In this document: positions 1 through 64,000 of the stretch, one piece after another
How the letters are laid out: every line of letters starts with the position of its first letter
How positions within the stretch are numbered: position 1 is the first letter of the stretch
Source of the DNA: Chloroherpetonaceae bacterium
GTDB lineage: Bacteria; Bacteroidota; Chlorobiia; Chlorobiales; Chloroherpetonaceae
Reading direction: 5' to 3'
NCBI GenBank assembly: GCA_028277445.1
Contig: JANQGG010000006.1
Coordinates: forward strand, 1-64,000
DNA length: 64,000 nt
Program-made: the position numbers and the translations under genes
The notes under the pieces: generated by a model
The model's input: the letters and a program-made list of their open reading frames with translations, nothing else
What the model was told of the DNA's origin: nothing
Database searches by the model: none

Positions 1-85
1 TTCAAGCTAAAATACCTCTTTTCGGTCAATAAAATCACACGCTTTCACGATTATTCCCTTTTATTATAACTGCTTATCACCTTTT

Positions 86-307
86 TCAAGGACGACTAAG
101 TAATTGATTGAGTTTTTCAATTACTTTCTCATGCTTAGCATATTGCCTTAAAATGTAATAGGAATTGCTACAAATAACAGGAGTAATGTACCCCTTAATA
201 ACATTTGATTCACATAATGATAAAATCTTAGAAGCATCTTCTGAAAAGGGTAATCGATCCAAAAAGAAATCTAAAATAACATCCGTATCAATAAGAATGT
301 GATCCAT
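86..307 (-). pseudogene. Truncated PIN-domain toxin (VapC-like)
   Basis: N-terminal half of a PIN-domain ribonuclease, the toxin of type II toxin-antitoxin pairs that cleave RNA. The first metal-binding aspartate lies in LIDTDVILDFF (residues 6-16). The frame stops after 73 codons, whereas family members run to about 135-145 residues, so the C-terminal acidic residues are absent. Downstream bases 1-85 hold short stop-broken frames (for example VVLEKGDKQL in the next frame), which suggests a frameshift followed by decay. It starts one base after the stop of the antitoxin gene (TAA-A-ATG), the usual coupled arrangement. The window edge is close, so part of the remnant may lie outside. The family is clear; loss of function is inferred from length. 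Confidence 0.7.
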
Positions 308-308
308 T

Positions 309-557
309 TTATTGATATTTTTTACTTAAGCATTTGGCCACATCTTTCTTATAATCCAGATTAGCTGCAGTTTTAAAAGTTCCTCTTAAAGATTTTACTG
401 TTGGGGTTATTTCAACGTCAATCTCATCCTTATCTTTCGTAATATTTTTTAAATAACTTTCAATTATTTCCGATAAACTGCTTCCCTTTTCTTTTGCGAA
501 TTTTTTAGCCTTTTTAGCAATCGAAGCATCTATTGTCAATGTAAGTTTAGTATCCAT
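309..557 (-). CDS. DUF6364-type antitoxin partner of the PIN gene
   Basis: An 82-residue protein with a ribbon-helix-helix-like N-terminus (MDTKLTLTIDASIAKKAKKFAKEKG) and a tail containing SLRGTF. This resembles the DUF6364 antitoxins found before PIN toxins in Bacteroidota and Chlorobiota. It would bind DNA as a dimer and neutralise the toxin through its tail. The downstream toxin gene is coupled but truncated, so this antitoxin may have nothing to neutralise. The 241 bases upstream (558-798) hold no gene I can recognise. Family assignment is from sequence resemblance only. Confidence 0.72.
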   Translation of the reverse strand: MDTKLTLTIDASIAKKAKKFAKEKGSSLSEIIESYLKNITKDKDEIDVEITPTVKSLRGTFKTAANLDYKKDVAKCLSKKYQ

Positions 558-798
558 AACGCATTAATTTATAACAGGGATTACCTTAAGTAACTTAAAT
601 ATATAACATTAACGGATGTAAAAGTAAATAGTTGATTATTAAGATGCGCGCCTACCCAGTTGCGTGAATTTAACCAAATGGTGGTGAAGTGAGGTGATTA
701 TCAGTTCCCCAAACTTGAATTAACTGTTTTTTCAAGCCATTTAGATAACACTCTATGTTTATATTATATGAAACAAAGTATAGATCATCCTTCCCATA

Positions 799-1665
799 TT
801 ATTTAGGAAAACCCATGGAATATTCCGGACCAAACCAGATTAAATTGCCACTACTTGAACTGTTCTTTACCTTGAATGTTGCATGAGGTTTTGTATTAGG
901 CTGACCAGCTTCACGGACATATACGTGTTGATCTTTATCCATGACTTTTATTAATACAGATACTCCCAAATATAACTTAGGCCTGTGATTAGGAAGAACG
1001 GAAATCTGACCGGATCTTTCTACAACATCATGAATATGTTTCGGTTTACTAATACCCTCTAAATTATTATATGAATATTGTTTGGTGCCCTCAATATTAT
1101 TTTTTAGTGACGCAAGTAGTGCCGGATTGATAACAGTTCCCATGTTTCCCATTTCAAATGCACCTAATGGATCTTCAAAAACAATAAATTCAAACGACAC
1201 CCAATTTTTTTCATTAGCAGTACCAGCGAATACTGCATCTAAATTCATTTTAGCCGTCCAATCAATCACCATTGGTTTGGCAGAGCCGTTTTTTGGAAAT
1301 TTATATTCACACACATACATATAAGAAATCAGTTCGTTGTAATTTTCAATTTCGAATGGATGAACAAAATGGCTATGTCCGTTCTTTACCTCAATTCGAA
1401 ATCCTGCACCAACTGCCTTTTTATAATCCATGGTTTTTTTTCCAAGGCTATCTATGTATTTGAATGAGTGCTCGGTGATATTATTGGAGTTATTTGGATC
1501 ACCCAATCTGCTAAATGCTACAGCGGTTGGCTTTTGTATCCAACCAAGAGCTGTTCCGGTTACCACATCATGAGATGCCCGTTCGATTTTAATATTTCTA
1601 CAACCACTAACTAAAAAAAGGGCAATAATTAAAAAGGCAAGTGTGTTTAGAGAAATGCGTTTCAT
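799..1665 (-). CDS. Lipoprotein of unknown function
   Basis: A 288-residue protein starting with a lipoprotein signal: basic MKR, a hydrophobic stretch to about residue 20, and lipobox LVSGC with the acylated cysteine at residue 22. It should be anchored in a membrane facing the periplasm or outside. No known domain is recognised. The body contains ordinary beta-rich sequence and the C-terminus reads WFGPEYSMGFPK. A purine-rich stretch precedes the ATG. It sits alone between the broken PIN pair and the outermost displaced nadE tail, so it is probably part of the accessory zone. Confidence 0.75.
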   Translation of the reverse strand: MKRISLNTLAFLIIALFLVSGCRNIKIERASHDVVTGTALGWIQKPTAVAFSRLGDPNNSNNITEHSFKYIDSLGKKTMDYKKAVGAGFRIEVKNGHSHFVHPFEIENYNELISYMYVCEYKFPKNGSAKPMVIDWTAKMNLDAVFAGTANEKNWVSFEFIVFEDPLGAFEMGNMGTVINPALLASLKNNIEGTKQYSYNNLEGISKPKHIHDVVERSGQISVLPNHRPKLYLGVSVLIKVMDKDQHVYVREAGQPNTKPHATFKVKNSSSSGNLIWFGPEYSMGFPK

Positions 1666-1818
1666 GAGGTCCTCCGATAAGTAGTTAGATTGTAGAGGAA
1701 TAAAAGTTATTAGATAAAGACTGGAACTACTTAACTAACTTCATCAAATATTAATACTTAATGAGCGTTGAGACAAATAAAAGACAGGTTTATTTAACCA
1801 GAAATTTCAAACAATATA

Positions 1819-1872
1819 CTACCTCACCACTTGCCAGTCGCGGGCGTAGCGGAAGTAGATGCCGAGGGTGAG
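1819..1872 (-). repeat. Displaced nadE 3' tail, copy A
   Basis: Read on the minus strand this stretch encodes [17 protein letters not shown] followed by TAG, matching the last residues of NadE. Bases 1825-1870 match nadE 5236-5281 at 45 of 46 positions. The last sense codon is AGG where nadE has CGT (both Arg). Similarity to nadE ends at the stop codon. The flank TTAGAAAAA (minus strand, 1876-1884) is shared with copy B. It lies in the same orientation as nadE, 3.4 kb downstream. The rest of 1666-2079 shows only a possible 36-codon frame. Confidence 0.9.
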
Positions 1873-1946
1873 AACTTTTTCTAACTTTTTAGTTGAATTA
1901 ATTAATACTTTCATGGCTTATTTTTATTCTAACCCTCACTAACATT

Positions 1947-2057
1947 TCACAAGCTTGTTCTTTCCTTTTCCATCACCGTACATTCTACCAATCTGGTTTT
2001 GCCGCCCAAAAGTAACCAAACTTCTAGCTCGTCATGTTGGATGAATTTTGCAAACAT
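1947..2057 (-). CDS. Possible small ORF, 36 codons
   Basis: A short open frame, ATG at 2055-2057 and TGA at 1947-1949, directly after the two-TM protein gene. It encodes a 36-residue peptide rich in hydrophobic and charged residues (contains DELEVWLLLGGKTR). The frame stays open upstream into the end of the preceding gene, so it could be a small coupled protein or the tail of a decayed one. No family is recognised. It was too short for standard gene calling and is listed because nothing else explains this stretch. Confidence 0.25.
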   Translation of the reverse strand: MFAKFIQHDELEVWLLLGGKTRLVECTVMEKERTSL

Positions 2058-2079
2058 GTCTTTAACCAACTGCAAATCA

Positions 2080-2709
2080 TTAGGAATTACCTTCAATAGG
2101 TTTTTGAGATTCATTTTTTTTAGCATTCTTTCTCAACTCATTCAATAGATTGAGAGTTCGATAGCCAAAAATGCCATCATCCCCAAGGCCATTTATTTGC
2201 TGGATATGTTTTAAAGCAGCCAAATACTCATCATCCATGTTTTCATTTACTTTTGTAATTGTTTGTCCTACTTCAATTAGCCACTTCTTTATTGTTTTAA
2301 CATCTATTCCCATCTCTTTGAGATATAGCTGGGAAAGCCTGAGTACCTTAACTTTACGTTCCTCTTCAGGTAAGCTATGAAGCAATTCTTGATACCCTGC
2401 TATCAGTTCATCCCGCGTCGCATTTAGGCGATTGTTTAACTCCTTCACGCTAATTGCTGCCCCGTCTAATCTTTCTGAAGCTGCGTCAATCTTATTAATT
2501 ACAAGTTTTAGATCCTTGAATGTTATCTCCCGAATGTAAGGCATCAAAATAGCAAGAAGTGAAAATGCAAACCACAGCAATGCCTTATCATGGGCATTTG
2601 AAATAAAATCTGTTTTAAAAACAGAAACCAAACCAATAATTACAGCTATTAATGCAAGACCATATGAAATGTACTCAAGTGTTAGCGATTTCCGGGTTTC
2701 CAAATTCAT
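2080..2709 (-). CDS. Two-TM protein with peptidoglycan-binding-like C-terminus
   Basis: A 209-residue protein with two membrane helices near the N-terminus (about 14-31 and 43-59), a helical, probably coiled-coil middle (65-150), and a C-terminal segment (about 162-192, containing HIQQINGLGDDGIFGYRTL) that resembles a peptidoglycan-binding type 1 repeat (pattern Q..NGL..DG..G..T). It lies 121 bases downstream of the KAP NTPase gene on the same strand, between two displaced nadE tails, so the two are probably one cargo module. The NTPase partner lacks obvious TM helices, so this protein may tether it to the membrane. The pairing is inferred from position; the fold assignment from a motif. Confidence 0.7.
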   Translation of the reverse strand: MNLETRKSLTLEYISYGLALIAVIIGLVSVFKTDFISNAHDKALLWFAFSLLAILMPYIREITFKDLKLVINKIDAASERLDGAAISVKELNNRLNATRDELIAGYQELLHSLPEEERKVKVLRLSQLYLKEMGIDVKTIKKWLIEVGQTITKVNENMDDEYLAALKHIQQINGLGDDGIFGYRTLNLLNELRKNAKKNESQKPIEGNS

Positions 2710-2830
2710 TATAATCTCCTTTGATTAAAATAAAACGCTTAATTGAAAGCGATCAGATTAAATTAAACTCACAGTGTTACCAACCACATATTGCATTTAT
2801 CCTTCATATTAACGAATATTAAACTCTAAC

Positions 2831-4228
2831 TCACTTCTCACTTTGAAATTCAAACCTACTAACTAATTCAATTCTTTCAGATATACTTTTAATATTAATT
2901 CGAACTTTTCTGGTTAGATGTTTAGCTATTTCAATGACTCTGCTTGAATAATAATGCTCATCATTTTGTAAATTTCTTTCATGCCTCGAATAAGTCTCTG
3001 AATCACTGATTGTTGATCTATCGCTTTTCGCAGAAATCAAATAACCCTCTACCAAAGAACAATAATGTACAAATTGACTATTATTTCTTTTTTCTTCAGG
3101 TACTATCTCATACAAAAATTTAACACATTCAGCCTCATCTACATTTTCAACTAAATAACGTTGGCATACATCAGGTTTAATGTTTTTGGTTATTATTAAA
3201 AAAACTAAAAGCGGTGGATATAAATATTGATTTTTCTTAGCTGTTCGTATTGAAAGATTTATTTGAGCAAATATTTGTTCAATTTCTCTTAAGGATAATT
3301 TTAAACCTGATGCTATCATCTGAAATACACCCAACAAATGATCCTTATCATTTTCAAGGTCTCGATATGCTTTTCTTTTATCAAAAAATTCTTCAAGTTT
3401 AAAACGTGCAAATAAAATGTTTATATAACTCTCAATATCAGGTTGTTGAAGTTGATATTCAAAATCTATAAACCGACGAAGATATCCGTTTGAATGAAAT
3501 CCTTCACCATATATTGTTGATATTGAATACCCCAACTGTTTTTTATCCAGTGCCAAAACAAAAACCAAACCTTCAATATTAAATAAGTGCTTTATGCGTT
3601 CTAGTAAGGCAATGGCATAATCAGGTCTGCAACGATCTAATTCATCAACAAAAATAATTAGTGGTTTATTCTGAGATGCTTTTTCTAAAAAATCTTTAAA
3701 TGATTCATGAAATTGTTTAATTGCATCTTTTTGCTGCAAGTAGTTTTCTAAAGCATCTCCTGAAAGTGAGCCAAATGCATTAGCCAGCATATCTTCTGTA
3801 ATTTTATCAGCATCAACTGCACCATAAGTAGCCATTTTAATAACTGCTGGCACCATACGTTTGGCAATTTGCTTACCAGCTGATTTTGTCGTTTCCCAAG
3901 CGTGCTTAACTTTTTTAGAGTCACCAATTAAATCTTTTAATCCATCATTCATCTCTCCCAAAAAAGCCACCAATGGTTCTTCGGAAAAATCTGTTTCCCA
4001 TGCATTGAAATACAAAGCATTAACACCTTCTGCTTTTAAATAATATTGCCTGAGTTTGATAAATGTAGTTTTACCCGTTCCCCAACCTGAATCAATGGCT
4101 AAAACCGTCGGTGTATTGAAATTTAGTACCAGTGTGGTAAGGTTTTCAATTTCAGGCTTGCGGTTTAAAACATCGCTAGCAAATGGGTTTTGGGGATCAA
4201 TCTCTAAAGGATGAATTTTTAAATCCAT
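2831..4228 (-). CDS. KAP-family P-loop NTPase
   Basis: A 465-residue P-loop NTPase of the KAP family (STAND-like, often membrane-associated and often found among mobile or defence genes). Walker A is at residues 46-55 (DSGWGTGKTT). Walker B is at 189-200 (LIIFVDELDRCR), with the typical Asp-Glu-x-Asp-Arg. An LRRFIDFEY motif follows at about 260. Many KAP proteins carry TM helices inserted in the NTPase domain; I see none here, and the next gene supplies two. No upstream gene is co-oriented before the displaced nadE tail B. A defence or stress-sensing role is plausible but not shown by sequence. Confidence 0.85.
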   Translation of the reverse strand: MDLKIHPLEIDPQNPFASDVLNRKPEIENLTTLVLNFNTPTVLAIDSGWGTGKTTFIKLRQYYLKAEGVNALYFNAWETDFSEEPLVAFLGEMNDGLKDLIGDSKKVKHAWETTKSAGKQIAKRMVPAVIKMATYGAVDADKITEDMLANAFGSLSGDALENYLQQKDAIKQFHESFKDFLEKASQNKPLIIFVDELDRCRPDYAIALLERIKHLFNIEGLVFVLALDKKQLGYSISTIYGEGFHSNGYLRRFIDFEYQLQQPDIESYINILFARFKLEEFFDKRKAYRDLENDKDHLLGVFQMIASGLKLSLREIEQIFAQINLSIRTAKKNQYLYPPLLVFLIITKNIKPDVCQRYLVENVDEAECVKFLYEIVPEEKRNNSQFVHYCSLVEGYLISAKSDRSTISDSETYSRHERNLQNDEHYYSSRVIEIAKHLTRKVRINIKSISERIELVSRFEFQSEK

Positions 4229-4278
4229 AATCTAATATTTGAGGGTAATTCTTATTTATAGATTCAAGTCAATCTCTT

Positions 4279-4341
4279 TTACCTCACCACTTGACAGTCG
4301 CGGGCGTAGCGGAAACCGATGCCTAGGGTGCGGGCAGAAAC
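4279..4341 (-). repeat. Displaced nadE 3' tail, copy B
   Basis: On the minus strand it encodes [20 protein letters not shown] and then TAA, the NadE C-terminus with D to G and W to C changes. Bases 4285-4341 match nadE 5236-5292 at about 53 of 57 positions. The last codon is AGG as in copy A, not CGT as in nadE. Similarity stops at the stop codon. Just upstream in sense is TTAGAAAAA (4344-4352), as in copy A. Further upstream, minus-strand 4359-4437 reads as an open frame ending in EIGEDDNVPEL, possibly a C-terminal remnant of another gene. Confidence 0.9.
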
Positions 4342-4485
4342 GGTTTTTCTAATTTTTTTTAAAGTTCCGGTACATTATCATCTTCACCGATTTCAACGAT
4401 ATTTATAAACCCACTTTTATTTCTCACCCTTTTTATTTGCTAATTGGTTTAAAATTATTGCTTTAGGGGTATGATATTGACTAAA

Positions 4486-4890
4486 CTACCAAATTCGTTG
4501 TATTGGATACTTCAATAAGGTTTTATCTGAACTTACGATCGGAATATTTTCAACAATGGCCTGACTTATCAATAACCGATCAAACGATAACCGATCAAAC
4601 AGATCATGATGATGGAAGGGTAAGTCTGCTACTTTTAAAGCATGTTCAAGATTAATAGCCAGAATACTGATTTGATTTTTCCAGATTTGAGTTTTTAAAA
4701 ATAAATTTGGCGTTTGCTTTAATTCAAGTTTACCTATGCTCCATTTGATACTAATTTCCCAACAACTCACTGCGCTGAGATAGATATCAGATTCATCATC
4801 CAGAAACACATCCTTTGCTTTCTTGCTAATTTTATTTAAATCGCCATTGACAAACCACAAAAATGAGCAGGTACCCAACAATATTTTCAT
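4486..4890 (-). CDS. VapC-type PIN toxin, probably inactive
   Basis: A 134-residue PIN-domain toxin of the group that pairs with Phd-type antitoxins. Family members begin MKxLLDTHxxLW; here the sequence is MKILLGTCSFLWF, so the first catalytic Asp (residue 6) is Gly. Other PIN features remain (SAVSCWEISIK at about 40-50, SSDKTLLKYP near the end). The catalytic FDRLL segment is expanded to FDRLSFDRLL by an in-frame 15-bp tandem duplication. Its start overlaps the antitoxin stop by four bases. Loss of a metal ligand plus an insertion in the active-site region suggests a dead toxin. The module lies between nadE and displaced tail B. Confidence 0.8.
   Translation of the reverse strand: MKILLGTCSFLWFVNGDLNKISKKAKDVFLDDESDIYLSAVSCWEISIKWSIGKLELKQTPNLFLKTQIWKNQISILAINLEHALKVADLPFHHHDLFDRLSFDRLLISQAIVENIPIVSSDKTLLKYPIQRIW
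4572..4601 (-). repeat. 15-bp tandem duplication within vapC
   Basis: The unit ataaccgatcaaacg occurs twice in a row (second copy with one change at its last base). It adds five codons in frame to the PIN toxin, turning FDRLL into FDRLSFDRLL. It looks like a slippage event in a gene no longer under selection. Confidence 0.9.
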
Positions 4891-5114
4891 GGGAGATATG
4901 CTTTGAAATCACCCGGAATATTTTTAAATCCTTCTTTTATTTTTACTTCGCCTTTTGCAGTACCTATGATTCGTTTGCTCTTTTTCTTATGCGGCACTAA
5001 ATGCACTAGGGGCGTATTTCCCTGAAAAATAATAACTTCCTCACCTGCAATGGCTTCTTGTAATAACTCAGGAAGTTTTAATTGGGCATCTTTTAAATTA
5101 ATTTCGTGTGCCAT
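4887..5114 (-). CDS. Phd/YefM-type antitoxin
   Basis: A 75-residue antitoxin of the Phd/YefM fold: N-terminal MAHEINLKDAQLKLPELLQEAIAGEE, then the VIIFQGNTPLVHLVP beta segment, then a toxin-binding tail. It should repress its own promoter and neutralise the PIN toxin whose start codon overlaps its stop by four bases (ATGA). The protein has no visible defect, in contrast to its toxin. The 115 bases between it and the nadE stop would hold its promoter. The pair forms the cargo between nadE and displaced tail B. Confidence 0.85.
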   Translation of the reverse strand: MAHEINLKDAQLKLPELLQEAIAGEEVIIFQGNTPLVHLVPHKKKSKRIIGTAKGEVKIKEGFKNIPGDFKAYLP

Positions 5115-5229
5115 TTTTCTGTTAATGTTATTAAACTTTCATTTAATCACAGATAATCAATTATTCTCATAATCCTAACATACGAGAGTCTCCATATTTT
5201 AATATAAAAACTATCGTCGTAAAATTCTT

Positions 5230-5292
5230 CTAACGCACCACTTGCCAGTCGCGGGCGTAGCGGAAGTCGATGCCGAGGGTGCGGGCAGAAAC
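5230..5292 (-). repeat. nadE 3' end, source copy of the repeated tail
   Basis: The last 20 codons and stop of the intact nadE gene; related copies lie at 4279-4341 and 1819-1872 in the same orientation. Its final codons are CGT TAG, whereas both displaced copies have AGG plus stop. This is what would be expected if the present tail came with a later insert. Confidence 0.88.
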
Positions 5293-6051
5293 TTTAGCAA
5301 TCACCGGGCCCATGCGTTTATACTGGTTGCGAACCACCATCCGTTTTACCTTTTCCAAAAACTGTTTTTCTGTGCCCTTTTCAATGATTTCTTTATCGGA
5401 AAGCCGCTCTTCAACCATTAAGTAAAGCACTTCATCCACGTCGGAATATGAAAAACCAAGTTCATCCTCATCGCTCTGGCCTTCCCATAAATCTGCGCTG
5501 GGGATTTTATCAATGATCTCCGAAGGTACATCCAAATGGCGGGCCAGTTTCCAAATTTGGGTTTTGTACAAATCACCGATCGGATTGATGGCTGACGCCA
5601 TATCGCCATAAAGCGTTCCATAGCCAAGCAAAAGTTCGGTCTTATTGCTGGTGCCAATCACCAACCGGGAATCGCGTGCGGAGATATCGTAGAGGGTCAT
5701 CATGCGGGTGCGGGCCATCGCGTTACCACGGCGAAGGTTATCGGCGTCGGGATGCTGTTCAAAAAACGCATCCACCACCGGAGATATCTCACAGACTTCA
5801 TAAGGAATATCAAACTTTTCAACCAGTAGTTTGGCGTCGCCAAGGCTGTCTTTACTGCTAGTTTTATAAGGCATCATGACTGCCAAAACATTTTCAGGCC
5901 CAAGCGCTTTGGTGGCCAAAACCACAGAGACGGCTGAGTCCACCCCGCCCGAAAGTCCAAGCATGGCTTTTTTAAACCCACATTTTTGAACTTCATTACG
6001 AATAAAATTTGTAAGGATGGTTTCAATAATGCTGTAGTCCAGACTTTTCAC
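5230..6051 (-). CDS. nadE: NH3-dependent NAD+ synthetase
   Basis: The last step of NAD biosynthesis: amidation of nicotinic acid adenine dinucleotide with ammonia and ATP, in the cytosol. The 273 residues match the short ammonia-dependent form without a glutaminase domain. The ATP pyrophosphatase P-loop SGGVDS is at residues 34-39. Other family signatures are [16 protein letters not shown] (about 107-122), [15 protein letters not shown] (about 136-150) and the [13 protein letters not shown] segment. The protein ends RDWQVVR. The gene is intact, but its last roughly 60 bases are repeated twice further downstream. Upstream is the divergently unrelated DUF4835 gene, 18 bases from the nadE start codon side. 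Confidence 0.97.
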
Positions 6052-6069
6052 AATGCAAAAAATTAAATG

Positions 6070-7005
6070 TTAGTTGGAATTAGAGTTAAGTATTTGATCA
6101 TAGGTTTGCCGATGCGTTGGATCAACTTCCAATAAAACCTGGTATACCGATGGCTTAAGCTCAGACTTTATGGATTTAAGCAATCGTGCAAGTTCCAAAT
6201 ATTTCGCATCAAACACCCTGCGGATGACCTGACCGCCGGGATAGCGTTTATCAATTTCCGCCAAAGTTTCACAACATTCTTTAATCACGCCTAACGATTT
6301 CTGTTCGTCGTTAAAGATCAAATCAATCCCATTAAAATGGTAATTGAAGTACGCTTCCCTAACCTTTTCATATCGCGGATCAAGTAGTTCATCAATATAC
6401 ACGGCACGGTTTGCGCCCGATCCTTCACCTTCACTCCACCCGCTTGAAAACCCGGATGCATTTTGTGCAAGTCTCACTATTCTTAAGGCTTGCTCAAAGT
6501 AAGGCGTACCGCCATACTTAGTAAAAGTGTCAAAATCATACCCTAAGATCATGTAGGCATAATAACTTAGAAAACTGGTTAAGGATTCAAACACCAGATC
6601 GTTATGTTGCAAGACACCTTGCCTTTCATCAAATTTAAATTCCAGACTCTGATCCAAAATCCTTAAGACCGATGTGCGTTGAAGTGAATTGTACACCGGC
6701 CGCGTGCTGCCTACAAACACTTGCGCAGTGTAAATGGCCGGGGTTTTGCTTAAATCCGCCGATGTAAAGATAAATTGCATGGTGCATTCAATTCGATCTT
6801 CCTCAGTAAATGCTTCGGTTGTCCAACGATAATTGTTCATGTACGACTCCACCGTTGCCGGGAAAAATTTAAGCCTTGCACGTGCTTCGGAAGGCAAGCG
6901 AACGAGGTCGGTTTCAACCTTACACTTCAATTCCTGAGCCTTTAATAGCGCTGCATTGCTGAGCAATATAATGAGAAGAAGAAACTGGCGTGTGAATTTA
7001 ATCAT
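6070..7005 (-). CDS. DUF4835 family secreted protein
   Basis: A roughly 311-residue protein with a signal peptide (hydrophobic stretch FLLLIILLSNAALLKAQ, cleavage expected near AQ-E). The body matches DUF4835, a family of exported Bacteroidota and Chlorobiota proteins of unknown role: ELKCKVETD near the start, FVGSTRPVYNS near 105, and AYMILGYDFDTFTKYGG near 165. The ATG at 7003-7005 is preferred to an upstream TTG because the signal peptide is then of normal length. It reads towards nadE with an 18-base gap, so the two are probably co-transcribed. rarA is divergent with about 120 bases between. Confidence 0.85.
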   Translation of the reverse strand: MIKFTRQFLLLIILLSNAALLKAQELKCKVETDLVRLPSEARARLKFFPATVESYMNNYRWTTEAFTEEDRIECTMQFIFTSADLSKTPAIYTAQVFVGSTRPVYNSLQRTSVLRILDQSLEFKFDERQGVLQHNDLVFESLTSFLSYYAYMILGYDFDTFTKYGGTPYFEQALRIVRLAQNASGFSSGWSEGEGSGANRAVYIDELLDPRYEKVREAYFNYHFNGIDLIFNDEQKSLGVIKECCETLAEIDKRYPGGQVIRRVFDAKYLELARLLKSIKSELKPSVYQVLLEVDPTHRQTYDQILNSNSN

Positions 7006-7126
7006 CTTACTTAATCCGTTTTTCAAACATAGCGGTTTAACAGCCCATTTGCAAGCACATGAAATAACAACTGGAGAACCGTTGGATAAACTTTATATTA
7101 AAAGAATTCAATCGTGTAACCGAAAT

Positions 7127-8455
7127 ATGTCAAATCTTTTTTCGGACATAGAAAAACAGGATAAAGCCGGGCGCGCGCCCTTAGCCGACCGAATGCGTCC
7201 AAAAACGCTTCAGGAGCTTTTGGGTCAGGATCATTTAACCGCACCAGGCGCTCCGTTTCAAAAATTTCTTAATGGCGGGTTTATCCCCTCCATCGTTTTT
7301 TGGGGGCCGCCCGGCGTTGGAAAAACCACATTAGCCGAACTGGTTGCCCATCGTTTAGGATCGGAATTTCTTAAACTTTCCGCGGTTGAATCGGGCGTAA
7401 AAGAAGTCCGGCAGGTGATTTCCAAAGGCGCTCAAAATCAGTATTACGGTACTCCGACAATCTTGTTTATTGATGAAATTCACCGGTTTAATAAATCGCA
7501 GCAAGACGCACTGCTTGGCGCGGTTGAAAAAGGCATTCTAACGCTGATCGGGGCAACCACCGAAAATCCCTCGTTTGAAGTTATCCCGGCATTGCTGAGC
7601 CGATGTTTGGTCTATACGCTAAAATCGCTGCAGAATTCCCATATCCAACAGATTATCACCACAGCGATTGAGGAGGATATCATTTTAAAAAACCACACGA
7701 TCCACATCCAAGATTGGGATTTTTTTTATCAAATCGCTGCCGGTGATGCGCGTCGGGCATTAAATGCGTTGGAAGTTGCCGTGGCTTCGTTCCCTTCCCA
7801 AACCGACCCAATAACGATCAATCGTGAGATACTTGAAAAAGCCGTGCAGCAACATGCGGTTCGATACGATAAAAAAGGTGAAATGCATTACGATGTCATT
7901 TCAGCCTTTATTAAATCCCTTCGGGGATCGGACCCGGACGCAGCGCTGTTTTGGATGACAAAGATGCTCGCCGCCGGTGAAGACCCAAAATTCATCGCCC
8001 GGCGCATGGTGATCTTTGCCAGCGAAGATATCGGCAATGCAGAGCCCCAAGCTTTAATGTTAGCCAATGCCGTGTTTCGTGCCGTTGAAATTATCGGACT
8101 GCCGGAAGCAGCTATAAACCTTGCACATGGTGCGACATATTTGGCCTCGTGCCCAAAATCCAACGCGTCGTATATGGGATTAAATCGTGCCAAACAAGCC
8201 TTTAAAGATTCGATCCAAACCAGCGTCCCGTTGCATTTACGAAATGCGCCAACCAAACTCATGAAACAGGAGGGGTATGGGAAAGATTACTTGTACCCAC
8301 ACGACTTTGAAGGCCATTTTACCGATCAATCTTATTTCCCGCCCGAACTCAATGCGCAAGCTTTCTACAAACCCACCGAACAAGGCAAAGAAAAACGCTT
8401 CAAAGACATCCTTGAAGCGCTTTGGAAAGAGCGGTATGAAAATTTGGGTAAATAA
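7127..8455 (+). CDS. rarA: Replication-associated recombination protein A (AAA+ ATPase)
   Basis: A 442-residue clamp-loader-like AAA+ ATPase of the RarA/MgsA/WRNIP1 family, which acts at stalled forks with SSB and recombination proteins. PLADRMRP and the LLGQDHL motif open the protein, Walker A GPPGVGKTT is at 60-68, DEIHRFNK (Walker B) at 116-123, and GATTENPSFE (sensor 1) near 138-147. The tetramerisation region ends KDILEALWKERYENLGK. The frame is open back to 6956, but that part overlaps DUF4835 and lacks family similarity; ATG 7127 starts MSNLFSDIEK, as in homologues. The last coding bases reappear at 9350-9393, beyond an RHH/PIN module. Confidence 0.96.
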   Translation: MSNLFSDIEKQDKAGRAPLADRMRPKTLQELLGQDHLTAPGAPFQKFLNGGFIPSIVFWGPPGVGKTTLAELVAHRLGSEFLKLSAVESGVKEVRQVISKGAQNQYYGTPTILFIDEIHRFNKSQQDALLGAVEKGILTLIGATTENPSFEVIPALLSRCLVYTLKSLQNSHIQQIITTAIEEDIILKNHTIHIQDWDFFYQIAAGDARRALNALEVAVASFPSQTDPITINREILEKAVQQHAVRYDKKGEMHYDVISAFIKSLRGSDPDAALFWMTKMLAAGEDPKFIARRMVIFASEDIGNAEPQALMLANAVFRAVEIIGLPEAAINLAHGATYLASCPKSNASYMGLNRAKQAFKDSIQTSVPLHLRNAPTKLMKQEGYGKDYLYPHDFEGHFTDQSYFPPELNAQAFYKPTEQGKEKRFKDILEALWKERYENLGK

Positions 8456-8582
8456 CCCTTTTTAAGATGATTATGCCGTGATTTTCTTAGACGCAATCTC
8501 CTTCAACATAGCATTATGCTTTTCTTTTAAGCATCTTTGCTAACCTTTTCAAAATTCCCGTCAATTAGGTTTTGATAAAAAT

Positions 8583-8819
8583 CTAGAACTTATCAAAATC
8601 TTCAGGTTTGGCATCGGGGATTTTTGATAGAACTTTTCGAAACTTTACCTTATCGCCTCGTTTTGCACGTTCATTTAAATAGTCTTCCGTTTCCAAGGCT
8701 GAAAGCTTTTCGGCCAAAGCAATCGTGATGAATTGATTAATAGAAAAGTTTTCTTTTGCCGCGAGCTCTTTGACGCGTTTATGTAACGAATCCGGAATTC
8801 TTAGACTTAACGTACTCAT
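8583..8819 (-). CDS. RHH/HicB-like antitoxin
   Basis: A 78-residue ribbon-helix-helix DNA-binding protein: STLSLRIPDSLHKRVKELAAKE (beta strand plus helix 1) then FSINQFITIALAEKLSAL (helix 2). This is the arrangement of HicB-like and CopG-like antitoxins. The remaining 35 residues are charged and would bind the toxin. It lies downstream of the PIN gene with one base between stop and start, so the toxin gene comes first, opposite to the usual order. It is convergent with rarA and lies within the interval bounded by rarA and its displaced tail. Confidence 0.82.
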   Translation of the reverse strand: MSTLSLRIPDSLHKRVKELAAKENFSINQFITIALAEKLSALETEDYLNERAKRGDKVKFRKVLSKIPDAKPEDFDKF

Positions 8820-8820
8820 T

Positions 8821-9243
8821 TTATTTTCTTATTAATTGTAAAAAATCTTTTGGCGTTAAAACGCTTATCCCCAGTTTTTCAATCCCAATAAAATCCTTTT
8901 TGTTATACGTGATTATGAAATCACTTTCGGAGTTAAATGCTAATTCAAGTACAAATTCATCTTTGGGGTCTTTTAAATAAGGTCGCCATAAATAATAAAT
9001 GCTACATTTTTTCCCTACTAGGCAGATATAGTCTAAAAAATCTGTCATATCTTTTTCATCAATTGCCAGCTTATCAATATTTCTTGATATAATTGATTCA
9101 TATTCCAAAATTAAGGGAACCGAAATGTTCAAATAGAATTTTTCACTATCTAATAATTCAAGAAGTTTAAATGCTGCGCCATTTATAGATCGCAAACCTG
9201 CAAGTATTACATTTGTGTCGATTACAATTTTATACTTTTTCAT
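8821..9243 (-). CDS. PIN-domain toxin (COG1569-type)
   Basis: A 140-residue PIN ribonuclease. All four expected acidic positions are visible: D in KIVIDTNVILAGL (residue 9), E in VPLILEYES, D in YLKDPKDEFVLELAF and D in IITYNKKDF. It is of the type annotated as a putative toxin-antitoxin component of the PIN family, paired with a small RHH protein, here the next gene. The module appears intact. It is the cargo between rarA and the displaced rarA tail at 9350-9393. Confidence 0.85.
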   Translation of the reverse strand: MKKYKIVIDTNVILAGLRSINGAAFKLLELLDSEKFYLNISVPLILEYESIISRNIDKLAIDEKDMTDFLDYICLVGKKCSIYYLWRPYLKDPKDEFVLELAFNSESDFIITYNKKDFIGIEKLGISVLTPKDFLQLIRK

Positions 9244-9349
9244 TTTAGTATTATATGTAATACCAAATATAAAAACAATTCATTTAACTAACACAATGAC
9301 TAAAATCACTCAAACAATTTTAGGAATTTTCTAGTAATTCGCTGTATCT

Positions 9350-9393
9350 ATGAAGACATTCTTGAAGCGCTTTGGAAAAAGAGGTATAAATAA
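9350..9393 (+). repeat. Displaced rarA 3' tail
   Basis: Reads YEDILEALWKKRYK and stop TAA in the + direction, matching the RarA C-terminus KDILEALWKERYENLGK. Bases 9353-9390 match rarA 8403-8440 at 34 of 38 positions. It is in the same orientation as rarA and about 0.95 kb away. The tail is shortened by four codons before its stop. Immediately after the stop begins, on the opposite strand, the first seven codons of a cut vapC-like gene. Confidence 0.88.
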
Positions 9394-9415
9394 GTGAATC
9401 AACCAGCAATTTCAT
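9394..9415 (-). pseudogene. vapC start stub, cut by the displaced rarA tail
   Basis: ATG at 9413-9415 overlaps the stop of the upstream Phd antitoxin by four bases, as in intact Phd/VapC operons. The codons read MKLLVDS, the standard PIN opening with its catalytic Asp, and then run into the TAA-containing rarA tail. The toxin body is absent. The junction lies at 9393/9394. Confidence 0.6.
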
Positions 9416-9645
9416 CGCGTTTCATCTCGTTCTTGCAAAATCGCCGATGTTAAATCAATTCCCTGAAGCTTTAAACGAAGTCTTGGCTTTTTCCAGGCTG
9501 GGGTATGCTTTGCTTCTTCAGAAAAGGGAACAACTTCAGCAACCGGTTTTCCTCTTCGCAACAAGATGATGGTTTCCCCATGCTCTACCTCTGCAATAAA
9601 CCCTGATGCATTTTTTCGAAAATCTGTAAACGAAACTGTTTTCAT
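9412..9645 (-). CDS. Orphan Phd-type antitoxin
   Basis: A 77-residue Phd/YefM antitoxin: KTVSFTDFRKNASGFIAEVEHGET, then IILLRRGKPVAEVVP, then a basic tail KKPRLRLKLQGIDLTSAIL. The family pattern is clear. The toxin gene that should follow is reduced to seven codons, cut at the displaced rarA tail, so this is an antitoxin without a partner. It may still bind DNA or protect against related toxins encoded elsewhere. Upstream bases 9646-9885 carry a REP-like hairpin. Confidence 0.85.
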   Translation of the reverse strand: MKTVSFTDFRKNASGFIAEVEHGETIILLRRGKPVAEVVPFSEEAKHTPAWKKPRLRLKLQGIDLTSAILQERDETR

Positions 9646-9741
9646 AACTTAGTAATAATTATTTCAAAACTGTACATTTAAACGTTGTTATTAATCCGGT
9701 GTGTATAGTTTAGGAATCCGAAAGCTGATGTTTTCTAAAAA

Positions 9742-9774
9742 AATCGGCATTTCGGCTCCGCTCAATGACCGATT
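9742..9774. repeat. REP-like imperfect palindrome
   Basis: A 33-base imperfect hairpin whose ends are AATCGG and CCGATT, with the interior reading cggctccgctcaatg. It belongs to the type of dispersed palindromic intergenic sequence found in many bacteria. With flanking A and T runs it could also serve as a terminator. Nothing else is recognised in 9646-9885. Confidence 0.5.
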
Positions 9775-9885
9775 TTGCAGTTTGTATCCCCCTTCGTTAG
9801 TGCTTCGTCAGGCTACTTGCCTGGTTAACCAATTCAGGAAAGAAAATAATACTATTATAAAAAATGACCTGAAGGCGCGTTCGGT

Positions 9886-10170
9886 TTAATCGCTCACCAC
9901 GTCAACGCCTCGCCAGAATGCAATGCGATCCTTAATTTGAGCCGCCTCATTTTTTGGCGTGGGATAGTACCAGGCCGCATCAGGGTTTTCTTTGCCTTCA
10001 ACCGTTATGGTGTAATAGTGAGCCGTGCCTTTCCACGGACAGATGGTTGTTTTTGAACTGGATTTCAAAAAATCGTCCTTTACAGCGTTCTTTGGGAAAT
10101 AGTGATTACCTTCAACAATCACCGTGTTTTCACTCTCTGCAATTACCGCGCCATTCCATATTGCTTTCAT
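9886..10170 (-). CDS. DUF427 domain protein
   Basis: A 94-residue single-domain protein of the DUF427 family: MKAIWNGAVIAESENTVIVEGNHYFP at the start, CPWKGTAHYYTI near residues 44-55, and AAWYYPTPKNEAAQIKDRIAFW near the end. These are the conserved features of this widespread family, whose members are small beta-rich cytosolic proteins without an established reaction. A purine-poor cctccga stretch (minus strand ggaggag) about 8 bases upstream of ATG is a good ribosome-binding site. It stands alone. Confidence 0.88.
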   Translation of the reverse strand: MKAIWNGAVIAESENTVIVEGNHYFPKNAVKDDFLKSSSKTTICPWKGTAHYYTITVEGKENPDAAWYYPTPKNEAAQIKDRIAFWRGVDVVSD

Positions 10171-10425
10171 GTCTCCTCCGAGCCTGAAAAAGGGTTGTTT
10201 GTAGTTTTGTTCGTTGGAATACCTTAACCCAAAATTCGTTTTCTAAGTTTTTAGGCGCTGGGGTAAATTTAATAACACAATGGGGTGTATTGGGGGAAAA
10301 GTACTTACTTTCTGTGAGTATTCTTTACAACCAGTTCGGCTTCCCTGGTTAGCTCAATTAGTCATGATTTAAAACTCAATGATAAACCCGCTCAAAGAAG
10401 CCGAACGCAGCAAATTTGATTTCGG

Positions 10426-11643
10426 TTAATTGCCGGATATTTCCCAAAAATAGGTTGTGTCTTGTTTGACAACTCGATAAAAATCATAGGTACCATTCAA
10501 CCTGTCGCCATTACCATCCAACACAATGTCGCCGGTGATGAAATCATTTTCACCCAAAACATTTGTTAATGAAGTTTTTAAATCTTCTTTTGGCGTAGCT
10601 TCAGTTCTCTTGATCGTTAATGCGGCAGCAAAAATGGCATCATACAAAATATAATTGTTGGCTCTTGGCGAATACCCGAGCTGCGTTTCTACCTGAGCTT
10701 TTAACTGAGTGTAGGCCTCGCTATCGGGGATTTTGATTGCAGGGCTGAACAAACCGGTTGTTTTAGCGTTTTCCGCAACTGCTGGGCTGCCGGTTAATAT
10801 GTTTTCATTCAACAGGTTTCCGTCGCTGCCATACCATGAAACGCCAAGCGCATCCAAGCCTGTAGCCTGGGTTAAGATATCGGCTATTTCAGAAAATGCC
10901 ATCACCACCAACGCCAGTTCATTGGCCTGTGTTGTGAGCAAAACGCTGTCAATCTTTGCTTCAATACTGGTTATGGCTTCGGGAATGCAGTCCGGTACAA
11001 GTCGTGCATTATATGGAATTGTATCGGTTACTGTGCCCCCTAATGCCTCATATTGAGTCTTAATGCTCTCAGAAAATCCCGTACCCCAAATATCGTCCCT
11101 GAACGATAGAACAATTTTCTTTTTTCCATCGGCCCATATACGTTGCGCAATCGCTTTAGCCGTTATGGTATCGTTGGATACAAAGCGATAAAGATTGTCA
11201 TCTTTTGCCAAAGTCGCTGATGTGCTGGTTGTATGAATTACTATGCCCGAAAAGTTCGATAAGGCGTGCTCGGCGTCGTATATGTTTTGACTGGTGCCGG
11301 AGGCCACAACGCATGTTATGTCATTTTCAGCAAAATAACCGAGGGCATTTGTTACGCCCGTCGGCGTGTTTTCCGTGTCTTTTAACTTCGCGGAAATACG
11401 GAATTGTGCGCCCGATTCTTTAAGATAATCATTGACATCCTTTACGGCGATTCCCATGATCGTTTCCAAGGCGGTTTTATCAATTGGGCTGTTTCCGGTA
11501 AGCGGGAACATCACGCCAATTGATCTTACATCTGAGTCATCATCCGATGAGGTTGAATTGTCGTTATCGCAGGCAACAATTCCCATGAATAGGAAAACCA
11601 GAATAACAACAGGTGAAATTGTTTGGTTTATTGCTCGCTTCAT
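10426..11643 (-). CDS. LivK-like substrate-binding lipoprotein
   Basis: A 405-residue lipoprotein of the periplasmic binding protein type 1 fold (branched-chain amino-acid or amide ABC transporter substrate-binding family). The lipobox is GIVAC near residue 25, followed by an Asp/Ser-rich linker. The domain starts IGVMFPLTGNSPIDKTALE and contains ITCVVASGTSQNIYDAEHAL and IWADGKKKIVLSFRDD, typical of the LivJ/LivK lobe. No permease or ATPase gene is adjacent, so it may act as an orphan receptor or feed a distant transporter. It follows a second lipoprotein gene by nine bases, so the two are probably one transcript. Confidence 0.88.
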   Translation of the reverse strand: MKRAINQTISPVVILVFLFMGIVACDNDNSTSSDDDSDVRSIGVMFPLTGNSPIDKTALETIMGIAVKDVNDYLKESGAQFRISAKLKDTENTPTGVTNALGYFAENDITCVVASGTSQNIYDAEHALSNFSGIVIHTTSTSATLAKDDNLYRFVSNDTITAKAIAQRIWADGKKKIVLSFRDDIWGTGFSESIKTQYEALGGTVTDTIPYNARLVPDCIPEAITSIEAKIDSVLLTTQANELALVVMAFSEIADILTQATGLDALGVSWYGSDGNLLNENILTGSPAVAENAKTTGLFSPAIKIPDSEAYTQLKAQVETQLGYSPRANNYILYDAIFAAALTIKRTEATPKEDLKTSLTNVLGENDFITGDIVLDGNGDRLNGTYDFYRVVKQDTTYFWEISGN

Positions 11644-11652
11644 TTTTACCTC

Positions 11653-12195
11653 CTAATTGTTCATTCCGGGAAAAGAGCCTTTTGTGAAATAAGCGGTCAT
11701 GCGGCGGGTTTTTTTCGTGTAAGAGCCAAAATTAGCGTAGGAATACCCGCCTGTGTAATAATTATAGCCTCGATAGTCCATATGATAGACAAATGTCATA
11801 TCACTTATGAACTCAAAAACTCCAGACCAAGATTTTGTGCTTTTGTTGTAAACGACGCCTACATCATAGATAACATTTTTATACTTCCATTTTCCAATGT
11901 ATCCATAATAACCGGGCGTAGAGTTACTGTTTATAGGATTCAGATAAAAGTAGTCGCTATATATATCTCTGAAAATAATCTGGTAATCATCGCCATTGAT
12001 GGCCTGTGTTGTCGGCTCAGAAAGGGTTTGGGTATTTGGCGACTTCAACCTTAAACTATCTATGACTTCGGCTTGAATCTCTACCTGTTCTTTTTCCGGG
12101 GTTGTATCATTACTATCATTAATGGCATTATCGCCACAAGAAGAAAGAAGTAGCAGCAAAAAAATAGGGAAAACGGTTGTAAGAATCTGTTTCAT
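11653..12195 (-). CDS. Small lipoprotein of unknown function
   Basis: A 180-residue protein with a lipoprotein signal (MKQILTTVFPIFLLLLLSSC, cysteine at 20) and an acidic linker to about residue 60. The C-terminal domain is rich in Tyr, Gly and aromatic residues (YYGYIGKWKYKNVIYDVGVVYNK), suggesting a beta-sheet fold. No family is recognised. It is the first gene of a two-gene unit with the LivK-like binding protein, so the two may act together at the membrane surface. A purine-rich aggagag box precedes the ATG. Confidence 0.75.
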   Translation of the reverse strand: MKQILTTVFPIFLLLLLSSCGDNAINDSNDTTPEKEQVEIQAEVIDSLRLKSPNTQTLSEPTTQAINGDDYQIIFRDIYSDYFYLNPINSNSTPGYYGYIGKWKYKNVIYDVGVVYNKSTKSWSGVFEFISDMTFVYHMDYRGYNYYTGGYSYANFGSYTKKTRRMTAYFTKGSFPGMNN

Positions 12196-12583
12196 TTGAC
12201 CTCTCCTAAGAATGTTTTTTATGATTGAATAGACCCGGTATGAGCACAGTATTTAATGCTCTCACAGGCGCATTCCATGATTTAAAAAACTATTTGAAAT
12301 AACACTACACTAAATCGTTATGCTAAAGAACTTAATACAAAGCGATCTATTGATTTAATTTAGGCTAGTCCGCTATAATTAACAACATGAATTTGTCGAA
12401 CTTTAAAGAAATGCGGCTCGGTGTAGTGTATTAACAGGGATGAGATTTTTGTTTCATATGATTCAATTCATGCGTTGATGATTTAGCTTTAGCTTTGTTA
12501 TGTAGCTTCGAGATGTGTGTAATTTTCTAAGCGAGCTTCACAGTATCATTAATACTGATTAAATGACTTAAAACATAGTTGAA

Positions 12584-12622
12584 TAAAAAAAACCACTATT
12601 AGAATTTTCTCTAACAGTGGTT
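12584..12622 (-). terminator. Terminator of the rnf operon
   Basis: Hairpin of 11-base arms (12591-12601 and 12612-12622, one mismatch) followed in the minus direction by a U run (12585-12590). It lies 28 bases beyond the rnfB stop, so it ends the rnf transcript. The rest of the 454-base gap 12196-12649 shows no gene; it should hold the promoter of the lipoprotein pair. Confidence 0.85.
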
Positions 12623-12649
12623 TTTCATTGAACAGTTTTTAAAAAGTAT

Positions 12650-13492
12650 TTAACCTGCCTTTTTCATTTCTTCTTCTATCAATGTAGAAGCTTTGCGCTC
12701 AATGATGCAATTGACTTCTACCGGGCATACTTCTACGCATTTGGCGCATCCATTGCAAGCCTCCTGATTAATTACCGCAAGATTGTTATCCATGGTAATG
12801 GCATCAAGATCACAGGCTTTCAAACACTTCTGGCAGGCAATGCAAGCTGCCGAACAATATTTTTTAGCCACTGCGCCTTTATCGTGGGAGTTACAGGCAA
12901 TAAAAATCTGTTTATCTTTCTTGGGGATTAAAGCTAAAACTTTGGTTGGGCAGGCAGGAATGCAAGCGCCGCATCCCGTACATAATTCATCATCAATTTT
13001 AATAATGCCATCTTCAAGGCTCATGGCGCCAAAATCGCAATAGGCAATGCACGAACCCAAACCCACACAGGAATACGGACATTGTTTCGGACCCACAAAG
13101 GTTTGCGTGGCCGCCCAACAATCCTGAATACCAACATATTCAGCCGTTGGTTTCACCACATTATGCGTTCCCTGGCAAAGCACCACACATGTGACCGGTT
13201 CAACTTCAGCCATCTGCAGACCTAGTTTAGAGCCCAATGCCGAAACCAAATCGGAGCCTCCCGGTGGACAGGTTAAATTTGTGTTTTTGGTTTTCACCAA
13301 TTCTTCAGCAAAGGCCATACAACCCGGCAAACCGCATGCACCGCAATTGACCCCCGGCAGCATGTCGTTAATAATTTCCACCATCGGGTCTTCTTCAACA
13401 TGAAATTTCTTGGATATGTATAAAATGATCACACTCAACGCAAACGCCACCGAGCCAAGACTAATAACGGGCAATATCATTGAACTAGCCAT
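12650..13492 (-). CDS. rnfB: Rnf complex subunit B, iron-sulfur protein
   Basis: RnfB accepts electrons from ferredoxin at the cytoplasmic face of the Rnf complex and passes them towards the membrane subunits. The 280 residues begin with a membrane helix ([21 protein letters not shown]), then the [4Fe-4S] motif [12 protein letters not shown] of the RnfB N-terminal domain. Several ferredoxin-type clusters follow, including [23 protein letters not shown] and [12 protein letters not shown]. The start MASSMILP (ATG 13490-13492) is preferred over the longer frame because the latter overlaps rseC deeply; with this start the overlap is 8 bases. It is the last gene of the operon. Confidence 0.93.
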
Positions 13493-13898
13493 ACGTTTTC
13501 TCCTCCACCAAATAAAAATATGTTTTGTGTTTTGTAAATCGTTTAATGACGACATAAGTCATCGCTATCGCAGCCAGGCTTATCCAGGCTGATTCCCAAA
13601 TCGGGAGTTCCAAGCCATTGCTTGTAATTCCCAAAGCAACTATGAAAACAACAAGGGGGAAAACCAGAAGAATAAGGGTTGATTTTAACTCGGCATAATC
13701 TTGCAATTCCAGATGAACCACCTCGCCGACTTTTGCCCCGATGGTATTTTTAGCCATTAACGTGTCGGTTACTTTCGATGTAGGCTGCTGCATCATCTGG
13801 CAGGCGCCGCAATGCGAGCCTTTATTGGCCGGTTCTTCATCGCAGAACAAAAGCAGTTCGGCCTGATCGCCAACAATATTAATCACTTTACCTTTCAC
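13485..13898 (-). CDS. RseC/MucC family membrane protein
   Basis: A 137-residue protein of the RseC/MucC family. It has an N-terminal domain with a cysteine pair (GSHCGACQM), then two adjacent membrane helices (about 73-92 and 98-118). In Proteobacteria RseC acts on sigma-E or on SoxR reduction together with Rnf-like proteins; in Bacteroidota and Chlorobiota a homologue commonly lies in rnf operons. It sits between apbE and rnfB, overlapping rnfB by 8 bases, so a role in redox maintenance or assembly of Rnf is more likely here than sigma-E control. That last step is inference. Confidence 0.87.
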
Positions 13899-13947
13899 TG
13901 TTGCAATACCCTAATTTCTCTAACCTTGGCTTATCGTGCAATACATT

Positions 13948-14964
13948 TTAAAATTCCTCTATGAACTGATCAAGATTCGGACTCTTCTTTAATTCATAAC
14001 TATTATCAATCATAATAAACGCAATTGTTTTTACTTCATCAACAATCGCCAACGCTTTTTCATAGCCCAGAATAAAAAATGCCGTTGCATAGGCATCGGC
14101 CAGCGCAGGGTTCTCGGAAAACACAGTTACGCTCCGATAACCTTCCGAAGGATAACCGGTTTTTGGATTGATAATATGATGATACTTTCTTCCTTGGTAA
14201 ACAAAGTAGTTTTCATAATCCCCACTGGTTGCAATACCCTGACTTTTCAAAATCCCAAACGTTGAAAACAGTCTCTCTTCGGCTTTGGGATTCTTAATGC
14301 CCGAAGTCCAGGGCAAGCTCCCTTTTTGGCCTGAAACATACAAATCACCGCCGGCATAAACGATATAATTCGTTATACCGTTTAACGCTAATATTTTCCC
14401 GGCTGCTTCCGCTGCATATCCTTTGGCTATTCCACCCAAACCGATGGACATGCCCTGTTTTTTAAGGAATAATTTCAACTCGGTTTCTTCAAGCTCAATC
14501 CGGTTATAGTTAACCAGCGCTTTTGCGGAGTCTATCGCATCCTGGGATGGCGGCTCAGTACGATTTTTCACATCCCAAAGCTTGCCCAAAGGCTTAAAGC
14601 TAATATCAAACGCGCCATCGGTTTGTTTGGAAATTGATAACGCTTTAGCTACCAATTCGGATATCTCCGGCGTGATTAAAACCGGTTTTTGGCCGGCATG
14701 ATAAGCCGCCATAGAAATCGGGCTGGTTTTAATCCACTCGCTCATATCCTGCTCAAGCCGATCAATTTCGTTAAAGGCTTTTTCAATAGCGCTATCTAAC
14801 CGACCGGTTGTGTATTGATTTTCATTAACGGCAACTTTTATCTTAAAAAGCGTACCCATTTGAAGCCGCTCTTTTTCATAAACCCGGATGTTAGGATTGT
14901 CATGCGTTTGGCAGCCCCACAAAAGCAAAATCAGAACCGCAAAGAACTTCAGCTTTCGAATCAT
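13948..14964 (-). CDS. apbE: FAD:protein FMN transferase
   Basis: ApbE attaches FMN from FAD to Thr/Ser of target proteins; its targets in this operon are RnfG and RnfD. The 338-residue protein is a lipoprotein (LILLLWGC lipobox) and so acts on the periplasmic side. Family motifs are QMGTLFKIKV, EQDMSEW, FDISFKPLGKLWDV, GLGGIAKGYAAE (FAD-binding) and YVVYAGGDLY-like IVYAGGDLYVSG, followed by ATSGDYENYF and HHIINPKTGYPS (metal site region). The start is placed at ATG 14962-14964 because the longer frame runs back through rnfA. The gap to rnfA is 19 bases. Confidence 0.93.
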   Translation of the reverse strand: MIRKLKFFAVLILLLWGCQTHDNPNIRVYEKERLQMGTLFKIKVAVNENQYTTGRLDSAIEKAFNEIDRLEQDMSEWIKTSPISMAAYHAGQKPVLITPEISELVAKALSISKQTDGAFDISFKPLGKLWDVKNRTEPPSQDAIDSAKALVNYNRIELEETELKLFLKKQGMSIGLGGIAKGYAAEAAGKILALNGITNYIVYAGGDLYVSGQKGSLPWTSGIKNPKAEERLFSTFGILKSQGIATSGDYENYFVYQGRKYHHIINPKTGYPSEGYRSVTVFSENPALADAYATAFFILGYEKALAIVDEVKTIAFIMIDNSYELKKSPNLDQFIEEF

Positions 14965-14983
14965 CCCGAAACGATTTGAGTTT

Positions 14984-15559
14984 TTATTTAACCAATCCTG
15001 AAAAACCCATAAACGCCATTGAAAGAATTGCCGCAACGACAAAACTGATCGGTACATTCTTAAATGGCGTGGGAACATCGGCTGTTTCCAGCTTTTCACG
15101 AATACCGGCAAAAAGCACAATGGCCAGTATAAAGCCCATAGCTGAAAAGAAGGAAAAGAGTACCGATTCAAAGAAGTTATAGTCGCCTTGGTTAGCCAGA
15201 ATAGCCACACCAAGAATGGCACAGTTAGTGGTAATAAGCGGCAAGAAAATGCCTAGCGATGCATACAATACTTTACTGACTTTTTTCAAGACAATTTCAA
15301 CCACCTGAACCAGCGAAGCAATCACCAGAATAAACATGACGGTTTGCATAAACTCAATCTTGTATGGGACTAAAATACCTTTGTAAAGCAGGTAAGCAAT
15401 GGCCGATCCCAGAGTCATAACAAAGGTTACGGCAAACCCCATGCCGATGGCCGTATCCAACTTCTTCGATACGCCAATGTAAGGGCAAATGCCTAAAAAC
15501 CGTGCAAACACCACATTATTTACAAATACCGCGCTAACAACAATCAACAAAATTTCCAT
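14984..15559 (-). CDS. rnfA: Rnf complex membrane subunit A
   Basis: RnfA is a six-helix inner-membrane subunit that forms, with RnfE, the inverted-repeat core through which electrons and ions pass. The 191 residues match the family length and motifs: [20 protein letters not shown] in the first helix and [13 protein letters not shown]-type [16 protein letters not shown], whose cysteines bind the intramembrane [2Fe-2S] cluster. Its ATG overlaps the rnfE stop by one base (TAATG), which indicates translational coupling. Confidence 0.95.
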
Positions 15560-16164
15560 TATGCGTTACTTTTTTGTTTTTTCTCTAATGCATTCAATCC
15601 GGCAATAATAAAACCCAGTCCGGCAAATGCTCCCGGAGGCAAGGCCATCACTAAAATGGTTTTCGGATCTTCGCCCACTAGCGGAATATTAAAAATGGTT
15701 CCGGCGCCCAGTACCTCGCGCATGGCCGAAAGCAGCAGTAGAGCAAAGGTAAATCCAAAGCCCATGCCAAATGCATCGATAATGGAGTAACCAATACCGT
15801 TTTTACTGGCATATGCTTCGGCGCGCCCTAAAATCATACAATTCACAACAATCAAAGGAATAAACAATCCAAGCGACTGGTTAAGCTCCGGCGAGAACGC
15901 TTTGATCAGCAGATCTACGATGGTTACAAATGTAGCAATAACTACAATGTAGGCTGGAATGCGAACGGTTTTAGGCAGCAATTTCGCAGAAGCCGATATC
16001 ACCGTATTGGAACCGAGCAAAACAAACGTGGTGGCAAGCCCCATACCTAAGCCATTTTCAGCCGTTGTAGTAACAGCTAAAACCGGGCAAAGCCCCAATA
16101 ACATTTTTAAAACCGGGTTTTCGCTAACAAACCCTCGGGTAAATACCTGTAATGCGTCTTTCAT
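15559..16164 (-). CDS. rnfE: Rnf complex membrane subunit E
   Basis: RnfE is the pseudo-twofold partner of RnfA in the membrane core. The 201 residues contain [27 protein letters not shown] in the first helices and [20 protein letters not shown] in the central region, where cysteines ligate the shared [2Fe-2S] cluster. There are six predicted helices. It overlaps rnfG by four bases (ATGA) and rnfA by one, so the genes are tightly coupled. Confidence 0.95.
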
Positions 16165-16712
16165 TTGTCACTCAATTTTGGATATTCCTCCGATACCAAT
16201 TTCAAACCTTGATATACGGCTTCGGTAACCGCTCTGGAGGATATTGTTGCTGCTGTAAGTTCATCAACAAAGCCGTCTTTGTCGTCCTTTTTTACTTTCC
16301 AGACTACCCCTTCCAAGCCTTTACCTTTAAATTGTGCTTTGAATTTATCTTTATCGATTTTGTCGCCTAATCCCGGCGTTTCGGCATGCGCCAGTACTTT
16401 ATAATTATAAACTTCACAAGCCGTTGATACGCCTACCAGGACTTCAATATTACCACTATAGCCTTTATCAGTAGAGGTTTCCACCGCAATGCCTTTGATG
16501 TTTAATTCAGCATCGTAGGCTTCGTAAAACACGGCTTTTTCGGTCTTATTGGTCCTCAAACTATCGAAGGTAAACGGGAAGATTTTTTGAATGGCTTCGC
16601 GCTTCATTTTGGCTTTTGCTTCTGCAATCGGTTCTTTGGTGACGTCATACACATAAGACAAAAGCAATGCACTGATCACGCCAACTAAGGTAAGAACTAC
16701 AATAGGTTTCAT
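16161..16712 (-). CDS. rnfG: Rnf complex flavoprotein subunit G
   Basis: RnfG carries covalently bound FMN on the periplasmic side and has one N-terminal membrane helix ([18 protein letters not shown]). The FMN attachment motif is visible as [12 protein letters not shown] (residues about 154-165), where the second Thr is the acceptor. An Ala in place of the Gly of the S/T-G-A-T consensus is, as I recall, common in this group. [14 protein letters not shown], a conserved FMN-contact segment, is near 108-121. It is 183 residues, the normal length. It overlaps rnfE by four bases and rnfD by one. Confidence 0.94.
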
Positions 16713-17686
16713 TAGTTTTTAGCCTCCTGATCCTTTTTAACCTTACGCTCTGCACTCAAATCCCAATTATCCAATAACGGTACGAAGGCATTCATGATTA
16801 AAATGGCAAACGAAACCCCTTCCGGGTAACCGCCCCAAAGACGAATAATGGCCGTTAAGAGTCCACACCCCAAACCAAATATTAGCTGACCCCGAAATGC
16901 CAAAGGGCTGGTAACCATGTCGGTTGCCATAAAAAACGCCCCTAAGATCAATCCGCCTGTGATCAAATGAAATACCGGCGATGCGTAGGTTGTTGGATCT
17001 ATGAGGTAGAAGATACCGGTGAATGCAAATGTTGAAAGAATAAACGAAAGCGGAATCGTTAAAGTAATGTAGCGTTTAAACAGCAGCCAAACCGCGCCCA
17101 GAAGCAATGCAATAACCGAGGTTTCGCCCAAACTGCCGGTAATTTCGCCATAAGTTGCACGCCACGTATCGATTTGGGCAATGGCTTCCAAACCATCGGT
17201 TTTTAAGAGGCCTAAAGGAGAGGCTGCGGTTTGCATATCTACCGAAAACGGGATGGGCCAGTTTGTCATTTCTACCGGAAACGAAATGAGCAAAAACACC
17301 CTGGCCACCAAAGCCGGGTTGAAAATATTAAACCCGATTCCGCCAAACAATTGCTTGGATATAACAATGGCTACAAACGATCCGATTATAACCATCCAAA
17401 TTGGCAGACTCGAAGGCACGTTGAGCCCTAATAATAACCCGGTAACAAACGCGCTACCATCCAAACATTGGGTTTGTTTTTTTCGAATCAGATCCGATAC
17501 CCATTCAAAAAAAATACAACTGGCGATAGCGACGACATGAACAACTAAAGCTCTCCAACCAAAAAAATAGACGGATAGTAATGTTGCCGGCGCAAGCGCT
17601 ATTGCAACATTGTACATCACTTTTTCTATGGTATCGGTTGAACGAACAAACGGTGCGTAAGAAACTTTTAATGATAATGATTGCAT
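16712..17686 (-). CDS. rnfD: Rnf complex membrane subunit D
   Basis: RnfD is a polytopic subunit with a covalent FMN, homologous to NqrB. The 324 residues have 8-10 hydrophobic segments and family motifs: [20 protein letters not shown] near 25, [21 protein letters not shown] near 78-98, [19 protein letters not shown] near 115-133, and [11 protein letters not shown] near 255. The flavinylation site is expected near [10 protein letters not shown] (about 151-160), which reads T-A-A-S instead of the usual S/T-G-A-T; a Ser would be the acceptor. It lies 18 bases after rnfC and overlaps rnfG by one base. Confidence 0.94.
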
Positions 17687-17704
17687 AAATTGTGTAACCG
17701 ATTG

Positions 17705-19033
17705 TTAAGCTGATTTTCGGTTTTTTCTAGTGTTAATAATGACTTTTGCATATTTAATCCAATGCACGATTTCACGTTTAGAAGGGCATACATAAGTGCA
17801 GCTTCCACATTCGGTACAGTTAAATAATCCAAATTCATTGAGTTCGTCAAAGTCCTTTTGTTGGGCTAGGTTTGCAAACAACCAAGGCTGCAACTCTTGC
17901 GGACATGCATCAACACACTTGCCGCATCGAATGCATGTACGTTCCTGAGATGTTTCGAGCTGCTGGTTGTTTATAAATAATAAACCGGAGGATGTTTTGG
18001 TGACCGGCGTATCAAACGTGTATTGGGCTTTCCCCATCATTGGCCCGCCGGTAATCACCTGATTGACTTTTCCGGAGATTGTTTCATCCCAATAATCCAT
18101 GATATCACAAAACTTGGTACCGACAACCGCTTTCAGGTTTTTTCGCTTATCTATTTCAATACCGGAAATGGTAAGAATTCGCTCAATTAACGGTTTGTTC
18201 TTACATACCGCTTCATAGATTGCAAAAGCCGTTGCCACATTATGTACAATGCAGCCTTTGTCGAAAGGCAGCTCGCCTTCCACGAGTTCGCGCCCTGTTA
18301 TGGCGTTAATGAGCTGTTTTTCAGCGCCCTGCGGGTACTTGGTTTCAAGGCCGATGATTTTAATATCGGTGCCTTCAACAGTTTTTTTCAGCTTATCTAT
18401 GGCATCTTTTTTATTCTCTTCAATACCAATGCACGCTTGAACCTTATTATCAAAAACAGAACATATGATTTTTAAACCTTCAACAATGCCTTCAGGCTCT
18501 TCAAGCATTAAACGATGGTCTGATGTCAAAAACGGTTCACATTCAGCCCCGTTTAAGATGATGGTATCAACGGTTTTATCTTTGGGCGGCGAGAGCTTGA
18601 CATTCGTCGGGAAACCAGCTCCACCCATTCCAACAATTCCGGCTTTCTTGATGCGTTCAACGATGGTTTCTTTAGATAAGCTTTTCCAATCCGGTTCTTC
18701 AACATTTAATCCTTCCAGCCATTCATCCTGACCATCGGATTCCATAAAAACCGTTGGTGCGTATTGGCCGCTGGGATGCGGATGGGATTTAATCGATTTA
18801 ATTTTGCCACTGGTGGGTGCGTGGACATGCGCGGAAATAAAACCATCAGCCTCACCGATAATTTCACCCTTTTTAACTTTTTGAGCGGCTTTAACAATAG
18901 GCTTAGCCGGTTTGCCGAGGTGTTGAGCCAATGGAACCGCCAGATCCTTGGGGATAGGCATCACCTCGATAGCCTTTTCTTCGGTTAATTTATTTTCAGG
19001 TGGATGTATTCCTCCAAACTTGAATGTCTTCAT
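17705..19033 (-). CDS. rnfC: Rnf complex NADH-binding subunit C
   Basis: RnfC is the peripheral subunit that exchanges electrons with NAD(H). The 442 residues show [12 protein letters not shown] at the start and an [15 protein letters not shown]-like biotinyl-lipoyl fold region. The glycine-rich flavin/NADH loop reads [16 protein letters not shown] (about 131-146), followed by [17 protein letters not shown]. Two C-terminal [4Fe-4S] motifs are [12 protein letters not shown] and [13 protein letters not shown]. It is the first gene of the operon; its promoter should lie in the 626-base gap upstream. Confidence 0.95.
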
Positions 19034-19659
19034 AGTTTACGCTTCTGTTATGAACAAATAAACTTGTCAAAGTTAATGGTATAAGGCAATTCAGACGTCT
19101 TTACCTTAGTAATGTTCGCAATGGTGATACAATAGAAAAGTTTGTGGCTTTAATAATCCGCTTCTCAGATGGAATAAAGCAAAAATTGTATCGAGCTTAG
19201 GTTTGAAAACTGAATAAACCGTTTTGCATTTTCATGTAGCCGGGCCATGATTTTGGTGAGCATCACTCTCCCGGACATTAAAATGCCATTCAGACCCATG
19301 CTTTCTTGCAAAAGCCGAGCTGAGTTAATGTCAAAAATCAATTGTGAAAAACAATGCTTTACGAAAGGGTCAAATATTACAGATATTCATCCAGAATTTC
19401 AAATCCTGAACTCCATCTTTTTGCACTTTGGTAACAAAACGCCAAGAATATATCAATCCTATTCAAAAAAGGAAAGCCATTTGCAAAATCTTTAAAAGAT
19501 TTTAAAAAATGGGGCATTAATCGTAATCATTTTGTTCTCATATTGAAAATTCATAAACTAGCTTTATTCGATATGTGTTAGGGTAATTTAGAATCGTTTT
19601 AATTGTAATGTCTTGTTTTCACGCATGTTTTTGACACCTCAACCATTCAACAAAAACCA
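19034..19659. other. Divergent intergenic region between rnfC and nuoK
   Basis: This 626-base region separates the divergent rnf and nuo transcripts and must hold both promoters. An 82-codon frame at 19247-19495 resembles no family and has poor coding character, so I do not call it. I see no clear hairpin, riboswitch core or operator. The nuoK-proximal part is A+T-rich. Confidence 0.5.
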
Positions 19660-19965
19660 ATGGAAATTCACTTAACCCATTACCTGGCCTTAAGCGCTTT
19701 CATGTTTACTTCCGGTGTGGTCGGTGTCTTGATCCGCAAGAACGCTATCGTGGTTTTTATGTGTATTGAACTGATGCTTAATGCCGTAAATCTAAGTTTT
19801 GTGGCCTTTTCGCATTACTTGCAAAATATAGAAGGTCAAATGATGGTTTTTTTCGTGATGACGGTTGCCGCTGCCGAGGCGGCAGTTGGTCTGGCTATTG
19901 TCATTTCACTTTTTAGAAATAAACAAACCATTAACCTTAATCAGATAAACCTCTTAAAAGGTTAA
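19660..19965 (+). CDS. nuoK: NADH-quinone oxidoreductase subunit K
   Basis: NuoK is a small membrane subunit of respiratory complex I that takes part in proton transfer. It has 101 residues with three helices: [17 protein letters not shown], then [22 protein letters not shown] with the conserved membrane glutamate, then [24 protein letters not shown] with the second conserved glutamate. It is the first gene of the cluster; nuoJ and the upstream complex I genes are not next to it. Confidence 0.95.
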
Positions 19966-20005
19966 CAGGCCGGTTTATCTTTTCAAGGAAAACCAAGCAT
20001 TTAGT

Positions 20006-21940
20006 ATGCATAATTTTTCCTATCTACTCACACTATTGCCCCTGCTGGGTTTTGCTGTAACCGGATTGATTTATCTCATCAGAAAAGACAACGCGTTGAG
20101 CAATTCAATGGAGAAAATCATCGGCGGTTTTTCTTCATTAATGATCTTTCTTCCCTTCGTTTTAACCCTTGTTTTGATCAACGGATTATCCGAAGCGCCT
20201 GCTTCTCCACAACTCTTAAAACTCTATACCTGGATTGCTGCCGGAAGTTTGGATTTATCCATAACCTATCGTTTGGATTCCCTATCGCTTCTGATGAGTT
20301 TGGTGGTTACCGGCGTCGGGTTTTTAATCCATCTCTACTCGTTGGGGTATATGCACAAAGACCCTGGGTTTGTCCGGTTTTTCAGTTACCTGAATCTCTT
20401 CATCTTTTCGATGATGAATTTGATATTGGCCGAAAATATGGTACTGATGTTTTTGGGCTGGGAAGGCGTGGGTTTATGTTCGTATCTGCTGATCGGATTT
20501 TGGCATGAAAAATCTTTCGACGGGGTTAAAATTTCCTCGACCGGTGAAGCGGCCAACAAAGCCTTTATTGTCAATCGCATTGGTGATTTTGCCATGCTTG
20601 TGGCCATGTTTTGGATTTTCAAACAAATTGACTCGCTATCGTTTTCTTCAATTTTACAAAACACCCAATCGTTTGACCCGCAGGCTATTTTTTGGATTAC
20701 CTTGCTGATCTTTATCGGGAGCACGGGGAAATCCGCCCAAATTCCATTGTTTGTCTGGTTGCCCGATGCCATGGCCGGCCCAACGCCTGTTTCCGCGCTG
20801 ATCCATGCCGCCACAATGGTAACAAGCGGTATTTACCTGATTGCACGGTTAAGCCCGCTATTTTTAATCGCCCCCGATACCATGATGATCATCGCTTATG
20901 TTGGCGTTTTAACGGCATTTTTTGCCGCCACCATTGGGCTTGTGCAAAACGACATCAAAAAAGTTTTGGCCTACTCCACGGTTTCCCAGCTTGGATACAT
21001 GTTCCTGGCTTTGGGCATCGGTGCGTTTTCAACGGCGATTTTTCATGTGGTTACGCATGCTTTCTTCAAAGCGTGTTTGTTTCTTGGCAGCGGCTCGGTG
21101 ATCCATGCCATGCATGAAGAACAGGATATTCGAAAGATGGGCGGCCTTTTTAAAGTGATGCCCTCTACGGCCATCACCTTTCTTTTGAGTTCTCTGGCGT
21201 TGGCCGGCTTCCCGCTTTTTTCCGGATTCTTTAGCAAAGACGCCATACTTTCATTCACATTTGGCGCCCATCAACCGGTATTGTATGCCTTAGGACTTTT
21301 GACTGCGCTTTTAACCGCATTCTACAGCATGCGCTTGTTTTCCCTGACATTTTTGGGTCAGCCTCGTTGGTCTGAAGGTAAACACCCTCATGAATCGCCG
21401 GCCATAATGACGCTTCCATTGTGGATTTTAGCTATCCTTTCATTCCTCGGTGGGTTGATAGGCCTTCCGGCAACCATTCAGGAGCATAACATTATTGATA
21501 CTTGGCTCAGCGCTTCGGTTTCGTTACCGGATTTTCACCTTTCGCACAGTGTTGAATGGGTACTGATCGGAATTTCGAGCGTGGTTGCTATTTCGGGCGT
21601 TTCGGCAGGATTATGGATTTATACCAAACAACCGGCGTTAATAACAACGTTGCACAAGCAGTTTTTATTACTTTACAAAATCTTAATAAATAAGTATTTT
21701 GTCGATGAGCTTTATCACCAACTTATCACAACACCCGTTCGCCAGTTTTCAAAACATGTCTGTTTGTGGGTAGATACCACGATCATTGATGGTATAATTC
21801 ATACCATCGGAAAAGCCACGATCGTTATTGGCTCTCAGCTCAGGGAACTTCAACAAGGATTGATTCAGAATTATGCATTTGTTATGACAATGGGCATTCT
21901 TGCTATTCTATCGTTCCTTTTAATTAAGATTATTGTTTAA
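20006..21940 (+). CDS. nuoL: NADH-quinone oxidoreductase subunit L
   Basis: The distal antiporter-like proton-pumping subunit of complex I. It has 644 residues with about 16 helices. Family signatures are FLGWEGVGLCSYLLIGFW (conserved glutamate), NKAFIVNRIGDFAM, PLFVWLPDAMAGPTPVSALIHAATMVTSG (the ALIHAATMV signature of NuoL) and the KKVLAYSTVSQLGYM loop with the conserved lysine. The C-terminal long lateral helix region reaches the end. It is 40 bases after nuoK. The next gene is a histidine kinase instead of nuoM. Confidence 0.96.
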   Translation: MHNFSYLLTLLPLLGFAVTGLIYLIRKDNALSNSMEKIIGGFSSLMIFLPFVLTLVLINGLSEAPASPQLLKLYTWIAAGSLDLSITYRLDSLSLLMSLVVTGVGFLIHLYSLGYMHKDPGFVRFFSYLNLFIFSMMNLILAENMVLMFLGWEGVGLCSYLLIGFWHEKSFDGVKISSTGEAANKAFIVNRIGDFAMLVAMFWIFKQIDSLSFSSILQNTQSFDPQAIFWITLLIFIGSTGKSAQIPLFVWLPDAMAGPTPVSALIHAATMVTSGIYLIARLSPLFLIAPDTMMIIAYVGVLTAFFAATIGLVQNDIKKVLAYSTVSQLGYMFLALGIGAFSTAIFHVVTHAFFKACLFLGSGSVIHAMHEEQDIRKMGGLFKVMPSTAITFLLSSLALAGFPLFSGFFSKDAILSFTFGAHQPVLYALGLLTALLTAFYSMRLFSLTFLGQPRWSEGKHPHESPAIMTLPLWILAILSFLGGLIGLPATIQEHNIIDTWLSASVSLPDFHLSHSVEWVLIGISSVVAISGVSAGLWIYTKQPALITTLHKQFLLLYKILINKYFVDELYHQLITTPVRQFSKHVCLWVDTTIIDGIIHTIGKATIVIGSQLRELQQGLIQNYAFVMTMGILAILSFLLIKIIV

Positions 21941-21951
21941 GCTAAAAAAAC

Positions 21952-24900
21952 ATGGCTAAAGGTTCATCAAAATCAAAACGGTCCATCAGAAAAAACAAAT
22001 CGGATATAAGCCAGCAAATGTTGCAAGACCTGGCTCAAAGAGATGCGTTTGATTTGTCCAATCAATTTCCGTTAAAATCCACGGAGTTGATCTCGTTTTT
22101 TTCAACGATAGAAAATTTATCGGCAGTAGATACTAAACTTTCTTACTCTTGCCGTTACATATCTGAGGTAACCGAAAGCCAATCCGCATTTCTGGTGCTT
22201 TTCGATGGGAATTTGAACATCACGCGGAGCTATTACAATGTAACGGATACCGAAACGCAAAACCTTTTGCCTGCTTTTTTTGATGAACACTTTTCGGATA
22301 CATCTGCATTAAACTCAGATTTTTTTAATGCAATATTTCAACCTGACTTTCAAACCTCGTTCAGCTTTTTGGTTTCACCTGATCAGTTGCAATCCATTGC
22401 TCCTTTTTCGTTTCTTGATAGTCGTGCCGAATACAAGCGTATCACAGATGAAAACGCCGAGACCTTTCCTTTAGGCCATGTTTTATTTACGCCGCTTTAC
22501 GATCCCGATCGGTTAATCCTGGGTTTTGTAGCTATCGACTTTAAACAAAAGCCGGAAAATAGTGTAAAACTGGCGGCTCTAACCGAGTTTTTAACGGAAG
22601 CCATTGAAAAACATATTTTTTCCGATCTGTACAATCTTGAAACCCGGCAAGGGATTGTAGACTCAGATTTCTCCTCGCTAACTCAGGTTACCGAGCGAAT
22701 TATCGAGGACAACTCGCCGGAGTTGATTGCAAAAAACCTCAGTAAGGAAATCACAAAATTAGGCAATCTTAAATCATGCACGGTCGCATTTTTTGATCAC
22801 AACGATCAAATCCATGCGTTTTCACATCATCAACGTAAAGGGTCTAAAGGGCAAGATCCTTGTCGACCGTTTTCGTACTCCCATGATGGCCGGATAGAAA
22901 AATCAATTTGTGAAGCGATTTTCATGACAAAGGGCTTCGAGTATGAAACCGGATTTTGTTTTTCCGCCGAGCAACTTTCGCTTTTGGTTTATGCCTTGCA
23001 GTCCGGGATGTCGCCACCCAAAGAATTTTCTGAAAACGATTTGGCGCGTCCCAATTTGAATGAATACCAGAACAATGAAAATATTGGGCTATTTGTCCCA
23101 TTACATTATAATAAAGAACTGTTGGGTTATATCAGTTTAGGTTCTCCAAATCAAATTTATTCTTTAGCCCAGCTAAATCCGATTATCAAAAAAATTGGCT
23201 TTATTGCCGATAAAGTCTCGGATTATTTGTGGCTTCTGAAACTTCAAACCGATAAGGAAAACGAAAAACGCAAGGTTGTATCGTATCAGGAAATACTTTC
23301 AACCCTGGTTGCCACCAGCTCAAAAATCCACTCCGACGCACCGCTTAATGAAAAACTTAATCATGTGGTTAATTCCGTTGTTGAGTTTTTTGGCTTGTCG
23401 TATGCGGCCATATGTACGTTTGATGACGAGTTGACTTTAACTCACGCCGCTCATGCTTTCCACACTCAATCGGAATTTTTAGCGCTTAAATCGGTCATTG
23501 AACGCCGATTCAGAGTTGGCGGATCGTTTTCGCGGCGTCTTTTGTCCAGCATTCTTTCGTCGCCATTTATTGCTGAGCCATGCTACATTTTTAAATTATC
23601 TCAGGTTAAACGTGTTCTAAACGGAGAGTCTTTGGATTTCGAATTTCAACAACTACGGGCATTTACCGGCGAAACTTCAAAAGCTACAACACTTAGCCTT
23701 CAAAATCTCAACGATTATTTAACAGGCGATGAAAATGTTGCCGTGATTATTCCGTTTTATGGCGAACAAAACAAACTTATTGGTTTAATCAGTTTAGGCG
23801 GCGTGCTGCTTTCAGGCGGGGTATATGAACTCTCGGAAATCATGGATCGGTTCTACATCATTACCCATTTCGCCGAACAAATCTCACGCGACTATCAGCT
23901 TTCGTTAGTCGAGTTTCAACGCAATGAAGAAATCCTTGAAAATCAACGGCTCAATCAAACCGTTTCTTCACTCTTTGAAATCGGTTCAAAAATTGCTGAA
24001 ACCGATAATTTGGAAACCAAACTTGAACTGCTTTGTAAAGCCATTTCATCCACGGGTATAGACACCGCAATTGCATGCCTATGCGATCAAAACGGGATTG
24101 TTAACTACACCAAACAATATTTCCACAGCCATATCGATTCGGATTTTATCAACCAATTAAAATCGCAATATGCCGTAGGTAAAACCATTAATATTGAAGC
24201 GTACAATACTTTATTTAATACCTCGGCATTTAAGCTTTCACCGATAAACATTTACTGCGCAGATCTTCGCCAGTTAAACCTTGAACTCAAAAATCACAAG
24301 CTTTCCGTATTCGGGTCGGAAACTCAATCGTATGTCAATCTTGAAAACACGGAACACACTGAGCCTTCCGGTTATAAAAATCTTCAACATTATCTGGATT
24401 ATAAAAATAAACCCGAGCAGGATGCTTACTTAATTGCAACGCCTATAACTTCCGATTTCTCCAATGAAAACAGCTTAAAAGGGCTTTTATTGCTTGGCAA
24501 CTTCATGGAAAATATGGATTACGATACCGTGCTTAAGCGATTTGTTGTGATTGATCTTTTTGTGAGAACAATTTCTGCCGATCTCTCAAATGTAATTTTA
24601 ACAACAAATTTACAGTCCGAATCTCGGAAGCTCCGAAAGAAAAACCAATTTATTGAATCGTTATTGGCTTTAAATGTAAAACTTTCCAAACCCATATCGC
24701 GCTTTGAAAAGATCAAATCGGTTTGCGAGCAAAGCGTTAAAAACTCGGATTTCTCCTACGTGAGCGCCATTTTGATTGATCCCGATTCATACGAAATCAC
24801 GAACTATTTACAAGCTGAAAATCCCCGTCAGGGCAATGGGAATATTGAACTGATTGCAAAATTACCTGAAAACCTCAATGTCCTCAACAAAGCCTATCTA

Positions 24901-26427
24901 GAGCTAGCATTGGATTCAAAACATAAAATCAGTCAGTCGTATTGTTTCAACAATGCCGATATCATGAACAAATTGCCAAACGATGCCGATCAAAATTCGC
25001 TAATCTTCAGTGGATGTCGGTTAGTTCCGCTTAACGAATTTGAGCCATCCGAGCAGTTATTTCTTGAATCCGACTTATTATTTGAAACGTATTGCCTGGC
25101 ACAACACAAGTCTCAAAACAATTGCACGCTCTTAATTCCAATTCAAAATCAGAAAAATGAAACGTTTGGATTCATAACACTAGGCGCATTAATTGAGGAT
25201 GTTTCAAAATCCAAAGATGAGGTTTTGGATGAGATTCGCTTAATTGAGCTATTGGTCAACAGCCTTGCCGGCAGTCTTGAAAATATGATCTTAACGGAAA
25301 CGCTTGCCCGTTGGGATGCCAAGTTTCGCAATGCTGCCGAAAATGTTGAATACGGCATGCTCATAACCGACAAGGCCGGGTCTATTGAATATGCCAACCA
25401 ATTTATCAAAAAAGTGCTTGGGTATTCGGATAGTGAAATTTTAGAGAAAACTTTTTTAGACCTTGTTGATGAAAAATCCTTAGCGGTTGCAAAAACTTGT
25501 TATGAAAATGCTTTGGATCAAGCCATTGAAATCACTGAAGATTCCAATGCTAAACAGGAATATGAAATTGATTTAGTAGCAAACGATGGCGCTAATATTC
25601 CATTTCAGGTCATTACCAACGGCCAGTATTTTGTTAATTCCAGAGGGGATCTGGCATTGGAAGGTACATTTAGTATTTTGGTTGATCTTAGAAAAGTCAG
25701 GGAAATTGAAAAGAAAAAACGAGAGATTGAAACGATCCGCAATAACTTTCTGGCAATGATCGTTCATGATATGAAAGTCCCGCTTTCAGCCATTTACGGG
25801 TATAGCGATATGCTTAAATCGGTTAATCCAACAACTATGGATCCGAGTTATTTTAAGGATATTATATCAAGAGTGCATCAATCTGCCAGTAACATTAATC
25901 TTTTGGTTCAGGAAATACTAGATTTTTCAAAGTATGAATCAAACTTGGTTGTGCTTAACAAGCAATCCCACAATCTCATTCTTTGCATTGATTTGGTGCT
26001 CGATCAAAATCAATTGGCGCTTCAAAAAAAGGGCATGAAAATCACTCGTAATATTGATCATCATGACTTTACATTCTTATTTGATTTTGATAAAATGGCC
26101 AGAGCCATTGGAAATATTTTCAGTAATGCCATTAAATTTTCATCAGCGGAATCCATTATTGAAATTCGGCTTCAACATCAAATCCACAACAATAAACCGT
26201 TTGCTTTGGTGAGCATTAAAGATTTTGGCGAAGGTATTCCGGAAACTGAAATAGATTTAATTTTTGATGCCTATCAACAAGCCCAGTCTAAGCATGGCTC
26301 ACGGGGAACCGGCTTGGGTTTGTCTATCACCAAACAAATCATTGAATTGCATAATGGGGAAATTTGGGCCGAAAGCGAGCTTAATAAAGGCACGATTATT
26401 CATTTTTATATCCCAATGACCAATTAA
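21952..26427 (+). CDS. Large multi-GAF/PAS sensor histidine kinase within the nuo cluster
   Basis: A 1491-residue soluble hybrid-sized kinase without membrane helices. The first 1100 residues look like several GAF-type sensor domains in tandem (repeated pattern of VFVPLHYNKELLGYISLGSPN-like strands, about four repeats), followed by a PAS domain (about 1120-1240: AENVEYGMLITDKAGSIEYAN). The HisKA helix has its phosphorylatable histidine in IVHDMKVPLSAIYGY (His1272). The HATPase has N-box SNAIKFSS, G1 DFGEGIPE and G2 RGTGLGLSI. It starts 11 bases after the nuoL stop and ends 22 bases before nuoM, so it is in the same transcript. No response regulator is adjacent. The signal is unknown; a redox or energy signal is a guess from context. 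Confidence 0.9.
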   Translation: MAKGSSKSKRSIRKNKSDISQQMLQDLAQRDAFDLSNQFPLKSTELISFFSTIENLSAVDTKLSYSCRYISEVTESQSAFLVLFDGNLNITRSYYNVTDTETQNLLPAFFDEHFSDTSALNSDFFNAIFQPDFQTSFSFLVSPDQLQSIAPFSFLDSRAEYKRITDENAETFPLGHVLFTPLYDPDRLILGFVAIDFKQKPENSVKLAALTEFLTEAIEKHIFSDLYNLETRQGIVDSDFSSLTQVTERIIEDNSPELIAKNLSKEITKLGNLKSCTVAFFDHNDQIHAFSHHQRKGSKGQDPCRPFSYSHDGRIEKSICEAIFMTKGFEYETGFCFSAEQLSLLVYALQSGMSPPKEFSENDLARPNLNEYQNNENIGLFVPLHYNKELLGYISLGSPNQIYSLAQLNPIIKKIGFIADKVSDYLWLLKLQTDKENEKRKVVSYQEILSTLVATSSKIHSDAPLNEKLNHVVNSVVEFFGLSYAAICTFDDELTLTHAAHAFHTQSEFLALKSVIERRFRVGGSFSRRLLSSILSSPFIAEPCYIFKLSQVKRVLNGESLDFEFQQLRAFTGETSKATTLSLQNLNDYLTGDENVAVIIPFYGEQNKLIGLISLGGVLLSGGVYELSEIMDRFYIITHFAEQISRDYQLSLVEFQRNEEILENQRLNQTVSSLFEIGSKIAETDNLETKLELLCKAISSTGIDTAIACLCDQNGIVNYTKQYFHSHIDSDFINQLKSQYAVGKTINIEAYNTLFNTSAFKLSPINIYCADLRQLNLELKNHKLSVFGSETQSYVNLENTEHTEPSGYKNLQHYLDYKNKPEQDAYLIATPITSDFSNENSLKGLLLLGNFMENMDYDTVLKRFVVIDLFVRTISADLSNVILTTNLQSESRKLRKKNQFIESLLALNVKLSKPISRFEKIKSVCEQSVKNSDFSYVSAILIDPDSYEITNYLQAENPRQGNGNIELIAKLPENLNVLNKAYLELALDSKHKISQSYCFNNADIMNKLPNDADQNSLIFSGCRLVPLNEFEPSEQLFLESDLLFETYCLAQHKSQNNCTLLIPIQNQKNETFGFITLGALIEDVSKSKDEVLDEIRLIELLVNSLAGSLENMILTETLARWDAKFRNAAENVEYGMLITDKAGSIEYANQFIKKVLGYSDSEILEKTFLDLVDEKSLAVAKTCYENALDQAIEITEDSNAKQEYEIDLVANDGANIPFQVITNGQYFVNSRGDLALEGTFSILVDLRKVREIEKKKREIETIRNNFLAMIVHDMKVPLSAIYGYSDMLKSVNPTTMDPSYFKDIISRVHQSASNINLLVQEILDFSKYESNLVVLNKQSHNLILCIDLVLDQNQLALQKKGMKITRNIDHHDFTFLFDFDKMARAIGNIFSNAIKFSSAESIIEIRLQHQIHNNKPFALVSIKDFGEGIPETEIDLIFDAYQQAQSKHGSRGTGLGLSITKQIIELHNGEIWAESELNKGTIIHFYIPMTN

Positions 26428-26449
26428 CTCAATTGTAAACCTTTTCACC

Positions 26450-27982
26450 GTGATATTAACCCTAACAATTTTTTTACCTCTGATTTTCGGGATTTTGGTT
26501 TTTGGGGTAAAAAAAGAACGCGTGGAATTGCAAAAATGGATTGCACTCACCGGTTCAGCGCTTACCTTTGGCTTATCGCTTTTTTTATTTACGCAGTATT
26601 CGTCTCAAGCTTCTTTTCAATTTGAACATCTGGCCTTGCACAATTGGCTTGGTCAAACTTTCGATACAGCTTATCGTGTGGCCCTTGATGGTTTTTCCAT
26701 GCCATTATTCCTTTTAACCGGATTTTTATTTCCCTTAACCATCATTGGATCGTGGAACGATATCAACCACAACAATCGTGAGTACCTCTTTTTAATGCTC
26801 ATGCTGGAAACCGGAGTTTTAGGCGTATTTGCCGCCACCGACCTTTTTCTGTTTTATCTTTTTTGGGAGGCCATGCTTATCCCGATGTATTTTATTATCG
26901 GGCTGTGGGGCGGAAAATCGCGGATATATGCCGCTACCAAGTACTTTATCTACACGCTTTCGGGTTCGTTGTTGATGTTAATCGGTATTATTTACATCGG
27001 GTATTTGGGCGCTGGTGAAAACGCCGGTGTTTTTACAACCGACTATCAAAAGCTTCTTGAGTTGAACTTGCCATTAGATCAACAATTGTGGCTATTCTGG
27101 ATATTCGGGATCAGCTTTTTTATTAAAGTGCCTTTGTTTCCGGTGCATACCTGGCTACCGGATGCACATACCGAAGCGCCAACCGCAGGTTCGGTTATCC
27201 TTGCCGGCGTGCTTTTAAAAATGGGCACTTATGCCTTGATTCGTTTTAATCTGACCTTATTCCCATTAGCCTCGCATGAATTTTCCATGTTAATTGCCAT
27301 ACTATCGATCATCGGCATTATCTATGGCGCGCTTTTGGCTTTGGTTCAAACCGATATCAAGCGACTGGTGGCATATTCTTCGGTCAGCCATCTGGGTTTT
27401 GTGGTTTTAGGATTGTTTGCATTTACCACCGAAGCATTGCAAGGCGCTATTCTGCAAATGGTTAATCATGGGTTATCAACTGGTTTATTGTTTATGCTTA
27501 TCGGAATGATCTACTCACGGCGACACACACGGTTTATTTCGGAATTTGGCGGCATCAAAAAAACCATGCCGGTTTTTACATCCATATTTTTGATTACAAC
27601 GCTTGCCTCGGTTGGCTTACCGGGATTGAACGGATTTGTCGGGGAGTTTCTAATTTTAAGCGGTAGCTTTAAATCGCTTAATTACGGCTCGTATGCTTAT
27701 GCAATTTTGGCTTCACTTGGTGTTGTGCTTTCGGTGGTTTATATGCTTCCAATGATTCAAAAAGTGTTTCATGGAAAAATTACCAACGATGCAAACCGAA
27801 CGCTTAAGGATTTAAATCCCCGCGAACTTATGGTATCTGTGGCTTTTGTGTTTTTTATGGTATGGATTGGCGTAGCGCCAGGCGGTTTTTTAAACATTTC
27901 AGAACATGCCTCAGAACAATTATTGGAGCGCTTATCAAAAAGCCATATGCAAAGCTCGATGGCAACATTTAACCCGAACTGA
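26450..27982 (+). CDS. nuoM: NADH-quinone oxidoreductase subunit M
   Basis: The second antiporter-like subunit of complex I, 510 residues and about 14 helices. Signatures are LFYLFWEAMLIPMYFIIGLWGG (conserved glutamate), KVPLFPVHTWLPDAHTEAPTAGSVILAG (the NuoM signature with AHTEAP) and DIKRLVAYSSVSHLGFV. It starts with GTG at 26450, 22 bases after the histidine kinase gene, and is followed by nuoN after six bases. Confidence 0.96.
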   Translation: MILTLTIFLPLIFGILVFGVKKERVELQKWIALTGSALTFGLSLFLFTQYSSQASFQFEHLALHNWLGQTFDTAYRVALDGFSMPLFLLTGFLFPLTIIGSWNDINHNNREYLFLMLMLETGVLGVFAATDLFLFYLFWEAMLIPMYFIIGLWGGKSRIYAATKYFIYTLSGSLLMLIGIIYIGYLGAGENAGVFTTDYQKLLELNLPLDQQLWLFWIFGISFFIKVPLFPVHTWLPDAHTEAPTAGSVILAGVLLKMGTYALIRFNLTLFPLASHEFSMLIAILSIIGIIYGALLALVQTDIKRLVAYSSVSHLGFVVLGLFAFTTEALQGAILQMVNHGLSTGLLFMLIGMIYSRRHTRFISEFGGIKKTMPVFTSIFLITTLASVGLPGLNGFVGEFLILSGSFKSLNYGSYAYAILASLGVVLSVVYMLPMIQKVFHGKITNDANRTLKDLNPRELMVSVAFVFFMVWIGVAPGGFLNISEHASEQLLERLSKSHMQSSMATFNPN

Positions 27983-27988
27983 TTCGTT

Positions 27989-29413
27989 ATGCTTCAAGAC
28001 TTTTATTATGCACTCCCGATAATGCTGGCTTCGTTATGGAGCGTGGGTTTGATTTTGATTGAAGCGCTTGCCGAAAAAGCCTCGCTCACTAAAATTGCGG
28101 CTCAATTGGGTTTTATTCTGGTTTTGGTATTCTGTTTCGTAGTTCCCAATGAATCGCACGCCGTTTTTTATGGCATGCTAAAAACCGGGTTGTTTACCAA
28201 CTACACTGCCGGCGTTTTTTCATTAACCGGCTTATTGGTTGTGAGCATTTCCAGCGAGTATTTAAATGATGAAGACATTCATTACGGTGAATTTTATCCG
28301 ATTGTTTTTCTTTCGGTAGTCGGTATGATGTTGATGGCCTCATCCGGCAACCTAACCATACTTTTTATCGGGCTGGAATTAATGTCTATAGCTTTATATG
28401 TGCTGGCCGGATTGAACCGAAAACTGGATCGCTCCAATGAAGCGGCCATAAAATATTTTTTGTTAGGGGCGTTTGCTTCAGGATTTTTCTTGTATGGCAT
28501 TGCGTTTATCTATGGCGATGCCGGCTCATTATCACTCATTAAAATCTCTTCATTTTATGAAAGCCATGAACCCAGCGGCATGTTCTGGATAGGGCTGATT
28601 TTGGTTTTGATCGGTCTGTTGTTCAAAATTGCAGCCGTTCCTTTTCATCAATGGGCGCCGGATGCTTACGAAGGAGCGCCTACCGCTTCAACGGCATTCA
28701 TGTCTACATCAGCAAAAATAGCTTCCTTCAGCGCGCTTATCATCATCATTTTAACATTTGCATCAATTCTCGCCAAAACCGAAAGTTTTACAAATGTGCT
28801 GGCCATTGTTGCTGTTTTAAGCATGATTCTGGGAAATCTTTATGCACTGGGGCAAGATAATATCAAACGCATGCTGGCTTATTCATCCATTGCACATGGC
28901 GGCTACATGCTGGTGGGAATTGTTGCGGCAAACGCTTCGGGATTAAGCGGGGTACTGTTTTACACGTTGATCTATAGCATAACAACCATCGGTGCGTTTG
29001 GCTTGATTTTAAGCCTTGAGCGAAAACAGAGCTTCCTGGATATTAACGATTACAGAGGATTGTTTAAAACTCATCCTTTGCCGGCTACCTTAATCGCCGT
29101 CTTTATGTTTAGCTTGATTGGCTTGCCGCCGCTTGGGGGATTTATCGGAAAGTACCTGGTGTTTTCAGCCGCCATTGAAGCCGATTTAACTTGGCTAGTC
29201 GTTGTTGGCGTTCTGGCAAGTTTGCTTTCGGTGTTTTATTACCTCCGGGTTGTTTTGGTTATGTTTTTGGAACACCCAAATGATAATGTACAGGTTACAG
29301 AAATTGCTTCATTAAACACCGTGCTTTTAATTTTAGCCCTTCTCACGCTTGTTCTAGGATTTTACCCTTCTCCTCTTATTAATATCGCTCAAAAGGCTAT
29401 TGCTATGTTTTAA
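27989..29413 (+). CDS. nuoN: NADH-quinone oxidoreductase subunit N
   Basis: The third antiporter-like subunit of complex I, 474 residues and about 14 helices. Signatures are LFIGLELMSIALYVLAGL with the conserved glutamate, SNEAAIKYFLLGAFASGF, PFHQWAPDAYEGAPTASTAFMSTSAK (the NuoN signature) and DNIKRMLAYSSIAHGGYMLVG. It is the last gene of the cluster; a RAYT remnant follows directly after its stop. Confidence 0.96.
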   Translation: MLQDFYYALPIMLASLWSVGLILIEALAEKASLTKIAAQLGFILVLVFCFVVPNESHAVFYGMLKTGLFTNYTAGVFSLTGLLVVSISSEYLNDEDIHYGEFYPIVFLSVVGMMLMASSGNLTILFIGLELMSIALYVLAGLNRKLDRSNEAAIKYFLLGAFASGFFLYGIAFIYGDAGSLSLIKISSFYESHEPSGMFWIGLILVLIGLLFKIAAVPFHQWAPDAYEGAPTASTAFMSTSAKIASFSALIIIILTFASILAKTESFTNVLAIVAVLSMILGNLYALGQDNIKRMLAYSSIAHGGYMLVGIVAANASGLSGVLFYTLIYSITTIGAFGLILSLERKQSFLDINDYRGLFKTHPLPATLIAVFMFSLIGLPPLGGFIGKYLVFSAAIEADLTWLVVVGVLASLLSVFYYLRVVLVMFLEHPNDNVQVTEIASLNTVLLILALLTLVLGFYPSPLINIAQKAIAMF

Positions 29414-29425
29414 AAAACCCTAGCC

Positions 29426-29707
29426 AATTTAAAGCCATCAATTAAAATATATCAAAGAGAATGCCTTTTTGGTGAGATTAGAAACGGTAAAATGCAAATA
29501 AAGGAATTTGGGAAAATTGCTCAACAAAATTGGTTGAATTTACCTTCTTATTACTCACACATTGTTATTGATAAATGGAGTGTTATGCCAAATCATTTTC
29601 GTAGTATCCTTTTTATTGTTGATGAAGGTACGACTGTAGAGGCAATTCATGAATTGCCCCTACAAAAGCTTTGGTATATCAATGAATTTCTTTTTAGCCA
29701 GATATGA
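29426..29707 (+). pseudogene. REP-associated tyrosine transposase (RAYT) fragment
   Basis: A degraded fragment of a Y1 (HUH) transposase of the RAYT type that mobilises or processes REP palindromes. Residues read YQRECLFGEIRNGKM, then EFGKIAQQNW, then VIDKWSVMPNHFRSILF. In active enzymes the HUH motif is PNHxH; here the second His is Arg. The frame is open for only about 90 codons, whereas a complete protein has about 170-220, and the catalytic Tyr region is gone. A REP-like palindrome is embedded in the frame, giving the peptide AIHELPL. The remaining bases to htrA carry another palindrome. Confidence 0.72.
29635..29664. repeat. REP-like palindrome inside the RAYT remnant
   Basis: A 30-base near-perfect palindrome centred on ggcaattcatgaattgcc, with arms tgtag and ctaca and one mismatched pair. 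It encodes AIHELPL in the RAYT frame. Such palindromes are the substrates of RAYT enzymes. Confidence 0.8.
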
Positions 29708-29719
29708 ATTATGAGCGTC

Positions 29720-29740
29720 ATGCCGGACTTGATCCGGCAT
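29720..29740. repeat. REP-like hairpin (atgccgga...tccggcat)
   Basis: Perfect 8-base arms atgccgga and tccggcat with a 5-base loop cttga. It is a dispersed repeat type seen in many bacteria, preceded by gtc. It lies between the RAYT remnant and the 3' end of htrA and could also limit read-through between the converging nuo and htrA transcripts. Confidence 0.75.
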
Positions 29741-29775
29741 CTAAATCTTTTTCCTCTGAGAGAAGACTTTTACAT

Positions 29776-30975
29776 TTATTTTTCCAGCTTTACCTTTATC
29801 AGTTTGGTCTTTTTATCCCGAACAATTTTCAAGCTCAAAAAATCGCCGGCTTTGAGCCCGCGAATAGCAAATGTAAGATCTTGATCGTTTTTGATGTTAT
29901 CGCCATTCGCTTCAATGATGATATCGCCAACTTTTAACCCGGCTTTTTGACCGGCTGAGCTCGATTCGATTTCCGCCACGATAACCCCTTCGGCATTATC
30001 AAGGCCAAAAATGGCCGCTAGTCGCTTGTTTAGCGTTTGAACGCTTATTCCTGTCCTGAATGTCCGATCAATTTTTCCATGCGCTTTCAAATCTTCCAGG
30101 ATCGCTTTCACTCGGTTGATCGGTAAGGCAAATCCGATGCCGATGGACCCTTTTCCACCACCGGTATAAATAAACGTGTTCATCCCGATCACTTCTGCGG
30201 AGGCGTTTAAAAGCGGGCCGCCGCTATTGCCGCTATTAATCGAAGCGTCGGTTTGGATCATATCGCGGTACGATCGGTTATCCACATCGGGGAAATTCAA
30301 TCCCATGGAGCTAATCACGCCAACGGTTACGGATGGCTTTTCATTGATATCAAACAAACCAAACGGGTTTCCCATGGCAATGGCCCATTCTCCAACAATG
30401 ATATCATCGGAGTTCCCGAATTTAAGATGCGGCAGACCGGTTTCCTCAATTTTTAATAGCGCAATATCGGTGAGTTGATCAGTGCCAACCAATTCCGCAT
30501 CAAAGCGCCGGCCATCGGTCATCGTTACAACAATCTTACTGGCATTTCCTGCCACATGAGAGTTGGTAAGGATGTATCCGTCCCCTGATATGATAAATCC
30601 TGATCCAAGACCCTTGACTTCTTGCCGATAAACTCGGTTTTTAGGGCGCATAAAATGCTCAAAAAACGGATCATTTTTCCAAAACCAGCTTAACGGATCG
30701 CGATACTGGTACTGCCGAATTTCCGTAACATTAATGCCAACTACTGCCGGACTCGCAAATTCAACGGCGCGGGTAATTGCATTTTGGCGTGAATTATATA
30801 AGTTTTGATTGGCTTGCGGGGTTTGTTGCGCATATAAAGCATTCGAATCGGAATATGGTTTTTCTTTTGAGCCGTTGGTTTCGTTTTCTTGATATCCGCT
30901 TTTACACGCACTCAACAAAACCAATAAAACACACAATCCAATTCGTTTATAATTTAAAGTCTTTCTTGATATCAT
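29776..30975 (-). CDS. HtrA/DegP-type serine protease lipoprotein, one PDZ domain
   Basis: A trypsin-like envelope protease that degrades or refolds damaged exported proteins. It has 399 residues. The signal ends in lipobox LLSAC (Cys24), so the protein is probably membrane-anchored in the periplasm. The catalytic triad is visible: His140 in TNSHVAG, Asp170 in LTDIALLKI and Ser251 in NSGNSGGPLLN. One PDZ domain occupies about 300-395 (GVIVAEIESSSAGQKAGLKVGDII), unlike DegP, which has two; the architecture resembles DegS or the single-PDZ HtrA forms. It follows the Yip1-like gene by 15 bases and is convergent with nuoN. Confidence 0.93.
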   Translation of the reverse strand: MISRKTLNYKRIGLCVLLVLLSACKSGYQENETNGSKEKPYSDSNALYAQQTPQANQNLYNSRQNAITRAVEFASPAVVGINVTEIRQYQYRDPLSWFWKNDPFFEHFMRPKNRVYRQEVKGLGSGFIISGDGYILTNSHVAGNASKIVVTMTDGRRFDAELVGTDQLTDIALLKIEETGLPHLKFGNSDDIIVGEWAIAMGNPFGLFDINEKPSVTVGVISSMGLNFPDVDNRSYRDMIQTDASINSGNSGGPLLNASAEVIGMNTFIYTGGGKGSIGIGFALPINRVKAILEDLKAHGKIDRTFRTGISVQTLNKRLAAIFGLDNAEGVIVAEIESSSAGQKAGLKVGDIIIEANGDNIKNDQDLTFAIRGLKAGDFLSLKIVRDKKTKLIKVKLEK

Positions 30976-30990
30976 TTTTTTGATGTTTCT

Positions 30991-31542
30991 CTAGTTTATA
31001 ACCCGATAAAACGCTTGCAATAAAAGAAAACAAAGCCCATAAAAAAACAATGAGCCGACTGAAAATAGTATCAGAAAACGTGAGTTTCTCAGAGAATTTT
31101 CGACCTTGAGTTGGTTAAATCCAACGTGCAGTAGCCATAGGCTAACACAAAAACCAATAATGAATAACAGATACAAACTTATTCCAAATGGAATCATCGG
31201 CAAGCACATCCATATTGGGAAACTGCTAAATGTAATGAGTTGGAAGACATTCAGTTTAAGTTGCTCATTTTCTTTACTCTTCAGAATCTTGTTTGAAAGT
31301 CCAACCATGATAGTGTGACTTATGGTTAAAAGACTAAAACCGGCAATGCCCATCGCCATGCTTTGTTTAGAAACACCCAGAACCATAATTAGCAACACCA
31401 CAACAATAAACAACAATGGAAAAATGGCGTTCTGAAAAACATCGGATGAATCATTGGTCTTTTCCCGGTAAATAATTTGCCATTGTTTTTGGGGAAACAA
31501 ACAAATTTTAAACGCCTTTAAAAAGGCTGATACAAAAATCAT
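30991..31542 (-). CDS. Yip1-like polytopic membrane protein
   Basis: A 183-residue membrane protein with about five hydrophobic helices (around 40-60, 65-85, 108-128, 132-152 and 160-180). An N-terminal amphipathic segment contains KAFKICLFPQKQWQIIYREK, the pattern (FxP.KxW..I) seen in bacterial Yip1-domain proteins. Its function is unknown. It is the first gene of a two-gene unit with the HtrA-like protease, so it may relate to envelope maintenance; that is inference. It is divergent from upp with 69 bases between. Confidence 0.7.
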   Translation of the reverse strand: MIFVSAFLKAFKICLFPQKQWQIIYREKTNDSSDVFQNAIFPLLFIVVVLLIMVLGVSKQSMAMGIAGFSLLTISHTIMVGLSNKILKSKENEQLKLNVFQLITFSSFPIWMCLPMIPFGISLYLLFIIGFCVSLWLLHVGFNQLKVENSLRNSRFLILFSVGSLFFYGLCFLLLQAFYRVIN

Positions 31543-31611
31543 GAGTTGAACTCCCTCTGGATGTGATTTTTTTAATGTATTTTATGCAAACCAAAACTAA
31601 ATCCTACTGCT

Positions 31612-32232
31612 ATGCGATGCACTGTCATAGATCATTCTATCATTAAAGCTGATTTAACGGTCTTAAGAGATAAAGATACGCCAAACGACTTATTCCGCTC
31701 AAGCCTGGCTCGTATTTCTGAAATCATGGCTGTTGAAATTCTTAAACAGGCTGAGCTTGAACCATTTAAGATTAATACCCCATTGGAGGAAACCATCGGC
31801 TATCGTTTAAAACACGATTATGTCTTGGTGCCTATTCTTAGAGCCGGACTTGGATTATTGGATGGGTTTTTGAAGTACCTGCCGGATTCAACCGTTTCAC
31901 ACATCGGTGTTTTCAGAGATGAACAAACCAATCAACCCAACTTTTATTATTCAAACATCCCCGCTAAGCTTCATCTATCGCATTGCATCATCCTAGACCC
32001 AATGCTCGCAACAGGCGGCAGCGCATCGTTTGTCGCAGATCGTTTAAAAGAAAAAGGCGCTCAAGATCTCACCCTCGTTTCAATTGTTGCTGCACCTGAA
32101 GGTATCCAACATATCAATAATGCTCATCACAATATCTCCATTTACGCTGCAACGGTGGATCGGGAATTAAATGCGGCAAAATACATTTTGCCCGGTTTGG
32201 GCGACGCCGGCGATCGTTTATTTGGCACGTGA
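31612..32232 (+). CDS. upp: Uracil phosphoribosyltransferase
   Basis: Salvages uracil with PRPP to UMP. The 206 residues match the family length (about 208). Signatures are FRSSLARISEIMAVE, RLKHDYVLVPILRAGLG (residues 65-81), HIGVFRDEQT (97-106), the PRPP loop CIILDPMLATGGSA (125-138) and the uracil-binding end YILPGLGDAGDRLFGT. The 3' end overlaps the convergent VanZ-like gene by 15 bases. Confidence 0.97.
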   Translation: MRCTVIDHSIIKADLTVLRDKDTPNDLFRSSLARISEIMAVEILKQAELEPFKINTPLEETIGYRLKHDYVLVPILRAGLGLLDGFLKYLPDSTVSHIGVFRDEQTNQPNFYYSNIPAKLHLSHCIILDPMLATGGSASFVADRLKEKGAQDLTLVSIVAAPEGIQHINNAHHNISIYAATVDRELNAAKYILPGLGDAGDRLFGT

Positions 32233-32622
32233 TCTCACTCCAAACCAAGGCGTCGGGCGAAGCTTAAAAAGGATGTGCGAAAGCACAATCCCAATTAAAT
32301 CCGCATTGATATCCATGATATCCGGATTTCGATTGGGCACAAAATATTGGTGGGTTTCGTCGGAAATAGCAAATAGCGTTGTCAGCAATATGCCGGCTAA
32401 GAACCAATTGACCCGCAAATATGGAAACAACCGCTGGTGATACAACGCATGAGCTGTCACATACCCCAGCGCGCCATACAGAATGATGTGCACTAGTTTA
32501 TCAAACGAAAGAAACGAAATGCTGAAATCAGGAAATTTGTCACCGGGAATACCCGACAGGATAAAAATAAATGTGGCAAGGAAAATAGCAGGAAACTGAT
32601 TTAACCAAAATGTAGACTTCAT
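32218..32622 (-). CDS. VanZ-like membrane protein
   Basis: A 134-residue protein with four membrane helices. VanZ-family features are FDKLVHIILYGALGY (Asp-Lys-xx-His in the second helix region), ISDETHQYFVPNRNPDIMDINADLIG (the conserved E-x-x-Q and D-x-x-x-N-x-x-G pattern). VanZ gives low-level teicoplanin resistance in enterococci, but most homologues have no known role. The ATG at 32620-32622 is preferred over the TTG just upstream. It is co-directional with the EnvC-like gene (nine bases after it) and overlaps upp tail to tail. Confidence 0.85.
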   Translation of the reverse strand: MKSTFWLNQFPAIFLATFIFILSGIPGDKFPDFSISFLSFDKLVHIILYGALGYVTAHALYHQRLFPYLRVNWFLAGILLTTLFAISDETHQYFVPNRNPDIMDINADLIGIVLSHILFKLRPTPWFGVRSRAK

Positions 32623-32631
32623 CAACGTAAA

Positions 32632-34020
32632 TTATTTCTTGGCCAGCCAAATTTCAGGATTGCACTTGTCACGCCCTTTCCAAACTTCAAAATGAACGAT
32701 TGAACCGCCTTCAGGCATTTTGCCAGAGTTTCCAATAACCTGGCCGGCGCGAACCGTTTCTCCCGATGTCACCTTAATATCGGAAAGGTTGGCATAGACC
32801 GTAATGTATGAATTTGTATGTCGTATCAATATAATATTTCCAAATGTTGGCAAATAGGCAATTTGAGTGACCTTTCCTCCTGCAACCGCATACACCGAAC
32901 TACCGATTGGAACGGAAATATCAACGCCATTATTAAAAGTGACAATCTTTAAGTCCTTGTCTTTGTTCTTACCAAAATGCTCGACAATTACGCCGCCGTG
33001 AACCGGCCATGGCAACCGCCCCATGTTTTTATCAAAATCAGACGCTACCAGGTTATAGTCAAAATCACTGGGTCCGGATTTTAACATCGGTTGAGACGGT
33101 TCTAACTCAAGCGCAACATCCGAACGTCGCCTTTTGGATTCTTTTTTTGTGGTTGTTTTTTTGGATTTGGCCAGCAACTTTCGCCGCATGGCCTCTTCCC
33201 TTCGCTTTTTGGCAATTTCAGCTTTTATTGCCCGTTCTTCAGCCAAAATCAATTTTTTAATTTTGTTTTGAATTGTTCTGGTTTTTTTCTGACTTTCCTG
33301 AAGCTGCTTTTTAAAACCACGTTTGTCTTTCTTTAATTGTGCCAGGAGGGTTTCTTTATCGTTTTGAGTCTTCTGCAAATCATCCAATTGCGATTTCTTT
33401 TCTTTCAACAGCTGCTTGGATTCGGCATATTGCCTGCTCAGCTTTTTATTAATGGTTGTAATTTCAAACTTTTTACGATCAATTTCCCTGAGCTTTACTT
33501 TACCAAAATCCGAAAAATGTTGAATGTATTCCTTACGAATAATGGCTTGATTGATTGATGACGCTGAAAATAAAACCTCTAATTCGTTTTTAACGCCAAA
33601 TTTATAAATCGCTATGGCATAGCGCGTAAAATCGCTTTTTAACGCTTTCAATTCTAATTCGGCTTGCTTTAACTGTTTTGTTTTTTTTCGGATTTCCGAT
33701 TTTAGCTTGCTTTGCTGGCTTTGAATGTTTCGGACAACCTGCTTATAAAGCATCACTTGCTTGGAAAGGTTTTTCAGGGCAAGCAACGATTTTTTTTCAG
33801 ATTCGGAGGTTTGATCCAATTTTTTTTGATAATCTTTGATCTGATGTTGCAGCTTTTGAAGGATATATTGGCTTTTCTGGCGTTGTTTGGAAAGCTTTTC
33901 GATATCGTTTGGTTTTAACGCCTCCGCCCATGCTGAAAAATTAACGCCAATAATTACTGCTAACGCTAATACCATAACCTTATACCAAACCTTATTATTT
34001 TTCTGCCTGCATATAACCAT
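32632..34020 (-). CDS. EnvC-like murein hydrolase activator, degenerate M23 domain
   Basis: A 462-residue exported protein: a signal sequence near residues 14-32, a long coiled coil (about 35-290, rich in Lys, Gln and Glu), then a LytM/M23 domain (about 345-460). The LytM zinc ligands are not conserved: NNGVDIS instead of HxGxD, VYANLS instead of a His-containing YxHL, and SIVHFEVW instead of HLHFEV. Such degenerate domains activate N-acetylmuramyl amidases instead of cutting peptidoglycan, as EnvC does in E. coli cell division. A hairpin lies in the leader at 34058-34089. murA is divergent on the other side. Confidence 0.88.
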   Translation of the reverse strand: MVICRQKNNKVWYKVMVLALAVIIGVNFSAWAEALKPNDIEKLSKQRQKSQYILQKLQHQIKDYQKKLDQTSESEKKSLLALKNLSKQVMLYKQVVRNIQSQQSKLKSEIRKKTKQLKQAELELKALKSDFTRYAIAIYKFGVKNELEVLFSASSINQAIIRKEYIQHFSDFGKVKLREIDRKKFEITTINKKLSRQYAESKQLLKEKKSQLDDLQKTQNDKETLLAQLKKDKRGFKKQLQESQKKTRTIQNKIKKLILAEERAIKAEIAKKRREEAMRRKLLAKSKKTTTKKESKRRRSDVALELEPSQPMLKSGPSDFDYNLVASDFDKNMGRLPWPVHGGVIVEHFGKNKDKDLKIVTFNNGVDISVPIGSSVYAVAGGKVTQIAYLPTFGNIILIRHTNSYITVYANLSDIKVTSGETVRAGQVIGNSGKMPEGGSIVHFEVWKGRDKCNPEIWLAKK

Positions 34021-34057
34021 TTTTTACATCAATAATTAATCCCTGTTTCAAACATGC

Positions 34058-34089
34058 AAAAAAAAAGGCCGAGGTTTCCCCACGGCCTT
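34058..34089 (-). terminator. Terminator-like hairpin in the leader of the EnvC-like gene
   Basis: Arms AAGGCCG (34065-34071) and CGGCCTT (34083-34089), followed in the minus direction by a run of nine U. It ends 38 bases before the ATG of the EnvC-like gene. There is no minus-strand gene upstream for it to end, so it may be an attenuator, or it may block antisense transcription from the murA side. Confidence 0.7.
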
Positions 34090-34199
34090 CGCGAGTAAGA
34101 TCGTAAAATTATTCTTTAAATAAAACAGGTTTTATGAAAAAAAGTGGTTATAATCGTGGTTATTTTATCAAAATACAAACCAATTGATTTTCCTTTTTA

Positions 34200-35474
34200 A
34201 TGGATAAACTTGTTATTGAAGGCCAACATAGACTTTCAGGAAGCGTTATGGTATCAGGGTCAAAAAATGCGGCGTTAGCCATTATGGCAGCCGCTTTGCT
34301 TCCGGAAAGTGGAACGACTACCATCAAACGCGTCCCTGATCTGCGTGATGTCCATACCCTGAGTAATTTATTGCGTATTGTTGGGGCAAAGGTCAATTTC
34401 AACGATCATACCTTAACCATTAATTCCGAAAGCGTTTCTCATTTTGAAGCGCCGTATGAACTGGTTAAAAAAATGCGTGCATCTATTTACGTGCTTGGCC
34501 CGCTTCTTTCGAGATTTGGTCAGGCAACCGTCTCGCTTCCGGGAGGGTGTGCTTTTGGCCCGCGACCTGTAGATTTACATATCGACGCCATGAAAAAACT
34601 TGGGGCTTCCATTGAAATTCAAGACGGCTACATTATTGCAAAAGCCAAACAAGGCCGTTTAACCGGAGCGACGATTCATTTTAAAACCACCTCGGTTGGC
34701 GCCACAGGCAATACGCTTATGGCCGCTGTTCTGGCAAATGGCGTTACTAAACTATTCAATGCAGCTATTGAACCCGAAATTATAGCCCTATGTGACTTTT
34801 TAGTAAAAATGGGCGCGAAAATTAAAGGAATTGGCACAAAACATTTAGAAATTGAAGGCGTTGAAAAATTGCATGCGATTGAATTCGCAAATATTTTTGA
34901 TCGAATTGAAGCCTCGACATTGCTTGCCGCCGCTGCCATCACTAGTGGCAAAATCACCTTAACCGAGGTTGATCCATCCGAACTAAACACTGTTCTTATA
35001 AAGCTAAAGCAAGCCGGATGCACCATTGAAACACATGAAACGTCCATTCATTTAACATCACCCAAAAAACTCAAGGCGACAAATATCGACGCCAAACCTT
35101 ATCCAAATTTCCCAACGGATATGCAAGCCCAATGGATTGCTTTAATGACCCAGGCCGATGGCTCAAGTAAAATTGTTGATCATGTTTATTTGGAGCGATT
35201 TAATCATGTCCCGGAATTAAATCGGTTAGGCGCTGGCATCGAAGTCAAAAAAAATGTTGCTACTTTAAAAGGGCCAACGAATCTTTCCGGGGCAAAGGTC
35301 ATGTCAACCGATCTGCGAGCTTCTGCCAGCTTAATTCTTGCCGGACTTGCAGCCAAAGGCACCACAGAAGTGCTCAGGGTCTACCATCTTGATCGCGGTT
35401 ATGAAAAAATCGAACAAAAACTTCGCCAACTTGGGGCTAAAATTGAGCGGGTTAAATACAATGAATTTGAGTAG
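34200..35474 (+). CDS. murA: UDP-N-acetylglucosamine 1-carboxyvinyltransferase
   Basis: The first committed step of peptidoglycan synthesis: transfer of enolpyruvate from PEP to UDP-GlcNAc in the cytosol. It has 424 residues. Signatures are [16 protein letters not shown] (residues 19-34), the flexible loop [15 protein letters not shown] with the catalytic Cys117 (target of fosfomycin), [34 protein letters not shown] and [15 protein letters not shown]. The next gene overlaps its end by 14 bases. The promoter must lie in the 180 bases shared with the EnvC-like gene. Confidence 0.97.
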
Positions 35475-36096
35475 AAGAACCACGAAAGCGCCATACACGA
35501 TTATCATATTTTTGTTTTTATGGTCTTTAGCCGGATGCTCACCATCCGGGCTGGAATTAAGCGGAGAGGTTAGTCTTGAGTCTAAATCAGCGCAAAAAAA
35601 GCCGTTGCCCAACGCACCGGTTATCATGGTTAATTATGAAGAGTGCTTTCAGCGACTAAATCAGCGCAAAGCGGGCATGCAAATGGGCTTACATGAGCTT
35701 TCCAATCTAAGAATCAAATTAAGCGATCAACTTGATAGCTTAAAAGCAAAGTATCAAGCCGGCAATTATAAAAATCAGGCGATTAAACAAAACTATGAAG
35801 CCATAACCGACTCAATTGCCGCGTTAAAAAAAGCAACTAAAACTTACAAACTTGACTATTTAAAGTCGATTGCCAACTGGCTGGGTTCATTGGCTACGCA
35901 AAAAGGAGTCACAAATACATCGGGAGAATTTCATTTTGAGGGGATTGAACCCGGCAAATACCTGCTTATTTGCGTTTTTGAACACCCTTCTCAGACAGGA
36001 TTTTTGATAAAGCCACTGGATATGAATCAATCGCGCCAAGCCGTGCTGACGATTCAAGACCGCGATCCCCAATTATTCCTTCAGCACAATGACTAG
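35461..36096 (+). CDS. Lipoprotein with central coiled coil
   Basis: A 211-residue lipoprotein. The signal ends in LAGC (cysteine near residue 26). Residues about 60-120 form a helical, charged region ([19 protein letters not shown]) likely to be coiled coil. The C-terminal part ([23 protein letters not shown]) has the form of a carboxypeptidase-regulatory-like (CarboxypepD_reg) beta domain. ATG 35461 lies within the last codons of murA, giving a 14-base overlap; the longer frame inside murA is rejected. It overlaps the DUF58 gene by eight bases. Function unknown. Confidence 0.75.
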
Positions 36097-37015
36097 CCGT
36101 AATGATTATCAAAAATTTTTGCTGCCCGAAATGGTTTCAAAGCTTAAAACGCTTGACCTGAAGGCAAGGTTTATTGTCAATGGGTTTTTAATTGGCTTGC
36201 ATAAAAGCCCTTTTCATGGATTTAGCGCCGAGTTTGCCGAGCATCGTCAATACGTTTTTGGCGATGAACCCAAGTACATTGATTGGCGAGTGGTAGCCCG
36301 AACGGAAAAATATTATATCAAGCAATTTGAAGAAGAAACGAATTTGCGCTCCTTGATTTTGCTGGATACTTCCGACTCCATGAAGTTTTCCTCTTCAACA
36401 AATTTATTACCAAAAATTGAATACGGTTGTTATTTATCGGGGGCCCTTGCTCATTTGATGATCAAACAACACGATAGCGTTGGCTTAATCACATTCAGCG
36501 ACAGGTTGCATCAATTTATCCCGATACGCCAATCCCAGGCGCATCTTAACGACATCTTAAAAGCGTTATCGAAAGAAAATGACGTTGTTCAGTCCGGTGA
36601 AGGTAGAACAACAAATTTCGAACAAATTTTTCCGATGGTTGCAGAAAAACTCAAAAACCGAAATCTGATTATTTTGATCAGCGATTTATGGGATGTTCAG
36701 GATGTTGTTATTAAAGCCATGAAGCTATTTCATTTTCAGCGCAACGAAATGATCGTGTTCCATTTGCTTGATCCAAACGAAGCAAACCTGGATTATTCCG
36801 AACCGTTGCGATTTCAGGATTTGGAAACCAAGGGGCTAAAAAGCTCAAATCCCCATCAAATAAAAAACGCCTATAAACAAGCTTTTAAAACCTTTACCGG
36901 AAACTATCAGAAACATTTATCTGACGCAAAAATTGATTATACCGTGATTTTTACATCTGAAAGTTTTGAGCATGCACTTTTGGGGTATTTAAAGAAGCGT
37001 ACACGACTTAATTGA
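36089..37015 (+). CDS. DUF58 domain protein (vWA-like)
   Basis: A 308-residue cytosolic protein of the DUF58 family, usually encoded with MoxR AAA+ ATPases and vWA proteins. Signatures are HKSPFHGFSAEFAEHRQYVFGDEPKYIDWRV (the conserved G.S.EF.E.R.Y..GD....IDWR pattern, residues 36-67) and LILLDTSDSM (a MIDAS-like DxSxS) near 93-102. No moxR gene is adjacent. It overlaps the preceding lipoprotein gene by eight bases, forming a murA-lipoprotein-DUF58 transcript. Confidence 0.92.
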   Translation: MTSRNDYQKFLLPEMVSKLKTLDLKARFIVNGFLIGLHKSPFHGFSAEFAEHRQYVFGDEPKYIDWRVVARTEKYYIKQFEEETNLRSLILLDTSDSMKFSSSTNLLPKIEYGCYLSGALAHLMIKQHDSVGLITFSDRLHQFIPIRQSQAHLNDILKALSKENDVVQSGEGRTTNFEQIFPMVAEKLKNRNLIILISDLWDVQDVVIKAMKLFHFQRNEMIVFHLLDPNEANLDYSEPLRFQDLETKGLKSSNPHQIKNAYKQAFKTFTGNYQKHLSDAKIDYTVIFTSESFEHALLGYLKKRTRLN

Positions 37016-37090
37016 TTTTCTTATGAACTTATGACTCAAACAGTAGGATTCGGAGAATGTTTGGAAAATTGGGGGAATCAATTGTTAAAC

Positions 37091-37504
37091 TTAAGTTTCT
37101 TCAGATTCACTAACGCCATAAAATTCAATTTTACATCCCCTGGCTTTTAACCCGGTGTCCTTGAAAAGCTGTTCGATGAGTTGGGAAGAATATTGTTTTT
37201 CAACATCAAGAATTTTCCCGTTATCTTCACATAAAAAATGGTGGTGTTCATGAACATTGCCATCAAAGTGAACTTTGCCATCCTCGAAAACAAGACGTTG
37301 AATTATGCCTTCTTCCGCCAACAAATTTAAGTTACGATAGACTGTACCTAAACTAATACTCGGTAAAATTTGTCGGGTTTGCTCATATACCCAGTCTGCT
37401 GTAGGATGTGTTTTTGTTGCTCGAACAATATTGAGAATTTCTTCTCGCTGCCTGGAATATCTCTGACCAGCCCGATCATGATTTTTAGATTTCATCTTAA
37501 CCAT
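37091..37504 (-). CDS. Fur/PerR family regulator
   Basis: A 137-residue metal-dependent repressor of the Fur family. The winged helix (RQREEILNIVRATKTHPTADWVYEQTRQILPSISLGTVYRNLNLLAEEGII) is followed by the metal site HEHHHFLCEDNGKI. Only one Cys lies in that segment, not the CxxC of typical Fur. The short helical C-terminus carries one further Cys (ARGCKIEFYG), so the structural zinc site with two CxxC pairs is not present. It could be a PerR- or Fur-like sensor of peroxide or iron. The ATG at 37502-37504 is preferred to a TTG at 37543. A Fur-box-like palindrome lies upstream. Confidence 0.9.
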   Translation of the reverse strand: MVKMKSKNHDRAGQRYSRQREEILNIVRATKTHPTADWVYEQTRQILPSISLGTVYRNLNLLAEEGIIQRLVFEDGKVHFDGNVHEHHHFLCEDNGKILDVEKQYSSQLIEQLFKDTGLKARGCKIEFYGVSESEET

Positions 37505-37582
37505 TAATTTTAGTTTGCTGGTAATGCATACTATTAACTTCAAACTATGAAAAAGTGTGATAAGTTCAAATTTTTGTTAAAA

Positions 37583-37597
37583 TAATAACTCTTATCA
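37583..37597. promoter_or_regulatory. Fur/PerR-box-like 7-1-7 palindrome
   Basis: TAATAACTCTTATCA matches the PerR/Fur 7-1-7 consensus TGATAATnATTATCA at 11 of 14 positions. It lies about 80 bases upstream of the regulator ATG, so autoregulation is likely. It is a visual match, without a scored search. Confidence 0.45.
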
Positions 37598-37721
37598 TTT
37601 ATACAAATTTTTTAGATGCGAATTATAAGCAACTAAAGGCAAAGAAATCTCGGATATTCTTTTGAGTTTTAAGATTCTACAATTATATTTTAGGCTGTTT
37701 AGTTTAAGTTAAGTACTTGAT

Positions 37722-37798
37722 GGGCCCTTAGCTCAGTTGGTTAGAGCAAGCGACTCATAATCGCTGGGTCGTGGGTTCAAGTCCTACAGGGCCCACCA
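37722..37798 (+). tRNA. tRNA with CAT anticodon, probably tRNA-Ile2 (or elongator Met)
   Basis: Cloverleaf with acceptor GGGCCCT/AGGGCCC, D-loop AGCTCAGTTGGTTAGAGC, anticodon stem-loop AGCGA-ctCATaa-TCGCT, T-arm GGGTTCAAGTCC, and encoded CCA (37796-37798). Anticodon CAT. The anticodon arm GCGACTCATAATCGC is the same as in E. coli tRNA-Ile2, in which TilS makes lysidine. I favour Ile2, but an elongator tRNA-Met cannot be excluded without the modification context. Confidence 0.9.
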
Positions 37799-37802
37799 AA
37801 TA

Positions 37803-37876
37803 GGCGTGTTCGTCTAGCGGCCAAGGACACCGCCCTCTCAAGGCGGAGATCAGGGGTTCGAATCCCCTACACGCTA
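37803..37876 (+). tRNA. tRNA-Glu (CTC)
   Basis: Acceptor GGCGTGT/ACACGCT, anticodon stem CCGCC-ctCTCaa-GGCGG, T-arm AGGGGTTCGAATCCCCT. Anticodon CTC reads GAG. The body resembles normal bacterial tRNA-Glu, but those usually carry TTC. CCA is not encoded (CC then G). Confidence 0.93.
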
Positions 37877-37894
37877 CCGTGGTTTTTTAGTCTT

Positions 37895-37968
37895 GCACCA
37901 GTAGCTCAATTGGATAGAGCATTTGACTTCGGATCAAAGGGTTAGGGGTTCGAGTCCTCTCTGGTGTA
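37895..37968 (+). tRNA. tRNA-Arg (TCG)
   Basis: Acceptor GCACCAG/CTGGTGT, D-loop AGCTCAATTGGATAGAGC, anticodon stem-loop TTTGA-ctTCGga-TCAAA, T-arm GGGGTTCGAGTCCTC. Anticodon TCG reads CGA and related codons. CCA is not encoded. Its body is similar to the following Arg gene, suggesting duplication. Confidence 0.93.
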
Positions 37969-37986
37969 CTATGTTATGATGATTTA

Positions 37987-38060
37987 GCACCTGTAGCTCA
38001 ATTGGATAGAGCATCTGACTACGGATCAGAAGGTTGAGGGTTCGAATCCTTCCGGGTGCA
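37987..38060 (+). tRNA. tRNA-Arg (ACG)
   Basis: Acceptor GCACCTG/CGGGTGC, D-loop AGCTCAATTGGATAGAGC identical to the previous tRNA, anticodon stem-loop TCTGA-ctACGga-TCAGA. Anticodon ACG (A34 is normally deaminated to inosine by TadA) reads CGU, CGC and CGA. CCA is not encoded. Confidence 0.94.
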
Positions 38061-38074
38061 CGAGTTTTTTAACT

Positions 38075-38147
38075 TGGGGAGTGGCCAAATTGGTAAGGCA
38101 CCTGATTCTGGATCAGGCAATTGCAGGTTCGAGTCCTGCCTCCTCAG
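38075..38147 (+). tRNA. tRNA-Gln (CTG)
   Basis: Acceptor TGGGGAG/CTCCTCA with discriminator G, anticodon stem-loop CCTGA-ttCTGga-TCAGG, T-arm CAGGTTCGAGTCCTG. Anticodon CTG reads CAG; the usual companion TTG is not in this cluster. CCA is not encoded. The 77 bases to the MCP gene stop hold nothing recognised. Confidence 0.93.
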
Positions 38148-38224
38148 CAAAGTTTTAAGGTCTCTAGCATCCCTCCAAAACCAACCGAATTCACAAGCTA
38201 ATAAAACTCTATAACAACCCTGAG

Positions 38225-40129
38225 CTACAACAATTGCGGGGTTTCAGAAACACGGAATCGTTTGATGGCGCTTTGGAGTTGCTCGGCTTGTGTGATTAAA
38301 TCCTGCGTAAGTTGTGAAATTTCCTGCGAGGCTTCTTTATTCCTTAGCGCTGTATCGGATAGCGAGGATATGGATTTATTGACGCGGTCGCTGATCTCTT
38401 TTTGGGCTTCGGCCTGTTCAACAACCTGACTCGTTCTAATATTCATATCCGACGTTTTCATCGTAATCTGCTGACTGCTTCGCATTTGCGTATCAATTAA
38501 ATTAGAAAGCCGGCTCATGATCAAGCTGGAGCGGGAATAGAAAGAGGTGATTTGCTCCAGTGTTTTTTCTGCGGATTTGTAATTGTTTTTACTGTCTCTT
38601 GAACTCTGCCCGGTTTCAACCACAGCATCCTGGACTTTTGCCGTCAGTTGCCTAACATTAAACAGCATTTCTTTGATTTGTTGAGAATCTGTCGTTGCAG
38701 CCTCAGCTAACGCTCGAATTTCATTAGCTACTACTTTAAAACCTTTACCGGCTTCACCGGCAATAGCCGACTCAATGGATGCATTCACTGCCAACAGATT
38801 GGTTTGTTTGGCCGTTCTTGCAATTTTTTCCACGATACTGGTAATATCTCGGGTCACTTTATCATAATTATGAATTTGCATCAGTAAGCCTTCCAACTTA
38901 TCTGAGATGCTAACCATACTTAAATTAACCTGTTCAATTGAATATCGCCCTTCCTGAACTTCATGAATAACCTGGCTAAAGACCTGGTTAGCCTCCTGAA
39001 TATTTCTGGCCGCTTCCTGAATAGTTCCGCTTAAATCTTCAATGGATGTTCTGGTTTCGCGAACATTAATTGTTAGGCCTTGCATGTCCTCTACAATTTG
39101 ATTTGCGGTGTGATTCATCTTATCCATGATCTGAATAATCTCTTGAACAGTCAGGGATTGATTTTCAGCATTTTTCATAACCCGGGTTGCCGTATCGCTA
39201 ATTTCTAAAGAAACCTGGTTTAATCGAAGGGTTAAATCCATAATATCACGAACCGATTCCTTTACCGAATCAACCATAATATTTACGGAATCAACCAAAT
39301 CGCCAATTTCATCATCGGGATCATAAGTAATCTTTTGGGTTAAGTCGCCTTGCGAAACATTTTTGGCAGAACTAACAATCTTTTTGATCGGTTCGCCGAT
39401 AAGTCTTTTCATCGCCAATACAACAGCCACTATAACAAGCGCAACAATTATAAGACCTAATAACAATGGCGCAAAAAAAGCTGTCCAGATTTGATCTTCA
39501 ACATAATCCGAATCTATACTAATGGAAATTGCTCCCATTAAATCCCCTTTTGAATAACCAAAACCTGCTTTTTGAGCGAATATCGGATACAAGTAAGTGT
39601 AAGAGTCGCCATTTTCCGATTCAATTTTTTCCCAAAAAGCATATTCACTGGATTGAATGGTTTTAAATTCGGTTTTTCGTTCAAGCCTCATTTCCGAAAA
39701 GAGTTTTTCAAAATCGCGCAATGCAGCTTCTTCCTGAAGTGAAGGTTTGTTTGAGGGATTCCAATAATTTAATGATGTGAATTTCAGTTTGATAGGATAG
39801 CCGCCAATTTTAAAGCGTTGAGATTTTTCATTCGTTTGATTGGCTGAATCTTGCTGAACATTTAGGCTATAAGCATCAATTAGATTAATTAATTCTGAAC
39901 CTTGCTGATCTTGTGCTTTATAGGAGTCTTGAGCATATTTCGAATTTTTATGCGCGATCATCTCAAGAAGCTCAGCAACAGTTTGAGCTTGTTGTTTAAA
40001 ATAGTTTTTGTTTTGTGTGGATTGATTGAAAAAATAAATCGAGGAGATCAAAATAAGTACCAGCGAAAGAACAATCCCGACTATTACAATAATTTTAGTC
40101 TCTAACTTACTTGTAACTTGATTTACCAT
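38225..40129 (-). CDS. Methyl-accepting chemotaxis protein
   Basis: A 634-residue transmembrane chemoreceptor. TM1 is at about 12-32, a periplasmic sensor follows to about 215, TM2 ([21 protein letters not shown]) is at about 220-241, then HAMP ([26 protein letters not shown]), then a long helical signalling domain. The hairpin tip reads [39 protein letters not shown], close to the CheA/CheW-binding consensus with small differences. It transmits a periplasmic signal to CheA via CheW. It starts after a strong terminator of the upstream cluster (40153-40182), so it has its own promoter between. cheA itself is not in the window. Confidence 0.93.
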
Positions 40130-40152
40130 TCGTGATTTGGTTTTTTAACCAT

Positions 40153-40182
40153 AAAAAAACCGTCAGTGCAAAACACTGACGG
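40153..40182 (-). terminator. Terminator between the 625-aa protein gene and the MCP gene
   Basis: Perfect 9-base arms ccgtcagtg (40160-40168) and cactgacgg (40174-40182), loop caaaa, and a U run in the minus direction (40153-40159). It lies 20 bases after the stop of the 625-residue protein gene and ends the PATAN-CheY-CheW transcript before the MCP gene. Confidence 0.92.
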
Positions 40183-40201
40183 CATAATTAAAACAATTCA
40201 T

Positions 40202-42079
40202 TTATGCATGGGTTAAGATTGGTTGTGTGTCAAATTGATAACCCATAGAGGTCATAGACTTCATTAAGTGCTCTGCATCCAAATCAACTTTTGTTTTTGC
40301 AGCGCCTTGTTCTTTATTGGAAAGGCCGATCTGAATATTAAAGTATTCAACCAGAGAGCGGCAAAGACTTTCAAGCATTTCCTCTGCTTCACCCTCTACT
40401 GCCAAACCTGAAACGCTTTTATCATTGGGAACAATGGAGTAGCGGAAAACAAAATCAATGTAAGTTAATATATTTGGATTTTGAACGCCCCGAACATCAG
40501 TTGCTTTGTATCTGGCAATATAATCTTCGAGTATTGCATTCGGGTAATGCTTACATGCATAATTAAACAGATCAATAAATGCCTTAAGGTATTCCAATCG
40601 CAACGTTGATGTTTTGAATAAAATATCTTTGGTCATAGCATCTAACTGCTTTTGCCACATGGTCCAGATTTCAAGGAATTTTCTGAATCGCATGCCGGCC
40701 ATTCTTTTTTTAGCGCCTGGATCCGATTCGCTCATTTCCTTTGCATCAGGATTATCCAATTTGTTTCTTAGCTGAGTAATATCCGAAACAACACGCCGTT
40801 CAATGAAATTTTCAGCGTAATCGGAATTTTTCTGTTTTAGCTTCAACAGAAAGTCCAATCCTTCTTCTTTGATAAGTGGCAGAGGAATTTGAATATAACG
40901 ACAGGCTTCATCCAAACGGTTTGTATCCACATAAAAATTAGCCAGTGCAATCTGGTAGGGATAATAGGTTAAATCCGAAGCAAACGTCATTAACAGATAA
41001 AACTCTTTCTTTAACGGGTCGGATTCGCTTGCTGTCCGATCTTTCCAGTATAAGCTCTTTTGCGCTTTATCTTCGGGAGAAGGCACATTGATTTTTTTGA
41101 AGAATCCTGCTTTGATATATGCCTGACCGCCAGCTCGTTCGCGTTCGATCATTTTTTCAATCACGCTTTTCATCTCTGCTCGTACTTTTTCCTGGCCGGC
41201 TAAAGGTTGCTGATCAAGCGCAGCATAAAGATGCATGATGGCTAGCAATTGATTTTCTACCCGATCATCGCCTTTGGTTGTCTTCATTTTGGCCAGATAA
41301 TCATAAGCGATCATATAATTGGATTGAAAAATAACTTCATCCTGACGCTTCACAATAGCATCGGAACGACGGCCAACGCCCTGCTTAAACCTAATATTCA
41401 AAGCCAGCGCAACGGTTAGCGCTTTAAAGTATTCTTTGTTTCGGAAGAACTTTTCAACTTCAAACATTTTGGCCTCTTCATCAAGGCCTTTTTCAAGCTC
41501 ATCATCAACTTTTAAGACAATTTTATCACCATCAACACGTAGAATAAAATCGTCTTGTTCGGTTGAAAAAGCCGATGTTTCACTATCTTCCGAAATAATA
41601 TCACCAAGGATACCTTCAAGATCCAATCCCAACAAATTATCTGATTCGCTTTCAGATTCATCCGAATCCAATGAGAACGTTTCTTGCGCCGAAGGTTCTT
41701 CCAATGGCTGTTCTGTTGTAACTTCAGGTTGAGGGGCTTCAGCTTCAATAGATTCTTGAGGCTTACTTTCTTCAGGCTCTACAGCCGTTGATTCCGGCTG
41801 AACAACAGGCTGATCGGCGGCCGCTATAATTTCTTGCAGAATGCCTGAAAATTCCGATAACCTTGCATCAGGTATTACGGAATTTGATTTGATAAATGCG
41901 CTAATTTGTTGAAGCTCCGAATCCAGCGTTTGAAGAATCACATTATCTTTATTACGACTTATTGCATTTTGTATCTTACCAGAATACTTAATCAAATTAT
42001 ACATTAAATCAGCACGTAGCGATACAACTTCATCAGCGCTCATTGAACTCCCGGATGTTTTTTGAGAAATAGTGGCCAT
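40202..42079 (-). CDS. Uncharacterised 625-aa protein in a chemotaxis-like cluster
   Basis: An approximately 625-residue cytosolic protein that I do not recognise. Residues 1-80 are helical (ADEVVSLRADLMYNLIKYSG). Residues about 90-185 are acidic and low-complexity (many Glu, Gln, Pro and Ser), a likely linker. Residues 190-600 are almost entirely helical and may form TPR-like or other alpha-alpha repeats (FFRNKEYFKALTVALALNIRFKQG). There are no TM helices or catalytic motifs. ATG 42077-42079 is preferred because the 19 residues before it read as non-coding. The gene follows cheW by 63 bases and precedes the terminator, so it belongs to the CheY/CheW transcript; a role in clustering or coupling receptors is inference. 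Confidence 0.8.
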   Translation of the reverse strand: MATISQKTSGSSMSADEVVSLRADLMYNLIKYSGKIQNAISRNKDNVILQTLDSELQQISAFIKSNSVIPDARLSEFSGILQEIIAAADQPVVQPESTAVEPEESKPQESIEAEAPQPEVTTEQPLEEPSAQETFSLDSDESESESDNLLGLDLEGILGDIISEDSETSAFSTEQDDFILRVDGDKIVLKVDDELEKGLDEEAKMFEVEKFFRNKEYFKALTVALALNIRFKQGVGRRSDAIVKRQDEVIFQSNYMIAYDYLAKMKTTKGDDRVENQLLAIMHLYAALDQQPLAGQEKVRAEMKSVIEKMIERERAGGQAYIKAGFFKKINVPSPEDKAQKSLYWKDRTASESDPLKKEFYLLMTFASDLTYYPYQIALANFYVDTNRLDEACRYIQIPLPLIKEEGLDFLLKLKQKNSDYAENFIERRVVSDITQLRNKLDNPDAKEMSESDPGAKKRMAGMRFRKFLEIWTMWQKQLDAMTKDILFKTSTLRLEYLKAFIDLFNYACKHYPNAILEDYIARYKATDVRGVQNPNILTYIDFVFRYSIVPNDKSVSGLAVEGEAEEMLESLCRSLVEYFNIQIGLSNKEQGAAKTKVDLDAEHLMKSMTSMGYQFDTQPILTHA

Positions 42080-42142
42080 GTATGTATAGTTTATATTTTT
42101 ATAATAATTACACCTGGTTGAATTTTTATAACCCAAGACGAA

Positions 42143-42805
42143 TCATTGAAACTGGGTTAATTCTTTCAAATTCAGAAGCTTTTTTGTATCAATCAACACG
42201 ACTTCATTTTCGCCCAACTCTTCACCTGAGCGCACAAAAAGTCCTTCGGCACAAGACACAATTCTACCCAACTCGCTATCTTCACTGCTAACTTTTATGA
42301 TTTCATGTTCTGCAACCCGAAGCACGTCTAAAACCGAATCGACAACAAAACCAACGGAAAACACCGCGGTTTTAAGAATAGTAATTTTTTCAGCTGCTTT
42401 CTGTTTGCGTGAAACAGTTGTAGATTTTTTTTTAAATCCTAAAATGGCATGTAAATCAACGACCGATGTAATTTCACCTCGTACATTACAAATCCCCATG
42501 ATATACGAGGGCAATCCCGGCACCGGGATAATATTTTGCATGTCAATGACGCCTTCAACATCTTTAACTCGAAATGCAACTTCGCGATCTCCTAAAAGAA
42601 CCGCCATATACTGCTCGCGTTGCTCATCTTCCGGTTCAACCTTATCTAACGGCCGTCCTTCAACAATCTCAAGCTTTTGCTTTACCTGGCTTGGTATTTT
42701 CTTTAAATCTTCAACTTTAATCTCGCCGGGCGATTTCCAAACGAACGGATTCTGAACCAACGAATCCTTTGGAAGCTTCTGCGATTCTTTTTGCAAATCG
42801 GCCAT
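42143..42805 (-). CDS. CheW-like coupling protein
   Basis: A 220-residue protein with a CheW domain at about 65-215. QYMAVLLGDREVAFRVKDVEGVIDMQNIIPVPGLPSYIMGICNVRGEI is a textbook CheW core with the VRG motif, followed by VVDLHAILGF and IDTKKLLNL. It would link chemoreceptors to CheA. The N-terminal 60 residues are charged and unusual in length compared with the roughly 150-residue classical CheW. It lies 19 bases after the CheY-like gene and before the 625-aa protein gene. Confidence 0.92.
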   Translation of the reverse strand: MADLQKESQKLPKDSLVQNPFVWKSPGEIKVEDLKKIPSQVKQKLEIVEGRPLDKVEPEDEQREQYMAVLLGDREVAFRVKDVEGVIDMQNIIPVPGLPSYIMGICNVRGEITSVVDLHAILGFKKKSTTVSRKQKAAEKITILKTAVFSVGFVVDSVLDVLRVAEHEIIKVSSEDSELGRIVSCAEGLFVRSGEELGENEVVLIDTKKLLNLKELTQFQ

Positions 42806-42824
42806 CTTATATCCAAAATAGATG

Positions 42825-43193
42825 TTATGGCATACTCATTGCCTTATTAACAGTATCTACGAGATCCTGATCATTAAAAGGCTTGATTAAATATGCTATT
42901 GCACCTTGCCTTAATCCCCAGAATTTATCACTATCCTGATTTTTAGATGTAATCATAATGATCGGTATTTTTTCGGTTTCCGGTGTTTTTTTCAAGTTTC
43001 TGCATACCTGAAAACCATCTTTTTTAGGCATAACTACATCAAGAACAATTAAATCAGGTTTTTCATCTTTTGCTTTTTGCTCTCCTTCCTCACCATCATT
43101 TGCCTCAATAATGCTATAGCCAAGCGTTCCCATTACTTTTGCAATTATAGCTCTTTCAACTGCACTATCATCAATAATTAATACCCTTGGCAT
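42825..43193 (-). CDS. CheY-like response regulator
   Basis: A 122-residue single-domain receiver. The acidic pair is in VLIIDDSAVE (residues 8-9), the phospho-acceptor Asp in LIVLDVVMPKKDGF (about residue 52), the Thr/Ser switch in IIMITSK and Lys in YLIKPF. It is phosphorylated by a CheA-type kinase encoded elsewhere. It corresponds in position to the PixH/PilH-type gene of cyanobacterial and pilus-motility clusters. It lies 43 bases after the PATAN gene. Confidence 0.94.
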   Translation of the reverse strand: MPRVLIIDDSAVERAIIAKVMGTLGYSIIEANDGEEGEQKAKDEKPDLIVLDVVMPKKDGFQVCRNLKKTPETEKIPIIMITSKNQDSDKFWGLRQGAIAYLIKPFNDQDLVDTVNKAMSMP

Positions 43194-43236
43194 GGACTAA
43201 ATAGTTTTGGTTTGTTTTTAAAAACTAACAATAAAC

Positions 43237-44337
43237 TTAATTCTTTAAATATTTATGTACAATTTCAACCAATTGCCCATCTTTGAATGGCTTGGTGATA
43301 TAGTCGTTGGCGCCGGCATGAAGTCCCAAATTTTTATCAATTTCCGCATCCTTAGCCGATAGCATGATTATAGGGATATTTTTCAGGGCTTCAAAATCCG
43401 CTCGCAATGTCTTACAAACTTTTAATCCGGTAGTATCAGGAAGCATGACATCCAATAGAATCAAATCGGGATTTTGCTCATCGGCAAGCTTAATGGCCGC
43501 TTCTCCGGTTGCAGCGCTAATTAATCCGTATCCGGTATCGGAAAGCGCCATTTCAATGGACTTACGAATAACAGCGCTGTCATCAACGATTAGAATTTTC
43601 TTGCGGGTATCTTCTTCACTTTGAGGTATTTCTACCCATTTCTCTTCGATGAAAAAGGCGATGGCTTTAAGCACCAACACATCATCCATCTTTAACTTCA
43701 TGATGATGGTTTTAATATCTGTTTTACCATCTAATGCTAAAAACACTTTCCATTCATCAAGCTTTAGGGCAATTTCTTTCAAATTATCATCGCCACGTTT
43801 GGTTCGTCGTGGCACAACGCTCGTATTTGGAATGGTTTCGCGAACCAATTTAAGCTCATCGACCTTTACGGCAGCATTCATTAAAATATTCTGAACATCA
43901 ACGCCGTTGCTTAACGCCTGCACACGAAGCGGCGCTTCGGGATCAAATGATACTTTAGCATTTTTTTCCTGAAGCAGCATCGTAATCACTCGCTCTATCT
44001 GGATGCGAATAGCTCTGACAAGCCTTGGTGCATCAACCTTCTTCATGGCCGCAAGAATTTGCTCAATTCGCTTTCCTTTTAAGTTTGTTTTTTGAAGGCG
44101 AATTGCTTCATCCAGATCGGCGCGGTTAATGTAATTTTCTTCAAGTAAGATAGCCCCCAGGTCTTCACTGCCTGTATCTACGGCTATGACCATACCATTT
44201 CTGAAATAGACCACTTGTTTTCGATCACCATAGTCAGTTGCAGATTGCACAACCATTGCGCCGGTTTTACGCATGGTTCGGATCAATTGCAGCATCTCAG
44301 TAATTGACCATCCTTTTATGCTTCCCGTAAATGCCAT
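43237..44337 (-). CDS. PATAN (DUF4388) domain response regulator
   Basis: A 366-residue protein. Its N-terminal DUF4388/PATAN domain (FTGSIKGWSITEMLQLIRTMRKTGAMVV, then VYFRNGMVIAV) is followed by a helical middle, then a receiver domain (about 245-365: KILIVDDSAVIRKSIEMAL with the acceptor Asp in LILLDVMLPDTTGL and Lys in YITKPF). This is the architecture of PatA/PixG proteins, which in cyanobacteria control phototaxis or heterocyst pattern by binding pilus motor ATPases. The gene order PATAN-CheY-CheW-(new gene)-MCP parallels pixGHIJ. It is the first gene of the transcript. Confidence 0.92.
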   Translation of the reverse strand: MAFTGSIKGWSITEMLQLIRTMRKTGAMVVQSATDYGDRKQVVYFRNGMVIAVDTGSEDLGAILLEENYINRADLDEAIRLQKTNLKGKRIEQILAAMKKVDAPRLVRAIRIQIERVITMLLQEKNAKVSFDPEAPLRVQALSNGVDVQNILMNAAVKVDELKLVRETIPNTSVVPRRTKRGDDNLKEIALKLDEWKVFLALDGKTDIKTIIMKLKMDDVLVLKAIAFFIEEKWVEIPQSEEDTRKKILIVDDSAVIRKSIEMALSDTGYGLISAATGEAAIKLADEQNPDLILLDVMLPDTTGLKVCKTLRADFEALKNIPIIMLSAKDAEIDKNLGLHAGANDYITKPFKDGQLVEIVHKYLKN

Positions 44338-44481
44338 TGATTAGTAATACATATTTTGATTAAGAGGAACTCTGCGGTTTTGTATCATTTCAACAATCAT
44401 CACCAATTGCGAGGCTTATTTATGAAATATAATAAATAGATGGAAATATAAAACGCCTCGTTACGGCTCAATAGAAATAAA

Positions 44482-44510
44482 AAAGGAGATACCTTTGCGA
44501 TATCTCCTTT
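44482..44510 (-). terminator. Terminator of the small lipoprotein gene
   Basis: Arms aaaggagata and tatctccttt (44483-44510 region) with loop cctttgcga, followed by U residues in the minus direction. It lies about 40 bases beyond the lipoprotein stop. Confidence 0.9.
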
Positions 44511-44550
44511 AAAAAGTATGCGTACCGAAAAATGAGTACAATCAAACCTA

Positions 44551-44757
44551 TTACTTATCAGCTTTTTCTTCAGCTGGCGCTTCTTCTGCAGCTGCTGCAG
44601 TATCAGCCATTGCGGCGGATGTATCTTCTTTAGCTTCCATTTTAGCTTCTTCAGCTTGTTCTTGCTTAGGCGCTTCTTCTTTTTTCTCAGCGTCTTTGCT
44701 TGGTCCGCAAGCTACAGCAGTCAGAGCGATAAAAATAGCCAAGATAAATTTTTTCAT
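44551..44757 (-). CDS. Small Ala/Glu/Lys-rich lipoprotein
   Basis: A 68-residue lipoprotein: signal MKKFILAIFIALTAVAC with the acylated Cys17, then a hydrophilic low-complexity tail of Ala, Glu, Lys, Pro, Asp and Thr. Similar short acidic or basic lipoproteins occur in many bacteria without a known role. It has its own terminator. The tail contains repeated AEEAPAEE-like units and is likely disordered. The ATG is preceded by a ggaca-type weak ribosome-binding site. Confidence 0.82.
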   Translation of the reverse strand: MKKFILAIFIALTAVACGPSKDAEKKEEAPKQEQAEEAKMEAKEDTSAAMADTAAAAEEAPAEEKADK

Positions 44758-45271
44758 AATTATTGTCCTTGTTTTTTGATTAACCGTGAATTAATGGGTC
44801 TATGAAATAAAAGTACCGGAGATACTAATGCTTTATCAGCATTCTAACTCAAGTTTGAGAAAAGCAAAGTACTTTTTTAATAACTTTAAACTAAATTTCC
44901 TCAAAAACTTTGGCTAATTTACAATAACTGCACCTAATCTCCAATAGTTAATCATTACACTTTTTTTAAGCTTTTTACTATTTCTTTTGCATTGAAATTT
45001 GCCAATAAATTTTTTTTAACCATAAATTAACTAATTTCTTCGCTACTAACCCAATATAGCATCTCTACCACCAACAATGGTTTTCGCTAATATTGGTGTT
45101 TTTTACTAGCTCACATCATTAGTACCCAGGCAAAGATATTTTCAACCTATATGTATTGCGATCTTTTATCAATTATTGTGTGTTACAATGATATGATCAT
45201 GAGTATTTATAGCTCAAAATGCTTTTGCTCAGGTACTGATTAATAACTAACGACAAAACGTAGGAGAAACC
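44758..45271. other. Divergent intergenic region upstream of aconitase
   Basis: A 514-base A+T-rich stretch between the small lipoprotein gene and aconitase, so it holds both promoters. A weak hairpin, caccaa...ttggtg with a U-like tail (about 45070-45104), is present; I cannot assign it a function. A good ribosome-binding site (taggagaa) precedes the aconitase ATG at 45272. No gene is seen. Confidence 0.5.
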
Positions 45272-47545
45272 ATGGTTTTCGACATTGACATGATCAAAGC
45301 GCATTACTCCAGACTTGAAGAACGAGTAAATGCAGCACGTAAAGTTCTTAATCAGCCTTTAACGCTTTCGGAAAAAATTCTTTACAGCCACTTGGCTGCC
45401 GGTAGTGCCACGGAAGCATTCACACGCGGCGAATCGTATGTTGAATTTAACCCCGATCGTGTGGCTATGCAGGATGCAACCGCTCAAATGGCGTTGCTCC
45501 AGTTTATGCAGGCCGGCAAGCCAAAAGTTGCCGTTCCTTCAACGGCTCACTGCGATCACTTGATTCAAGCCAAAACCGGCGCTAAAGAAGATCTTGAAGC
45601 CGCTGAAGACGTCAATAAAGAGGTTTATGATTTTCTTGCTTCGGTTTCAAACAAGTATGGCATTGGTTTTTGGAAACCCGGCGCCGGTATTATTCACCAG
45701 GTAGTTTTGGAAAACTACGCGTTTCCTGGCGGCATGATGATCGGAACGGACTCTCATACGGTTAATGCCGGCGGTTTAGGCATGGTGGCTATCGGTGTCG
45801 GCGGCGCCGATGCGGTTGATGTTATGGCCGGTATGCCTTGGGAGCTTAAATTCCCGAAATTGATCGGCGTTAAACTTACCGGTAAAATGAGCGGTTGGAC
45901 TTCGGCCAAAGACGTGATCTTGAAAGTAGCCGGCATTCTGACGGTAAAAGGTGGAACCGGTTGCATCGTTGAATATTTTGGCCCGGGCGCCGATAGCATT
46001 TCCTGTACCGGAAAAGGCACCATTTGTAACATGGGCGCTGAAATTGGCGCAACTACCTCAACATTCAGCTACGACGAAAAAATGGCTGATTATTTGCGTT
46101 CAACCGGCCGCGCTGAAGTAGCCGCAATGGCTGATGCCGTTAAAGCCGATTTGCGCGGCGATGACGAGGTGTATGCTAATCCTGAAAAGTATTTTGATCA
46201 GGTTGTTGAAATCAACCTTTCTGAACTTGAGCCCCATGTTAATGGCCCGTTTACGCCGGATTTAGCGCACCCGATTTCTGAATTCACCAAAGCCGTTAAA
46301 GAACATGGCTGGCCGGAAGAGCTTTCTGCAGGTTTGATCGGCTCATGCACCAACTCTTCGTATGAAGATATGTCGCGTTCGGCGTCGCTGGCCCGGCAGG
46401 CTGCTGAAAAGAAATTGAAAGCAAAATCCGAATTTTCGATTACGCCCGGTTCAGAACAAGTGCGTTTCACCATTGAACGCGATGGCTTAATTGAGGATTT
46501 TGAAAAAATTGACGGCATGGTTTTGGCCAATGCTTGCGGTCCGTGCATCGGGCAATGGGCTCGTCCAAACATGGGTAAGGATCAGCGTAACTCAATTGTA
46601 ACCTCGTTTAACCGTAACTTCGCCAAGCGTAACGACGGCAACCCAAACACACACAGCTTTGTGGCTTCGCCGGAAATTGTTACCGCGCTTGCCATTGCCG
46701 GAAAATTAACTTTCAATCCAATGACCGATACATTAATCAATGAAGACGGTCAGGAAGTGAAATTGGATGAACCAACCGGCGAAGAGCTTCCTGCATCAGG
46801 TTTTTCAGTTGAAGATTCCGGTTATGAAGCGCCTGCCGAAGATGGCAGCAATGTTGAAGTGATCGTAGCGCCAACATCGGAGCGATTGCAGCTTTTAAGC
46901 CCGTTTGCACCCTGGGAAGGCGCTGATCTTAAAGGGTTGAAATTACTTGTTAAAGCAAAGGGCAAATGCACCACCGACCATATTTCTATGGCCGGCCCTT
47001 GGCTTAAGTTCCGTGGTCATTTGGATAACATTTCCAATAACATGTTGATTGGCGCTGTGAATTTCTTCAATGAAAAAACAGACTGCGTTAAGAATCAAAT
47101 GACCGGCGAATATGGCGCTGTTCCTGCTACGCAACGCGATTACAAAGCCGCCGGTATTGGAACAATCGTTGTTGGCGATGAAAACTACGGCGAAGGCTCT
47201 TCGCGTGAGCATGCCGCTATGGAACCTCGTCACATGGGCGTCCGCGCAATTGTGGTAAAATCGTTTGCGCGTATTCATGAAACCAACCTGAAAAAACAAG
47301 GCATGTTGGCTTTAACATTTGATGATAAAGCCGACTATGATAAAATTCAGGAAAACGACACCTTTGATCTTGTTGGGTTGACTGAGTTTGCACCTGGTAA
47401 ATCTTTAACTCTGGTAGCAACTCACGAAGGTGGATCAAAGGATGAGATCACACTGAACCACACCTATAATGAAAACCAAATTGCATGGTTTAAGGCCGGT
47501 TCAGCGCTGAATTTGATCAAACAGCAAAATGCGCAAGTGATTTAA
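45272..47545 (+). CDS. acnA: Aconitate hydratase (mitochondrial type)
   Basis: Interconverts citrate and isocitrate via cis-aconitate with a [4Fe-4S] cluster, in the TCA or reductive TCA cycle. The 757 residues have the length and sequence type of mitochondrial aconitase, shorter than the AcnA (IRP-like) class. Cluster cysteines are visible: Cys359 in GSCTNSS, and Cys422 and Cys425 in ACGPCIGQW. Other motifs are [14 protein letters not shown] and [19 protein letters not shown]. It is transcribed alone, with a terminator at 47563-47589. Confidence 0.96.
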
Positions 47546-47562
47546 CGATTTGCATTTACACT

Positions 47563-47589
47563 AAAGCCTCGCTCATGCGGGGCTTTTTT
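47563..47589 (+). terminator. Terminator of the aconitase gene
   Basis: Arms aaagcctcgc (47563-47572) and gcggggcttt (47577-47586) with loop tcat, one G-T pair, followed by a U run. It lies 18 bases after the stop. Confidence 0.92.
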
Positions 47590-47667
47590 ATTTCGAGTTT
47601 ATCAGATTTGTTTTTTGGATTATATTCTCAGAATATCGTATAAAAATTTCTAACGCTGTCGATCCCA

Positions 47668-47934
47668 TTGAAAATTAAATGCTGGTTATGCAATGGTGAA
47701 TTGGTTGAAAAACTTCTACATGGTGATAATAACACTGCAGTTGCAACGGTGAAAGCTGAAGTTTGCCTGCATTGTGGAGAAAAGTTTTACTCAAAAGAAA
47801 CCATTGAGTTGTTCGAAACCATTAAGTCTAAACTTGAACGCCAGGATGCGTCTGATTTTCAGCTACTCGGCAATACTTATGAAATTTCAGCCAAAACAGA
47901 CTTAAAAAAAGAAATTGCACGAACGAAGTTTTAA
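47668..47934 (+). CDS. YgiT-type zinc-finger protein (MqsA-like antitoxin domain)
   Basis: An 88-residue protein with the MqsA N-terminal zinc finger: CWLCNG near the start and VCLHCGEKFYSKETIELFETI near residues 32-52, giving two CxxC pairs. In toxin-antitoxin systems it is coded next to a DUF4258 or MqsR-type toxin; no such gene is adjacent, so it may be an orphan. The only start is TTG at 47668. The C-terminal part lacks the usual HTH of full MqsA. Confidence 0.78.
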   Translation: MKIKCWLCNGELVEKLLHGDNNTAVATVKAEVCLHCGEKFYSKETIELFETIKSKLERQDASDFQLLGNTYEISAKTDLKKEIARTKF

Positions 47935-48002
47935 AGTTTGGGTATTATTACAACATTAATATGTTTTTTATACAATACAATAATATTTTGAAATCATCAT
48001 AG

Positions 48003-48530
48003 ATGGCTAAAAGATTAAAATTATATTTTTTTCTAATATCATTTTTCATTTCAATTAATATTGGATACACTAAGCAAATTGGTTTTGGAATCGGCTTTTC
48101 TTCAGAAAATGCTATTCTTTTAAATTTAAATTATAAAAACGATTTACAAATTTATAGTTTTGGTTATAATATTCAATCAAGTGATACTCGAGGTAAATTA
48201 GTTTCCGAACAAAAATCTAATTATGGTAAAACAATAGATGGATATGGTTCATACTTTTGGACAATAGATGCTGGAATAGGCTATTATTTAACTAAAATAA
48301 TTAGCATCCAAGCTGAGCTTTCTATAGGTTCTTTAGAAGATTATACTAATTACATCGACCGAAGATTTAAGGATAATGGTTATCATATGATAGATAATTC
48401 AGAAACTATTATTGGAATTGGCGCTTTAATTGGTTACGACTTTTCAAAAAATATTAGGGCATATGCTGGTTATAACTCACTAAAAAGAATATCATTTGGC
48501 CTTCAATATTTTTTATCAAAATTTGATTAA
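48003..48530 (+). CDS. Secreted, probable small outer-membrane beta-barrel protein
   Basis: A 175-residue protein with an N-terminal hydrophobic signal (LYFFLISFFISINIGYTKQ) followed by alternating aromatic and polar strands (IGFGIGFSSENAILLNLNYK; GIGYYLTKIISIQAELSIGS; IGALIGYDFSKNIRAYAGYNS), as in 8-strand beta-barrels. It ends in FLSKFD, an aromatic-rich terminus not strongly barrel-like. The gene is clearly more A+T-rich than its neighbours, which could mean recent acquisition. No named family is recognised. Confidence 0.68.
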   Translation: MAKRLKLYFFLISFFISINIGYTKQIGFGIGFSSENAILLNLNYKNDLQIYSFGYNIQSSDTRGKLVSEQKSNYGKTIDGYGSYFWTIDAGIGYYLTKIISIQAELSIGSLEDYTNYIDRRFKDNGYHMIDNSETIIGIGALIGYDFSKNIRAYAGYNSLKRISFGLQYFLSKFD

Positions 48531-48564
48531 AGGGAATCTACATCGCGATTATCAAAATGAAAAT

Positions 48565-49593
48565 CTACAAAACCAACATACTATCCCCGTAGCTCAGAAA
48601 TTTGTACCCTTTTTCTAATGCTTCTTCATAAGCCTGTTTTAAGAGCGGCCAACTGGCAAAGGCGGCGGCAAGCATTAATACCGTCGAGCGAGGAGCATGG
48701 AAGTTCGTGAGCAGCATATCCACCAGCTTAAATTCATATCCGGGATAAATGAAAATATCCGCTTCATTGATGATGTTTTCAGGAGTTGAGTTCAGTATAA
48801 CCTCGGCGCCGGCATGCTCCAAAGCGCGGGTTACGGTTGTGCCAACGGCAAGCAATCGTCGGCCTTCTTTTTTGGTGGTCTGTATCAACTCAACCGTCTC
48901 TTTGGAAATATGGTAAAACTCGCGATGCATGGTATGATCTTCCAGATGCTCTACCCGAATGGGCATAAATGTACCCAAGCCAACATGCAACGTTAAGTAA
49001 CCAATCCGAATCCCCTTTTGCTGCAATCGCTCCAAAAGCTCATCCGTAAAATTCAATGATGCCGTTGGCGCCGCCACGCTACCTTGCTCTGAAGCAAACA
49101 CCGTTTGATAACGATGCACATCCTCTTCAATTGCTTTTCGATTTAAATAGGGGGGAATGGGCATGTTGCCATACTGCTCCAGGATTTCCAGCAACGGCTT
49201 TTCCGAAGAGACTCGCGCCAAACCATTACTCAGAATCTCTTCAACCAAAATCCGTTCGTCTTGAACCAGCAACGCCTGTCCTTTTTTTAACTTGCCCCCA
49301 TACATCACCACGTCCTGATCGGCGCTATGCTTTTCTAAAAGCAACAGTTCAACGTTAGCGCCGGTTGGTTTTTGGGTATACAAACGCGCTTTAATGACTT
49401 TTGAATTGTTGAGCAACACCAAATCGCCCGGTTGAAGGGCCTGATCAAGCTCGCTATAAAATCCATGAGCAATCTTGCCGGTTTCACGATTGAGCTGAAT
49501 CAAACGGGTTGAACCGCGCATTGTTGGGGGAAACTTGGCAATCCGCTCTTCAGGTAGATTGTAATCAAAAGCCTGGACGTTAATCTTCTCCAT
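48565..49593 (-). CDS. queA: S-adenosylmethionine:tRNA ribosyltransferase-isomerase
   Basis: Forms epoxyqueuosine in tRNA wobble position 34 by transferring the ribosyl part of SAM. It has 342 residues. Family signatures are FDYNLPEERIAKFP at the start, GDLVLLNNSKVIKARL, VELLLLEK, GSVAAPTASLNFTDELL, LTLHVGLGTFMPIRVE and NFHAPRSTVLMLAAAFA near the C-terminus. Another queuosine gene, tgt, is at the right edge. It starts nine bases after hisD, so the two are probably co-transcribed. Confidence 0.96.
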   Translation of the reverse strand: MEKINVQAFDYNLPEERIAKFPPTMRGSTRLIQLNRETGKIAHGFYSELDQALQPGDLVLLNNSKVIKARLYTQKPTGANVELLLLEKHSADQDVVMYGGKLKKGQALLVQDERILVEEILSNGLARVSSEKPLLEILEQYGNMPIPPYLNRKAIEEDVHRYQTVFASEQGSVAAPTASLNFTDELLERLQQKGIRIGYLTLHVGLGTFMPIRVEHLEDHTMHREFYHISKETVELIQTTKKEGRRLLAVGTTVTRALEHAGAEVILNSTPENIINEADIFIYPGYEFKLVDMLLTNFHAPRSTVLMLAAAFASWPLLKQAYEEALEKGYKFLSYGDSMLVL

Positions 49594-49602
49594 ACATGCT
49601 TT

Positions 49603-50883
49603 TTAAGATAAACGGCTTCTGACAGCTTCGGCATGCGCTTCCAATCCTTCGGAATCGGCAAATCGGGCGATATCTTCGCCGGTTTGCATCAGCATATCGC
49701 GCGTGTAGGAAATAACCGATGAGCGTTTCATGAAATCGCGTGTGGAAAGCGGCGAAAAGAATCGCGCCGTCCCGCTTGTCGGCAAGGTATGATTTGGGCC
49801 GGCGTAGTAATCGCCGACCGGCTCGCTGGAATACGCACCCAGAAATATGGCTCCGGCATGTTTTAATTTGGAAAGATAACTCCATGGCTCAGCCGTTTGC
49901 ACTTCCAAATGTTCCGGCGCAATTTTGTTTGATACCTGGCACGCCTCGTTCAAATCGCCAGTTAGGATAATTGCGGAATTGTTTTGCAAGGCGACTTCAA
50001 TCCAGGACTTTCGTTTCATCGTTGGCAGTAGTCTCATAACCTCTTCCTGAACACGCTTGGCAAGTTTTTCAGACGGTGTAATTAAAATGGCGGATGCATC
50101 CTGATCGTGCTCAGCCTGGGAAAACAAATCAAGCGCGATAAACTTGGGATTGGCGGCCTCATCAGCAATGATGGCAATTTCAGACGGACCGGCAATGCTA
50201 TCGATGGCAACTTCGCCGAAAACCAGTTTTTTAGCCATTGCCACATATTTGTTGCCAGGCCCAGATATAATATCAACTTTTGGAATAGACTCTGTTCCGT
50301 AGGCAAACGCTCCAACGGCTTGCGCGCCACCCAGTTTATAGACCTCTTTAATACCCAGTAGATGCGCCGCTGCTAATACCACATGATTAACTTCGCCATC
50401 TTTATTGCAGGGGCTTGTCACATAAATCTCGTTAACGCCGGCTACTTGCGCAGGAATGACATTCATCAATACCGACGAAGGGTAAGCAGCCTGACCGCCG
50501 GGAATATAAAGCAATGCGCGTTCCATTGGGGTTATCTTTTGACCGATGATCACCCCATGATCCTGTTCATAAAAGAAACTTTTTTCCAGCTCGTGTTCAT
50601 GAAACCGCCGAATGTTCTGAGAAGCTTTTTGGAGAATTTCCATTAAGTCACCATCCATGTTTTGAACCGCTTCTTCAATTTCTCGCTCCGAAACCTTAAA
50701 CTCGGTTAAATTGGCCTGATCGAATTTAAGCGCATAATGCCTCAATGCTTCATCACCCTTATCCTTAACCGTTTGCAAAATCTCCTTAACCGAGGCTTCA
50801 ACGTTTTGATCCAAAGCATTTCGCCTGGAAAGAAATTGGGAAAGTATGGAATCGGTTTCCTTATAATGAATGATCTGTAACAC
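49603..50883 (-). CDS. hisD: Histidinol dehydrogenase
   Basis: The last two steps of histidine synthesis: NAD-dependent oxidation of histidinol to histidine, Zn-dependent, in the cytosol. The 426 residues contain ERALLYIPGGQAAYPSSVLMN, YKLGGAQAVGAFAYGTESIPKVD, ISGPGNKYVA and DSIAGPSEIAIIAD, and the zinc-site segments SQAEHDQDA and GPNHTLPTSGTARF. It has a GTG start at 50883. The gene lies apart from other his genes and is divergent from der. Confidence 0.96.
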   Translation of the reverse strand: MLQIIHYKETDSILSQFLSRRNALDQNVEASVKEILQTVKDKGDEALRHYALKFDQANLTEFKVSEREIEEAVQNMDGDLMEILQKASQNIRRFHEHELEKSFFYEQDHGVIIGQKITPMERALLYIPGGQAAYPSSVLMNVIPAQVAGVNEIYVTSPCNKDGEVNHVVLAAAHLLGIKEVYKLGGAQAVGAFAYGTESIPKVDIISGPGNKYVAMAKKLVFGEVAIDSIAGPSEIAIIADEAANPKFIALDLFSQAEHDQDASAILITPSEKLAKRVQEEVMRLLPTMKRKSWIEVALQNNSAIILTGDLNEACQVSNKIAPEHLEVQTAEPWSYLSKLKHAGAIFLGAYSSEPVGDYYAGPNHTLPTSGTARFFSPLSTRDFMKRSSVISYTRDMLMQTGEDIARFADSEGLEAHAEAVRSRLS

Positions 50884-51010
50884 GCTTATCTATAAGTTTG
50901 AATTAGTGAGAACAATGCCCCCGATTGTTTTTATAAATGGACTTGATTTCTTATATAAAAGTTTGTCTGCTTTAAACCAAAAATCAAACGTGTTTGATGC
51001 CTAATTTATT

Positions 51011-52324
51011 ATGAAACCTCTGGTTGCTATCATAGGCCGGCCCAATGTCGGGAAATCAACCTTATTTAACCGTATCCTAGACAAACGTTATGCGATTGTT
51101 GAAGATACGCCCGGCGTGACTCGCGACCGTAATTTTGGCCAAGCCGAATGGTGCGGTAAGTTTTTCACCCTAATAGATACCGGTGGATATACTACTTCCA
51201 AACATGTCGTTGATTCGGCGATTTTAGAACAAACCCTTATGGCTTTGGAAGAAGCCGATATTTTGGTGTTTGTTACGGATTTTCAGACCGGACTTACCGA
51301 TGTTGATCTGGAAATTTCCCGTCGATTAAAAAAAAACCTGATCCACAAACCCTTGATCCATGTCATCAACAAAGTGGATAATTTTAAAATGCAATTGGAA
51401 GCCGAAAACCAACGCATGTTAGGATTGGGCGAGCCATTCTTTATTTCGGCCATTGATGGCAGCGGTGTGGCTGAAGCGCTGGACAAAATCATTGAATTTT
51501 TTCCCGATCAATCCGGTCACGATGACGATGATGATAACACCGTTAAACTGGCGATTATCGGACGGCCTAATGCCGGGAAATCCAGCTTTGTAAATGCTAT
51601 CCTGGGACAAAACCGCCAAATTGTCTCTGAGATACCCGGCACAACTCGAGACGCTATCGACTCAACTTTTACCCGCAACAAACAAGACTATACCATTATT
51701 GATACGGCTGGATTGCGCCGAAAAGCCCGCATCAAAGATAACATAGAACTCTTTAGCACCTTGCGGACAGAAAAAGCCATTGAGCGCGCCGATGTGGCGA
51801 TTGTTTTGGTTGATGCCGAGCAGGGATTGGAGCACCAGGATTTGCGAATTTTAAACCTTGCCATTGAAAAAAAGCGCGGTATTGTGTTGGCTGTCAATAA
51901 ATGGGATTTAATTGAAAAGGACTCGAAAACGGCAATCGCTTTTGAAAAACAGCTCCGTGAAAACCTGAAAAATCTTTCTTACATCCCGATCATTTTTATT
52001 TCAGCCCTTTCCAAACAACGCATCTACAAAACCATCGATATGTGCCGGGAAATTTGGCATGTCCGTAGAAATGAGATCGACACCAGTAAATTAAATGCGT
52101 TGCTTCTGGATGATATCCGTCGAACGCCGCCGTCATCCAAATCGGGCAAAGAAATAAAAATTAAGTACATCACCCAACTTTCCACTCAGCCGCCTTTGTT
52201 TGGATTTTTTTGCAACAATCCTCATTTAATACAAGATCATTACAAACGGTTTTTAGAGCGCAAATTGCGAGAGCATTTCGGATTTCAGGGAACACCTATT
52301 GAACTGAAGTTTAGGAAGAAGTAG
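51011..52324 (+). CDS. der: Ribosome biogenesis GTPase Der
   Basis: An essential GTPase with two tandem G domains that acts in 50S subunit assembly. It has 437 residues. The first P-loop is GRPNVGKST (9-17), the second GRPNAGKSS (about 183-191). G4 motifs are NKVD and NKWD. The C-terminal KH-like domain ends FGFQGTPIELKFRKK, typical of the family. It stands alone; the VapBC pair beyond it is on the other strand. I saw no second copy of its 3' end nearby. Confidence 0.97.
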   Translation: MKPLVAIIGRPNVGKSTLFNRILDKRYAIVEDTPGVTRDRNFGQAEWCGKFFTLIDTGGYTTSKHVVDSAILEQTLMALEEADILVFVTDFQTGLTDVDLEISRRLKKNLIHKPLIHVINKVDNFKMQLEAENQRMLGLGEPFFISAIDGSGVAEALDKIIEFFPDQSGHDDDDDNTVKLAIIGRPNAGKSSFVNAILGQNRQIVSEIPGTTRDAIDSTFTRNKQDYTIIDTAGLRRKARIKDNIELFSTLRTEKAIERADVAIVLVDAEQGLEHQDLRILNLAIEKKRGIVLAVNKWDLIEKDSKTAIAFEKQLRENLKNLSYIPIIFISALSKQRIYKTIDMCREIWHVRRNEIDTSKLNALLLDDIRRTPPSSKSGKEIKIKYITQLSTQPPLFGFFCNNPHLIQDHYKRFLERKLREHFGFQGTPIELKFRKK

Positions 52325-52368
52325 GAATTAGATTATGCAAATTGGATAATATTGTATAAATCTAACTA

Positions 52369-52749
52369 TTATATAGAATAAGGGTTTAGTAGTGTCAAAC
52401 CTTTAATGTTCTTAAAATCGGAGGTGTTGCGAGTAACCAAAATCATATCATGTATCAAAGCAGTTCCGGCAATTATTGCATCGCCCAATCCAATTTTTTT
52501 TGTTTGTCTAAGCCAAATAGTTTTATCTATAATCGCATGATCAATGGGTAAAACTTTGGCAAAATCAACAAATCCATATAGTGGTTTTAATTGTTTTGTT
52601 GTTGCCTTATACCAACCTAATAATTCAATTTTAGTAACAGAAGAAATAATTACTGCCTGAACATTCAAGAAGTTTTTTGCATTTTCCGGAAGCTTATCAG
52701 CGAAATTGTCAATTATGATATTGGTGTCTATTAAATATTTCTGTTCCAT
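52369..52749 (-). CDS. VapC-type PIN toxin
   Basis: A 126-residue PIN-domain ribonuclease with all expected acidic positions: Asp in YLIDTNIIID (residue 8), Glu in SVTKIELLG, Asp in KIGLGDAIIAGTA and Asp in LVTRNTSDF. Unlike the VapC at 4486-4890 it looks active. Its start overlaps the antitoxin 3' end by 19 bases. It is convergent with der. No displaced tail of der is seen, so this pair is not obviously of the tail-duplication type. Confidence 0.88.
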   Translation of the reverse strand: MEQKYLIDTNIIIDNFADKLPENAKNFLNVQAVIISSVTKIELLGWYKATTKQLKPLYGFVDFAKVLPIDHAIIDKTIWLRQTKKIGLGDAIIAGTALIHDMILVTRNTSDFKNIKGLTLLNPYSI

Positions 52750-52964
52750 TCTTCACGAGCTTTTTCGATGTGAGCCTTTAAATCATTGTAGCTTTTCTCA
52801 TCAAGAATACGCGTAAAATCCGCCAGTTTTTTTTTTGAAGGGTCTTTTTCCTCAATAAGCTCATCTTTTGAATACACAAGTATCTCTAACTCTTTTCCTA
52901 CATAAGTTTTGGGAACGGTTAAATTCAACTTGTTATTTTTTAGTGTTAGAGTAGTTTTAATCAT
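52731..52964 (-). CDS. VapB-like antitoxin
   Basis: A 77-residue protein preceding the PIN toxin, overlapping it by 19 bases. The N-terminus (TTLTLKNNKLNLTVPKTYVGKELEILVY) has the strand pattern of an AbrB/SpoVT-like swapped-hairpin fold, as in some VapB-type antitoxins. The C-terminal half is charged and helical (LADFTRILDEKSYNDLKAHIEKAREEW) and should bind the toxin. Assigned as antitoxin mainly by position. Confidence 0.78.
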   Translation of the reverse strand: MIKTTLTLKNNKLNLTVPKTYVGKELEILVYSKDELIEEKDPSKKKLADFTRILDEKSYNDLKAHIEKAREEWNRNI

Positions 52965-53138
52965 TTTATTTCAAGATATTTTGAGTTCGTTGAAATTTTT
53001 CATTGGCAATCTTTTAACACATGTTTATTTATTCCTTGTTTTAAGAATTTTTTGGTTACCCTAAAAATTCAAATCTAAGCTTACGGTGTTAAAAATATAA
53101 AGTTTGTTTTACTACTCTAACTGTAAAAATAAAATATA

Positions 53139-54233
53139 ATGGCAAAAATAAATGAACAACGCGTTGTAGAAGCGCTGAAACATGTCATAGAGCCAGATCT
53201 GCAGAAAGATTTGATCACGCTGAACATGGTTAAAGACATTGCTATCAGCGATCAGGATGACATCACATTTACCGTAGTTCTCACTACACCGGCATGCCCA
53301 CTAAAAGATATGATTGAAAATGCATGTATAAATGCAATTAAACATTTCATTCCCGAAGCCAAATCTGTTAAAGTGAATATGACGGCTAATGTAACCAGTG
53401 GTGGCAACATGAGCGGTTCATCGGTTGAAAACATTTTAGCTAACGTTAAAAATACCATTGCGATTGCGTCGGGTAAGGGTGGCGTTGGTAAATCCACGGT
53501 TGCTACTAATCTGGCGGTGGCGCTTGCTAAAACAGGCGCGAAAGTTGGACTTATCGATGCCGATATTCACGGACCAAGCATTCCAACCATGTTTGGATTA
53601 AAAGAAGAGAAACCCGATGTAATGGGAAAGACGCTCATACCTTTGGAAAAGTATGGTGTTAAGCTTATTTCCATCGGTTTTCTGGTTGATCAGAAAACAG
53701 CAGTTGTTTGGCGGGGGCCGATGATTTCAAGCGCTCTTCGTCAATTTATGACAGATGTTGCTTGGAACGAACTGGATTACTTATTGTTTGATCTGCCTCC
53801 CGGCACGGGCGATATACAACTTACCTTGGTTCAAACGGTTCCATTAACCGGATCGGTTGTGGTTACAACACCTCAGGATGTTGCGGTTTCGGATGTGGTG
53901 AAAGCTGTGGCAATGTTCGATAATGTGAAAGTCCCGGTGCTAGGCGTTCTTGAAAATATGAGCTATTATCATTTACCTGACGGTTCTAAAGAGTACATCT
54001 TTGGTCAGGGCGGTGGCGCTAAATTAGCTGAAAAGCACAATCTACCATTCTTGGGAGAAATCCCATTAGTGACGGATGTTCGCAAAGGCGGCGATGAAGG
54101 CGTTCCAGTCGTTATTAGAAATCCTGAATCCGAACAAGCCAAGCTATTTATGAATGCAGCTAAAAAGTTAGCTCAGCAAATTGCGATAAAAAATGCCGGT
54201 ATAGGCTCAGGAAAAGTTGAAATTGAATTATAA
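53139..54233 (+). CDS. mrp: Mrp/ApbC family iron-sulfur carrier ATPase
   Basis: A P-loop scaffold that transfers Fe-S clusters to apo-proteins. It has 364 residues: an N-terminal MIP18/DUF59 domain (residues 1-75: VEALKHVIEPDLQKDLITLNMVK), then the deviant Walker A GKGGVGKST (about 112-120) and DADIHGPSIPTMFG. The LVQTVPLTGSVVVTTPQDVA switch region follows. The C-terminal CxxC present in most Mrp proteins is replaced by YYHLPDGSKEYIFG. I recall such loss in Bacteroidota and Chlorobiota members, so it is a lineage trait and not necessarily a defect. It is followed by a NifU-like gene. Confidence 0.95.
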   Translation: MAKINEQRVVEALKHVIEPDLQKDLITLNMVKDIAISDQDDITFTVVLTTPACPLKDMIENACINAIKHFIPEAKSVKVNMTANVTSGGNMSGSSVENILANVKNTIAIASGKGGVGKSTVATNLAVALAKTGAKVGLIDADIHGPSIPTMFGLKEEKPDVMGKTLIPLEKYGVKLISIGFLVDQKTAVVWRGPMISSALRQFMTDVAWNELDYLLFDLPPGTGDIQLTLVQTVPLTGSVVVTTPQDVAVSDVVKAVAMFDNVKVPVLGVLENMSYYHLPDGSKEYIFGQGGGAKLAEKHNLPFLGEIPLVTDVRKGGDEGVPVVIRNPESEQAKLFMNAAKKLAQQIAIKNAGIGSGKVEIEL

Positions 54234-54310
54234 ACAATTCACTTGCATTGATTTAAAGACTGAGTTTTTCTATTTTGATTTATCATATAATTTCTAAAAA
54301 AGGAGAGTTT

Positions 54311-54586
54311 ATGTCAGAAAATGTAAGTACTGGTAAATCTTATCTTCCGAAAGAGGATCCGATTTATGACAGAGTAACCGAAGCCCTTAACAGCGTGCGT
54401 CCATATTTACAAGCCGATGGTGGTGATTGTGAATTGGTTGGTATTACCGATGAAAAAGTTGTGGATTTGCGCTTGGTTGGCGCCTGTGGTTCATGCCCAA
54501 TGAGCACCATGACTTTACGCGCCGGAGTTGAACAAGCTCTAAAACGCGCTATTCCTGAAATTGTTCGCGTTGAAGCTGCTCCTTAA
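54311..54586 (+). CDS. NifU C-terminal domain (Nfu-type) protein
   Basis: A 91-residue protein with the Nfu domain: RPYLQADGGDCELVGI and the cluster-binding motif VGACGSCPMSTMTL (CxxC). Nfu proteins receive and deliver [4Fe-4S] clusters. The gene starts at ATG 54311 with a strong aaaggagag ribosome-binding site 5-12 bases upstream; the longer frame back to 54275 is not needed. It lies 77 bases after mrp, so the two may share a transcript ended by the terminator at 54609-54644. The two Fe-S genes make functional sense together. Confidence 0.95.
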   Translation: MSENVSTGKSYLPKEDPIYDRVTEALNSVRPYLQADGGDCELVGITDEKVVDLRLVGACGSCPMSTMTLRAGVEQALKRAIPEIVRVEAAP

Positions 54587-54608
54587 TTTCCAACCGGAAT
54601 AAAATAGA

Positions 54609-54644
54609 AATCTCAGTTGCTCATTATGGCAACTGAGATTTTTT
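54609..54644 (+). terminator. Terminator of the mrp-nfu unit
   Basis: Perfect 12-base arms aatctcagttgc and gcaactgagatt with loop tcattatg and a U run. It lies 22 bases after the Nfu stop. Its A-rich other side could also act for the converging FKBP gene. Confidence 0.95.
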
Positions 54645-54670
54645 ATTGGGCCACTAGCCCTTCTACCCTT

Positions 54671-55090
54671 CTATATAATAGCCAGCAAGTTTATATCGAA
54701 AGTTAAATCTTTCCCTGCAAGAGGATGATTACCATCAATAAGCACATTGCTGTTAGAAATTTGTGCAATCCTTACCGGAACCACTCCTTTTTCAGTATCC
54801 ATTTCGAAAGTTTGGCCAACCTGAAGTCTGATATTATTTGGAAATTTGTCTCGTGTAATTGATGTGATTAATTCTTGTCGGATTGGTCCATAGGCCTGAG
54901 CGTATGGAATTCGAAACCGTTTAACATCACCCACTTTCATCTGCTGAATAGATGATTCAAGGGATTTCATGACTTGACCGGCACCTATTCTAAATCTAAA
55001 TGGTCGTTTTCCCTTGGTGGTATCAACTACTGTGCCATTGCTTAAAGATAATTGATAATGGATTTCAACCGATTGCCCGGAATAAATCAT
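54671..55090 (-). CDS. FKBP-type peptidyl-prolyl isomerase (SlyD-like)
   Basis: A 139-residue prolyl isomerase and chaperone of the SlyD type. It opens with MIYSGQSVEIHYQLSLSNGTVVDTT, the classic FKBP start. RPFRFRIGAGQVMKSLESSIQQMKVGD follows, then the inserted flap domain (RIPYAQAYGPIRQELITSITRDKFP), and finally IDGNHPLAGKDLTFDINLL. The metal-binding histidine-rich tail of E. coli SlyD is absent. No signal peptide, so cytosolic. It is convergent with the Nfu gene. Confidence 0.94.
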   Translation of the reverse strand: MIYSGQSVEIHYQLSLSNGTVVDTTKGKRPFRFRIGAGQVMKSLESSIQQMKVGDVKRFRIPYAQAYGPIRQELITSITRDKFPNNIRLQVGQTFEMDTEKGVVPVRIAQISNSNVLIDGNHPLAGKDLTFDINLLAII

Positions 55091-55104
55091 AATAAAATCT
55101 ACAA

Positions 55105-55285
55105 TTATTGAGTTGCAAAATCTTGGTTATACGCTTCTGAGAATTCAATTTCCTGAACGATGCCTAAGATAAGATTATTTGGGTCTTTTAAACAAAAATG
55201 CCACCGCCAAAGTCTTCCGATCGAAGCGCCTCGTAAAATCTCTCACCGATTGTCTTACAAATTCAACCGCCGATTCAATATGCAT
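55105..55285 (-). pseudogene. Glyoxalase/VOC-family fragment
   Basis: On the minus strand the end of this stretch encodes KDPNNLILGIVQEIEFSEAYNQ before a stop, the typical last strand of VOC-family (glyoxalase/bleomycin resistance) proteins, in which DPxGNxIxI is conserved. Upstream the match shifts frame (ERFYEALRSEDFGGGIF) and is broken. There is no complete domain. A remnant of a lost gene is the best explanation. Confidence 0.4.
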
Positions 55286-55317
55286 GATTTAAAAACAATG
55301 GGGCATTTTGGACAGAG

Positions 55318-55818
55318 TTAGCTCTCAAGTCGTTTGGTTAAAAACATCCGATCGTTGGCCGTAAATCCAAATTTCCGGTAAAGCGCTAAGGCGTGAGTAT
55401 TTTTTTGACCAACTTCAAGATGAATGGCTTGAACTTGGCGTTTTCTGCATGCTTCAATAAAGACAGACATTGCTTGCGCGCCAATACCTTTATTTCTGAA
55501 TTTTGGATCAATGTAAAGATCATCCAAAAAACCGCTCCAGCCGCCATATTCCATGCTAAATGATATGCATAAAACCATGTAACCTATTGGACGCTTATCA
55601 GCCTTGAAAACCCAAACCATACCAAACCCATCATTTTCTATTAGCATCTTAAAAGACCTCGCCGCTTTGTCAGCATTGCACTCAAAGCCAGATTCGGTAT
55701 AAAACGCCGTCATCAACTTCACAAGCTGAGGAATATCTTTTTTTGTAGCAGGTTCAATTGCAATCACAAAGCCGTTTGGATTAGTATTCACGTGATGTTG
55801 ACTTATTGAGCGGCACAA
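55318..55818 (-). CDS. GNAT family N-acetyltransferase
   Basis: A 166-residue acetyltransferase of the GNAT fold. IEPATKKDIPQLVKLM opens the domain, and LDDLYIDPKFRNKGIGAQAMSVF contains the acetyl-CoA-binding R-x-x-G-x-G/A motif (RNKGIG). LEVGQKNTHALALYRKFGF is the conserved C-terminal signature. The substrate is unknown. No ATG is available; the frame opens with TTG at 55818, but a GTG at 55791 or 55767 would give a more typical N-terminus. Confidence 0.88.
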   Translation of the reverse strand: MCRSISQHHVNTNPNGFVIAIEPATKKDIPQLVKLMTAFYTESGFECNADKAARSFKMLIENDGFGMVWVFKADKRPIGYMVLCISFSMEYGGWSGFLDDLYIDPKFRNKGIGAQAMSVFIEACRKRQVQAIHLEVGQKNTHALALYRKFGFTANDRMFLTKRLES

Positions 55819-55949
55819 CGCTTACTATAACACATATTATTTAACGAATTAGAACTTATTAATAATTTCGGTAGTAAAATTACATTTATTAAAACCAAAC
55901 GTTGATCTGTTATCTATATGTTTTTCTATGATCACGAATCAATTTACGT

Positions 55950-56546
55950 ATGAATACACTATCTCCGGAAGAACTCCATATCCTTTCTCAGCAATCATTT
56001 TATGATCACAAAAATTCAGCGACTGAAAAGCTCTATGAAATGCTGAGCGACACCCGGCTAAGATTTATGCAAGTGATTCAACCCGAGCAATTGCTCTGCC
56101 CGGAGGGCGTGGACTTTAAGCGGGGCCAATTGGCACGCGGCGAAAGCTTAAACGGCTACCCTTACGTATTTCTGGATTTTCCGAAACTTTACACCAAACA
56201 CAACATATTCAGTTTTCGAACGATGGTTTGGTATGGCCATCATTTCATATTTTCAGTGATTTTGGCCGGGGATTATCTCAAATCCTATCAACGAAATCTT
56301 AAACAGTATATTTCTGAAGACGGCGATAAAAACTTGTGGCTTTGCCAAAAGGGGTTATGGGATTGGAAACAAAGCCATTACATTTCCATTCATCACAATG
56401 ACGCTGCCCGGATTATAAAAGAGCTTGATTATTTAAAACTCGTGCGGTTTTTGCCTCTATCTACCTTACAAAATCCAATGCAGGTCTTAAATGAGTCCGA
56501 ATCTTTTTACCGCGATATTTGCCCAATGATCAAAAAACTCAGATAA
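55950..56546 (+). CDS. Conserved protein of unknown function
   Basis: A 198-residue soluble protein without recognised domains. It is aromatic-rich (MVWYGHHFIFSVILAGDYLKSYQ; DKNLWLCQKGLWDWKQSHY) and has no signal peptide or membrane helix. Codon use resembles the neighbours. Its start is ATG 55950 with no strong ribosome-binding site. It lies alone between divergent and convergent genes. No function is proposed. Confidence 0.7.
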   Translation: MNTLSPEELHILSQQSFYDHKNSATEKLYEMLSDTRLRFMQVIQPEQLLCPEGVDFKRGQLARGESLNGYPYVFLDFPKLYTKHNIFSFRTMVWYGHHFIFSVILAGDYLKSYQRNLKQYISEDGDKNLWLCQKGLWDWKQSHYISIHHNDAARIIKELDYLKLVRFLPLSTLQNPMQVLNESESFYRDICPMIKKLR

Positions 56547-56615
56547 AAATTTCTTATGACTTCATAATACTTAGAATTAAATCCTTAAAACTCAGCTGGA
56601 ATTTTATTCTCATCT

Positions 56616-57287
56616 TTAAAAGTTGTAGGAATAGGTTACTCCAATGGTTTTCCTGCCTTGCTCCCAATACATATTTACACCAGAGCTTTCATTAGAAGAA
56701 TTGTCAGAACTTGAAAGGTTATAAATACCAATAATTGTCATTATTCCTCCAGTGAGCATCAAAATATAGTTCAGAGTAGTGTAAGTCTTGCTATTAGAAC
56801 CAATATTATAGAAAGGACCATTGCCATAAATTTTAGAGCCGCCGCCGCCAAACTTATTTAGAAAACCAAAAGAGAATACTCCAAATCCAGAGAGAGTAAC
56901 TAATAGTCCCCATGGTTTTACTTTTTTATTCAAAGTCACCTCCGATTTATCAAGAGAATCTAATTCTAAAACGGAATATTTTATGTTTAGAGAATCGGAT
57001 GTATGATTGACAGAAAAAAATCGCTTGTTATTATCATCTTCTAAAACGATATATTGGATATCAGATATGTTAATCGTTTGAGGAATTGTTGTAAGTTCTT
57101 CACCCTCTATCGAAATTGACTTATTTATGAAATCATCTGTAGATAATGCCAGTTTTTTTCGTTCAGAAATGTGACCATGGATTTTCTTGCCTGTCCGAAG
57201 AACGATGACATCAGCTAAAGCAGGTGTTACATTTAAATTAATTAAACACATGATAGTTATAATAATGATGAAACGACTTCGAGTCAT
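56616..57287 (-). CDS. Exported protein of unknown function with C-terminal membrane segments
   Basis: A 223-residue protein with a signal sequence (RSRFIIIITIMCLINLNVTPALAD). Residues 30-130 are beta-rich and hydrophilic. Two hydrophobic stretches follow (about 130-150, LLVTLSGFGVFSFGFL, and about 175-195, TLNYILMLTGGIMTIIGIYNL), then YWEQGRKTIGVTYSYNF at the end. An early VIVLRTGKKIHGHI motif is typical of small exported Bacteroidota proteins. ATG 57285-57287 is preferred to the upstream GTG. No family recognised. Confidence 0.68.
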   Translation of the reverse strand: MTRSRFIIIITIMCLINLNVTPALADVIVLRTGKKIHGHISERKKLALSTDDFINKSISIEGEELTTIPQTINISDIQYIVLEDDNNKRFFSVNHTSDSLNIKYSVLELDSLDKSEVTLNKKVKPWGLLVTLSGFGVFSFGFLNKFGGGGSKIYGNGPFYNIGSNSKTYTTLNYILMLTGGIMTIIGIYNLSSSDNSSNESSGVNMYWEQGRKTIGVTYSYNF

Positions 57288-57299
57288 AAAGTCAATCAC

Positions 57300-57610
57300 T
57301 ATAAGCCCCTTTCTTAAATTTTTTATGAGGAAATTTCTGTCAATCTGGTAATTGCAAAAGTGTTTTCAGGGTTTCTTTGCGCCCAAGAATTTAGTTAAAA
57401 TGGCTTATTAAAGCTAATTCTTATTGCTTGAAAATTTGATAGGCTATTATACTAATCACAAAAAATTTTTGCTTATAAAATAGACCTTAAACCAGTTGTA
57501 AATCCATAATAGTGGGTTTAAGTATGAGGGACTTAAATCGAATATTTTATAAATTTAACTATCTAGACTTTTGCCATTTCATCCTTTTAACCTTATAGAA
57601 GTATAGAATT
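57300..57610. other. Intergenic region upstream of thiM
   Basis: A 311-base A+T-rich stretch. I looked for a TPP riboswitch before thiM: the conserved CTGAGA and ACCC...CCTGAACC-type elements are not present. Both promoters (thiM and the exported protein gene) must lie here, but I see no clear elements. Confidence 0.5.
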
Positions 57611-58414
57611 ATGAGCATCAATGCTGAAACTTTATGGGAAACGATTTCCAAACTTAAACAACAAGCGCCCCTTGTCCACAACATTACCAACTTTGTGGTC
57701 ATGAACAGCTCAGCCAATGCGCTTTTAGCGCTGGGAGCTTCACCGGTTATGGCCCACGCCGAAGAAGAGGTTGAAGACATGGTTAAGATTTCCGGTGCGC
57801 TTGTCATCAACATCGGAACACTCAGCCAGCCCTGGATACGCTCGATGAAAAAAGCTATGCAGGCTGCGAAAGATTTAAATAAACCGATTATCCTTGATCC
57901 GGTTGGCGCTGGTGCAACTCCGCTTCGCACTAATACGGTTCATGAGTTGTTAGAAACTGCCTCGCCAACGGTTATTCGTGGCAATGCGTCTGAAATCCAG
58001 GCTCTGGTTAGCGAGGATATCAAAACAAAAGGCGTCGATAGCACCGCAACATCGGATTCAGCAATTGATGCGGCAAAAGCTTTAAATCAAAAATACGCTT
58101 CAGCGGTTTGCGTTAGCGGGGCAATTGATCACATCGTTAATGGCGAAGATTATATTCGCGTGGAAAATGGCGTGGAAGAATTAACCAAAATTACCGGTAT
58201 GGGATGCACGGCAACTGCGTTCATTGGCGCTTTTGCAGCGTTGAATGTTCCTCCTCACCATGCTGCCGCTTATGGCATGGCTACCCTTGGCATTGCCGCT
58301 GAAATTGCAATGGCAAACTCTTGCGGCCCCGGAACCCTGCAAACCCACATATTGGATGTGCTTTATAGCTTAAATGAGCAGCAGATTAAGGATCATCTTA
58401 AAACATGTTCGTAA
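57611..58414 (+). CDS. thiM: Hydroxyethylthiazole kinase
   Basis: Phosphorylates 4-methyl-5-(2-hydroxyethyl)thiazole for thiamine salvage. It has 267 residues. [30 protein letters not shown] is the substrate-binding start, [12 protein letters not shown] the phosphate-binding loop, and TGMGCTATA contains the active-site Cys199. The following thiE overlaps by ten bases, so the kinase product is passed directly to the next enzyme. Confidence 0.96.
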
Positions 58415-59064
58415 CCGAGATGATAGAAAACGGGTTATATTTGGTAGTCGGCGCGGAAAACTGCGCCCCTCATTCGCTTGAAAATGTGGTTAAAGAGGCC
58501 GTTCAAGGCGGGGTTCGACTTATTCAGCTACGCGAAAAATCACTATCAACACGAAAATTTTTGGAGATTGCACGCACATTAAAATCCATTTTGGCTGAGG
58601 AACATGTGCCTTTGATCATCAATGACCGAATAGATATTGCCTTAGCTATAGATGCCCAAGGCGTTCATCTTGGTCAGTCCGATATGCCTTACAGGTTTGC
58701 CAGAGCGTTATTAGGTCAGGAAAAAATTATTGGCCTTTCGGTTGAAAGCCTCGATGAAGCGCATGAAGCCAAACATCTGGATGCAAACTATATTGCCCTT
58801 AGTCCAATCTTCAGTACGCCGACCAAAACCGACACTAAAATCCAGTGGGGGTACGAGGGCATCCAAACCGCCAAAAAATTCATCACTCAGCCGTTGGTTG
58901 CTATTGGCGGAATCAACCAAACCAACATCACGGAGGTTTTAGCAGCCGGCGCTGATATTATAGCAGTGGTTTCGGCAATCAGCCAATCCGATGATCCGAA
59001 ACATAGCGCCAAAATGCTTCGGGACGTTATAGATCACCATACCTTGAAAAATCATTCAGGTTGA
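58405..59064 (+). CDS. thiE: Thiamine-phosphate synthase
   Basis: Joins HMP-pyrophosphate and thiazole phosphate to thiamine monophosphate. It has 219 residues in a TIM barrel. Motifs are [50 protein letters not shown] and [12 protein letters not shown]. It overlaps thiM by ten bases at its start and the convergent glycohydrolase gene by nine bases at its end. A start at ATG 58420 (residue 6) would also be possible. Confidence 0.96.
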
Positions 59065-59763
59065 AACCGGACATCCTAAAAGCTCATGAATTTCCTGGGA
59101 GTGCTCTAAATCCTGAACAAGGTGTTTTGGAAACACACTAACGCCATGTAAAGCGCCCATAGCGCCAGATACCAATGCGCCGGAAATGGTTGTCAATCCG
59201 CCCATATTGATGGTTGGAAACACCGACGCCTCGAAATCATGATTGTTTTTCAAAATCATGGTTAGGGCAAACAATACCGCATCATTTTCATTCATAGCTT
59301 CATTGAATTTCAGGATCATATCGTTGGGGTACATGCTATAGGCCTCTTTGATACACTCAAGATGCTCATGGTGATCTTTCAATATACTATCCAAGATCGA
59401 CAAGTGATTTTGACCGGTTCTTGTTTTTTTTAACAATTCACCTAAAAACTTTTCATACAACTGCGCCATACCTAAAGACAAATTCATGTACTCTTGTAGC
59501 CAGAAATGAATCGACGATTTTAATGAGGTTGGCAAACGGGCTATTATCACCCTGGGGTCTTTTGAATTTTGACCCGATGTTAAATTGGCCGGTTTTTCTA
59601 TCCAATCTGATGTTTCAATATAGCCTTTAATGCCTTTGAAATACATCCGAATGACATGGTGCGGACGCTTGTTGACCGGAAGCCCAAGTGCATCGCCAAT
59701 CAACGCGCCTAAAACAAAGCCATGCACTCGCTCTTTTTCATGAATTCCAGAATCTTTGATCAT
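59056..59763 (-). CDS. ADP-ribosylglycohydrolase-fold protein, metal motifs degenerate
   Basis: A 235-residue member of the ADP-ribosylglycohydrolase (ARH/DraG) fold. RVHGFVLGALIGDALGLPV is the standard opening. The family then carries a metal-binding SDDT motif; the aligned segment here reads TSGQNSKDPRVII, so SDDT becomes SKDP. The second metal motif GGDTDT aligns with MGGLTTISGALVSGAMGALHG, where both Asp are missing. Loss of both metal sites suggests no hydrolase activity; it might bind a ligand instead. It overlaps thiE by nine bases tail to tail. The ggagg ribosome-binding site precedes ATG. Confidence 0.78.
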   Translation of the reverse strand: MIKDSGIHEKERVHGFVLGALIGDALGLPVNKRPHHVIRMYFKGIKGYIETSDWIEKPANLTSGQNSKDPRVIIARLPTSLKSSIHFWLQEYMNLSLGMAQLYEKFLGELLKKTRTGQNHLSILDSILKDHHEHLECIKEAYSMYPNDMILKFNEAMNENDAVLFALTMILKNNHDFEASVFPTINMGGLTTISGALVSGAMGALHGVSVFPKHLVQDLEHSQEIHELLGCPVST

Positions 59764-59938
59764 AAAATCCTCCTTGCTTCATCATAATTTTTTTAGTGCC
59801 GGAGCTGTTCGTTCGAAAGCTGGTAACAAGAAAATTACGTTTTTTCATCGGTTATTCCTCATTAATCAGTCTGAATATTGAGCGTTAATTCCTAAAAAAA
59901 TGTTAGCATTGTCCTGCTAATGACGCATTTACGTTATT

Positions 59939-60014
59939 GGTCACCCTGAATTAATTTCAGGGTCTCAGAAAATGCCAATTTGGTTGAGATGCTGAAAACA
60001 AGTTCAGCATGACT
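59939..60014. repeat. Paired REP-type hairpins (BIME-like)
   Basis: Two hairpins in tandem: accctgaa/ttcagggt (59943-59950 and 59956-59963) and atgctgaa/ttcagcat (59989-59996 and 60003-60010). The element is bounded by gtca and tgac, giving inverted ends. The type resembles dispersed palindromic elements in other bacteria that can be moved in trans by RAYT enzymes. Confidence 0.75.
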
Positions 60015-60022
60015 AGAAAAAG

Positions 60023-60074
60023 AGTGTCATTTTCTGTTTGTTTATTGTCATGTATTTTAGCTCGCAATGACACT
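60023..60074. repeat. Inverted repeat agtgtcatt...aatgacact
   Basis: Perfect 9-base arms at 60023-60031 and 60066-60074 separated by 34 bases. It directly follows the paired hairpins and shares the gtca/tgac core, so it is probably a third, decayed copy of the same element. Confidence 0.65.
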
Positions 60075-60362
60075 TAAGAATGCGTGTTCTTAATTTTTAA
60101 ATCCGTCATTGAAAAAAAGCAATGTAATGGAAAAAGGCAAATTTATAGGTTTTACAATATGATTTTAAGAGCATTAAAGTTGTAAGCAAAATTTACGGTT
60201 AGTTTTTGACTGTATTTTAGTTTGATTATTAAGCCTAAGCTATTAAAAAATAATTATTTAAGCACACAGTTTTCTAATGACGGTCATTAGAAATTTTAAC
60301 CTATTGACTGATTTGGGTTAATTGTATTTTTTGTCAATAAATCCCCTAAATGTCAAAGATAC

Positions 60363-61232
60363 ATGATATACAAAATTCTGAGCTGCACATTATTGCTGTT
60401 GATGATCTTAGGTTGTGAGAGTGCATATTATGAAAAGCAGATTCAAAACTTAAAAGAAGAAAATGCTCGTCAGAATGCCGAATCGGAAGCTCAAAAAAAG
60501 TATATGGAGCAGGTTACTTCTTCGGTCATCGATATTCAACGAAATTTAAATTTAATACAACTTCGGCAGCAAAAAATAGCTAAAGTATCGGCAGATATTG
60601 AAAGATCGCCTCAACGAAGAGATAGTGTTCTTAAACAAAATATTTTAAAAAGCATCTCGGATATTGATGCTTATTTGGTTGAAAATCAAAAAGCATTAAA
60701 TGCTCTGGAAGAAGACCTAAAAAATTCTGATTTTACCATTAAGAATTTAGAAAATCTTGTTGCAGAGTTGCGCTTTACAATGCTTCAAAGAGAAAAAGAA
60801 GTCTTGTTGCTTAAACAGGAAATTAGAAATTTAAATGTTCAAATAACTGTTCTTCAAAATACCGTAGATGTGTTGGATAAGGTTATCGTTCAGCAAGAAA
60901 AAGAGCTTAGTAAAGCCTTTTATATTGTGGACTCAGAAGATCAATTGGAGAAAAACGGCATTATAGAGATCAAGGGTGGTATATTGGGTGTTATCGGCCG
61001 AACCATCATGCCGTCTTCGACATTCGATGAGGCGTTGTTTAATCAAATTAATATGGTTACAACGGACTCTATAGAAATACGAGGGTCAAAAGACGATATT
61101 CAATTAATAACTTTACATGAACAAAAAGCCTATTCATTAGAAACACAGTCGGAAAATCGGTCATTTTTAATCATTCATAATCCCTATCAATTTTGGAGGA
61201 AATCCAAATACCTGATTATTTCTGTTAATTGA
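60363..61232 (+). CDS. Coiled-coil lipoprotein
   Basis: A 289-residue lipoprotein: lipobox LMILGC (Cys at about 18) followed by a long coiled coil (about 22-185, with heptads such as IQNLKEENARQNAES and LRFTMLQREKEVLLLKQEI). The C-terminal 90 residues look like a compact beta domain (GIIEIKGGILGVIGRTIMPSSTF). No family is recognised. A role as an envelope spacer or sensor is only a guess. The ATG follows a repeat-containing gap. Confidence 0.8.
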   Translation: MIYKILSCTLLLLMILGCESAYYEKQIQNLKEENARQNAESEAQKKYMEQVTSSVIDIQRNLNLIQLRQQKIAKVSADIERSPQRRDSVLKQNILKSISDIDAYLVENQKALNALEEDLKNSDFTIKNLENLVAELRFTMLQREKEVLLLKQEIRNLNVQITVLQNTVDVLDKVIVQQEKELSKAFYIVDSEDQLEKNGIIEIKGGILGVIGRTIMPSSTFDEALFNQINMVTTDSIEIRGSKDDIQLITLHEQKAYSLETQSENRSFLIIHNPYQFWRKSKYLIISVN

Positions 61233-61252
61233 TAAGCACGTCGTTATAAAAG

Positions 61253-61794
61253 TTGTCATTAAACGTTTTGAGCAAACAGTTTGTGGATTTAACAAAAAAC
61301 GTTATACAAGCCTTGCCAAAAGAGCTGCACACCCATTTGGATGGCGGTCTTCGTGCGTCTAGAATTGTGGAACTGACCAAAGAATTTGGTTACAATGATT
61401 TGCCATCGTTTGATCCTGTTGAACTTGAAGAATGGTTCTATAAATCGGCGTATTCAGGGAATTTGAAAGATTACCTTGCCGGGTTTGTTCATACAACAAC
61501 ATTAATGCAAACCAAATAGGTATTTCAAATCTTCAATCGGGGCGGCGGATAAACTGTAAAATCATTCATTTAAGGTGCTGTTTTCGGAAAAATTTAGGGT
61601 TTGCTAAACACCGATAACCGGTTGATGAGTTGAACCACATTAACGAGGAATATAATTTAGCTCATCGAGTTTTTGGTCTATCGCTGAATGATTTGGAACG
61701 ATTAACCATTAATGCTATGAAAAGTGCCTTTATTGCCTATAACGATCATTGTAATCAAACCGGCTTTCAAAAAATTTTAAACCAAAACTTTTAA
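61253..61794 (+). pseudogene. Adenosine deaminase remnant with internal deletion
   Basis: The first 88 codons (TTG start 61253) encode a normal N-terminus of adenosine deaminase: LPKELHTHLDGGLRASRIVELTK, with the zinc-binding HxH. The frame then stops after FVHTTTLMQTK. About 80 bases on, the C-terminus appears again (LNTDNRLMS, an in-frame TGA, TTLT, a shift, then EEYNLAHRVFGLSLNDLERLTINAMKSAF) to a stop at 61792-61794. Roughly 200 central codons, including the catalytic Glu and Asp residues, are missing. It is therefore a pseudogene. Confidence 0.85.
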
Positions 61795-61838
61795 AAAAGA
61801 CTCATATACTTAATTTTGTATAATGAACGCTCGTTAAG

Positions 61839-63662
61839 ATGAAGCCTTTGAACTCAGAAGAAATTGAATCAAAATTGTTGAATGCGCCGAACTCCAAGCA
61901 TAATATTGATTTGCTTGCTGAGTTTGCATTCGATATTCAACATCAAGAACCTGAAAAAGGACTGGAAGTAGCTGAGCGAGCACATAGCATGTCTGAGGAG
62001 TTAGGTTATACAAATGGCATCGCCGTTAGTTTAAAAGCTCAAGCTCAATGTTTATTGTCGTTAAAAGACTATCATGAGGCCATTGAGAAAGCCTCTCAAG
62101 CCAAAGCTATTTTTGATAATTTCAACAATTTAAATGGAAAGGCCACATCACAGTCGTTAATTGCAGACGGCAAATTTGCTCTGAAAGATTACACTGATTC
62201 ATTAACGGCATATCTTGACTGTTTAAAGATCTATGAAATCTTGGATGATTACGATATGCAAACCCAGGTTTTGAGCAAAATTGGAAACATTTATGCCAAT
62301 GTTGGCGATTATCGTACGGCAATTTCATACCAAATTAAGGCAATTTCAGGTAATCCGAATAAAATAAGTATAGAGGTTGGTAAGGTATTAAAGAAACTGG
62401 CCGAACTGTATCATCAATCCGGGAAATTGCTTGCTAGCCTGGATTATTTAAATAAAGCCGCAATTATTTTTAAAAAGCATAATCAGGAATCTTCTTGTGT
62501 TGACTGTTATGAAAGAATGGGACTGATTTTGATTCAGCAAAAAGAGTTTCGCAAAGCAGAGCAATGGCTGATGAAAACCCATGAATTTCGCCAGAACACT
62601 CGCGACGATGAGGGCTTAACGAAAAGCTTCATGAATTATGCCCGATACTATAAAGATCAGGAAGATTTTGATCAGGCCATTTCCATGTACATTCAAGCTC
62701 TTGAAAAGGCGTCTCAAATTCAAAAACAGGGATTAATTGCCGATATACGATATGCTTTAGGCCAAATTTATCATCTCATCCATAAAGATCAACAAGCTAT
62801 TGAAGAATACAATCAAGCCCTGTTGATCTGCTCACAAGTTGATAAAATGAATTTGTGCAGCGATATCCATTATTCATTGAGCATGTTGAATGAAACACAA
62901 GACAACTTAAAAGAAGCCTTGTTTCATTTTAAGCAACATTATGACATCAATCATAAAATATGGCGCGATCAAAAAGAATTGGAATCGAAAAATATATTGT
63001 TCAAGCAGGAAGTTGAAGAATCCAAAAAAGAAGCTGAAATATACCGATTAAAAAATGTTGAGCTTGCCGATGCAAATAATGAGTTGAAAATGATTACGCT
63101 CTCTTTGGAAGAAGCAAACCGAGAAAAAGAGTTGTTGCTTGATCGTTTGCGGGAGCAAACCGAGTCGTTGGAAGAATTGGTGATTTTTGACGGGCTGACG
63201 GGTTTAGCCAACCGTAGGCATTTCGATGAACAATTTAAATACGAATTTTTACGCGCAAAACGATACGGGCGAACGCTTTCCGTTGCGCTTGCCGATATTG
63301 ATTTCTTTAAAAAAGTCAATGACACGTTTTCTCACCAGGTTGGTGATGACGTTCTGAAAACCATTGCACGAATATTTAAAAGTAATTGCCGTGCCGGAGA
63401 TTTGGTGGCTCGTTATGGCGGCGAAGAATTTGTGTTTTTATTTACAGAAACCTCGTTGGAAAATGCGGTACTGGCTTGTGAAAAAATACGCCATTCGGTT
63501 CAAATTTATGATTGGGATACGATCCATGAAGAGCTCAAGATTACCGTTAGCATGGGTGTGGCAAATTCTGACAATTTCGAAAATCAGGAAGATTTGGTAA
63601 TTTTGTCGGATCAAAAGTTGTATGAAGCTAAAAACAACGGAAGAAATCAGGTTAAAAAATAA
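61839..63662 (+). CDS. TPR-GGDEF diguanylate cyclase
   Basis: A 607-residue cytosolic protein. The N-terminal 400 residues consist of about nine tetratricopeptide repeats (for example GNIYANVGDYRTAISYQIKAI and ARYYKDQEDFDQAISMYIQAL). A coiled coil (about 395-445) leads into a GGDEF domain (about 447-605). The signature is intact: FDGLTGLANRRHFDE, DIDFFKKVNDTF and ARYGGEEF. An RxxD inhibitory site (RAGD) lies five residues before GGEEF, so product inhibition by c-di-GMP is likely. No TM helix. The TPR part presumably senses a partner protein. Confidence 0.93.
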   Translation: MKPLNSEEIESKLLNAPNSKHNIDLLAEFAFDIQHQEPEKGLEVAERAHSMSEELGYTNGIAVSLKAQAQCLLSLKDYHEAIEKASQAKAIFDNFNNLNGKATSQSLIADGKFALKDYTDSLTAYLDCLKIYEILDDYDMQTQVLSKIGNIYANVGDYRTAISYQIKAISGNPNKISIEVGKVLKKLAELYHQSGKLLASLDYLNKAAIIFKKHNQESSCVDCYERMGLILIQQKEFRKAEQWLMKTHEFRQNTRDDEGLTKSFMNYARYYKDQEDFDQAISMYIQALEKASQIQKQGLIADIRYALGQIYHLIHKDQQAIEEYNQALLICSQVDKMNLCSDIHYSLSMLNETQDNLKEALFHFKQHYDINHKIWRDQKELESKNILFKQEVEESKKEAEIYRLKNVELADANNELKMITLSLEEANREKELLLDRLREQTESLEELVIFDGLTGLANRRHFDEQFKYEFLRAKRYGRTLSVALADIDFFKKVNDTFSHQVGDDVLKTIARIFKSNCRAGDLVARYGGEEFVFLFTETSLENAVLACEKIRHSVQIYDWDTIHEELKITVSMGVANSDNFENQEDLVILSDQKLYEAKNNGRNQVKK

Positions 63663-63673
63663 TCCACCCTATT

Positions 63674-64000
63674 CTAATCTTCTCCGGCTTCAAATTCGGC
63701 TAAAAACTCGGATTTCCAGGAATGAAACTCCCCGGTAAGAATCATTTTGCGAGCTGTTTTTGTGAGCCACAGAAAAAACGAAATGTTATGAATCGAGCAT
63801 AACTGGAGTCCGAAAATTTCCCCGACAACGAGCAAGTGACGGATATAAGCTCTTGAAAATGTTGAGCACACATACGTCTCAAAACCTTCATCAATCGAAC
63901 GAAAATCGGTGGCGTATTTTGCCGATTTTAAATTCATGGTTCCTTTACGGGTATAAACCCTGCCGTTGCGCCCTTCACGCGTTGGAATAACACAATCAAA
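63674..64000 (-). CDS. tgt: tRNA-guanine transglycosylase, C-terminal part (cut by window edge)
   Basis: The 3' end of tgt, which exchanges guanine 34 for preQ1 in queuosine tRNAs. Visible residues include CVIPTREGRNGRVYTRKG (the conserved RNGR segment), MNLKSAKYATDF and FSRAYIRHLLVVGEIFGLQLCSIHN. Canonical Tgt has a zinc site CxCxxC...H; here the aligned segment is GFETYVC, so the first two Cys are Phe and Thr while the third Cys and the His remain. The frame is open to the window end. Queuosine synthesis also involves queA in this window. Confidence 0.93.
   Translation of the reverse strand, partial: FDCVIPTREGRNGRVYTRKGTMNLKSAKYATDFRSIDEGFETYVCSTFSRAYIRHLLVVGEIFGLQLCSIHNISFFLWLTKTARKMILTGEFHSWKSEFLAEFEAGED

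Follow-up and report, generated by a model that had tools for sequence, protein, structure and literature searches.

HK853 of T. maritima and WalK (YycG) are membrane kinases with known partners, and RegB/PrrB and ArcB are membrane respiratory redox kinases with defined quinone or cysteine sensing and known regulators. To our knowledge, no sensor kinase genetically fixed to complex I subunits has been described, and a literature search yielded no account of a kinase in nuo operons. Two complex I sets have been reported in Ignavibacterium-related bacteria, a scattered set of 14 subunits and an 11-gene operon without nuoEFG; passages of that report on complex I make no mention of a kinase in the nuo genes (PMC6338057). 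Like those bacteria, the genome studied here contains a scattered 14-subunit set together with an 11-gene operon lacking nuoEFG. In the 64,000-nucleotide stretch that we analysed (the window), the nuo cluster comprises only nuoK, nuoL, nuoM and nuoN, interrupted by one kinase gene, and nuoABCD, nuoEFG and nuoH of the NADH-type complex are located on another contig of the source genome. The genes of the cluster are:

19660..19965, + strand: nuoK, which opens the conserved nuoK-nuoL-kinase unit (Pfam Oxidored_q2, E 9e-31; kept upstream of nuoL-kinase in relatives)
20006..21940, + strand: nuoL, belonging to the second, NuoEFG-type complex I (matched by Pfam Proton_antipo_M at E 1e-83 and by Proton_antipo_N; 56-64% identical over the full length in relatives)
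21952..26427, + strand: multi-GAF/PAS sensor histidine kinase, 1491 aa (ORF translation and Pfam; homologues right after nuoL in 11 other genomes)
26450..27982, + strand: nuoM, 22 nt downstream of the kinase (Pfam; adjacency to the kinase not kept in most relatives)
27989..29413, + strand: nuoN (Pfam Proton_antipo_M, E 1e-76; 53% identity with the gene that follows nuoM in G001)

The kinase frame contains no internal stop, the nuo assignments of its flanks were verified by Pfam, and the gaps are 11 nt from the end of nuoL (21940) and 22 nt to the GTG start of nuoM (26450), confirming the size and placement given in a preliminary description of this DNA. The domains of the protein are:

22069..22635, + strand: GAF-like block 1, residues 40-228 (hhalign with the remaining blocks, E 4e-13 to 5e-16; AlphaFold; missing in relatives of genus g3)
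22657..23271, + strand: GAF-like block 2, residues 236-440, FC motif at 335-336 (hhalign, AlphaFold model)
23281..23931, + strand: GAF-like block 3, residues 444-660 (hhalign, AlphaFold model)
23941..24609, + strand: GAF-like block 4, residues 664-886, YC motif at 768-769 (hhalign, AlphaFold model)
24619..25287, + strand: GAF-like block 5, residues 890-1112, YC motif at 997-998 (hhalign, AlphaFold model)
25318..25614, + strand: PAS domain, residues 1123-1221 (Pfam PAS_8/PAS_9/PAS; PAS_9 in 12/12 homologues)
25738..25941, + strand: HisKA dimerisation/phosphoacceptor domain, residues 1263-1330, H-box VHDMKVPL with His1272 (Pfam E 1e-11; His1272 invariant in 12/12)
26089..26421, + strand: HATPase_c catalytic domain, residues 1380-1490 (Pfam E 8e-25; N, G1 and G2 boxes intact; invariant in 9/9 aligned homologues)

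The H-box histidine and the ATP-binding domain with its N, G1 and G2 boxes identify the protein, on sequence, as a sensor histidine kinase, and the PAS, HisKA and HATPase domains named previously were all matched by Pfam. With its intact catalytic boxes, it shares the HisKA-HATPase core (HPK1 type) of HK853 and WalK/YycG; HK853 was the closest solved kinase (top sequence match, E 7e-34), and the HK853 and YycG cores matched the kinase model structurally, with TM reaching ~0.8 relative to the target. Unlike these two kinases, the window kinase is soluble, carries five GAF-like repeats, lacks a linked regulator and is genetically coupled to nuoK-nuoL. Its hydropathy maximum over 19 residues was 1.67, compared with 2.56 for NuoL, which fits a soluble protein without a membrane segment, as had been proposed.

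About four GAF-like domains had been counted before; profile comparison and the AlphaFold model instead gave five. The five blocks were mutually homologous (pairwise E 3e-10 to 2e-23), whereas each block compared with the PAS block, as a control, gave E > 0.02, and the model (mean pLDDT 78) displayed five alpha/beta domains with long helices between them. Pfam GAF models matched the window kinase weakly, with GAF_2 at 22.0 bits against the curated cut-off of 28.6 (E 2e-4), and GAF_2 and GAF_3 each reached E ≤ 0.01 in 5/12 homologues; the blocks are thus termed GAF-like on the grounds of their mutual relationship, the AlphaFold model and the phytochrome-type fold matches of the N-terminal region. 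Phytochrome-type kinases likewise carry GAF-like domains on long helices ahead of the kinase, and phytochromes were the top fold matches of this region, at an identity of only ~10% and a low whole-model TM of 0.14-0.20. No PHY domain model in Pfam matched any of the 12 homologues, and we do not classify the protein as a phytochrome. Cys769 of block 4 was found in all homologues possessing that block. Because the GAF region evolves fast and its block number varies among homologues, the signal may differ from genus to genus.

We then compared the locus across families f1-f3, that is, the Chlorobiales outside the Chlorobiaceae-like family, represented by 12 genomes including the source genome. 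The kinase directly followed nuoL on one strand in all 12 genomes and three families, as expected for a member of a nuo operon, and in ten genomes, including the source genome, the gap was at most 92 nt or the called frames overlapped; the exceptions were G003, with an unclear start, and G013, in which the genes are broken. Since the same order recurred in 11 other genomes, one of them a single contig, a window-specific accident or assembly artefact was ruled out. NuoK-nuoL-kinase was the sole gene set common to all f1-f3 kinase neighbourhoods, the other neighbouring genes being common to at most one genus or two genomes, and the nuoL and kinase ingroup trees had identical branching orders. 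A lasting genetic tie between the kinase and a complex I subunit was thus supported, and the result named beforehand as refuting the earlier interpretation, lack of the arrangement in all relatives, did not occur. The other half of the order described earlier was not conserved: nuoM followed the kinase on the same strand only in the source genome and G003 (family f3), a FemAB-type gene on the opposite strand separated the two in G001 (probable Chloroherpeton thalassium), and nuoM-nuoN lay at another locus, away from the kinase, in family f2. Insertion between nuoL and nuoM is therefore not the conserved feature, and the conserved unit is nuoK-nuoL-kinase.

Outside f1-f3, none of the 49 Chlorobiaceae-like genomes sampled carried the kinase, and no family member was found elsewhere in the phylum samples; the 10 of 297 phylum-sample genomes positive at E ≤ 1e-45 all belonged to f1-f3, and a pattern scan covering 84,980 species genomes recovered strong relatives only in Chlorobiales. 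Among the best 24 nuoL loci outside f1-f3, none had the kinase behind nuoL: nuoM occupied this position in 19 and other genes in 5. Searching the 1.5-kb nuoL flanks directly for the kinase was not fully sensitive and missed two true cases; the five loci without nuoM were read and contained unrelated genes there. The complex I set partnered by the kinase is the second, NuoEFG-containing one, which Chlorobiaceae-like genomes lack; the NuoF C-terminal domain was detected in 10/12 f1-f3 genomes versus one weak match in 29 Chlorobiaceae-like genomes, so that kinase and NuoF were largely present or absent together.

From the 11-nt gap we infer that nuoK, nuoL and the kinase are probably transcribed together. 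Alternatively, the kinase could be expressed from its own promoter inside nuoL, outside the nuo message, an arrangement that would be compatible with either of the functional readings considered below. A promoter-like site (TAGATA-16-TATAAT, extended TG) does lie at 21771-21798, within the end of nuoL; however, the scan, which used the consensus of other bacteria, found 21 promoter-like sites against 28 expected by chance, and the short gap and shared strand are in keeping with an operon, making a separate promoter unlikely. Terminator-like sites in the same scan were slightly above the shuffled mean, and a search for a shared DNA motif upstream of nuoK, several starts of which are uncertain, gave no excess over shuffles. 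The suggestion of stoichiometric coupling to complex I as a whole did not hold up well, because most other subunits (nuoABCD, nuoEFG and nuoH) are encoded at separate loci.

The absence of a nearby response regulator, also noted previously, was borne out. The nearest receiver domains in the window (42825-43193 and 43237-44337) belong to a chemosensory-type cluster ~16 kb away, and no receiver domain occurred in any relative's locus within ~7 kb on each side where contigs allowed; nor was a regulator gene found beside the other nuo loci inspected (L042 and the short nuoM loci). The kinase therefore does not form a classical two-component pair with an adjacent cognate regulator, and its partner must be unlinked. 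The chemosensory cluster (38.2-44.3 kb) was not favoured as the partner, its linkage to the kinase being loose: an unknown protein of this cluster occurred in the same genomes as the kinase, ~6 to 60 kb away in five and on separate contigs in the rest.

The proposed check for co-evolving regulators was applied to two orphan regulators of the source genome (G000). A BTAD-type regulator at G000:C28 was rejected, having no orthologue in several kinase-bearing genomes. An OmpR-type regulator at G000:C21:12319-13002, unlinked to the kinase, had orthologues of 58-79% identity in the 12 kinase genomes and in no others, family f4 giving only generic matches (36% identity or less). Its Asp53 and Lys105 are invariant, Asn replaces the second acidic residue in the G000 copy, and the gene adjoins atpDC in 7 genomes and is near ccmE/ccmF (cytochrome c maturation) in several. 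We regard it, on this co-occurrence evidence, as a candidate partner that is less probable than not. Co-occurrence within one order is confounded by descent, and a single loss in Chlorobiaceae would suffice to produce the whole pattern; at least one other gene, that at 40202-42136 of the window, has the same genome distribution as the kinase, and the ccm neighbours of the candidate may themselves be lineage-specific, yielding the same pattern.

Taken together, we slightly favour the view that the kinase is an orphan cytoplasmic sensor in a lineage-specific, operon-like nuoK-nuoL-kinase unit, signalling respiratory state to an unlinked regulator. The kinase would be co-transcribed with nuoK and nuoL, whose products belong to the membrane part of the NADH-oxidising, 14-subunit complex I; its GAF/PAS array would sense at least one intracellular signal related to respiration or redox state; and autophosphorylation on His1272 would be followed by phosphotransfer to an unlinked response regulator, for which the OmpR-type protein is the best available candidate. 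The phosphorylated regulator would then adjust respiratory gene expression. The likeness to RegB/PrrB and ArcB lies in this proposed role alone, from respiratory state to gene expression, and no sequence relation is claimed. A narrower version, a dedicated complex I signalling system in which the state of the NADH chain would be read via the aromatic-Cys motif of the GAF-like blocks or via NuoL contact and relayed through the OmpR-type regulator to a phototrophic/respiratory switch, seems quite improbable.

The main competitor, which we consider less probable though credible, is that the kinase is a passenger that landed once behind nuoL in an ancestor, where the operon provides steady expression, and that neither its signal nor its targets relate specifically to complex I. 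A single insertion in an ancestor, inherited vertically since then, would account for the whole distribution, the gene differs slightly from its neighbours in composition (G+C 38.8% versus 39.9-44.0%; third positions 39% versus 45-50%), and it evolves faster than nuoL (48% versus 64% identity to G001). However, if the linkage were neutral, it should have been lost as frequently as the one between nuoL and nuoM, whereas nuoL-kinase persisted in every genome although the surroundings were reshuffled and nuoM-nuoN was split off in f2. This retention beside nuoL, not nuoM, could also mean that the kinase protein makes direct contact with NuoL or complex I, with the enzyme as sensor input or target, given that conserved gene adjacency often marks interacting proteins. 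Direct binding is nevertheless very unlikely: the kinase is soluble and without a membrane segment, its poorly conserved GAF region does not suggest a fixed interface, and NuoK and NuoL lack any obvious extra domain.

The conserved adjacency thus suggests, at the level of gene order, a dedicated respiration sensor in the non-Chlorobiaceae Chlorobiales. The orphan kinase and the orphan regulator constitute a testable candidate pair, and the link between kinase and nuo genes, if functional, would offer a handle on the control of NADH-type complex I in a lineage close to the green sulfur bacteria.

The preliminary description placed a sensor kinase gene between nuoL and nuoM, and this arrangement proved real in the window: the kinase gene begins 11 nt after the end of nuoL and ends 22 nt before the start of nuoM, with all Nuo calls backed by Pfam, in the following order.

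19660-19965, nuoK
20006-21940, nuoL
21952-26427, plus strand, sensor kinase, single open frame of 1491 codons
26450-27982, nuoM
27989-29413, nuoN

From this spacing, we infer that the kinase is transcribed together with the nuo genes; a promoter-like site within nuoL does not exceed chance expectation, and no common motif was found 5' of nuoK. Genes for an RnfC-like (17705-19033) and an RnfD-like protein (16712-17686) lie on the minus strand, divergent from nuoK; therefore, a predicted Rnf/Nqr-type complex is encoded directly beside nuoK-nuoL-kinase in the source genome (12650-19033, minus strand).

In an order-wide sample of 61 genomes, strong relatives of the kinase were present in 12, comprising both genomes of family f1 (the source genome and one other) plus those of families f2 and f3; named records of these relatives belong to Candidatus Thermochlorobacter and further Chlorobiales MAGs, and the single-contig genome G001 is presumably Chloroherpeton thalassium. 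The 49 genomes of family f4, which we take to be Chlorobiaceae, displayed ordinary kinases alone, matching just the core. Across a 297-genome phylum sample, matches at E <= 1e-45 were confined to f1-f3. The preliminary description had proposed examining the gene order in relatives, and the kinase was immediately behind nuoL on the same strand in all 12 kinase-bearing genomes. Protein clustering over the twelve neighbourhoods found only nuoK, nuoL and the kinase common to all (in G017 the contig stops before reaching nuoK, and in G002 ORF calling overlooked the gene but tblastn recovered it), the remaining neighbours being common to one genus or two genomes at most. The ingroup branching order was identical in the kinase and nuoL trees. 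However, the nuoM side of the arrangement did not hold: a same-strand nuoM comes after the kinase just in the source genome and, ~340 nt apart, in G003, an opposite-strand FemAB-type gene separates them in G001 (L031 11717-12949), and nuoM and nuoN occupy a separate locus in f2. As adjacency to nuoM is mostly not conserved, the durable unit is nuoK-nuoL-kinase. At one of these f2 loci (G007:C15:7978-12709), nuoM-nuoN adjoin a heme-copper oxidase subunit I gene, whose family had no match in the G001 genome. In G013 (L035 4223-10955), nuoL is short and the kinase is split over two frames in the assembly, reflecting sequencing error or decay.

Two nuoD genes are present in the source genome. On contig C60, one cluster spans nuoA-like genes through nuoLMN and leaves no space for nuoEFG, as annotated from order and partial matches; that on contig C24 contains nuoA, B, C, D, E, F, G and H. 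The NuoF C-terminal domain was detected in 10 of the 12 f1-f3 genomes, versus one weak match in 29 f4 genomes. Because the kinase carriers are the genomes with this domain, the nuoK-nuoL pair beside the kinase belongs with the second, nuoEFG-containing complex I (C24). A published study (PMC6338057) describes two complex I sets in related bacteria, a scattered 14-subunit set and an 11-gene operon without nuoEFG, which correspond to the two sets in the source genome.

The kinase protein has no membrane segment. Its C-terminal part consists of PAS, HisKA and HATPase_c, with the H-box VHDMKVPL and intact N, G1 and G2 boxes, and is apparently an ordinary, active histidine kinase; the nearest solved cores by sequence comparison are of the HK853 type, and HK853 and YycG appear among its fold matches. 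In the sensory half, Pfam weakly detected two GAF-like domains, and about four had been counted initially. When residues 40-1112 were split into five blocks and homologue-derived profiles were compared pairwise, all ten pairs matched (E 3e-10 to 2e-23), and no block matched the PAS block used as a control, indicating five GAF-like blocks instead. The AlphaFold model of residues 1-1130 (mean pLDDT 78, pTM 0.42) displayed five alpha/beta domains linked by long helices; the individual domains are credible, but their mutual arrangement is not, given the low pTM. Fold matches of this half were phytochrome sensory modules, as expected for chained GAF-type domains, although, unlike phytochromes, it showed no match to the Pfam PHY model. 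An aromatic-Cys motif recurs at a similar position in several blocks (FC 335-336, YC 768-769 and YC 997-998), and Cys769 is kept in all homologues possessing that block.

The window also contains a chemosensory-type cluster (38225-44337, minus strand).

38225-40129, minus strand, MCP
40202-42136, minus strand, 644-aa protein
42143-42805, minus strand, CheW
42825-43193, minus strand, CheY-like receiver
43237-44337, minus strand, DUF4388-receiver

Among the relatives searched, the 644-aa protein is limited to kinase-bearing families, and some genomes show loose linkage between its gene and the kinase gene.

The simplest reading is that a soluble orphan kinase, expressed along with two membrane subunits of an NADH-type complex I, would pass an internal signal on to a regulator encoded elsewhere. 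None of the relatives' kinase loci showed a receiver domain. We compared two of about ten orphan regulators in the source genome with the kinase distribution, one of which failed. For the other, an OmpR-type regulator (C21:12319-13002; L134 4317-5003) retaining phosphoacceptor Asp53 and Lys105, the set of genomes with orthologues (58-79% identical) coincides exactly with the 12 that carry the kinase; f4 has only generic relatives. It adjoins atpD-atpC in seven genomes and is close to ccmE or ccmF in several, the identity of these neighbours having been established in one or two genomes, then transferred to the others through BLAST families; the regulator gene of G005 is located 3 kb away from nuoN-nuoM. 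At the C21 locus, the regulator is flanked by atpD-atpC and by ccm genes, and a conserved protein of ~245-310 aa, with no match in Pfam or NCBIfam, stands between this regulator and ccmE. On co-occurrence, the regulator is a possible but rather doubtful candidate partner, as the shared distribution could be the product of one loss in f4, and another gene in the window has the same distribution.

Passenger linkage to nuoL is a serious rival to a functional association. Among the best 30 nuoL loci from a 148-genome phylum sample, six are f1-f3; in the other 24, nuoM is behind nuoL in 19 and unrelated genes in 5. At L093, L094, L096, L099 and L103, from another family of the phylum, small unrelated genes (lipoprotein-like or SRAP-like) rather than nuoM stand behind nuoL, so nuoL closes the gene run there too. 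Passenger linkage is weakened because nuoL-kinase outlasted the rearrangements that parted nuoL and nuoM. The association between the kinase and complex I genes is real and conserved inside one order. Our literature search found nothing on this association; its component parts are of known kinds, and the novelty is a sensor kinase fixed to complex I genes.
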